A DNA stretch of 33,452 nucleotides from Thioalkalivibrio sp. (GTDB taxonomy: Bacteria > Pseudomonadota > Gammaproteobacteria > Ectothiorhodospirales > Ectothiorhodospiraceae), in contig SKJG01000135.1 in NCBI GenBank assembly GCA_007116035.1, positions 1 through 33,452 on the forward strand. The letters are read 5' to 3'. Below the pieces are notes generated by a model. That model searched no databases and was not told where the DNA came from. It saw nothing but the letters and a program-made list of their open reading frames with translations. Below, piece after piece: positions 1-33,452 of the stretch (the first letter of the stretch is position 1; every line of letters begins with the position of its first letter). A program made the translations under genes and the position numbers.

Positions 1-689
1 GACTTGCCGGTGGCGCCGATGAACAGCAGGATGCCGGCGGCCGTGGCAACGCCCACGGGGATCAGCCCGCCGGCAAAGGCCTGGTTGATCTGGTCCATCT
101 CCAGCGTGCCCACGGCGGTAAAGATCAGGAACATGCCGAGCAGGAAGCCGGCGTCGCCGACGCGGTTGGTGATGAAGGCCTTGCGCCCGGCGCGGGCCTT
201 GTCGACGTCCTGGAACCAGAAGCCGATCAGCAGGTAGGAGGCGAGCCCCACGCCCTCCCAGCCGACGAACAGCACCAGCAGGGAACGCCCCAGCACCAGC
301 AGCAGCATGAAGAACAGGAACAGGTTCAGGTAGGCGAAGTAACGCGCATAGCTCTCGTCGCCCTTCATGTAGCCGATCGAGTAGATGTGGATCAGCGCAC
401 CGACCCCGGTGACGATCAGCGCCATCACGGCGCTCAGGCGGTCGAGGTAGAAGGACACCTCGAAGACATGTTCGCCGACCAGCGCCCAGGTGAAGACGGT
501 CTCGATCAGCGGCTCACCGCCCCCGGCCTCGAGGATCCGCCAGGCCCAGACGGCCACGCCGAAGGCGGCCAGCGGCAGGCCCACGCCGACGACATTCACG
601 AAGACCGGCCCCACACGGCGGCCGAGCAGCCCGTTTACGAGAAAGCCGGCGAGCGGCAGCAGGACGAGCAGCGTCAGGAGTCCGTTCAT
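1..689 (-). CDS. nuoL: NADH-quinone oxidoreductase subunit L (N-terminal part)
   Basis: This is the first ~229 codons of NuoL, an antiporter-like proton-pumping membrane subunit of complex I. The gene runs off the left edge of the window, so its C-terminal half is not visible. The reverse strand reads MNGLLTLLVLLPLAGFLVNG, then several hydrophobic helices. The family-typical stretches YSIGYM and FVGWEGVGLASYLLIGFW follow, then KARAGRKAFITNRVGD. The Glu in GWEGVG is the conserved TM5 glutamate of the proton channel. The ATG at 689 lies 6 nt after the nuoK stop codon. nuoM and nuoN are expected further left, which is inference from the usual operon order. Confidence 0.96.
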   Translation of the reverse strand, partial: MNGLLTLLVLLPLAGFLVNGLLGRRVGPVFVNVVGVGLPLAAFGVAVWAWRILEAGGGEPLIETVFTWALVGEHVFEVSFYLDRLSAVMALIVTGVGALIHIYSIGYMKGDESYARYFAYLNLFLFFMLLLVLGRSLLVLFVGWEGVGLASYLLIGFWFQDVDKARAGRKAFITNRVGDAGFLLGMFLIFTAVGTLEMDQINQAFAGGLIPVGVATAAGILLFIGATGK

Positions 690-695
690 CGCCCG

Positions 696-1004
696 TTACC
701 CCTTCAGGCCGGCGTAGGCGCCGGGATCCAGCGTGCGCCCGGTGCGCACCAGCAGAAGCAGGATCGGCACGGCAATCGCAATCTCCGCTGCCGCGACCAC
801 GAAGACCAGAAACACCAGCACCGCGCCGGCCTCCGCCCCGAGCAATTGGGTGAAGACCACGAGGCTGAGGATCACGCCGTTGAGCATCAATTCCAGGAAC
901 ATCAGCATCACCAGCAGGTTGCGCCGGACGATGACGCCGACCAGCCCGAGGGCGAACAACATGCCTGAGAGCGCCAGCAGAAAGGTGGTGTCATCCACGG
1001 TCAT
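696..1004 (-). CDS. nuoK: NADH-quinone oxidoreductase subunit K
   Basis: NuoK is a small three-helix membrane subunit of complex I, here 102 aa, close to the usual ~100. It carries the conserved LGLVGVIVRRNLLVMLMFLE stretch and a VVAAAEIAIAVPILLLL helix, including the two membrane glutamates important for proton transfer (in MFLELM and AAAEIA). Its start lies inside the end of nuoJ (14 nt overlap), which suggests translational coupling. A GGGGGA ribosome binding site is almost adjacent to the ATG at 1004. A GTG two codons downstream (998) has better spacing and would give 100 aa, so the exact start is uncertain. Confidence 0.95.
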   Translation of the reverse strand: MTVDDTTFLLALSGMLFALGLVGVIVRRNLLVMLMFLELMLNGVILSLVVFTQLLGAEAGAVLVFLVFVVAAAEIAIAVPILLLLVRTGRTLDPGAYAGLKG

Positions 1005-1539
1005 TCCCCCTTTCGGCCTGGGCCGCCGCGACGTCCTGCCCCCGACGGCGGATATCGATCACCGCGCTGGCCGCGATTTCCGCCACCAGGAGCAGCACCG
1101 CGGTCAGCGCGAAGTACACCCAGAACTGCTCCATGAAGACGATGGCGAAGGTACCGACACTGAAGGCATCCGGCGGCACGTCCACGGCCGGGAACGGCTG
1201 GCCGCGCAGCAGGCCGTCGATCAGCACCCCCAGGAGCAGCAGCAGACCCGCCAGACCGGCCACCAGCAGCGGCGAGAAGCGCTCGGTGAACGAGCGGTCG
1301 CGCACGTCCAGCAGCATGATGGCGTAGATCATGAACACCATCACCGCGCCGACGTAGATCAGGACCTGAAAGACCGCGATCACGTGCATGCCGAGCTGGG
1401 CGTAGATTGCGGCCAGCGAGACCATGGTGCCGATCAGGGCCAGCGCCACGCGCATCGGGTGGCGCAGAAAGAACATGGCCACCGCGCCGGTCAGCGCACC
1501 CAGCGCGAAGACCATCAGGAAGACCGTCTCGATGGTCAC
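991..1539 (-). CDS. nuoJ: NADH-quinone oxidoreductase subunit J
   Basis: NuoJ is a membrane subunit of complex I with about five helices; this reading gives 182 aa. The N-terminus reads (V)TIETVFLMVFALGALTGAVA, followed by HPMRVALALIGTMV and a QVLIYVGAVMVFMIYAIMLL helix, the family signature region near the pi-bulge helix. The reading frame stays open further upstream, but I chose the GTG at 1539. A strong AAGGAGGG ribosome binding site sits 6 nt before it, and the GTG overlaps the nuoI stop in a GTGA. Typical lengths (about 165-200 aa) agree with this start. Confidence 0.94.
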   Translation of the reverse strand: MTIETVFLMVFALGALTGAVAMFFLRHPMRVALALIGTMVSLAAIYAQLGMHVIAVFQVLIYVGAVMVFMIYAIMLLDVRDRSFTERFSPLLVAGLAGLLLLLGVLIDGLLRGQPFPAVDVPPDAFSVGTFAIVFMEQFWVYFALTAVLLLVAEIAASAVIDIRRRGQDVAAAQAERGNDRG

Positions 1540-2102
1540 TTCGGACCCTCCTTCGGCGGGTAGGGCTTGGCCGGATCGCGGGCCGGCTGCCAAGTCAGCA
1601 GTTCTTCACGCCCCAACCACATACCGTGATCGCGGTCGGGCACCGGAAGCCCGGGAACCTGACGAACCATGCGGATCGCGTCCTCGGGGCAGACCTCCAC
1701 GCAGAAGCCGCAGAAGATGCAGCGCGAGTAGTCGATCTCGAAGCGCTTGGGATATTTCGGATGCGCCGGGTCGTCGGGGTCGAAGCCGGCCTCGATCTCG
1801 ATCACCCGGGCCGGGCACACGGTCGCGCAGAGGTTGCAGGCGATGCACTGCGGCCGTCCGTCGGGACGCTGGGTCAGCACGTGCTTGCCGCGGTTGTGCG
1901 CGGCGTAGTCCGCCCGGGTCTCCTCGGGATAGTAGGCGGTCAGCGCGCCCTTGCCCCCGGTGATCCAGCGCTTCATGTTGCGCAGGAAGACGCCGCCGGT
2001 GATCGAGAACCCGCGCAGCACCTCGAACAGGTAAAAGCGTTCCCACCAGCCGAGGGTTGGTTCGTTCCAGTACTTGCGGCGCCGATCGATGACCTTCTTC
2101 AT
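1536..2102 (-). CDS. nuoI: NADH-quinone oxidoreductase subunit I (8Fe ferredoxin-like)
   Basis: NuoI carries clusters N6a and N6b, which pass electrons from NuoG to NuoB in the hydrophilic arm. The 188 aa protein has two CxxCxxCxxxCP motifs: Cys86, 89, 92, 96 (CIACNLCATVCP) and Cys128, 131, 134, 138 (CIFCGFCVEVCP). All eight ligands are present. The start is the ATG at 2102, which overlaps the nuoH stop as ATGA. The C-terminus ends in a Pro/Lys-rich tail that overlaps nuoJ by 4 nt. The N-terminal FSITGGVFLRNMKRWITG region is the amphipathic segment that docks on the membrane arm in this family. Confidence 0.97.
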   Translation of the reverse strand: MKKVIDRRRKYWNEPTLGWWERFYLFEVLRGFSITGGVFLRNMKRWITGGKGALTAYYPEETRADYAAHNRGKHVLTQRPDGRPQCIACNLCATVCPARVIEIEAGFDPDDPAHPKYPKRFEIDYSRCIFCGFCVEVCPEDAIRMVRQVPGLPVPDRDHGMWLGREELLTWQPARDPAKPYPPKEGPK

Positions 2103-3256
2103 GCGCCGGCTGCCTGGATCGCCCACACCGCAACGGCGGTGATGGCCAGGTTGATCAAGGCCAGCGGGAGCAGGAAGCGCCAGGCGAAGCTGAGCAGCTG
2201 ATCGTAGCGAAAACGCGGCAGAGACCAGCGCACGAGAATCAGGAAGCCGCACATCAGGAAGACCTTCACCCAGAACACGGTGATCTGCAGCAGCACCACC
2301 AGCACGTGTGGCAGCGCGATCTCGAAGCCGCCAGGCAGCAGGAAGCCGGCGTCGGTCATGTACGGCAGGTTGTAGCCGCCCAGGAACAGCGTGGTGAACA
2401 GCGCCGCGATGATCGCGATGTGGATGAACTCCGCGAACATGAACAGGCCCATCTTCATCGCGCTGTATTCGGTGAAGTAGCCGGCAATCAATTCCGATTC
2501 CGCCTCGGGCAGGTCGAAGGGAATGCGCTGGTTCTCGGCCTGGGCCGCCACCAGGAACAGGATCGCAGCGAAGGGCTGCAGGAAGATGCCCCAGGCCGGG
2601 ATGAAGCCGAACAGGACGCCGGACTGCTGCTCGACGATGCTGACCAGATTGACCGTCCCGTAGATCAGGATCAGGCCCACGACGGTCAGGCCGATCACCA
2701 GTTCGTAGGAGATCATCTGCGAGCCCGCGCGCACCGCGCCAAGCAGCGAAAACTTGTTGTTGGACGACCAGCCGGCCAGCATCGCGCCGATCACCGCGAT
2801 GCCGCCGAGCGCGAACACGATCAGCAGGCCCGCGTCCAGCGGCGCCACCTGCATCGCGTAACTCCGGTCCCCGAACCATTCCGACGTTCCCTCGAACCAG
2901 CCGAAGAACGTGCCCGGCACCAGCTCGCCGCCGAAGGGGATCACCGCGAAGACCGCCATCACCGGTACGAAGGCAAACCAGGGCGCGACCGCGTAGGCCA
3001 TGCGATCGTAGGAGTTCGGCCGCCAGTCCTCCTTCAGCAGCATCTTCAAGCCATCGGCAAGACCGTGGAACAGTCCCCACCAGATCAGTTTCACTTGGGT
3101 GAAGGGGATGCGCAGGTAGGCACGGTTGGCGCCGATACGGTCGGACATGATCGCCGCCTGCTTGCGCTCGACCCAGGTCAGCACCAGCCCGACGGTCATC
3201 AGCATCAGCACGGCATAGACGATGAAGACACCGTGCACGACCAGATCCTGGATCAC
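2099..3256 (-). CDS. nuoH: NADH-quinone oxidoreductase subunit H
   Basis: NuoH is the membrane subunit at the junction of the two arms and forms much of the quinone chamber. Family motifs are clear: ERKQAAIMSDRIGANRA (about residues 30-46), GWSSNNKFSLLGAVRAGSQMISYE, and the acidic quinone-site loop FDLPEAESELIAGYFTEYS. The protein has 385 aa, versus about 325 in E. coli. Much of the excess is a stretch around residues 108-136 (PFGGELVPGTFFGWFEGTSE and onward) before the APLDAGLL helix. The start codon is a GTG at 3256 that overlaps the nuoG stop (GTGA). Confidence 0.96.
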   Translation of the reverse strand: MIQDLVVHGVFIVYAVLMLMTVGLVLTWVERKQAAIMSDRIGANRAYLRIPFTQVKLIWWGLFHGLADGLKMLLKEDWRPNSYDRMAYAVAPWFAFVPVMAVFAVIPFGGELVPGTFFGWFEGTSEWFGDRSYAMQVAPLDAGLLIVFALGGIAVIGAMLAGWSSNNKFSLLGAVRAGSQMISYELVIGLTVVGLILIYGTVNLVSIVEQQSGVLFGFIPAWGIFLQPFAAILFLVAAQAENQRIPFDLPEAESELIAGYFTEYSAMKMGLFMFAEFIHIAIIAALFTTLFLGGYNLPYMTDAGFLLPGGFEIALPHVLVVLLQITVFWVKVFLMCGFLILVRWSLPRFRYDQLLSFAWRFLLPLALINLAITAVAVWAIQAAGA

Positions 3257-4698
3257 GCGGCACCCCCGCCCGATGCCGACCCGCCCGGTGCAGAGAGCAG
3301 GGGAAACAGTGTCTCGGCGTCGATCACACCGTCCCGGCGGGGCTGGCAGGGTTCAAACGCGCTGACCACCCCTTCGAAGTTGGTGTAATGACCGCGCCGC
3401 TCGGTCTGGATGCTGATGGGGATGAAGACGTCGGCGTGGCCGTTCTCCGGCAGCAGCCAGGAACCCAGGAACAGGATCTTCGCGCCACGTGGCAGGGTCC
3501 CGAAATCGGTCCCCTCACCCCAGACCAGGATCAGGTCGGTGTCTTCCGGAATCTGGACGACGCCCGCCCCCAGCAGATCCTGGCCGGCCCGGGTATTCGG
3601 ATTCTTGTCGGCCCGGATCAGCAGATCGTCCTCCACCACTTCTCCCTCCAGGGGCAGGTGGTCGGGCTTCACAAAGCTGGTGAAATAGTCACCGAGCGAG
3701 TTGCGGAAGGCCCGCAGCTCCTCGTTCGAGCCCCAGCTCGAGACCAGCGCCACGCGCTTGCCCGCCTGGTCGAGCAGGCCCCGAGCGGCCTCGATCGCCT
3801 GCATCAGGGAGACCGTCTCCCCCTTTTGCAGCGCCTGCGTGGCCCTTGGGCGGTCGAGCAGTTCCGGGAGGTCGCGGCCCTTGTTGCAAATCCACGGCCC
3901 ATTGACGCGGGGGTTTTCCAGCGGCGTGACGCGATGGATACGGGTATTGTGCCGTTCGTCCAGCCCCTTGACACGCCACTCCGCCTTGCGGTGCCAGAGT
4001 TGTACCGTGCAGCCGCGGGCGCAGCCCGGACATACCGAGGGTGTCGGCTCCAGGTACCAGACCCGGGACTGATACAGGAACGAGCGCGACAGCAGCGCGC
4101 CGACCGGGCAGATGTCGACGACGTTGTCGGAATAGGGATCGTCGTCCAGCGTGCGCCCCTCGGCCGGCCGCACCAGCATGCTGTCGCCGCGGTGTTCCAG
4201 CCCGAGTACGTTGGATTTCGAGATCTCGCGGGTGAAGCGCACGCAGCGCGAACAGAGGATGCAGCGCTCGTTGTCGAGGAGGATCCGCTCCGACAGCGGG
4301 AAGAACTTGGTCGAAGGCAGTTTCGGATCGCCCGAGATGGCCGGCTCGCCGTTGTACTCATAGTGATAGTCCTGCAGCGCGCACTCGCCCGCCTTGTCGC
4401 AGATGCCGCAGTCCACCGGGTGGTTCAACAGGATGAACTGCAGCATTGCCTTGCGCTGTGCCCGCACCGGGTCGGAATCGGTGAGAACGCGCATGCCGTC
4501 GCTGATCGGCATGTTGCAGGCAATGCCGACCCCGCGGCCCTCCTGCTCGACCACGCAGACCCGGCAGTTGCCGACGATCGACAACGCCGGGTGCCAGCAG
4601 AAATGGGGGATGTAGAACCCGTTCGCCAGCGCGGCCTGAAGCACGGTCGTGTGCTCCCCCGTCTCGACCGGCTGCCCGTTGATGAAGATCGCGGTCAT
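3253..4698 (-). CDS. nuoG: NADH-quinone oxidoreductase subunit G, short form
   Basis: NuoG is the largest hydrophilic subunit of complex I and relays electrons from NuoF to NuoI. The cluster ligands are all visible: N1b (Cys34, 45, 48, 61), N5 (His93, Cys97, 100, 106), N4 (Cys146, 149, 152, 197), and a fourth N7-like set CPGCARGC (Cys223, 226, 230) with Cys271. The protein has only 481 aa, against roughly 670-910 in most bacteria. After residue 290 a ~190-residue remnant replaces the large molybdopterin-oxidoreductase-like domain, yet it keeps the family's C-terminal HADVFIPISIQTERRGHYTN / FEGVVSAFEP element. The ATG at 4698 overlaps the nuoF stop (ATGA) and the nuoH GTG overlaps its own stop, so a frameshift or lost tail is not evident. 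Confidence 0.95.
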   Translation of the reverse strand: MTAIFINGQPVETGEHTTVLQAALANGFYIPHFCWHPALSIVGNCRVCVVEQEGRGVGIACNMPISDGMRVLTDSDPVRAQRKAMLQFILLNHPVDCGICDKAGECALQDYHYEYNGEPAISGDPKLPSTKFFPLSERILLDNERCILCSRCVRFTREISKSNVLGLEHRGDSMLVRPAEGRTLDDDPYSDNVVDICPVGALLSRSFLYQSRVWYLEPTPSVCPGCARGCTVQLWHRKAEWRVKGLDERHNTRIHRVTPLENPRVNGPWICNKGRDLPELLDRPRATQALQKGETVSLMQAIEAARGLLDQAGKRVALVSSWGSNEELRAFRNSLGDYFTSFVKPDHLPLEGEVVEDDLLIRADKNPNTRAGQDLLGAGVVQIPEDTDLILVWGEGTDFGTLPRGAKILFLGSWLLPENGHADVFIPISIQTERRGHYTNFEGVVSAFEPCQPRRDGVIDAETLFPLLSAPGGSASGGGAA

Positions 4699-6002
4699 TC
4701 CAGGTTCCCCGCGAACTTGGAGCGCTTGTGCTCGATGAAGTAGTCGAACTCCTCGCGGAAGTTGTCTAGCATCGCGGTGGCCGCGTAGCCCGCCGCATCC
4801 CCGAGGCCGCAGATGGTCGTGCCGTCGTTGAAGCCGGCGATGTAATTCAAGCGCTCGAGATCCTCGGGCCGCCCGTCGCCAGCGACGATGCGGTCGATGA
4901 TCCGATGCATCCAGCCGGTGCCCTCCCGGCAGGGCGTGCACTGGCCGCAGGACTCGTGATGGTAGAAGCGGAGCATGATCTGCAGGAGCCGGACCATGCA
5001 GGTGCCCTCGGCGATCACGATCATCCCACCCGAGCCCAGCGACGAACCGGCCGAGCGCAGCTTCTCGTGATCCAGTGTCAGACCCTCCACTTCGCCCGCG
5101 GTCAGGACCTTGGCGTCCTTTCCGGTCAGCACCTGTGAAGAGATTCCGCCGGGGATCACCGCCTTCAGGGGCCGTCCGCCCAGCACGCCACCGCAGTCCT
5201 CATGCAGGAACCTCGCCCAGGAGTACCCCAGTTCCACCTCGTAGACGCCGGGACGCGCAATGTGCCCGGAGATCGAGATCAGCCGGGTCCCCGGGCTCTT
5301 TTCGGTGCCGACCTCCCGGAAGGCACTCGCGCCGTTGCGGATGATCCAGGCGATGGTCGCCAGGGTCTCGACGTTGTTCACCACGGTCGGCGCCTGGTGG
5401 AGGCCGCGAACGGTCATGCGCGGAGGCCGGTTGCGCGGAAAGGCCCGCGTGCCCTCGATGGAACCGAGCAACGAGGAGGCCTCGCCGCAGACGTAGGCCC
5501 CGGCACCGCGAAACACGAAGAGATCGCAGGAAAAATCGCTGCCCAGGATGTTCTCGCCGAAGTAGCCCGCGGCATAGGCCTCCTCCACCGCGGCATCCAG
5601 ACGCCGCCAGGGCAGGTCGTATTCACCACGGATGTACACGAAGCAGTGCCGCACACCCAGCGCGTAGCAGCTGAGGAGCATGGACTCAAGCAGCGTGTGC
5701 GGAGTGTACTCGAGCACCCAGCGGTCCTTGAAGGTGCCGGGTTCGCCTTCATCGGCGTTGGCGATCAGGTAATGCGGCTGGCCGTCGTCGGGATCGATCC
5801 CCTGCCACTTGCGCCCAGCCGGGAAGGCCGCCCCGCCCCGCCCCTGCAGGCCCGAATCGACGATCTCCTGGGTCACCTCCCGGGGCTTCATGGTACGCAA
5901 GACCTTTTCCAGCGCCTCGTACCCACCGCGCGCACGGTAGTCGTCCAGCGAGTGCGAGGTCGGCGTGACCTCGAAGTCCATCAATACCTTGCGCCCGGTC
6001 AT
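4695..6002 (-). CDS. nuoF: NADH-quinone oxidoreductase subunit F (FMN and NADH site)
   Basis: NuoF binds NADH and FMN and carries cluster N3, at the tip of the hydrophilic arm. The 435 aa protein shows GRGGAAFPAGRKW (FMN loop, residues 54-66), NADEGEPGTFKDR (82-94, with the Glu equivalent to E. coli Glu95), and the N3 ligands ESCGQCTPCREGTGW (Cys352, 355, 358) plus Cys398. The nucleotide-site motif reads CGEASSLLGSIEG (172-184), whereas the usual form is CGEETALxxSLEG. The second Glu, Glu183 in E. coli, is therefore Ala175. The FMN loop is also AAF rather than AGF. The gene follows nuoE after one base and overlaps nuoG by 4 nt. The subunit identity is secure; the cofactor preference is open. 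Confidence 0.97.
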   Translation of the reverse strand: MTGRKVLMDFEVTPTSHSLDDYRARGGYEALEKVLRTMKPREVTQEIVDSGLQGRGGAAFPAGRKWQGIDPDDGQPHYLIANADEGEPGTFKDRWVLEYTPHTLLESMLLSCYALGVRHCFVYIRGEYDLPWRRLDAAVEEAYAAGYFGENILGSDFSCDLFVFRGAGAYVCGEASSLLGSIEGTRAFPRNRPPRMTVRGLHQAPTVVNNVETLATIAWIIRNGASAFREVGTEKSPGTRLISISGHIARPGVYEVELGYSWARFLHEDCGGVLGGRPLKAVIPGGISSQVLTGKDAKVLTAGEVEGLTLDHEKLRSAGSSLGSGGMIVIAEGTCMVRLLQIMLRFYHHESCGQCTPCREGTGWMHRIIDRIVAGDGRPEDLERLNYIAGFNDGTTICGLGDAAGYAATAMLDNFREEFDYFIEHKRSKFAGNLE

Positions 6003-6003
6003 C

Positions 6004-6468
6004 TCAGTCCAGCCTCTCGAGCAGGGCGTCCAGATCCGCGGCGCTCAGGTTTTCGTGGTAGGCCTCGTTCACCATCACCACCGGTGCGGTGCCGCAGGAT
6101 CCCAGGCACTCCACAGTGGACAGGGTGAAGCGGCCGTCCGGGGTGGTCTCGCCCGGCTGCACGCCCAGTTTCCCGATGAGCTGATCGATCAGGCGCTCGG
6201 CGCCGCGCATCGAGCAGGACACGTTACGGCAAACCTGGAGGTGCCAGCGCCCGATCGGCTTGCGCCGCAGCATGCCGTAGAACGACAGGGCCTCCTCGAT
6301 CTGGATGCGCGGAATACCCAGGTACTCGACCAGCCCGTCGATGTCGCTGTTGTCGATGAAACCGCGATCCTCCTGGATGCGGCGCAGGCAGGGGACCAGC
6401 AGCGTCGCATCGTGACCCGGCGGCAGCCGGGTCTTCAGGCGCTCGAATTCAGGGATCAGGTGCTTCAC
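6004..6468 (-). CDS. nuoE: NADH-quinone oxidoreductase subunit E (thioredoxin-like 2Fe-2S)
   Basis: NuoE is the small peripheral subunit carrying 2Fe-2S cluster N1a next to NuoF. The 154 aa protein has the expected ligands Cys80, Cys85, Cys121 and Cys125 (VCRNVSC ... VECLGSCGTAPV). An N-terminal helical domain comes first (LVPCLRRIQEDRGFIDNSDI, then IPRIQIEEALSFYGM). I chose the GTG at 6468 because it overlaps the nuoD stop in a GTGA and gives the standard family length. Reading further upstream would run through nuoD in another frame. Confidence 0.95.
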   Translation of the reverse strand: MKHLIPEFERLKTRLPPGHDATLLVPCLRRIQEDRGFIDNSDIDGLVEYLGIPRIQIEEALSFYGMLRRKPIGRWHLQVCRNVSCSMRGAERLIDQLIGKLGVQPGETTPDGRFTLSTVECLGSCGTAPVVMVNEAYHENLSAADLDALLERLD

Positions 6469-7697
6469 CGATCGCACTCCCCACCGATCATGTTCACGGT
6501 GCCGAAGGTGGATACGATGTCCGCGAGCTGGTAACCCTCCAGCAACCGGTGCAGCCCGCCCATGTGCACGAAGCTGGGTGCGCGCACGTGCACCCGGTGC
6601 GGTGTTCCGCTGCCATCGCTGACCAGGAAGAAACCCAGTTCGCCGTTGGCCGCCTCGTGGGCGCGGTAGACCTCGCCAGCGGGCACCTGGGGCCCGTCGA
6701 TCACCAGTTTGAAGTGGTTGATCAGCGATTCGATCTCGGAGTAGACGAGATCCTTCTCGGGGAAGGTGCAACGCCGGTCGTCGACGTTGACGGGGCCGTC
6801 GGGAAGCATTTCGATCAGTTGCCGGATCATGTACACCGACTCGTCCATCTCGCGCATGCGCACGAAGTACCGGTCGTAGTTGTCGCCCTTGATACCAACC
6901 GGCACCTCGAAGTCGAGCTCGTCGTAGGCGAGGTACGGCGTGTCCTTGCGCAGGTCGCGCGGCACGCCGGTGGAACGCAGGATCGGTCCGGTGAAGCCCC
7001 AGTGGATGGCCTCCTCGGTCGTCAGCACCCCGACGTCCCGCGTCCGGTCGATGAAGATGCGGTTGCGATCGAGCAGCCCGTGAATCCGACCGACGTAGAC
7101 CTCGTACTCGTCGAGGATCTCTTCCAGACGCTTGATCCAGCCCTCGGGAAGGTCGTTTGCCAGCCCGCCGATGCGCCCATAGCTGTAGGTGACGCGCGCC
7201 CCGGTCAGATCGGCAAGGTGCTCGTAGATGTAGTCGCGGATGGTCATCAGGTAGAGGAAGGCGGTCATCGCCCCCATCTCCATCACCGAGGCCGCGATGC
7301 AGGTGATGTGGTCGGCAATGCGCGAATATTCGGCGAGCAAAGTGCGCAGGTAGCGGGTGCGCGGCGTGATCTCCACCCCCATCAGGGTCTCGACCGCATC
7401 GCAGTAGGCGAAGTTGTTCATCAGGGCCGAGCAATAGTTCAGCCGGTCGACGAAGGGGATCAGCGTGTGCCAGGTGTGGGCCTCGCACTCCTTCTCGAAG
7501 CCGCGGTGCAGGTAGCCGCAGTGGACGTCGGCGCGCACCACCCGCTCGCCGCTGAGTTCGGCGATGATCTGCAGCGTGCCGTGGGTCGCCGGGTGCGACG
7601 GCCCGATGCTGACGATCACCCCATCCTCGGTGGAGGGGCGATCGAAGGCCGGGCGCACGGGGTTCGGCAGCGTCTGCTCTTCGTCCCGCATCGTCAT
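6465..7697 (-). CDS. nuoD: NADH-quinone oxidoreductase subunit D (49 kDa type)
   Basis: NuoD forms the quinone-binding pocket together with NuoB and descends from the large subunit of NiFe hydrogenases. The 410 aa protein has IGPSHPATHGTLQI near the N-terminus, whose His is the quinone-site histidine, then HCGYLHRGFEKECE. Later come YSYGRIGG, GVPRDLRKDTPYLAYDELDF, and the C-terminal FGTVNMIGGECDR. NuoC and NuoD are separate proteins here, not fused as in E. coli. The 157 bp gap to nuoC, unusually wide for this operon, contains a palindromic repeat. Confidence 0.97.
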   Translation of the reverse strand: MTMRDEEQTLPNPVRPAFDRPSTEDGVIVSIGPSHPATHGTLQIIAELSGERVVRADVHCGYLHRGFEKECEAHTWHTLIPFVDRLNYCSALMNNFAYCDAVETLMGVEITPRTRYLRTLLAEYSRIADHITCIAASVMEMGAMTAFLYLMTIRDYIYEHLADLTGARVTYSYGRIGGLANDLPEGWIKRLEEILDEYEVYVGRIHGLLDRNRIFIDRTRDVGVLTTEEAIHWGFTGPILRSTGVPRDLRKDTPYLAYDELDFEVPVGIKGDNYDRYFVRMREMDESVYMIRQLIEMLPDGPVNVDDRRCTFPEKDLVYSEIESLINHFKLVIDGPQVPAGEVYRAHEAANGELGFFLVSDGSGTPHRVHVRAPSFVHMGGLHRLLEGYQLADIVSTFGTVNMIGGECDR

Positions 7698-7722
7698 GAC
7701 ACCGAGGGCCCACAGCCCGCGT

Positions 7723-7836
7723 TAGGGCGGAACAGCGCAGCGTCAGCCGCCGCGCAGCGCTGGCCACGGCCCGCAGCGAACGGGATTGTGCAACACGCCG
7801 GATGGCGGATGACGGCCTTCGGCCTCTTCCGCCCTA
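7723..7836. repeat. Palindromic interspersed repeat, copy in the nuoC-nuoD gap
   Basis: This 114 bp element has terminal inverted repeats TAGGGCGGAA (7723-7732) and TTCCGCCCTA (7827-7836). Internal arms also match in inverted order: GCAGCGTCAGCCGCC on the left, and GGCGGATGACGGCC followed by TTCGGCC on the right. Related elements lie at 8846-8952 and 32664-32749. The size and the paired inverted arms resemble a REP doublet or a small non-autonomous element. No coding sequence is present. It sits inside the operon between stop and start codons, so any hairpin would be carried on the nuo mRNA. Confidence 0.8.
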
Positions 7837-7854
7837 CGTTCGGAAAAGATCGCG

Positions 7855-8328
7855 TCATTCGCGGTACCTGACCAGGGGCTGTTCACGCTCCTTGGGGTAA
7901 TCCTTGCGCAGCGGGTGACCTTCGAAGCCCTCGTAGAGAAGGATGGGACGCAGATCCGCGTTGCCGCGGAACACAATGCCGAACATGTCGTGGCACTCGC
8001 GCTCCATGAAGTGCGCGGAGCCATAGTGGTCCAGCAGCGAATCCACGACCGGGTCGGCCATGGTGACCGTCGTTTTCAGACGTACCCGCACGTGATCGCG
8101 CGTGGAGTAGAAGTGATAGACCACGTCGAAGCGGGGCTCGCGCTGCGGCCAATCGATGGCGGTGACGTCCAGAAACAGGTCGAACCCGAACGCGTCCTTC
8201 AGCAGCTTCACGGTATCGAGCAGCGCCTCGCGCGGCAGCTGCACCACGAGCAGACCGTGCGCGAAGACGGGCTCGCGGCCGTCTCCGTCAAGCCGTTCCC
8301 GCAATCGTTCGAGCAGACCCTGGTCCAT
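7855..8328 (-). CDS. nuoC: NADH-quinone oxidoreductase subunit C (30 kDa type)
   Basis: NuoC is a structural subunit of the complex I connecting fragment and binds NuoD. The 157 aa protein contains LFLDVTAIDWPQREPRFDVV, then YHFYSTRDHVRVRLKT, and the family signature ERECHDMFGIVFRGNADLRP. It ends with GHPLRKDYPKE. The ATG at 8328 comes 2 nt after the nuoB stop. The C-terminus is short, as in stand-alone NuoC proteins. Confidence 0.96.
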   Translation of the reverse strand: MDQGLLERLRERLDGDGREPVFAHGLLVVQLPREALLDTVKLLKDAFGFDLFLDVTAIDWPQREPRFDVVYHFYSTRDHVRVRLKTTVTMADPVVDSLLDHYGSAHFMERECHDMFGIVFRGNADLRPILLYEGFEGHPLRKDYPKEREQPLVRYRE

Positions 8329-8330
8329 GT

Positions 8331-8825
8331 TCAGAACTTCTCGTTGATGATGGGGTGGCTGGCGTTGGCGATCTTGTCCTGCAACTGCATGATCCCATCG
8401 ATCACCGACTCGGGACGGGGCGGGCAGCCGGGGATGTAGACGTCCACCGGGATGATCTTGTCGATGCCCTGCAGCGCCGCGTAGTTTTGGTAGAACCCGC
8501 CGCTGGTCGCGCAGACACCGAAGGCCATCACCCATTTCGGTTCGCACATCTGCTCGTAGACCTTCTTCAGGATCGGCGCCTGTTTGTGCGTGATCGTGCC
8601 GACCACCATCAGCAAGTCCGACTGGCGCGGGGAAAAACGCGGCAGCGCGGCACCGAAGCGGTCAGTGTCGTACATCGTCGAACTCACCGACATGAATTCC
8701 ATCGCGCAACAGGCGGTGACGAACGGGTAGGGGAAGATCGAGAACTTGCGTGCCCATCCGACCAGATCGTCCTTCCGGGTGGTCAGGTACTCGAAAGCAC
8801 TCGATTTTTCGTGGACCTGGTTCAT
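8331..8825 (-). CDS. nuoB: NADH-quinone oxidoreductase subunit B (cluster N2)
   Basis: NuoB carries the terminal iron-sulfur cluster N2 that reduces quinone. The 164 aa protein has the four N2 ligands: the tandem Cys39-Cys40 (VTACCAMEFM), Cys105 (AFGVCATSGGF) and Cys134 (YIPGCPPRPE). The residue before Cys105 is Val in GVCATSGG, a mild departure from the common GACANSGG. It lies 2 nt upstream of nuoC. It is separated from nuoA by 139 bp that hold a palindromic repeat. Confidence 0.97.
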   Translation of the reverse strand: MNQVHEKSSAFEYLTTRKDDLVGWARKFSIFPYPFVTACCAMEFMSVSSTMYDTDRFGAALPRFSPRQSDLLMVVGTITHKQAPILKKVYEQMCEPKWVMAFGVCATSGGFYQNYAALQGIDKIIPVDVYIPGCPPRPESVIDGIMQLQDKIANASHPIINEKF

Positions 8826-8845
8826 CGCCCCCCCGCCCGTAATAC

Positions 8846-8952
8846 GCAGGGCGGGAAAGGCCGAAGGCCGTCATCCGTCCTGCCGGTGGTCAGGAACCTT
8901 AAGTCAACGGCCACGTCCCAACGGCGGATGACGCTGCACTCTGGCGCCCTGC
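8846..8952. repeat. Palindromic interspersed repeat, copy in the nuoA-nuoB gap
   Basis: This 107 bp element is bounded by GCAGGGCG (8846-8853) and CGCCCTGC (8945-8952). Inside are GGCCGAAGGCCGTCATCCG (8859-8877) and, inverted, GGCGGATGACGCTGC (8923-8937). Its asymmetric arms run in the opposite direction to those of the 7723-7836 copy, so the two copies within nuo are inverted relative to each other. No coding sequence is present. Confidence 0.8.
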
Positions 8953-8964
8953 GAAGATCGATCT

Positions 8965-9366
8965 TCATGTGCGAACGTCCTCCAGCAGGCCGGATTTCCA
9001 GACATACAGCACCAGGAGCACCAGCAGCAGCAGGAAGAAGCCGAACACCAGCAGCAGGGTCCCGGTCAGCGGCTGCGCACCCAGGGCCCAGAGGAACAGG
9101 AACACCGTCTCCAGCTCGAACAGGATGAACACCACCGCGATGCCGTAATACTTCACCGGCACGGCCTTGACGTTCATCCGATCGACCGGCTCGGCACCGC
9201 ATTCGAACGGATCGAGCTTCATCGCCGACGCCACGGGCTTCGGCCCCAGCACCCGGTTCATCAGCAGCGTCACCGCCACGAAGCCGAGAATGGCCAGCAG
9301 GTAGAGCAGGAAAATGGCATAAGGATTCACGACGAACGACAGGCCCCCGTTCCTGTGTGTATCCAC
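8965..9366 (-). CDS. nuoA: NADH-quinone oxidoreductase subunit A
   Basis: NuoA is a three-helix membrane subunit next to NuoH and opens the operon. The 133 aa protein has the conserved loop LDPFECGAEPVDRMNVKAVP, including the family's exposed Cys, then KYYGIAVVFILFELETVFLF and a third hydrophobic helix. The start given is a GTG at 9366, with only a weak upstream purine run. A second GTG at VNPYAIFL, 12 codons in, is a real alternative. No gene overlaps upstream, so transcription probably begins in the 9367-9693 gap. Confidence 0.94.
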   Translation of the reverse strand: MDTHRNGGLSFVVNPYAIFLLYLLAILGFVAVTLLMNRVLGPKPVASAMKLDPFECGAEPVDRMNVKAVPVKYYGIAVVFILFELETVFLFLWALGAQPLTGTLLLVFGFFLLLLVLLVLYVWKSGLLEDVRT

Positions 9367-9397
9367 CCCGGAACCGCCCCAACGGACCCGAAACGGA

Positions 9398-9439
9398 GCG
9401 CGCCAGGAAACCCGGCGCGCAGATTAGGCACGTAGCATA
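9398..9439 (-). promoter_or_regulatory. Possible nuo promoter -10 box and leader hairpin
   Basis: On the minus strand a TATGCT hexamer (9434-9439) could serve as a -10 box, but I see no convincing -35 box. Just downstream, 9398-9420 forms a perfect 7 bp GC stem (GCGCGCC / GGCGCGC) around a 9 nt loop. It would sit at the extreme 5' end of the nuoA mRNA. No U-tract follows, so it looks more like a stabilising leader hairpin than a terminator. This is inference from sequence alone. Confidence 0.3.
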
Positions 9440-9613
9440 GGGGAATAACCCGCCGTGATCTACCGCCCGCCCCGGAGATTCCCTGCCCCCTCATTCCCTA
9501 CCTCTGGCGAGGCGAACTGATCCTGCATCCCGCATGGCCCATTCGCGTGAAAATACCGCCACGGAAGAACACGGACAGCACGGAATGTGACGGGCATGCA
9601 AACGCTTTTCCGT

Positions 9614-9647
9614 GTGTTTCTGTTTTCGTCGTGTTTCTGTTTTCGTC
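9614..9647. repeat. Tandem duplication of a 17-mer
   Basis: GTGTTTCTGTTTTCGTC occurs twice in perfect head-to-tail order, at 9614-9630 and 9631-9647. It lies downstream of the photolyase stop and upstream of the nuo promoter region. The T-rich strand is the plus strand, away from both neighbouring genes. The pattern suggests a slippage-type duplication within a larger inverted repeat. Confidence 0.85.
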
Positions 9648-9693
9648 CGTGGCGCGCCTTTTCCTCGTCAGGGCTGGCGCCGGACCATGATCG

Positions 9694-11223
9694 TTATCTC
9701 GGATCCAACCCCGCCAGGAACTCCCGAGACTGGCGGGCGATTTCCTCCCGCCGCTCCAGGCTCATGCGGGCCAGCGTGCGATAAGGCATGGCCATCCGCG
9801 GATTACCGGCCAGCCGTCGCTCGTTTTCCATCAGGAAATACCAGTACAGATAGTTGAACGGACAGGCGCCCTCGCCAAGCTTGCTCTTCGGGCTGTACAT
9901 GCAGGGGCCGCAATAATCGGACATCCGGTCGATGTAGGCCCCGGAGGCCGCATAGGGCTTCGAGCCCAGGAGACCCCCGTCGGCGTGCAGGGCCATGCCG
10001 TGGGTGTTCGGCAATTCCACCCACTCGAAGGCGTCGGCATAGACGATCAGATACCAGGCCTCCACCTCCGCCGGTGCAATACCCGCCAGCAACGCGAAGT
10101 TGCCGGTGATCATCAACCGCTGGATGTGATGGGCATAGGCATTCCGCCGTGTGCCCTCGATGGTCTCACGCAGGCAGCGCAGATCGGTCTCGCCCGTCCA
10201 ATAGAAATCCGGTAAAGGCCGGCTCGCCTCGAGAAAATTCGTGGCCGCATAGCCGGGCATTCGAAGCCAGTAGAGGCCGCGCACGTACTCCCGCCAACCG
10301 AGAATCTGGCGTACGAATCCCTCGACTGCCGGCAGCGGCGCTTCGCCCTTGGCATAAGCCGACAGCGCCGCCTCGCACACCTCGCGGGGGCTCAGCAGAC
10401 CGATGTTGATGCACGGCGACAGGAGGGCGTGGAAGAGAAAATCCTCGCCACGCTGCATTGCGTCCTGGTAGTCGCCGAAGCGCGGCAGGGCGACCGCGAT
10501 GAAGTCGGCCAGCGCCCTCAGCGCATCGCTTCGGGTCACCGCCCACCCGAACCGATCCAGTTCTCCGAAATGATCGCCGAAGCGATCCGCGACGAGCGCC
10601 ATCACCTCCCGGGTGATCGCATCCGGCGGGAAACGAAGCCGGGCCGGCGGCGCAACATCGCGAGGGAGCGCCCTGCGGTTCTCCGGGTCGAAGTTCCAGC
10701 GCCCGCCCTCAGGGTCGCCCTCCCGCATCAGCCAGCCCGTCTCGCGGCGCATCTCCCGGTAAAAATACTCCATGCGCAGCGCCTTTCGCCCCTTTGCCCA
10801 TGCCTCGAACCGCCGGTGCGAGCACAGAAAGCGATCGTCTTCGCGAATCTCGATCGGCGTGTCGAAGGCATGGCTCCAGCTCTGCATCCGCTCGAACACC
10901 CGCCACTCCCCCGGCTCCGTCACCACCACCCGGTCAACGGCGTGTCGCAAGAGCGCGCGCCCGAGTTCTCCGGTAAATGAGCCCGTGTTATCGGGGTCGT
11001 CGAGGCGAACGTAGTCGACCGCGACACCCTCGGCCCGCAGGTCGTCGGCAAAATGGCGCATCGCCGACAGTACCAGGGCGATCTTCTGCTGATGATGCCG
11101 TACATAGGTGGCCTCCTCATGGACCTCGACCAGAAGCACGACATCACGCTCGGCATCCAGATCGGCCAGTGCACTCAGCCCCCGGGACAACTGATCACCC
11201 AGCACAAACCGCAGGGTCCTCAT
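9694..11223 (-). CDS. phrB: FeS-type (6-4) photolyase / bacterial cryptochrome, PhrB family
   Basis: This is a DNA photolyase of the iron-sulfur bacterial cryptochrome/photolyase (FeS-BCP) class, which repairs UV (6-4) photoproducts with light. The 509 aa length matches Agrobacterium PhrB (about 507). The four cluster cysteines fall at residues 350 (TDLRC), 438 and 441 (YCGPC) and 454 (GACPFN), the same numbers as in PhrB. The N-terminus ([10 protein letters not shown]) is the antenna-binding Rossmann domain. The C-terminal half holds the FAD-binding helical domain, including [11 protein letters not shown] and [18 protein letters not shown]. The ATG overlaps the stop of the upstream DUF2256 gene. 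Known members bind FAD and a ribityllumazine antenna; activity here is inferred. Confidence 0.95.
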
Positions 11224-11390
11224 GGCGTGGGCGCCTTTCGCTGCTCCCGCCGCACGGCGTGACGGCAGCGATCGGAGCAGTAACGGACTTCATCCCAGCA
11301 GTCGCGCCATTTCCGACGCCAGGAAAACGGCCGCCCACAGGCACCACAGACCTTCGTCGGCAGATCGGACCTCCGGCGCATTCCTGTCAT
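11220..11390 (-). CDS. DUF2256 small zinc-ribbon-like protein
   Basis: This is a 56 aa basic protein reading [20 protein letters not shown], then [20 protein letters not shown], then RCRHAVRRE. The CxxC ... C ... YCSxxC cysteine pattern and the PFSWRRKW / [10 protein letters not shown] core identify the DUF2256 family. The four outer cysteines probably bind a metal such as zinc. The ATG at 11390 follows a GGAGG ribosome binding site by 7-8 nt. The stop overlaps the phrB start (ATGA), so the two are translated as a unit. DUF2256 genes are commonly found next to FeS-type photolyase genes, which suggests a helper role, but no function is established. Confidence 0.88.
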
Positions 11391-11641
11391 ACGAGCACCT
11401 CCCCCGCGTTCGTCGGATTCACCGAAACATGGAGACCTACGGTGTCCTCATTCTACCCTTCCACGGGCGTGCCTCTCCCTGGATCAAGGTTTCCTTGCTC
11501 CCTTTGGAACAAGAAGAATTCCTGCGCAGCGGCTATGCTCCGCCACTGGACCCGCCAGGACGCCGCTGTAACCAGTCGATTCCGTGGGCGGCCGATCCGA
11601 AAGATCACTTGACGCTGCGAAAACGGGCCTGGAGCCAAATG

Positions 11642-12316
11642 ATGAGCCATCCAACCGAAACCACCGGCGCCGCGGTCGAGGCCCTCCTGCTGGTCGCGCC
11701 CGGCTGCCCGCACTGCGCCGGCGCGCTGGAAGGACTTGGCAGCCTGATCAAGGAAGGTGTCCTAGGGAGACTCGAGGTGGTGAATATTGCAGTCCGGCCA
11801 GCGTTGGCTCGGGAACTCGGCGTGCGCGCGGTCCCCTGGATGCGGATCGGCCCGTTCGAATTCCCTGGCCTGCACACTCCGGCCGAGTTGCGGCACTGGG
11901 CCGACCTGGCCGGGCGGGAAGACGGAATGACCCATTACCTGTCCGACCTCCTTGCCACGGGACGGCGGGCGCAGGTGGCGGTCCGCGTGCAACAGGACCC
12001 CGCGCTGCTGCCGCGCCTCGTGGACCTCCTCGGCGACCCTGGCAGCGGCCTCAGCGTACGCATCGGGGTGATGGCGACCCTGGAGGAGTTGCAGGAGACC
12101 GGTGGTCTGCTCGAGGGATTGGCCGACCGCCTGGCCCCGCTGACGCGGCACCCGGAGCCGCGCATCCGCGCCGACGCCTGCCATGCCCTCTCCCTGACCG
12201 GCGCAACCGGCATCCTGCCGCTGATACGGCCCTGCCTCGACGATCCGGACCCGGAGGTTCGGGAGACGGCTGCCGACGCCATCGAGACCATCGAGCAGGC
12301 AGCCGCAAAGCCATGA
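11642..12316 (+). CDS. Thioredoxin-like / HEAT-repeat fusion protein
   Basis: This 224 aa cytoplasmic protein has two parts. Residues 1-90 look thioredoxin-like: a LLLVAPGCPHC strand with a CPHC redox motif (Cys22, Cys25), and the VRAVPWMRIG stretch at the position of the cis-proline loop. Residues ~100-220 are helical, with HEAT-like repeats; HPEPRIRADACHALSLTGAT and DDPDPEVRETAADAIETIEQ are clear units. The second of two adjacent ATGs (11642) is 7 nt from a GGAG site; the first ATG (11639) is only 4 nt away. No signal peptide is seen. It is divergent from the DUF2256-phrB unit and convergent with lpxA. A thiol-exchange or protein-binding role is inference. Confidence 0.85.
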   Translation: MSHPTETTGAAVEALLLVAPGCPHCAGALEGLGSLIKEGVLGRLEVVNIAVRPALARELGVRAVPWMRIGPFEFPGLHTPAELRHWADLAGREDGMTHYLSDLLATGRRAQVAVRVQQDPALLPRLVDLLGDPGSGLSVRIGVMATLEELQETGGLLEGLADRLAPLTRHPEPRIRADACHALSLTGATGILPLIRPCLDDPDPEVRETAADAIETIEQAAAKP

Positions 12317-12466
12317 AGCCCAAAGGAAACGACCGAAATCCAGCCCTGCGGATAGGCCCGAAAACGGCCCACTAAGATCGTCCAGCGAGCGTTCGGAGCA
12401 TGCCGCGTGATCCCGCGAGTCCCGGAGACGACGCTATTTTGCGCCCATGGGTGGGGTGCGAGGCCC

Positions 12467-12496
12467 GTCGGGTTACGCCCTTTGGGCTAACCCGAC
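12467..12496. repeat. REP-like hairpin between convergent genes
   Basis: GTCGGGTTACGCCC pairs with GGGCTAACCCGAC across a TTT loop, with one bulged C. This is the common REP-type hairpin of gammaproteobacteria. It lies between the HEAT-fusion gene (plus) and lpxA (minus), so it could end transcription from both sides. The stretches CGCGAGTCCCG (about 12414-12424) and CTCGCGGGACTC, on either side, can also pair with each other. Confidence 0.7.
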
Positions 12497-12521
12497 CACG
12501 TCCCCAAGGCTCTCGCGGGAC

Positions 12522-13301
12522 TCAGACGCGCCCAGCGCGCAGGATGCCGCGCGAGCTGTCCTGGATGAACGCAAGCAGATTGCGAACCTCGGGCACCTCG
12601 GTCTCGGCCAGCAGACTGGCGACGCGGGACTTGCGGTCACTCCGCCCGCGCAGCACCTCCGCGAAGGCCCGGTGCAGGCCGTTGATGCTGGCCTCACTGA
12701 ACCCCTTGCGGCGCAGCCCCACCTTGTTGATTCCGATCAACCGGGCGTAGTTGCCGCTGGCGAGGCAGTAGGGAGGCAGATCGCGGTTCAGGGCCGACCC
12801 CATGCTGGTGAAGGCGTAGGAGCCGACACGGCAGAATTGGTGGACCAGCGTGAAGCCGCCCAGGGTGCAATGATCCTGCACCTCCACATGGCCGGCCAGG
12901 GAAGCCGCGTTCGAGAAGATGATCCCGTTGCCGATGATGCAGTCATGGGCGATATGGACGTAGGCCATGATCAGGTTGTCGTGACCGATCGAGGTCTCGC
13001 CGCGACCACGTTCCGTGCCCCGGTTCAGGGTCACCGACTCACGAATGACGTTGCGGTCTCCAATCACCAGGCGCGTGGGTTCGCCGCGATAGCTGGTGTC
13101 CTGCGGGGCCTCGCCGATCGAAGCGAATTGATAGATGCGATTGTCCTGCCCGATCTCCGTGGGACCCTGAATCACCACGTGGGGACCGACCCAGGTCCCG
13201 GCACCGATGCGCACGTGTGCTCCGATCACGGAGAACGGCCCAACCTGCGCCGAGGGGTCGATCTCTGCGCTGGGATGGATATCGGCGCGCGGGTCGATCA
13301 T
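12522..13301 (-). CDS. lpxA: Acyl-ACP--UDP-N-acetylglucosamine O-acyltransferase
   Basis: LpxA performs the first step of lipid A synthesis, adding a 3-hydroxyacyl chain from ACP to UDP-GlcNAc. The 259 aa protein shows the left-handed beta-helix hexapeptide repeats from residue 2 (IDPRADIHPSAEIDPSAQVG). The catalytic His is His119 in YVHIAHDCIIGN (His125 in E. coli). The chain-length ruler position equivalent to E. coli Gly173 is Met167 (FTSMGSALNRDLPPY), as in Pseudomonas LpxA, which favours 10-carbon chains. The ATG at 13301 shares its last base of context with the fabZ stop (TGATG), so the two are coupled. lpxB does not follow. Confidence 0.97.
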   Translation of the reverse strand: MIDPRADIHPSAEIDPSAQVGPFSVIGAHVRIGAGTWVGPHVVIQGPTEIGQDNRIYQFASIGEAPQDTSYRGEPTRLVIGDRNVIRESVTLNRGTERGRGETSIGHDNLIMAYVHIAHDCIIGNGIIFSNAASLAGHVEVQDHCTLGGFTLVHQFCRVGSYAFTSMGSALNRDLPPYCLASGNYARLIGINKVGLRRKGFSEASINGLHRAFAEVLRGRSDRKSRVASLLAETEVPEVRNLLAFIQDSSRGILRAGRV

Positions 13302-13756
13302 CACTCGATTTCCTTGCCCACGCACATCAGATCGGCGGAGGCACAGAGATCGTCACCCACGTGAGCCTCGGCAGAAAACTTCCAGATGCCCCGCACCGTC
13401 CGGATATGCTCGACGCGAAGCCGCAGCTGATCGCCCGGTTCCACCTGGCGCCGGAAGCGCGCCTGATCGATGCCGACGAAGAGATACAGCTGCTTCTTGT
13501 CCTGATTGACCCCCTGATGTTCCTCGGTCTTGAAGGCCAGGAGCCCGGTGGCCTGCGCCAGGGCCTCGAGGATCAGGACCCCCGGCATCACCGGCTTGAC
13601 CGGAAAATGGCCTTGGAAGTAGGGCTCATTGATGCTGACGTTCTTCAGCGCGACGAGGTATTTTCCCGGCTCGTAGTCCGTGACCCGGTCGATGAGGAGG
13701 AAGGGGTATCGATGCGGCAGATAGCGCATCACCTCGAGTATGCTCAGACCGTCCAT
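13301..13756 (-). CDS. fabZ: 3-hydroxyacyl-ACP dehydratase FabZ
   Basis: FabZ dehydrates 3-hydroxyacyl-ACP in fatty acid elongation and competes with LpxA for the same substrate. The 151 aa protein has the hot-dog fold signature [13 protein letters not shown], the catalytic His50 in [10 protein letters not shown] and Glu64 in [13 protein letters not shown]. The frame is open further upstream, but I chose the ATG at 13756 because [20 protein letters not shown] is the family N-terminus and an AAGGTAG site precedes it. It is separated from skp by 369 bp and has no lpxD in front, unlike the usual order. Confidence 0.96.
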
Positions 13757-13994
13757 ATGGCCACTACCTTTTTCTTGTTGTTTGCATTTCGGCATCGCGC
13801 AGACCGCATGGCCGACGAAGACCCCTGGTTGTGTTCCAACCCCGGACACCACGACGCGCCAGCCGCCAGGCTGAGTTCAAGGCGCGCGCCGGTTGTGCGT
13901 AGCGCCTGAAGCAAATCGGCCGGGTTCCTGGCTCGACCACACCCCCCCATGTCATCGCGCCCAAGGCCATTTCACCAGCGACTGAACAGGCTTG

Positions 13995-14000
13995 AGTATA
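13995..14000 (-). promoter_or_regulatory. Candidate -10 box for fabZ-lpxA
   Basis: The minus strand reads GAGTCGTTATACTCAAGC. TATACT differs from the TATAAT consensus at one base. No good -35 hexamer sits 16-18 nt upstream, so the call is weak. A start here would give an untranslated leader of about 230 nt before fabZ. Confidence 0.3.
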
Positions 14001-14092
14001 ACGACTCCCCCGCCGATTGCGCAGTGCCTGCCGATGCGCGGCAGGCGAAGGCCTCTCGCCCCGAGGAAGTTCCGCAGCATTCGCCGGCAGAT

Positions 14093-14112
14093 CCGGAGTT
14101 CGTTTCCTCCGG
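14093..14112 (-). terminator. Hairpin after skp, possible terminator without a U-tract
   Basis: CCGGAG pairs with CTCCGG across an 8 nt loop, beginning about 14 nt after the skp stop. No T-run follows on the minus strand, so intrinsic termination is doubtful. It may instead protect the 3' end of the mRNA. Confidence 0.3.
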
Positions 14113-14125
14113 CAAAGACCCTGCC

Positions 14126-14638
14126 TCAGCGAAGGCCCTGCATGGCGGCAATGATGTCATCCGTGATGTCGATGCGATCGCTCGCATACAGCACGTTGCG
14201 CTCCGTCAGGATCAGGTCGATTTCCCGGTCCCGGGCCAGCGCGATGATGGCATCATTGATCAGGCGCTGGAGCTTGGCCAGTTCCTCGTTGCGGCGTACG
14301 TTCAGATCCTCTGTGAAGCTCTCCTGGGCCCGGCGGAACTCGCGGGAACGCGCGGTGAACTCCCGCTCCAGATCCGCACGCTGGTTTGCGGTCATCAATT
14401 CGCCTTCCCGTTCGAGCCGATCGCGCAGCTTCTGCAGTTCCTCACGCTCTGCCACCAGCTGGGAATCCCGCGGAGAGAATTCGCGCTCCAGTTCCCGCAT
14501 GGCCTCGGCAGCCTGCGGCGAGTCCTCGAGGATCTTGTTCATGGTCACGAAGGCCACGTTCTGTGCCGACAAAGCGGCTGGCCACAGCAAGGCTCCGAGC
14601 AGCAGGACCCCGAGGATGATAACGATTCTTGTCTTCAT
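14126..14638 (-). CDS. skp: Periplasmic chaperone Skp/OmpH
   Basis: Skp holds unfolded outer-membrane proteins in the periplasm and hands them to the BAM complex. The 170 aa protein starts with a signal peptide (MKTRIVIILGVLLLGALLWP), cleaved near ALSA-QNVAFV. A short strand NVAFVTMNKILEDSPQ follows. Then come long charged coiled-coil helices rich in Glu and Arg (about residues 45-130), and a C-terminal strand region with IDLILTERNVLYAS. I chose the ATG at 14638, next to the signal peptide and an AGAAAGG site. It lies 49 nt after bamA, its functional partner. Confidence 0.93.
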   Translation of the reverse strand: MKTRIVIILGVLLLGALLWPAALSAQNVAFVTMNKILEDSPQAAEAMRELEREFSPRDSQLVAEREELQKLRDRLEREGELMTANQRADLEREFTARSREFRRAQESFTEDLNVRRNEELAKLQRLINDAIIALARDREIDLILTERNVLYASDRIDITDDIIAAMQGLR

Positions 14639-14687
14639 AAACCTTTCTGCGTGTCGGATTGAATTCGTGATCAAAGGCCGCGCGGCA

Positions 14688-16973
14688 TCAGAAGCTCGCC
14701 CCGAGGAGGAACTGCAGGCTCTGCGTGTCGTCTTCGTCCTTCTCGCGCAGAGGAACAGCGTAGCTGAAGCTCAACGGACCCACCGGCGACATCCAGGTCA
14801 GGGCAAGGCCTGCCGACACCCGAATCTCGTCGGCATCGAAATCGCTGAAACTCTCATAGACTTGGCCCGCGTCGACGAAGCTGCTCATGCGCACGGCGCG
14901 GTTATCGGCCGCGAAAGGTAGCGGAAAATACAGTTCCGCCGAGGCAGTGCTCCGGAAGTCGCCACCGAAGGGATCGTTGTTGCTGTCGCGCGGACCGAGG
15001 CTGTTGTCCTCGAATCCGCGTACCGACCGGATACCACCCGCGAAGAAGTGCTCGAAGAACGGAAGTTCGCCGGTGCTGCCGTAACCGTCACCATAGCCGA
15101 GCCCGGCCGACAGGCTCAGGGAATAGGTGTCGGACAGCTTGAAGATCTCCTGGCCGCTGTAGGTGACCTGGTAGTACTCGAGATCGCTCCCCGGGATCGT
15201 TACCTCCGAACCGATCCGGTGCCGCCGGCCGGACGAGGCGAAGATCACGCGGTCACGGGTATCGTGCGTGTAGGAGACTTCCAAGGAAAAGAGATTGTAT
15301 CGATCGCCCTCGCGATCGATAAAATTGGTGATCTCGTCCGGCGTCGTCGGGACCGTGTTGATCCGGACATTCTGGAACCCCGGCCGGATATTGACGGTGT
15401 CGAATTCAGTGAACGGGATGCCGTAGGTGACATTCGCTCCCGCACGGTCGGACGAGAAACGCGAGACATTGGCCTCCTCCGCATCGATCTTCTGGTAGAA
15501 GATCGAGAAACCCCGGCTGGCTCCGTGGATCGTGTAGTGCGGGTTCAGAACGCTGAGATTGACCAACTGCGAAACCTGGCTGTTACTGACCGACACTGTG
15601 ACCCGATTGCCGGATCCCATGAAGTTGTCCTGGCTGAGGCTTGCCGTCAGCAGGATTCCCTGGTTCTGGGAGTAGCCCGCGCCGAGTGACAGCGCCCCGG
15701 ATAGGCGCTCGGTCACTGAGATTTCGAGATCCACCTCGTCATCACTGCCTGCGACCCGCCGGGTCTCGATGTTCGCGGTCTCCACGAAGGGCAGGCGCTG
15801 CAGCCGCACGCGAGACCGGTCCACCTGTTCGCCGTTGAACCAGGCGCCCTCCATCTGCCGAAGTTCGCGCCGGTACACGCTCTCCTGCGTACGGGTATTG
15901 CCGGTGATGGAGATGCGCCGGACATAGACACGCGGGCCGGGGTCCACGAAGTAGGTCAGCGCCACGGTCCGTGCGTCCTCGTCCACCTCCGGGATCGGGT
16001 TGACGTTGGCGAAGGCAAAGCCATCGAGGGTCAGGCGCCGGGTGATTTCCTCAGCCGAATCGACCACCCGGCGGCGTGAGAAGATCTGCCCCGGTTCCAC
16101 CGCGATCAATTCCTCCAACTCCTGCGCCGGCACGACCATTTCCCCCGCGAGGCCGACCGAGCCGATGATGAAACGGTCGCCCTCGTCGATGTTGATCGTG
16201 ATGTAGATATCCTTGCGGTCCGGCGTCAGGGTCACCTGCGTGGAATCGACATCGAAATTCAGGAAGCCCTCGTCCAGATAGCGTGAGCGCAGACGTTCGA
16301 GGTCGCCGGACAGCTTCTCGCGGGAATAATTGTCGCGCCGGCTCAGAAAAGCCCACCAGCGCGGCACCCCCGATTCGAAGCGGCGTGTCAGCTCACGATT
16401 GTCGAAGCTCTCGTTGCCGACAACGTTCACCTCGCGAATCTTCGCCACACGGCCCTCGGCGATGGTGATGTCCACATCCACCCGGTTGCGCGGCAACTCG
16501 GTAATCTCGATGTCGATCTGCACGTTGTAGCGGCCACGGGCCAGGTATTGCTGACGCAACTCGTTTTCAACCCGATCCAGGATGGTCCGGTTGAACACGC
16601 GCCCGCGCTGGAGACCGACCGTCCGCAGGGCATCCGTCAGCCCTTCCGAGGGGATGTCGCGGTTACCGGTGAAACGGATTTCGTTGATCGCCGGGCGTTC
16701 CTCCACGATCACGACCAGAATGTTCCCCCGCCGCGCCAACTGCACGTCGGAAAAGAAGCCGGTCTGAAACAGCGCACGGATCACTTCGCCGCTGCGACCG
16801 TCATCAAAGGTATCTCCGACCTGAACCGGCAGGTAGGTCAGCGTGGTGCCCGCGGTGATGCGCTCGAGTCCCTCGATCTCGATGTCATCGATCACGTAGG
16901 ACTGCGCCCATAGCCCTCCCGAGGCCAGCAGCAGTCCGTACAGCATCAATGCCTGCAAGAGAGATCGAGTCAT
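14688..16973 (-). CDS. bamA: Outer membrane protein assembly factor BamA
   Basis: BamA is the central channel of the machinery that inserts beta-barrel proteins into the outer membrane. The 761 aa protein begins with a signal peptide (MTRSLLQALMLYGLLLASGG, cleaved after LWAQ). Five POTRA domains follow, opening with YVIDDIEIEGLERI. The C-terminal 16-strand barrel includes GGIRSVRGFEDNSLGPRD, whose VRGF is the Omp85 family signature, and the chain ends in the aromatic outer-membrane signal LLGASF. I chose the ATG at 16973 because of the signal peptide. An in-frame GTG at 17015 overlaps the rseP stop but would add 14 polar residues ahead of it. Confidence 0.96.
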   Translation of the reverse strand: MTRSLLQALMLYGLLLASGGLWAQSYVIDDIEIEGLERITAGTTLTYLPVQVGDTFDDGRSGEVIRALFQTGFFSDVQLARRGNILVVIVEERPAINEIRFTGNRDIPSEGLTDALRTVGLQRGRVFNRTILDRVENELRQQYLARGRYNVQIDIEITELPRNRVDVDITIAEGRVAKIREVNVVGNESFDNRELTRRFESGVPRWWAFLSRRDNYSREKLSGDLERLRSRYLDEGFLNFDVDSTQVTLTPDRKDIYITINIDEGDRFIIGSVGLAGEMVVPAQELEELIAVEPGQIFSRRRVVDSAEEITRRLTLDGFAFANVNPIPEVDEDARTVALTYFVDPGPRVYVRRISITGNTRTQESVYRRELRQMEGAWFNGEQVDRSRVRLQRLPFVETANIETRRVAGSDDEVDLEISVTERLSGALSLGAGYSQNQGILLTASLSQDNFMGSGNRVTVSVSNSQVSQLVNLSVLNPHYTIHGASRGFSIFYQKIDAEEANVSRFSSDRAGANVTYGIPFTEFDTVNIRPGFQNVRINTVPTTPDEITNFIDREGDRYNLFSLEVSYTHDTRDRVIFASSGRRHRIGSEVTIPGSDLEYYQVTYSGQEIFKLSDTYSLSLSAGLGYGDGYGSTGELPFFEHFFAGGIRSVRGFEDNSLGPRDSNNDPFGGDFRSTASAELYFPLPFAADNRAVRMSSFVDAGQVYESFSDFDADEIRVSAGLALTWMSPVGPLSFSYAVPLREKDEDDTQSLQFLLGASF

Positions 16974-17011
16974 GTCTGTCGCCAAATCGATGGGCTGCGA
17001 ACGCTGCCTGG

Positions 17012-18373
17012 TCACCCGAACAAGCGTGTGAAATCGTTGTACAACGCCAAGAGCATCAATCCGGCAATGGCCACCAGACCCAGCTGCTGACCGATCAGCT
17101 GAGTGCGTTCGGAGACCGCGCTACCCTTGATCCACTCCACCATGTTGAACATCAGGTGGCCACCGTCCAGCACGGGAATGGGTAGCAGATTGATGATCCC
17201 CAGCGAGACGCTGACCAACGCAAGGAAACCGAGGAAGGCCGTGATGCCGATGATCGCGGTCATCCCCGCGAACTCGGCGATTGTAACCGGTCCGGCGATG
17301 TTTTTGACCGACGCCTCGCCGGTGATCATGCGCCCCAGGACCCGCAGGGTCAGCACACTGACCTCCCAGGTCCGTGCGGCGCCGTTGGTCAAACCCTCCA
17401 CCGGGCCAAGCCGGATCAGCGTCGACAGCTCTCGGATCTGTGGCTGATCCGTGTCCACACCCGCGCCGATGCGGCCCATCGATTCCCCTTCCACCTCGAC
17501 GCGCGCGGGCGTCACCCGGAGTTCCACGCTCCCGTCGGCGCGACTGACCCGCACCTGCAGGGTCTCCTCGGGGGCGGCCTGGATGGTGGCCACCCAGTCA
17601 TTCCAGGATACGACCGGTTCGCCATCCACGCTGAGCACCCGATCCCCGACCTGCAGGCCGGCCTCGGCGGCAGGGCTCCCGCGCTCGACGCTACCGATCA
17701 GCGGCTCGAGCACCGGCCGGAACGGGCGGATACCCAGGCGTTCCAGGAACTGCCCCTCGCCCAGGAGTTCACGCCGGTTTTCCAGGGTCAGCGTTCGCTG
17801 CTGTTCCCGGCCATCGCGGTCCAGCACCGTAATCACGACCTCGTCGGCGCGAACCGCGCGGTCCAGCAGACGCAGGTTGGCCTGATCCCAATCCTGGACC
17901 CGGCGGTTGCCCACCATCAGGATCTCGTCCCCATGCTGCAGGCCGCCGGCGGCCGCCGCACTGCCCGGGTCCACGTCACCGACCACGGGCTTGAGGCCCG
18001 GCACCCCGATCATGAACATCACCGCGTAGGCCATCACCGCAAACAGGAAATTCGCTGCCGGGCCGGCGACGATCACGAAACTCCGCGCGCCAAGCGGCTT
18101 GCGGTTGAAGGCGCGCGGGGCATCCGCCTCGGAAACAGGGGCCTCGCGTTCATCCAGCATCTTCACATAACCGCCAAGGGGAATCGCCGCAATCACGAAT
18201 TCGGTGCGGTCCTGCCCAAAGAGGCGGCGGTAAATCGGTTTGCCAAAGCCGACGGAAAAGCGCAGTACCTTGACGCCCATCAGCCGCGCGGCAAGGTAGT
18301 GGCCATACTCGTGGATGGTGACGAGTACGCCGATCGCCACGATGAAGGCGGCTAAGCTGGTCAGAATGGTCAT
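17012..18373 (-). CDS. rseP: Site-2 protease RseP
   Basis: RseP is an inner-membrane zinc metalloprotease. In known members it cuts the anti-sigma factor RseA to release sigma E, and it also clears signal peptides. The 453 aa protein has the HEYGH zinc motif (His21, Glu22, His25) in its first membrane helix. The third ligand lies in NLLPIPVLDGGH near residue 403. Two PDZ domains lie between, each with a GLQxGD loop (GLQHGDEILMV, about residue 145, and GLQVGDRVLSV, about 240). The start ATG at 18373 gives the standard N-terminus. It sits between dxr and bamA as usual. Confidence 0.97.
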   Translation of the reverse strand: MTILTSLAAFIVAIGVLVTIHEYGHYLAARLMGVKVLRFSVGFGKPIYRRLFGQDRTEFVIAAIPLGGYVKMLDEREAPVSEADAPRAFNRKPLGARSFVIVAGPAANFLFAVMAYAVMFMIGVPGLKPVVGDVDPGSAAAAGGLQHGDEILMVGNRRVQDWDQANLRLLDRAVRADEVVITVLDRDGREQQRTLTLENRRELLGEGQFLERLGIRPFRPVLEPLIGSVERGSPAAEAGLQVGDRVLSVDGEPVVSWNDWVATIQAAPEETLQVRVSRADGSVELRVTPARVEVEGESMGRIGAGVDTDQPQIRELSTLIRLGPVEGLTNGAARTWEVSVLTLRVLGRMITGEASVKNIAGPVTIAEFAGMTAIIGITAFLGFLALVSVSLGIINLLPIPVLDGGHLMFNMVEWIKGSAVSERTQLIGQQLGLVAIAGLMLLALYNDFTRLFG

Positions 18374-18388
18374 GAAGTCATGGTGTCG

Positions 18389-19585
18389 CTACGCATTGGC
18401 CTGTGCGGTTACCCAGTCCCTAGCATACTCCCGCGCCTCGGCATCCGCTGCAAGAATCCCGTCCAAGGAGTCCGCCGACTGTACCGGCACGGCGCTCAGG
18501 CTTGCGTCGATCAGCCGGGCGATCGCAGGAAACCGGATCCGCTCGTCCAGGAAGGCTTGCACCGCGATCTCATTGGCCGCATTGAGGATCGTGGTGGCGG
18601 TGCCTCCGGCGCTCAGGGCCCGATAGGCCAGGTCGAGGCAGGGGAAACGTTCCCGGGATGGCGGCAGGAACTCCAGCCGGCCCGCCTTCACCAGATCCAG
18701 CGGCGCCACGCCGGATGCGATACGACCGGGCCAGGCCAGGCTGTGGGCGATGGGCGTGCGCATGTCCGGGTTGCCCATTTGCGCCAACACCGAGCCGTCG
18801 GCATACGTGACCATCGAGTGCACGATGCTTTGCGGATGCAGCACCACCTGAATCGCGTCGGGCTCCAGCGCGAACAGCCAACACGCCTCGATCACCTCGA
18901 GGCCCTTGTTCATCATGGTCGCGGAATCCACCGAGATCTTGCGGCCCATGTCCCAGTTGGGATGGGCACAGGCCTCGTCCGGGGTGATGTCGTCGAAACG
19001 GTCCAGCGGCCGTTCACGAAACGGCCCGCCCGACGCGGTCAACAGGATCCGTTCCGCCCCGTGCGGGTGCACCGGCTCGCCACAAATGTAGCCAGTCGGC
19101 AGGCACTGGAAGATCGCATTGTGTTCGCTGTCGACCGGAAGCAGTTTCGCGCCGCTGCGGGTCACGGCATCCATCAGCAGGGCGCCCGACATGACCAGCG
19201 ACTCCTTGTTCGCCAGCAGGAGCCGCTTCCCCGCGTGGGCGGCGGCGAGCGTCGGCAACAGCCCGGCGGCACCGACGATCGCCGCCATCACCACGTCCAC
19301 CTCCGGGGCCCGGGCAGCGTCGACCAGCGCCTCTTCGCCCACCAGCACCGTGGTCGCGCTCCCCGCCCGCGCAAGGAGATCGCGCAGTGCGGCCGCGGCC
19401 TCGCGGTCGACCATGACCGCGATCGCCGGTCGATGCTCGAGGCACTGCTCCGCCAACCGTTCGACGTTGGCGTGGGCCGTCAGCGCGTGGACCTCGAAGC
19501 GGTCGGTCTGACGCGCGAGCACGGCGAGCGTGGACACGCCGATGCTGCCAGTGGAACCGAGGATGGTGACGCGTTCCCGGCTCAT
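18389..19585 (-). CDS. dxr: 1-deoxy-D-xylulose 5-phosphate reductoisomerase
   Basis: DXR converts DXP to 2-C-methyl-erythritol 4-phosphate with NADPH, the committed step of the MEP isoprenoid pathway. The 398 aa protein has the NADPH loop GSTGSIG (residues 10-16), [15 protein letters not shown], the metal-binding [10 protein letters not shown], the flexible lid [11 protein letters not shown], and the active-site [20 protein letters not shown]. Its products feed undecaprenyl phosphate synthesis through uppS, two genes upstream in the same transcript. It starts 1 nt after the cdsA stop. Confidence 0.97.
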
Positions 19586-19586
19586 G

Positions 19587-20426
19587 CTAGTGCCCTGCCC
19601 CTGGCAGCAACGCGGTCCAGAGCAGACCGAAAAGGAAGACCGGGGCGGCTGCGGTCAGACTGTCGATACGATCCAGGACTCCACCATGCCCCGGCAGCAG
19701 GGTGCCGCTGTCCTTGGCGCCGGCCTCGCGCTTCAGCACACTCTCCTGCAGGTCCCCCGCCACCGAAACCAGCGCCACGACGATACTCAGCAGGCCGAAA
19801 ACCAGGGCGTCCATCGCCACGAGGCCAAACAGCCAGGCGCCCAGCAGGCCGACCGGAATCACCAGGAACAGCGCGCCGAACAGACCTTCGCGCGTCTTGC
19901 CGGGACTGATCTCGGGCGCCAGCTTGCTGCGGCCGAACTGACGACCGGCGAAATAGGCACCGGTGTCGGCAGCCCCCACCAGCAGGACCAGGTACAGAAC
20001 CAGCAGCGGCGCGATCGCATGCAGCCACGTCAGCGCCAACCCCGCCGGCACCAGCGTGAGCATTCCGGCCACCTGCAGCAGCAAGCGCCCGGACGCGCGC
20101 GCGCTCAGTCCCTGCCGGTACCAGGCGAGTCCCACGAACACGAAGAGCCACCACAAGACGGCCAGCACCAGTATCGCCCAATGCCAGGAAGACCAGCCCA
20201 CCGTGAGCCAGACCAGCAGCAACGCCCCGAACAGGACCATCGCCGACACGACATAGCCCAGGCGCGCCGTGGAGGAACGGAAACCGCCCAGTTGCGCCCA
20301 TTCCCAGGCACCCAGACCGATCACGGCAAGCACGAAGAGCCCGAACAGCCAGGTGGGCGCAAAGACGATCAGCAGGAACACCGGCACGATGATCGCCAGC
20401 GCGGTGAGGATCCGCTGCCTAAGCAT
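19587..20426 (-). CDS. cdsA: Phosphatidate cytidylyltransferase
   Basis: CdsA makes CDP-diacylglycerol from phosphatidic acid and CTP for phospholipid synthesis. The 279 aa protein is very hydrophobic, with about eight membrane helices starting at [20 protein letters not shown]. The family signature appears near residues 220-250 as [20 protein letters not shown] followed by GVLDRIDSL, with its conserved Lys, Asp and HGG residues. I chose the ATG at 20426, which overlaps the end of uppS by 8 nt. A longer open frame reaches back into uppS but lacks family features. Confidence 0.95.
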
Positions 20427-21159
20427 GAACGGTGTCCAGCTGCGCAGCGGTACAGCCAAACCGCCGCTGCCGGCGCGCATAGCAATCCAGGGTTCCCTGC
20501 AATTCGGCGTCGTCCACGTCCGGCCAAAGCACGTCCAGGAAACAGAGTTCCGCGTAGGCTGCCTGCCACAGCAGGAAATTACTGATGCGCTGTTCACCGC
20601 CGGTGCGAATCAAAAGGTCCAGTTGCGGCAAACCGGCGGTACTGAGAAAGCCCTCGAAGGCATCCGGGTCGGGATCCGCCGCAGGGCTTTCGCGCACCCA
20701 GCGCAGGGCCGCCTGGAGGATGTCCCAGCGCCCGCCGTAGCCCAGCGCCACGACGAGTGTCATGGTGTCGTTGCGCTGGGTGGCGGCCTCGGCATCGGCC
20801 ATGCGCTGCTGCAATTGCCCGGGAAACTCCTCGCGCCGACCAATGAACCTGAGGCGAATCCCCTTCTCCCGCAACTCGGGAAGCTCGTCCTCGATAGCGG
20901 TGACGAACAGGTCGAACAGCGCCTCGACCTCGGCCTTCGGCCGCTGCCAGTTCTCGCTGCTGAAGGCGAACAGGGTCAGCGCGCGCACGCCCCGGTTGGC
21001 AAAGAATTCGACTGCCCTGCGCGTGGCGCGCAGGCCCATCCGGTGACCCTCGCTGCGCGACAGGCCACGGCCTTCGGCCCAGCGGCCGTTGCCATCCATG
21101 ATGATGGCAACGTGCGCGGGCGTCAGGGCGGAATCCGTCTGGGAGGATGCGGGGTCCAT
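20419..21159 (-). CDS. uppS: Undecaprenyl diphosphate synthase
   Basis: UppS is the cis-prenyltransferase that makes the C55 lipid carrier for peptidoglycan and O-antigen. The 246 aa protein shows HVAIIMDGNGRWA, with catalytic Asp22 (Asp26 in E. coli), then LTLFAFSSENWQRP, DLLIRTGGEQRISNFLLWQ and the C-terminal ELCFLDVLWPDV. I give the ATG at 21159. A TTG at 21177, overlapping the frr stop and directly after GGAGG, would add six residues and cannot be excluded. Confidence 0.95.
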   Translation of the reverse strand: MDPASSQTDSALTPAHVAIIMDGNGRWAEGRGLSRSEGHRMGLRATRRAVEFFANRGVRALTLFAFSSENWQRPKAEVEALFDLFVTAIEDELPELREKGIRLRFIGRREEFPGQLQQRMADAEAATQRNDTMTLVVALGYGGRWDILQAALRWVRESPAADPDPDAFEGFLSTAGLPQLDLLIRTGGEQRISNFLLWQAAYAELCFLDVLWPDVDDAELQGTLDCYARRQRRFGCTAAQLDTVHA

Positions 21160-21173
21160 CGGGACAACAGAGG

Positions 21174-21731
21174 TCAAACCTCCATCAGCTCCGCTTCCTT
21201 TTCCGACAACATCCGGTCGATGCGGGCGACGTGGTCGTCGGTCAGTTTCTGCACCTGCTCCTCGGAACGCCGCTCTTCGTCCTCGGAGATCTCCTTCTCC
21301 TTCACCATCTGCTTCAGATGGTGGTTGGCATCACGGCGAATGTTGCGGACCGCAACACGGGCGTTCTCCGCCTCGGCCCGCACCACTTTGACCAGATCCT
21401 TGCGCCGCTCCTCGGTCAACACCGGCAGCGGCACCCGGATCAGGGTGCCCACCGTCGCGGGATTCAGGCCGAGGTCGGAGGTCATGATCGCCTTCTCCAC
21501 CTTGCCGACCATGCTCCGCTCCCACGGAGTCACGGTCAGTGTACGGGCGTCCTCGACGTTCACGTTCGCAACCTGGTTGATCGGTACCTCGGAGCCGTAA
21601 TACTCGACCGTCACATGGTCGAGAAGACTAGTGTGGGCCCGGCCGGTGCGGATCTTGGTGAATTCGGAGTGCAACGCCTCCAGCGTCTTGTCCATGCGCT
21701 GGCTGGCATCCTTGAAGATGGCTTCTGTCAT
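21174..21731 (-). CDS. frr: Ribosome recycling factor
   Basis: RRF splits post-termination ribosomes together with EF-G. The 185 aa protein is the exact family length. It has [36 protein letters not shown], the [13 protein letters not shown] helix and the [20 protein letters not shown] region of the three-helix bundle. Its ATG overlaps the pyrH stop by 4 nt. Confidence 0.98.
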
Positions 21732-22462
21732 TCTCTGGTCCCCTCGACCAGGGTTCCCACCGCCTCGCCCATCACGAGGCGGCGGAGATCACCCTTGGCA
21801 AACATGTTCATGACTCGCAGTGGAAGCTTGTTATCCCGACACATCACCAGCGCCGTAGTGTCCATCACGCCGAGACGCCGTTCCAGCGCCTCATCGAAGG
21901 TGAGGCGTTCGAACCGGCGCGCGTTGCTCTCCCGCATGGGATCCGCGTCGTAGACGCCGTCCACCTTGGTGGCCTTGATCATCAACTCGGCGTTGATCTC
22001 GATCGCCCGGAGGCTCGCCGCCGAGTCCGTGGTGAAGAACGGGTTTCCGGTACCCGCGGCGAAGACGACGATACGCCCCTTCTCCAGGTGCCGCACCGCC
22101 CGCCGGCGGATGTAGTCCTCGCAGACCTGGTTAATACGGATTGCGGACATCACGCGGCAGAATCGGCCCGTTCGCTCGATCGCGTCCTGCAGCGCCAGGG
22201 CGTTGATCACGGTGGCCAGCATACCCATGTGGTCGCCGGTGACCCGATCCATGCCCCCCTCTGCGAGTCCCGCACCGCGGAAGATGTTGCCGCCGCCGAT
22301 CACGATGCCGATCTCAACGCCGAGGGTCGACAACTCCGCCACCTCCTGCGCCACCTGGTCCAGCACCTTCGGATCGACGCCGTAGTCCTGGGCGCCCATG
22401 AAGGCCTCGCCGCTAAGCTTGAGAAGAATGCGCTTGTAGGCGGGCTGCCCGGACTGGCTCAT
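21728..22462 (-). CDS. pyrH: Uridylate kinase
   Basis: PyrH phosphorylates UMP to UDP and, in the known enzymes, is inhibited by UTP and activated by GTP. The 244 aa protein has [13 protein letters not shown], the phosphate loop [39 protein letters not shown], and the C-terminal [13 protein letters not shown] segment. It starts 74 nt after the tsf stop, across a GC-rich hairpin. A GAGGAG site precedes the ATG. Confidence 0.98.
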
Positions 22463-22496
22463 GGGACTCCTCGGTAAGGAATGGACTCGTACCTGC

Positions 22497-22528
22497 GGCC
22501 GGAAGGGGCGCTACCGCGCTCCCCGGCC
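22497..22528 (-). promoter_or_regulatory. GC-rich hairpin between tsf and pyrH
   Basis: GGCCGG and GCGC arms pair with GCGC and CCGGCC around a short loop in the tsf-pyrH gap. No U-tract follows. It could act as an attenuator or a processing barrier that lowers pyrH expression relative to rpsB-tsf. That role is inference. Confidence 0.4.
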
Positions 22529-22536
22529 ATTCGGGC

Positions 22537-23406
22537 CTAGGCGCCGCGCGCCTGGGCCATGACTTCCTCGGCGAAATTCTCGACCTTCTTCTCGATCCCC
22601 TCGCCGACTTCAAAGCGCACGAACCCTGCCGCCCGGGCACCCTTCTCCTTCAGCAACTGGCCCACGGTCTGATCGGGATTCTTCACGAACGGCTGCCCGA
22701 CCAGCGTGACCTCGGCCAGATACTTCCGGATTCGCCCTTCGATCATCTTTTCGACGATCTCCGGCGGCTTGCCGGAGTCCTGGGCCTGGGCCCGGAAGAT
22801 CTCACGCTCCTTTTCCACCGTCTCATCGGGCACCTGATCCGCGTCGACGCAGATCGGCCGGCTGGCCGCCACGTGCATCGCGACGTCTCTCGCCAGCTGC
22901 TCGGCGCCACCGACGAGACTCACCAGTACGCCAATGCGGTTGCCGTGCAGGTAGGCCCCGAGCGGACCCTCGCCCTGTACCCGTGCGAACCGGCGCACCT
23001 GGACGTTCTCGCCGATCTTCGCGACCAGCGCCGCACGCCGCGACTCCAGACTCTGACCCTCGACTTCCACCGCCATCAGGGCCTCGACGTCAACCACCCC
23101 GGCGGTCAGTGCGGCCTGCGCGCACTCGGCGGCAAACTGCTGGAAATTGGCGTCCTTGGCGACGAAGTCCGTCTCCGAGTTGACCTCGATGATCACCGCG
23201 GAAGACCCGTCGATGGCGATCTCGATCCGCCCTTCGGCGGCAATCCGTCCGGCCTTCTTGTCGGCCTTCGCCTGCCCGGACTTGCGCATCAACTCGACCG
23301 CGGCCTCGATATCGCCCTGGGTCTCGGTCAGCGCCCTCTTGCACTCCATCATGCCGGCGCCGGTGCGCTCGCGCAGTTCTTTGACTAAAGCAGCAGTAAT
23401 CTGCAT
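22537..23406 (-). CDS. tsf: Elongation factor Ts
   Basis: EF-Ts is the guanine nucleotide exchange factor for EF-Tu. The 289 aa protein begins [20 protein letters not shown], followed by [20 protein letters not shown], the family N-domain. Then come [10 protein letters not shown], which carries the TDFV motif that contacts EF-Tu, and the dimerisation and C-terminal modules ending in [10 protein letters not shown]. The frame is open upstream of 23406, but the N-domain and a GGAGC site 7 nt before the ATG fix this start. The rpsB-tsf-pyrH order is normal. Confidence 0.97.
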
Positions 23407-23428
23407 GAAAAAAGCTCCTGGATATGAA

Positions 23429-23460
23429 ACCGGCCGCGCGCAGTGCGCGCTGCGGCCGGT
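23429..23460 (-). promoter_or_regulatory. Strong hairpin between rpsB and tsf
   Basis: ACCGGCCGC and GCGC pair with GCGC and GCGGCCGGT, with one bulged A, 10 nt after the rpsB stop. It lacks a T-run, so it is not a complete intrinsic terminator. Partial attenuation between rpsB and tsf is a plausible role. Confidence 0.45.
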
Positions 23461-23470
23461 CAGAACGGGG

Positions 23471-24211
23471 TTAGGACTCCGCGCCAGCCTCGGCGGGGGC
23501 GAATTCCTCTTCCTGCACCGCGGTGGCGCTGGCACCCTTGGCCTCCATGATACTGTCCGCGATCGCGGCCACGTAGAGTTGGATCGCCCGCATCGCGTCG
23601 TCGTTGCCGGGGATCACGTAATCGATGCCCTCGGGACTGGCGTTCGAGTCGACGATGGCCACCACGGGAATGCCGCGCTTCTTGGCCTCGGCCACCGCGA
23701 TCTTCTCGTAGCCGACGTCGATCACGAACATGGCGTCCGGCATGCGGTTCATGTCCTTGATGCCGCCGAGGCTGCGTTCCAGCTTCTCCTGCTCGCGGAT
23801 CAGCATCAGGCCTTCCTTCTTGCTCAGACGGTCGATGCTGCCGTCGGCACGCATGGCCTCGATGTCCTTGAGGCGCTTGATCGACTGCTTCACGGTGTTG
23901 AAGTTGGTCAGCATGCCGCCCAGCCAGCGGTGGTTCACGAACGGCATGTTGCAGCGGCGGGCCTCTTCACCGACCACGTCGCGGGCGGAACGCTTGGTGC
24001 CCACGAACAGGACCTTGCCGCCGTCCGCGGCGATCTTGCCGAGGAAGTTCAACGCGTCGTTGAACATCGGCAGGCTCTTTTCGAGGTTGATGATGTGGAT
24101 CTTGTTGCGCTCACCGAAGATGTACGGGGCCATCTTGGGATGCCAGTAGCGCGTCTGGTGGCCGAAGTGAACGCCGGCCTCCAGCATCTGACGCATGGTA
24201 ACGAGTGACAT
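23471..24211 (-). CDS. rpsB: 30S ribosomal protein S2
   Basis: S2 is one of the last proteins to join the small ribosomal subunit. The 246 aa protein has the signature [20 protein letters not shown], then [37 protein letters not shown] and the second signature [12 protein letters not shown]. The C-terminus is acidic. The ATG at 24211 follows an AGGAG site. The gene has its own promoter and a structured leader of about 130 nt, divergent from map. Confidence 0.98.
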
Positions 24212-24230
24212 GTAGATATTCTCCTGGTAA

Positions 24231-24279
24231 GGGTTGGGCCTCCACGTATCCCGGCCTGCAACCCGTCACGGTGGACGGG
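24231..24279 (-). promoter_or_regulatory. Structured rpsB leader, possible S2 autoregulatory site
   Basis: Two stems in the minus-strand leader compete for the same GGG. One pairs CCCGTC with GACGGG (24262-24279). The other pairs GGGTTG with CAACCC and GGCC with GGCC (24231-24264). S2-mediated control of the rpsB leader is known in E. coli and its relatives. Whether this leader folds in the same way is inference. Confidence 0.45.
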
Positions 24280-24343
24280 CACCCAACAGACCGTGTCGAT
24301 ACGTGTGCGGATTTAGGGGTTTCATTGCCCCGAGGGCGCGCGC

Positions 24344-24373
24344 TTTATAGCATAGGACGCCGGTTCAAACCAA
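24344..24373 (-). promoter_or_regulatory. rpsB-tsf promoter
   Basis: The minus strand has an extended -10 box TGCTATAAA (TATAAA at 24344-24349) and a TTGGTT -35 box at 24368-24373, spaced by 18 nt. The bases after the -10 are GCGCGCGCCC. A GC-rich discriminator of this kind is typical of ribosomal promoters under stringent (ppGpp/DksA) control. The position fits a leader of about 130 nt. Confidence 0.6.
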
Positions 24374-24420
24374 ACGCGGGCCGCATTTCGACGCGTCCGC
24401 CTGTAGTGTAGGATCCCTTC

Positions 24421-25206
24421 ATGGCTGTCACCATCAAGACCGAAGAAGACATCGAGCGCATGCGCGTGGCCGGACGGCTGGCGGCCGAGGTGCTGGAGAT
24501 GATCGGCCCGCACGTACAGGCCGGCGTCACCACCGACGAGCTCGACCGCCTCTGCCACGAATACATCGTCGACCACCAGATGGCGATCCCGGCTCCGCTG
24601 AACTACCGCGGGTTCCCCAAGTCGATCTGCACCTCGGTAAACCATCAGGTCTGCCATGGGATCCCCGGCGATCGCCAACTGAAGAACGGCGATATCATCA
24701 ACATCGACATCACCGTGATCAAGGACGGCTTTCACGGCGACACCAGCAAGATGTTCTGCATCGGCAAGCCCAGCATCCAGGCCCAGCGGGCTGTGGATGT
24801 CGCCCGGGCCTGTCTGTATCTGGGTATCCAGCAGGTCCGGCCCGGAGCCACGCTCGGTGACATCGGGCACGCGATCCAGACCTACGCCGAGGCCAACCGC
24901 TGTTCGGTGGTCCGCGAGTACTGCGGCCACGGGATCGGGAAGGTCTTTCACGAAGATCCCCAGGTCCTGCATTACGGCAAACCGGGGACCGGGCTGCGCC
25001 TGGAGCCGGGAATGTGCTTCACCATCGAGCCGATGATCAACGCCGGCCGGCGGCACACGCGCCTTCTCGCCGACGGCTGGACCGCGGTCACCAAGGATCA
25101 CAGCCCCTCGGCACAGTGGGAACACACCATCCTGGTCACCGCGGACGGCTGCGACATTCTGACACTGCGCGCGGGGGAGACTCCGCCCCAGGCGCTGGCT
25201 GCATGA
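24421..25206 (+). CDS. map: Methionine aminopeptidase, type I
   Basis: MAP removes the N-terminal Met from new proteins, using a dinuclear metal site. The 261 aa protein has ICTSVNHQVCHGIPGDRQL, DIINIDITVIKDGFHGDTSK (metal-binding Asp residues), YCGHGIGKVFHEDPQV (the metal-binding and catalytic His residues) and MCFTIEPMI with its Glu. QWEHTILVT supplies the last Glu. The short N-terminus marks type Ia. It is divergent from rpsB and overlaps glnD by 4 nt (ATGA), the usual gammaproteobacterial order. Confidence 0.98.
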   Translation: MAVTIKTEEDIERMRVAGRLAAEVLEMIGPHVQAGVTTDELDRLCHEYIVDHQMAIPAPLNYRGFPKSICTSVNHQVCHGIPGDRQLKNGDIINIDITVIKDGFHGDTSKMFCIGKPSIQAQRAVDVARACLYLGIQQVRPGATLGDIGHAIQTYAEANRCSVVREYCGHGIGKVFHEDPQVLHYGKPGTGLRLEPGMCFTIEPMINAGRRHTRLLADGWTAVTKDHSPSAQWEHTILVTADGCDILTLRAGETPPQALAA

Positions 25207-27860
25207 GTTCCGCCGCCCCGTCCTGGTCGGGGCTGGAGCTGTTGCCGCCACCCGGTCTGGATGAGCTGCGCGCGCATCCCGGGGACACCGCCCGATTCCG
25301 GGAGTACCGGCGAAGCGTCATCGCGGGCCTCCACCAGGCGTTTCACGGTGGCGCCGACATCGATGCCCTGATACACGGCCATGCGGCCCTCATCGATACC
25401 CTGCTGACCTTGACCTGGACGCAGCGCGGTCTGGCCGACGTCCGCGGCCTCTGTCTGGCCGCGGTGGGTGGTTACGGGCGCGGGGAACTGCATCCCGGCT
25501 CCGACATCGATATCCTGGTCATCGCCGAGCCGGAGGCCGAATCCGCGCATGCGGACACGATCAGTGACTTCGTGACCTTTCTCTGGGACATCGGCCTCGA
25601 AGTCGGGCACAGCGTGCGCAGCCTCGACGACTGCCTCCGCGAGGGCCGCAACGACATCACCATCGCGACCACGCTGTTCGAGGCCCGCCGCGTTGCCGGC
25701 TCCGGATCGCTGTTCGATCGATTCCGCGAGACGATGGAACCCGATCGGCTATGGGACTCGCGCGCGTTCTACGCGGCAAAACTCGCGGAGCAGCAGGCGC
25801 GACATCGCCGCTTCGGCGAGACGGCCTACCGGCTCGAGCCCAATGTGAAAGAGGGCCCGGGCGGGCTGCGGGACATTCAGATGATCGGCTGGGTCAGCAA
25901 GCGGCATTTCGCTGCCGAGCGCCTGCAGGAACTGGTCGAGCGCGGGTTCCTGCGCGAGGGCGAGTGCCTGGACCTTGTCGCGGGCCAGCGCTTCCTCTGG
26001 AAGGTTCGCTTCGCGCTGCACATGCTGACCGGCCGCCGCGAGGATCGGCTGCTGTTCGACCTGCAACGGGCCCTCGCGAACACCTTCGGCTTCACCGATC
26101 AGCGTCAGAACCTCGGTGTCGAGCAGTTCATGCAGCGCTACTTCCGCACCATCAGCGATCTCCAGCGGCTGAACGAACTACTGCTGCAGCATTTCAACGA
26201 GGCCATCCTCGAGGATCCCGGCAGCCTCAGGGAGGCCAGGCGCATCCATCAGCGGTTCCAGGTGCGAGGCGGCTACCTCGAACTCGTGCACGATCAGGTT
26301 TTCATGATCTACCCACCCGCCCTGCTCGAAGCCTTCCATCTGCTCCAGACCCACCCCGAGGTCCAGGGCATCCGCGCCTCGACGATCCGCCTGATCCGTG
26401 CCCATCGACACCTGATCGACGGACAGTTTCGGCGCAATCCGGTCTGCCGCGACCTGTTCATGTCCATCCTGCGGGCGCCACAGGGTGTCACCACCGTGCT
26501 CCGGCGCATGAACCGCTACGGCGTACTCGGCGCCTACATCCCGGCCTTCGGACGCATCATCGGGCGCATGCAGTACGACCTTTTCCACGCCTTCACCGTG
26601 GACGAGCACACGCTGAACGTCGTGCGGAATGCACGACGCCTTTTCATTCCGGAATTCCGCGATGAACTGCCGCTCGCGAGCGGGATCGCCGAAGGAATCG
26701 AGCGTCCGGAACGCCTGATCCTGGCCGCGATCTTTCACGACATCGCCAAGGGCCGCGGCGGCGACCACTCCGAGCTCGGGGCCCTGGACGCGCTGCACTT
26801 CTGCCAGCACCACGGTGTCAGCGAAGAGGATGCGGCCCTGGTCGCCTGGTTGGTCCGCTCGCACCTGTTGATGTCGCTGACCGCGCAGCGCAAGGACATC
26901 TCCGATCCGGAAGTGGTCCTCGGCTTTGCCCGCGAGGTGCGCAGTCGCGACCGACTCGACCTGCTCTACCTGCTGACCACCGCCGATATCCGGGGCACCA
27001 ACCCGGAACTCTGGAACAACTGGAAGGATTCCCTGCTGCAGACCCTCTACCACGCGACGGCGGGCGTGTTGGAGCGAGGTCTCGAGACCCCTCCCGACCC
27101 GGAGGAGCAGATCGGCCAGACCTGCAGCGAGGCCCTGGAACTGCTGGCGCAGCGGGGCCTGAACGAAGAGGTCGTCGAGGCGATCTGGGACGACTTCGAG
27201 GTGGAGTATTTCGTGCGCCATTCCGCCGACGAAGTCGCGTGGCATACCCGTGCGCTGGCTGGCATCAAGGACTCGGACCTGCCGCTGGTGCTGGTGCGCC
27301 ACGAGACCGCCCGCGGCAGCACCGAGATCTTTGTCTACACCGAGGACCACGCGCGGCTCTTTGCCCGGATCACGACCACCCTGACCCAACTGGGCCTGGA
27401 CATCGTCGATGCCCGCATCATCACGACTCATGGCGGCCATACCCTGGACACTTTCCTGGTGCTGGAGAGCATGGGCCATGCGGTGGAACCCGGCTTCCGG
27501 GTGGACGAGATCCGCGAGACCCTGCGCGAGCGCCTGCTCGACCCCCGCTGTGACGGCAATGCAGTGAGTCGGGCACTTCCCCGGCGCCTCAAACACTTCA
27601 GCGTCGACACGCAGATCGAATTCACCCCCGGCGCTCAGCGTTCCAGCACTCGCATGCGCGTCCGCGCACTGGATCGACCCGGACTGCTGTCGACCATCGG
27701 CTGCGTCTTCGCCGAACAGGGCATCAATGTCAGCACCGCGCGCATCAGCACGGCCGGAGAACAGGCCGAGGACCTGTTCCTGCTGTCCAATGCCGAGGGC
27801 CAGGCATTGACCGCCGAGCAGCAGGAGGCGCTACGCACTGAGCTGCTCGACGAGATCTGA
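25203..27860 (+). CDS. glnD: Bifunctional PII uridylyltransferase / uridylyl-removing enzyme
   Basis: GlnD senses glutamine and uridylylates or deuridylylates PII proteins, steering nitrogen assimilation. The 885 aa protein has four parts in order. The nucleotidyltransferase domain carries GGYGRGELHPGSDIDILV (residues 89-106; Asp101 and Asp103 bind metal). A helical region follows. The HD hydrolase domain has IFHDIAKGRGGDHSELG (His512-Asp513). Two C-terminal ACT domains (about 695-770 and 815-885, with ALDRPGLLSTIGCVFAEQGI) sense glutamine. The ATG at 25203 overlaps the map stop. No glnB gene is visible nearby. Confidence 0.97.
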   Translation: MSSAAPSWSGLELLPPPGLDELRAHPGDTARFREYRRSVIAGLHQAFHGGADIDALIHGHAALIDTLLTLTWTQRGLADVRGLCLAAVGGYGRGELHPGSDIDILVIAEPEAESAHADTISDFVTFLWDIGLEVGHSVRSLDDCLREGRNDITIATTLFEARRVAGSGSLFDRFRETMEPDRLWDSRAFYAAKLAEQQARHRRFGETAYRLEPNVKEGPGGLRDIQMIGWVSKRHFAAERLQELVERGFLREGECLDLVAGQRFLWKVRFALHMLTGRREDRLLFDLQRALANTFGFTDQRQNLGVEQFMQRYFRTISDLQRLNELLLQHFNEAILEDPGSLREARRIHQRFQVRGGYLELVHDQVFMIYPPALLEAFHLLQTHPEVQGIRASTIRLIRAHRHLIDGQFRRNPVCRDLFMSILRAPQGVTTVLRRMNRYGVLGAYIPAFGRIIGRMQYDLFHAFTVDEHTLNVVRNARRLFIPEFRDELPLASGIAEGIERPERLILAAIFHDIAKGRGGDHSELGALDALHFCQHHGVSEEDAALVAWLVRSHLLMSLTAQRKDISDPEVVLGFAREVRSRDRLDLLYLLTTADIRGTNPELWNNWKDSLLQTLYHATAGVLERGLETPPDPEEQIGQTCSEALELLAQRGLNEEVVEAIWDDFEVEYFVRHSADEVAWHTRALAGIKDSDLPLVLVRHETARGSTEIFVYTEDHARLFARITTTLTQLGLDIVDARIITTHGGHTLDTFLVLESMGHAVEPGFRVDEIRETLRERLLDPRCDGNAVSRALPRRLKHFSVDTQIEFTPGAQRSSTRMRVRALDRPGLLSTIGCVFAEQGINVSTARISTAGEQAEDLFLLSNAEGQALTAEQQEALRTELLDEI

Positions 27861-27893
27861 CCCCGCGCAGGGAGAACGGGCGACAGCGCCTGC

Positions 27894-28691
27894 TCAGCCT
27901 GGCCAGGGATGCAGCTTCGCACCCAACGACTGAAACAGCGTCACGTACGTATGGTCGGTGAACACGGGGGACAGCAGGACAGCGGTGATATTCACCGTGA
28001 TCACGATCAGTGCGAACCATGCGCCACCCCCGAGGCGGCGTTGCCACGGCAGGTGCTCGGGGATCGACGCCAGTTCGGCATCACTGGCCCGCGCCTCCGC
28101 CTCGAGCGTATCGGCGGCCCCGTTCCGTACCGCCAGATACGTCTCATCCGACGCGGCTCGGGCCATATCCGCCTTGCGGAAAAGAAACACCCGGGCCGAG
28201 AAAAAGACGTCAACCGCCTTGACGCCGAGCATCCGGAAGGCGCCGCCGACGCGGAGGAAACGTCCCATCCGGGCGAACAGGGCACCCGCACGTGCCGCCA
28301 TCGCACTGATCCGCCCGCCGAGCAGCCCGGCCCGACTCGCGCTCTGGGCCCCGGCCACGCCGGCATGGACGCCCGTGTAGCTGAGAAGTGTGAAGGCCAG
28401 GAACACCAGCGCGATATCGTACTTGGTATCCCACAGGGTCCAGGCCGTCCGGTGCGCGCCCGGACGGTAGCCCAGATAACCCTTTTTCAGCCATTCCAGC
28501 CCGATATGCACGGCGACCACGGCGAGCAGCCAGAAATAGCTGACGAAGACGCTGAGGACGATGGCCAACGTGATGTAGAGCGTGGCAAACACCAGGCTCT
28601 GGTCATGCCGAACGATCCAAGTCCGCATCGGACCCAGGTGAGTCAAGGGTCCGGATGCGTTTACGCTCGTGACTGCATCGGGGTCGTTCAT
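27894..28691 (-). CDS. Membrane protein of unknown function
   Basis: I do not recognise this 265 aa protein. It has about four hydrophobic stretches: residues 33-50 and 52-66 (a helix pair), 92-110, and 224-242. A long basic and Ala-rich soluble segment (about 115-222) lies between the third and fourth. The N-terminus is acidic and polar; Met22 (MRTWIVRHDQ) is an alternative start nearer the first helix. The conserved-looking stretch LKKGYLGYRPGAHRTAWTLW follows the helix pair. It converges on glnD with 33 bp between stops and is divergent from hrpB. An inner-membrane location is inferred from the hydrophobicity. Confidence 0.75.
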   Translation of the reverse strand: MNDPDAVTSVNASGPLTHLGPMRTWIVRHDQSLVFATLYITLAIVLSVFVSYFWLLAVVAVHIGLEWLKKGYLGYRPGAHRTAWTLWDTKYDIALVFLAFTLLSYTGVHAGVAGAQSASRAGLLGGRISAMAARAGALFARMGRFLRVGGAFRMLGVKAVDVFFSARVFLFRKADMARAASDETYLAVRNGAADTLEAEARASDAELASIPEHLPWQRRLGGGAWFALIVITVNITAVLLSPVFTDHTYVTLFQSLGAKLHPWPG

Positions 28692-28824
28692 GCGGCTCGC
28701 GTCTCGCGTTCCCGGTCATCGGGTTGCGCGGGAAGTTTACCGGAGCATGCCCGCCCGGGTCACCGCGGCCGGGACCCGGTATCATCGCCCGCATGCGTCC
28801 GCCTTCATCCCCGCCCCCTCCTGC

Positions 28825-31314
28825 TTGAACACCGACCTCCCAGTCGCCGCCAGCCTGCCTGCCCTGGCCGAAGCCCTCGCAGACTTCGGCATGGCGGTGC
28901 TGCAGGCGCCGCCGGGCGCGGGCAAGACGACCCTGGTGCCGCTTGCGTTGCGCGACGCAGCGTGGTGCCGGGGCCGCATCCTGCTGCTGGAGCCACGCCG
29001 TCTTGCGGCCCGTGCCGCCGCACGGCGCATGGCGTCGCTGCTGAACGAAACACTCGGGACCACCATCGGCATCACCACCCGCACCGACCGGATCACCGGC
29101 CCGGCAACCCGGATCGAAGTCGTGACCGAGGGCATCCTCACCCGCCGCCTGCAGCGGGACCCTGCGCTGGAGGACACCAGCCTGGTCATCTTCGACGAGT
29201 TCCACGAACGCAGCCTGCAGGCCGACCTGGGCCTCGCTCTGTGCCTGCAGAGCCGCGATCTGCTGCGCCCCGACCTGCGCCTGCTGGTCATGTCCGCGAC
29301 CCTGGATGCCGAGCGCATCGCCGCATTGATGCGTTCAGCGCCGGTGATCCGGAGCCAGGGGCGCAGCCATCCCGTCACCCGGGTGCACCGGGATCCGGCG
29401 CCTGATTCGGCGAACCCGGTGCCGGCGGTAGTCCGTGCGGTGGGCGAGGCCCTCGAAAGACAGAACGGCAGCCTACTGGTGTTCCTGCCGGGCCGGCGCG
29501 AGATCGACCGTGCCGCCGCGATGCTGGCCGAGACCGCGCCCGCAGGCACCCGGATCGCTCCACTGCACGGGCAACTGCCGCCCGAGGCCCAGGACGCCGC
29601 GATCCGCCCACCCCCCGAGGGAGTGCGTAAGGTGGTGCTCGCCACCGACATCGCAGAGACCAGCCTGACGATCGAGGGCATCACCGTGGTGATCGATTCC
29701 GGACTTGCGCGGCGGCCTCGCTTCGACCCGCGCAGTGGAATGACCCGGTTGGAGACCCTGCGCATCAGTCGCGCCAACGCCGAGCAGCGCTGCGGCCGCG
29801 CCGGCCGTCTGGGTCCGGGCACTTGTGTCCGCTTGTGGTCCGAGTCCGATGAGCAGCGGATGGCCGCGGATGCCGTGCCCGAGATCCTCGAGGCCGACCT
29901 GGCGCCACTCGCCCTGACGCTGGCAAGCTGGGGCGCCGAGGCCTCCGAGCTCCCCTGGCTCGATGCGCCGCCCGAGTCCGCGCTGGCCCAGGGCCGCGAA
30001 TTGCTGCAACAGCTGGGCGCCCTGGATCGGGACCAACGGATGACCCCCCAGGGCAAGGCCATGGACGCCCTCGGCACCCATCCCCGGCTTGCGCGCATGC
30101 TGCTTGCCGCAAAGGAGCGGGGCCTCACCCGCACCGCGGCGCTGCTCGCCGCACTGCTGGAGGAACGCGATCCCCTCTCGCGCAGACAGGCGGGGGTCGA
30201 TTTGCGCACACGCCTGCGTGCCCTGACCGCACCGCGGGGGGCGGCCACCCAGGCGAACCTCGGCCTGCGCCGCCGACTGCTGGACCAGGCGGAGCGGTGG
30301 ACACGGCAACTGCGCGTCCCCGCCGGCGAACCCATCGACGCCGAGGCTGCTGGCAGCGTGCTCGCCCTCGCCTACCCCGACCGCATCGCCCTGCGCCGCC
30401 CCGGAACCGAGGCTCGCTACCTTCTGGCCAACGGCCGCGGGGCCTTCCTGCCGCGCGAGGACGACCTGGCCGCCAGCCCCTGCCTCGTCGCGGCGGTACT
30501 CGACGCCGGCGCCCGCGAAGCCATGGTGCACCTGGCCGCGCCCCTGGACCGCGACTCGCTTGCGCGGGAATTCCCGGACCTCGTGGAAACGCGGGATCGG
30601 CTGGAATGGGATGACGATGCAGGGGCGGTCGTCGCACAGCGTGAACGGCGGCTCGGCGCACTGGTCCTCGACAGCTCACCCTTGACGGAGATACCGCCTG
30701 AGCAGCTGGCCGGAATCCTGGTCGATGCCATCGCCCGGCGCGGTCTCGAGTCCCTGCCCTGGACCCCCGAGACCCGCCGCCTGCGCCAACGCATGGCTTT
30801 CGTCCACGCACTCGAAGGGGCGGACTGGCCCGACGTCAGTGATGCCAACCTACTCGCGACGCGGGCCGAGTGGCTGAAGCCATGGCTGAGCGCGATGAGC
30901 CGGCTGAGTCACCTGCGCGGTCTCGACCTCGCTGCGGCCCTGCGTTCCCACCTCGACTGGGCGCACCAGCAGCGCCTCGATCAGCTGGCGCCTACGCACG
31001 TCACCGTGCCGAGTGGCTCCCGCATCGCCCTGGATTACAGCGACCCGAAGACGCCGGTGCTGGCTGTCCGCATTCAGGAGGTCTTCGGCTGGTCCGACAC
31101 CCCGCGCATCGGCGGCGGCCGGGTACCGCTGACGCTGCACCTGCTGTCTCCGGCACGACGCCCGATGCAGATCACCAGCGACCTGGCCGGCTTCTGGGCC
31201 CGCACCTATGCCGAGGTGAAGAAAGACCTCAAGGGTCGGTATCCCAAACATCATTGGCCCGACGACCCCTTGCAGGCCGAGGCCCGCCGTGGCACCAAGC
31301 GTCCGAGGTCCTGA
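28825..31314 (+). CDS. hrpB: ATP-dependent helicase HrpB
   Basis: HrpB is a DEAH-box type RNA helicase found in many proteobacteria; its cellular role is poorly defined. The 829 aa product has Walker A APPGAGKTT (about residues 28-36), LLEPRRLAARAAA, the DEFH box (Asp124-His127, FDEFHERSLQADL), the SAT motif (LLVMSATLD), VLATDIAETSLTIEGI and the arginine-finger motif EQRCGRAGRLG. A C-terminal HrpB-specific domain follows. I chose the TTG at 28825 because E. coli HrpB starts just before an equivalent LPVAA segment and the length then agrees. An ATG at 28747 would add 26 residues, and no good ribosome binding site decides between them. Confidence 0.93.
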   Translation: MNTDLPVAASLPALAEALADFGMAVLQAPPGAGKTTLVPLALRDAAWCRGRILLLEPRRLAARAAARRMASLLNETLGTTIGITTRTDRITGPATRIEVVTEGILTRRLQRDPALEDTSLVIFDEFHERSLQADLGLALCLQSRDLLRPDLRLLVMSATLDAERIAALMRSAPVIRSQGRSHPVTRVHRDPAPDSANPVPAVVRAVGEALERQNGSLLVFLPGRREIDRAAAMLAETAPAGTRIAPLHGQLPPEAQDAAIRPPPEGVRKVVLATDIAETSLTIEGITVVIDSGLARRPRFDPRSGMTRLETLRISRANAEQRCGRAGRLGPGTCVRLWSESDEQRMAADAVPEILEADLAPLALTLASWGAEASELPWLDAPPESALAQGRELLQQLGALDRDQRMTPQGKAMDALGTHPRLARMLLAAKERGLTRTAALLAALLEERDPLSRRQAGVDLRTRLRALTAPRGAATQANLGLRRRLLDQAERWTRQLRVPAGEPIDAEAAGSVLALAYPDRIALRRPGTEARYLLANGRGAFLPREDDLAASPCLVAAVLDAGAREAMVHLAAPLDRDSLAREFPDLVETRDRLEWDDDAGAVVAQRERRLGALVLDSSPLTEIPPEQLAGILVDAIARRGLESLPWTPETRRLRQRMAFVHALEGADWPDVSDANLLATRAEWLKPWLSAMSRLSHLRGLDLAAALRSHLDWAHQQRLDQLAPTHVTVPSGSRIALDYSDPKTPVLAVRIQEVFGWSDTPRIGGGRVPLTLHLLSPARRPMQITSDLAGFWARTYAEVKKDLKGRYPKHHWPDDPLQAEARRGTKRPRS

Positions 31315-31379
31315 CGGCGAAGACCGCGCCACAAAGCGTCGGGCGCCGCGATCTGATACCGAACTTTCCGCATGGCCCA

Positions 31380-31922
31380 CTAGCGTGGCGGTCCAGGGTT
31401 CATCAGGTGCTGCGTAAACTCGGGGGCGCGCCGCGGTTGGGTGAATTCAGGCGCGCGCCGAGGTGGCCAGACTTCTTGCGGGGGCGCTGGCTCGACGTGG
31501 GGCGGCCGGGGATATTTGCCTGGAGGCCGGTGCCCGGGAGGCCGGGACCAGCCGGGGTGCCAGCGCGGACGCACATAATGGGGGTAATAACGAATCTCGG
31601 GTGGACGTTCGGCGGGGAATGGGACCGGCGGCCGAAGCGCGGCCGCAGCGGCCGCCTCTGCTTCCCGTCGCCGCCGCTCGGTGGCAATCTCGTCCGCGAG
31701 ACGCTGCGCGGCCTCGGCACGCTCGCGGGCCGCCTGCGCAGCCTCGGGCGACGGACCCGGCTGCACCTCCAGGCTCCTGACCTCACGGTCCTGCGGGGGC
31801 CGGTCGCCGTAGATCACGCGTCCGTCTACATCGACCCACTGGAAGACTTCCTGGGCGAAGGCGGCAGGCACACCGAGCAGGGTAAGCGGCAGCAGGGCCA
31901 GAAGGAGACGGAGTCGCGGCAT
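31380..31922 (-). CDS. DUF4124 domain exported protein
   Basis: This 180 aa protein has a signal peptide (residues 1-23, MPRLRLLLALLPLTLLGVPA, cleaved near AFA-QEV). A DUF4124 domain follows: QEVFQWVDVDGRVIYGDRPP, the typical W-x-D-x-x-G-x-x-x-Y/F-x-D-x-P-P pattern. A charged Ala/Glu/Arg helix comes next (about 55-95). The tail is rich in Pro and Arg and repeats PRRAPEFTQ twice. A GGAGGG site precedes the ATG. It starts 52 nt after the tRNA-Arg gene on the same strand. The domain occurs widely in proteobacterial envelope proteins; no function is known. Confidence 0.85.
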   Translation of the reverse strand: MPRLRLLLALLPLTLLGVPAAFAQEVFQWVDVDGRVIYGDRPPQDREVRSLEVQPGPSPEAAQAARERAEAAQRLADEIATERRRREAEAAAAAALRPPVPFPAERPPEIRYYPHYVRPRWHPGWSRPPGHRPPGKYPRPPHVEPAPPQEVWPPRRAPEFTQPRRAPEFTQHLMNPGPPR

Positions 31923-31974
31923 ATCGATATTCCCTCCAGCGCGCAGGGCCGGCGGCCGCGGCCCCGCGGTAAAC

Positions 31975-32051
31975 TGGCGTCCCCGACAGGATTCGAACCT
32001 GTGACCTGCCCCTTAGGAGGGGGCCACTCTATCCAGCTGAGCTACGGGGAC
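31975..32051 (-). tRNA. tRNA-Arg(CCU)
   Basis: The minus strand folds into a full cloverleaf of 77 nt. The acceptor GTCCCCG pairs with CGGGGAC, followed by G73 and an encoded CCA. The D arm is GCTC/GAGT. The anticodon stem GCCCC/GGGGC has loop CTCCTAA, giving anticodon CCU, which reads the rare Arg codon AGG. The T arm is ACAGG-TTCGAAT-CCTGT. No integrase or duplicated 3' end is seen nearby. Confidence 0.97.
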
Positions 32052-32060
32052 ATGTTCCCC

Positions 32061-32066
32061 AGTATA
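32061..32066 (-). promoter_or_regulatory. Candidate -10 box for tRNA-Arg(CCU)
   Basis: TATACT on the minus strand lies about 10 nt before the tRNA 5' end, inside GGGTTATACTGGGG. The spacing fits a tRNA promoter with a very short leader. No clear -35 box is visible. A GCACGG/CCGTGC hairpin (32084-32102) lies just upstream. Confidence 0.4.
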
Positions 32067-32293
32067 ACCCGCACCCGGGCCCGGCACGGAAGGCCCCCGT
32101 GCCTTCATGGGGTGCATCGGGCCAACCGTTCTCTTTGCGCCCTGGATTCTTACCCCCTCGTCGAATGGTTAAGCGGACAGCCGACCCGATTCCGCGAGAA
32201 TGGTGGCGCGAAGGCCCAACCGGAGTTGCACCAGACCATGAATCCATACTCAGTCCAGAACCATCCGGCCTCCAAACCGGATCATGCCGTTCG

Positions 32294-32629
32294 ATGAGCC
32301 CATCCCCGTTGGCCGAGGAAGCAGTGCGCCTGCTGCAGCCGTTGATCGGCATCCGCGGCCGTCACGCGGGGCAGACCCTGGAACTGGTTGAGGTCCTCGA
32401 GGACGGGCCCATGGTTGCACTGCTGGACGCAAGGGCCTCGCCGCGAATCCAAACCAATCAATTCGGGGACCCGCTGACGCGCCAGGCCAGGGTCATCACG
32501 ATTCCGGTGCTCAGCGAAATCGAGGCGGATGCGCATCCGGTCCTACGCTCGCTGCTGCCGGACGCCGTCCTCGGGGAACTGCGCGCCCTGATCCATGCAC
32601 ACCACAACGGATCGGATTCACGTCCATAG
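32294..32629 (+). CDS. Small conserved-looking protein of unknown function
   Basis: I do not recognise this 111 aa protein. It begins MSPSPLAEEAVRLLQPLIGI, then RGRHAGQTLELVEVLEDGPM and VALLDA, which looks like a small beta-barrel. A middle stretch IQTNQFGDPLTRQARVITIP and a helical end (LLPDAVLGELRALIHAHHNG) follow. It has no signal peptide, membrane helix or cysteine cluster. The frame is open to 32099, but the ATG at 32294 gives a protein-like start; the ribosome binding site is weak. Its codon use matches the neighbours. It converges on tesA, with a palindromic repeat between them. Confidence 0.6.
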   Translation: MSPSPLAEEAVRLLQPLIGIRGRHAGQTLELVEVLEDGPMVALLDARASPRIQTNQFGDPLTRQARVITIPVLSEIEADAHPVLRSLLPDAVLGELRALIHAHHNGSDSRP

Positions 32630-32663
32630 CAGGCTGCCGCACCAGCAGGCGTGGAGCGAGACC

Positions 32664-32749
32664 GGCCGAAGGCCGTCATCCGCCTTGGCGCTGGCACGGT
32701 CGCCGGGCACTGGCGACTCTGTCCGGCGCTCGACGGCGGATGACGCTGC
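32664..32749. repeat. Palindromic interspersed repeat, copy before tesA
   Basis: GGCCGAAGGCCGTCATCCG (from 32664) and the inverted GGCGGATGACGCTGC (32735-32749) match the inner arms of the two nuo copies in the same order as the 8846-8952 copy. The outer ends are more diverged. The element lies between two convergent genes and may fold in both transcripts. Confidence 0.75.
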
Positions 32750-32769
32750 GGTCGTCCTCCCTGGGCGAC

Positions 32770-33408
32770 TTATGCGCCCTGCTCAACGCGCTCGACGAGG
32801 GCTTCGAGTTCATCCCACACGTTCTGCAGGATCCGCGCCTGGGCGGCCGCGGAGGGGTGGATGCCATCCTCGAGCATCATCTCGGGTTCCAGCGCGATGC
32901 CCTCGAGCAGGAAGGGCACGAAGGCCAAACCCCGCTCGGCCGCGAGATCGGCGAAGACCGCCGCGAACCGCTCTGTGTACACTGGCCCGTAATTCGGCGG
33001 GATCTGGATGCCGGCGAGCAGCACCTTGGCTCCCGCCGACTCGCTGGCATCGAGCATGGCCCCGAGGTTCTCGCGCATCGCACGCAGCGAAAGGCCCCGC
33101 AGGCCATCGTTGCCGCCGAGTTCGAGGAGCACCAGGTCCGGCTGGAATTCCTTCAGCAGCGCCGGCAGACGCGTCCGTCCACCCGCGGTGGTCTCGCCGC
33201 CCACCGAGGCGTTGCGCACCCGCCAGGGGGCGTCGCGTTCGTCCAGGCGCTGCTCCAGCAACGAAACCCAGCCGACATCGCCCGCAATGCCGTGCGCGGC
33301 ACTGAGCGAATCGCCGAAAACCAGGATCCGATGCGGATCCGGGGAATTACTGGCGCCCGAAACACTCCATAGCAACGCCAGAACCACTGCCATCAGGAAA
33401 CGAAACAT
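32770..33408 (-). CDS. tesA: Periplasmic GDSL esterase / acyl-CoA thioesterase I
   Basis: This is a multifunctional SGNH hydrolase of the TesA type (thioesterase, arylesterase, lysophospholipase). The 212 aa protein has a signal peptide (MFRFLMAVVLALLWSVSGAS). The four SGNH blocks follow: FGDSLSAAHG with Ser34, ASVGGETTAGG with Gly70, LELGGNDGLRG with Asn100, and DGIHPS with Asp181 and His184. A GAGGA site lies about 8 nt before the ATG at 33408. The start is back-to-back with that of a divergent ABC-transporter ATPase gene, as in E. coli (tesA/ybbA). Confidence 0.95.
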   Translation of the reverse strand: MFRFLMAVVLALLWSVSGASNSPDPHRILVFGDSLSAAHGIAGDVGWVSLLEQRLDERDAPWRVRNASVGGETTAGGRTRLPALLKEFQPDLVLLELGGNDGLRGLSLRAMRENLGAMLDASESAGAKVLLAGIQIPPNYGPVYTERFAAVFADLAAERGLAFVPFLLEGIALEPEMMLEDGIHPSAAAQARILQNVWDELEALVERVEQGA

Positions 33409-33452
33409 GGATGCATCCTCTAAACCCGTGCTGGAGACCACCGGCCTGGAAA
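33407..33452 (+). CDS. ABC transporter ATP-binding protein, first codons only (YbbA-like)
   Basis: The last 46 bases encode MDASSKPVLETTGLE and run off the right edge. The VLETTGLE stretch resembles the start of YbbA/LolD-type ATPases, and a ybbA gene divergent from tesA is the common arrangement. No Walker motif is visible because of the truncation. The ATG at 33407 overlaps the tesA ATG on the other strand (CATG). A GTG at 33428 is an alternative start. Confidence 0.5.
   Translation, partial: MDASSKPVLETTGLE

Follow-up and report, generated by a model that had tools for sequence, protein, structure and literature searches.

Complex I is taken to be an NADH enzyme. The locus described here, a nuo operon of Thioalkalivibrio whose NuoF carries Ala and Arg at two places where an NADH-type site has Glu and an aromatic residue, raises the question of which nucleotide such an enzyme would use. 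The window, by which we mean the whole stretch of 33,452 nucleotides that was analysed, is a complete contig from the draft genome G000 (3.03 Mb), and its minus strand holds nuoA, B, C, D, E, F, G, H, I, J and K followed by a nuoL that the contig end cuts off after 229 codons. The genes, together with the nuoF codons discussed below, are as follows.

8965..9366, minus strand: nuoA
8331..8825, minus strand: nuoB
7855..8328, minus strand: nuoC, 157 aa, named from its place and by reading
6465..7697, minus strand: nuoD
6004..6468, minus strand: nuoE, 154 aa, with Cys80, 85, 121 and 125
4695..6002, minus strand: nuoF (P0001) of the variant complex I, 435 aa, the FMN, nucleotide and N3-cluster subunit
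5826..5828, minus strand: codon of NuoF Ala59, part of the FMN loop (GRGGAAF) and without diagnostic value
5811..5813, minus strand: codon of NuoF Arg64, equivalent to E. coli Leu71 and adjoining the FMN-loop Lys
5478..5480, minus strand: codon of NuoF Ala175, GCC, aligned with E. coli NuoF Glu183 and Thermus Nqo1 Glu185
5427..5429, minus strand: codon of NuoF Arg192, equivalent to E. coli Lys200 and Thermus Lys202
5418..5420, minus strand: codon of NuoF Arg195, equivalent to E. coli Phe203 and Thermus Phe205
3253..4698, minus strand: nuoG, 481 aa, short, with Fe-S domains and without a PF00384 match
2099..3256, minus strand: nuoH
1536..2102, minus strand: nuoI, 188 aa, named from its place and by reading
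991..1539, minus strand: nuoJ, named from its place and by reading
696..1004, minus strand: nuoK
1..689, minus strand: nuoL, partial (first 229 codons, up to the contig end); the order L, M, N is the same in sister genomes

The reading frame of nuoF is intact, and its product scores over the cut-off for both PF01512 and PF10589. Both NuoF copies of the genome reach the cut-off of NF010120 (NuoF), and the NCBIfam nuoF equivalog TIGR01959 is missed by the window protein (493.6 bits vs a cut-off of 558.65) and passed by the canonical one (651.3 bits). The nucleotide-site motif of the window NuoF is GAGAYVCGEASSLL. A sequence-only reading of this DNA had seen Ala in place of a Glu at codon 5478..5480 and equated that Glu with E. 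coli Glu183, and both points were borne out: GCC on the minus strand encodes Ala175, and alignment with E. coli K-12 NuoF (sequence from NC_000913) puts it at the second Glu of CGEE (the Thermus Nqo1 number was counted within the alignment). That reading argued from single residues; its Ala holds, but it overlooked the partner change F203->R. The loss is fixed across a clade.

The rest of the operon is that of an ordinary complex I in most respects. The four N3-cluster cysteines of NuoF are present (Cys352, 355, 358 and 398), and the cysteines listed above for NuoE are the usual ligands of cluster N1a. In the sister genome G013 the variant operon runs from nuoA to nuoN, and its L, M and N are proton-antiporter-type subunits by domain search; because of these and the cluster cysteines kept in NuoE and NuoF, both the electron path and the pump look complete. 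A scan of L153 together with 29 clade loci (out of 49), 30 sequences in all, showed nuoA-N complete and in fixed order in 26; three of the other four are cut by a sequence end, and the fourth, L077 of Thiorhodospira sibirica, has nuoE and nuoF only. That variant pair (L077:9117-11824) has no other nuo gene within 10 kb and is followed by a ferritin-like gene (PF00210); it has the Ala/Arg pocket too and is, so to speak, a diaphorase detached from complex I. A PF00384 match is present in the canonical NuoG of G013 and absent from the short NuoG of the window, and the nuoG-nuoH spacing elsewhere in the clade suggests a short NuoG there too. Next to nuoA lies a cryptochrome/photolyase-like ORF of 509 aa (9694-11223, named from its translation), and farther on (12522-25206) the order lpxA, fabZ, skp, bamA, rseP, dxr, cdsA, uppS, frr, pyrH, tsf, rpsB, map is found, likewise named from ORF translations. 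A conserved neighbour gene of the variant operon was sought, and no ORF family recurred in more than 4 of 25 loci.

A search of the same genome with PF01512 gave three matches: the variant NuoF, a protein read from its sequence as RnfC (L001) and a canonical NuoF (L002) with CGEETAL...KPPF, i.e. the Glu/Phe pair. Judged by its genes, the nuo operon of the window is a second complex I next to a canonical one, and it therefore need not replace NADH oxidation. Across 47 genomes of the family, a copy like the window NuoF (at least 73% identity) was full-length in 10 and a fragment in 1 more, and the other listed matches were mostly 47-51% identical, with three at 37-39%. CGEAS stood in 10/10 full-length variant copies (that of the window counted) and CGEE in all 20 fetched loci of the 47-51% class. 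Two of the Thioalkalivibrio carriers are single-contig genomes. A lone mutation or an assembly error is ruled out by the copies, 98-73% identical, in 9 other family genomes and by Ala in 49/49 clade loci. Ten window subunits compared with those of the canonical operon of G013 (L154) were only 31-52% identical, and the variant is therefore an old, divergent enzyme and not a recent copy.

To describe the nucleotide site, 53 unique clade sequences were set against 110 canonical NuoF. The latter were chosen as having Glu175, and none of the loci behind them was shown without it, so that their 110/110 Glu is no result; the Phe at residue 195 in 109 of them (Tyr in 1) is. Sixteen near-fixed differences separate the two sets. 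Of these, E175A, F195R, K192R, L64R (adjoining the FMN-loop Lys) and G59A lie in or close to the nucleotide site, with A175, R195, R192 and R64 in 53/53 clade sequences. In Thermus structures the equivalent of Arg195, Phe205, is an adenine-stacking residue. A conserved acid nearby that takes over the role of the lost Glu, which the sequence-only reading had itself named as speaking against its idea, was looked for: none of the 16 near-fixed differences gains an acidic residue, and as far as the alignment goes such a substitute is ruled out. The FMN loop fared differently. It does read GRGGAAF, as had been described, but is unlinked to the loss of Glu: 29 of 31 more distant loci (L083-L113), which were picked for this very loop by the AFPAGRKW pattern, have both Glu175 and the same loop, and in 37 of the 49 clade loci (L045-L076, L078-L082) it is GHGGAAF, with His for the Arg of GRGG. 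We rejected it as evidence for a change of nucleotide; from the alignments, the telling partner change is F203->R and not the FMN loop. An AlphaFold2 model of the window NuoF (mean pLDDT 84.7) matches NuoF, HydB and NfnB chains in fold. The nucleotide loop is weak in it (blocks 171-200 at pLDDT 56-61, residues 191-194 under 50), and we therefore make no claim on pocket geometry.

Could this pocket have stopped serving a pyridine nucleotide altogether, with NuoEF taking electrons from another donor and the site left to drift? The isolated nuoEF pair of T. sibirica beside its ferritin-like gene indicates that the pair can serve elsewhere. However, the pocket residues are invariant in 53/53 sequences from Gammaproteobacteria, Burkholderiales and Gemmatimonadota, the FMN-loop Gly and Lys and the Glu pair of NADEGEPG are kept, as are the cluster cysteines in the window, and drift would not fix Arg195. 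We consider this the least probable of the readings.

The two positions were then followed through 318 unique NuoF-family sequences, gathered by similarity searches (queries P0001, L101 and L294; family PF01512) and not drawn at random. The residues at 175/195 were E/F in 217, E/Y in 38, A/R in 55, S/R in 5, G/R in 2 and A/H in 1: all 255 sequences with Glu have Phe or Tyr at 195, and all 63 without it have Arg or His. Since the sequences are related and were gathered by similarity, the raw Fisher value for this pair is not a probability. On two trees built without the motif columns (65 and 76 rows) each position changes at least six times, and in the supported independent pairs both change together, 5/5 on the first tree and 4/4 on the second; a sign test on these is non-significant, as 5 and 4 pairs, all agreeing, cannot reach 0.05. 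L253 (frame at 2645) is remote, at 31% identity; the 65-row tree and the count of 318 include it, and the 76-row tree omits it, as it does near-identical sequences and those shorter than 300 residues. The variant clade (SH-aLRT 100) sits on a long stem of 0.64 changes per column inside the canonical NuoF branch that includes E. coli. A Glu/Arg pair was found neither among the 318 nor among later sequences. One sequence outside the 318, L360, has Glu with Leu (CGEESAM...RPPLV); with Leu279 of the formate dehydrogenase subunit FdsB, it means that Glu is not always paired with an aromatic residue. Gly, Ser or Ala for Glu with Arg or His at the partner position was also seen in NuoF/HydB-type diaphorases of Chloroflexi MAGs (L095, L101) and in L292, L294, L295, L305, L310, L314 and L315 from the phylum sample. 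These are perhaps further NADP(H) enzymes of independent origin, to judge from the same two residues.

An experimental anchor for these positions comes from Rhodobacter capsulatus FdsB, whose residues 259, 276 and 279 we equated by spacing with NuoF 175, 192 and 195. The passages of Kumar and Leimkuhler 2023 (PMC10671435) that concern the site state that Glu259 bonds the 2'-hydroxyl of NADH, and that E259G/Q/R/K and L279R have activity with NADP+, and wild type and E259D none. The same passages cite Morina 2011 for a raised NADPH affinity of E. coli complex I after Glu -> Gln/His (PMC10671435). The FdsB variants as given there are poor, with KM in the mM range and none better with NADP+ than with NAD+ (E259G 112 vs 184, E259Q 79 vs 452 per min per mM), and the effects do not add up in double variants (PMC10671435); two residues therefore need not give good NADPH use. 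From these passages and the family counts we drew our own definition of an NADP(H)-type site, a small neutral residue at E. coli position 183 with a basic one at 203. The window NuoF has exactly this combination (A175/R195), and the Glu and aromatic residue of an NADH-type site are replaced by Ala and Arg in 53/53 clade sequences.

The same mutants lend something to a reading in which NAD(H) is still used and the Glu was lost to weaken binding on purpose, giving a low-affinity site suited to reverse flow or one open to both nucleotides. The five E259 changes of Table 1 raise the KM for NAD+ from 0.12 to 2.75-7.48 mM, and E259R, K and G are described as using both nucleotides to a similar, low degree (PMC10671435). 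In the part of Spero 2016 that bears on this, moreover, some complex I clades are proposed to be tuned for NADH synthesis (PMC4859585). A weakened NADH site, however, needs no invariant Arg195, and Arg or His at this position goes with the absence of Glu in 63/63 sequences and with its presence in 0/255, which makes this reading unlikely in our view. It is still less credible that we are looking at an ordinary NADH enzyme in which a shifted geometry has made the Glu dispensable, through lineage drift of no functional meaning. The long stem and several fixed differences, some of them maybe neutral, would fit such drift, but other family branches show the same pair of changes, and both changed places are among those whose mutation altered nucleotide choice in FdsB, as far as the passages cited above go. 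We regard it as highly improbable. Use of NADP(H), in an otherwise ordinary complex I (nuoA-N being complete in sister genomes), is what we hold to be likely for the window NuoF. The earlier suggestion that the enzyme may accept NADPH stands in so far as the right residue is lost, the loss is clade-fixed, no acid substitutes for it and Arg occupies the partner position; it has to be amended in that a canonical complex I is also present and that the telling partner is F203->R.

The distribution of the clade was examined by a scan of 84,980 species, each represented by a single genome, for which eight aligned clade members served as query. The scan starts from two short patterns, and members differing there escape it. 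It kept 80 loci of 112 relatives, and 49 of these (L034-L082, 60-98% identity) are the clade, with CGEAS and RPPR (Ala175, Arg195) in 49/49. They belong to Thioalkalivibrio (including a MAG, L034, with a NuoF 98% identical to that of the window), other Gammaproteobacteria MAGs, Thiorhodospira sibirica, Burkholderiales/Betaproteobacteria (Rubrivivax, Rhizobacter, Aquabacterium and others) and Gemmatimonadota. The record of L050 is titled Candidatus Kuenenia stuttgartiensis; its NuoF motif matches the Gemmatimonadota ones and its genome (G063) surfaced in the phylum sample around a Gemmatimonadaceae genome, and the title seems to be mistaken. In Pseudomonadota sampled evenly, with at least 90% completeness requested, matches in the other 396 genomes went no higher than 52% identity and were no better than 2.7e-128, and an even sample of Gemmatimonadota gave variant matches at E <= 1e-150 in 14/298. 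Forty-eight clade genomes searched with PF01512 had two to six matches apiece, RnfC and other relatives included.

The lifestyles of the carriers bear on the proposal of the sequence-only reading that NADPH-linked reverse flow would suit an autotroph. Our carrier set has 56 entries, namely 52 carriers (one of which, G038, was counted on a motif-less fragment), 3 non-carriers and one genome entered twice. Reaction-centre genes occur in 20/52 carriers, RuBisCO (E < 1e-100) in 29/52 and either of them in 42/52, and the 10 carriers with neither include two MAGs about 80% complete and one with a RuBisCO fragment. Against this, RuBisCO was found in 3/3 non-carriers tested from the genus Thioalkalivibrio, and the transhydrogenase subunit PntB in 38/38 genomes tested from its family, so that NADPH is obtainable otherwise. 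Relatives manage without the variant, and its tie to autotrophy is loose. In Gemmatimonadota, 13 of the 18 carriers have a reaction centre and only 1 a strong RuBisCO match, and 17/18 gave no PntB match, a count that covers carriers only. In the sample of 298 genomes of this phylum, reaction-centre genes accompany 11/14 carriers vs 23/284 others (Fisher p 2.4e-9, kinship ignored; the variant and reaction-centre counts come from samples of the same centre and size). The variant clade appears scattered among light- or CO2-using bacteria, with pocket changes such as would be expected of an NADPH enzyme.

How might such an enzyme work? We picture the variant as an anciently diverged second complex I with a NuoF site rebuilt for NADP(H). 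The Glu, which bonds the 2'-hydroxyl of NADH and would repel a 2'-phosphate, is lost, and the 2'-phosphate may fill the space left by Ala175; Arg195, with Arg64 and Arg192 also fixed, replaces the aromatic residue and would be able to pair with this phosphate. Hydride would pass to or from FMN, the usual chain of clusters would carry electrons to quinone, and protons would be moved by the membrane arm. Since the variant retains the FMN loop, the ligands of clusters N3 and N1a and the antiporter-type subunits, it should exchange electrons between NADP(H) and quinone and translocate protons as it does so, and we infer that it is coupled to proton movement. More speculatively, the reaction could be reversed in vivo, so that lithotrophs and phototrophs with a high proton-motive force would make NADPH from quinol. 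In many carriers electrons enter at the level of quinone or cytochrome, and a strong proton-motive force is expected from light or lithotrophy; reverse flow to NADP+ is therefore the direction that we tentatively prefer. The fuller picture is one we advance tentatively, giving it somewhat less than even chances: a natural energy-converting NADPH:quinone oxidoreductase, or NADP-type complex I, whose complete operon has apparently spread to lithotrophs and phototrophs of two phyla or more. In it the proton-motive force would drive quinol electrons straight onto NADP+, bypassing NADH and transhydrogenase, and Gemmatimonadota carriers could owe most of their membrane-driven NADPH supply to it.

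Our literature search, which covered titles and abstract openings with subscription papers mostly outside it, turned up no account of an NADPH-type complex I occurring in nature. If the proposal is true, reverse electron flow could supply NADPH directly, models of how sulfur lithotrophs and Gemmatimonas-type phototrophs obtain biosynthetic reductant would change, and an NADPH-driven proton pump would be at hand for engineering. The comparisons also suggest a simple two-residue reading of nucleotide choice in the NuoF/HydB/FdsB family.

Among known systems, the complex I isozymes of R. sphaeroides (clades A and E) offer a likeness in that one phototroph likewise has two complex I with different roles (PMC4859585); that paper concerns NADH only, and 'nadph' occurs 0 times in its text. 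The FdsB variant E259G/L279R resembles the window enzyme more closely at the site itself, with a small residue and Arg at what are by spacing the same two positions, but belongs to a soluble formate dehydrogenase and not to complex I, and the engineered forms, in the passages cited, stayed poor. The electron-bifurcating hydrogenases supply natural cases. T. kivui HydABC is said to use NADP+ (Katsyv 2023), and we take it to be an NADP+ enzyme and A. woodii HydABC an NAD+ enzyme. The T. kivui HydB (PDB 8a6t) reads CGESTAL...RPPR, that is Ser/Arg at the two positions, and the A. woodii HydB (PDB 7q4v) CGEETAL...RPPF. Against NADP+ use by T. kivui HydABC stands the 2014 genome paper, which assumed NAD+ on grounds of homology (PMC4320612). 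For C. autoethanogenum, two further papers describe a HytB specific for NADP (PMC6085437, PMC6288185). T. kivui HydB is like the window NuoF in the lost Glu and the Arg at the partner position (Ser/Arg vs Ala/Arg) and unlike it in being a subunit of an electron-bifurcating hydrogenase, with Ser and not Ala, 40% identical in the fold alignment. Nearest in kind are the E183 variants of E. coli complex I (Morina et al. 2011, JBC 286:34627), which reportedly changed one position and raised NADPH use, an activity said to have been presented as absent from nature. The acid is lost at the same place in the window NuoF, but here the change is natural, clade-fixed and paired with Arg at 203, so that an enzyme of Thioalkalivibrio and other lithotrophs and phototrophs bears residues like those of the engineered designs. 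With canonical complex I (E. coli NuoF, Thermus Nqo1) the variant shares 14 genes in the usual order, the cluster ligands and the fold; it differs in Glu183->Ala, Phe203->Arg, Lys200->Arg, Leu71->Arg and the short NuoG without a PF00384 match. By family, on the features compared here, it is a complex I, and by its nucleotide site a new variant.
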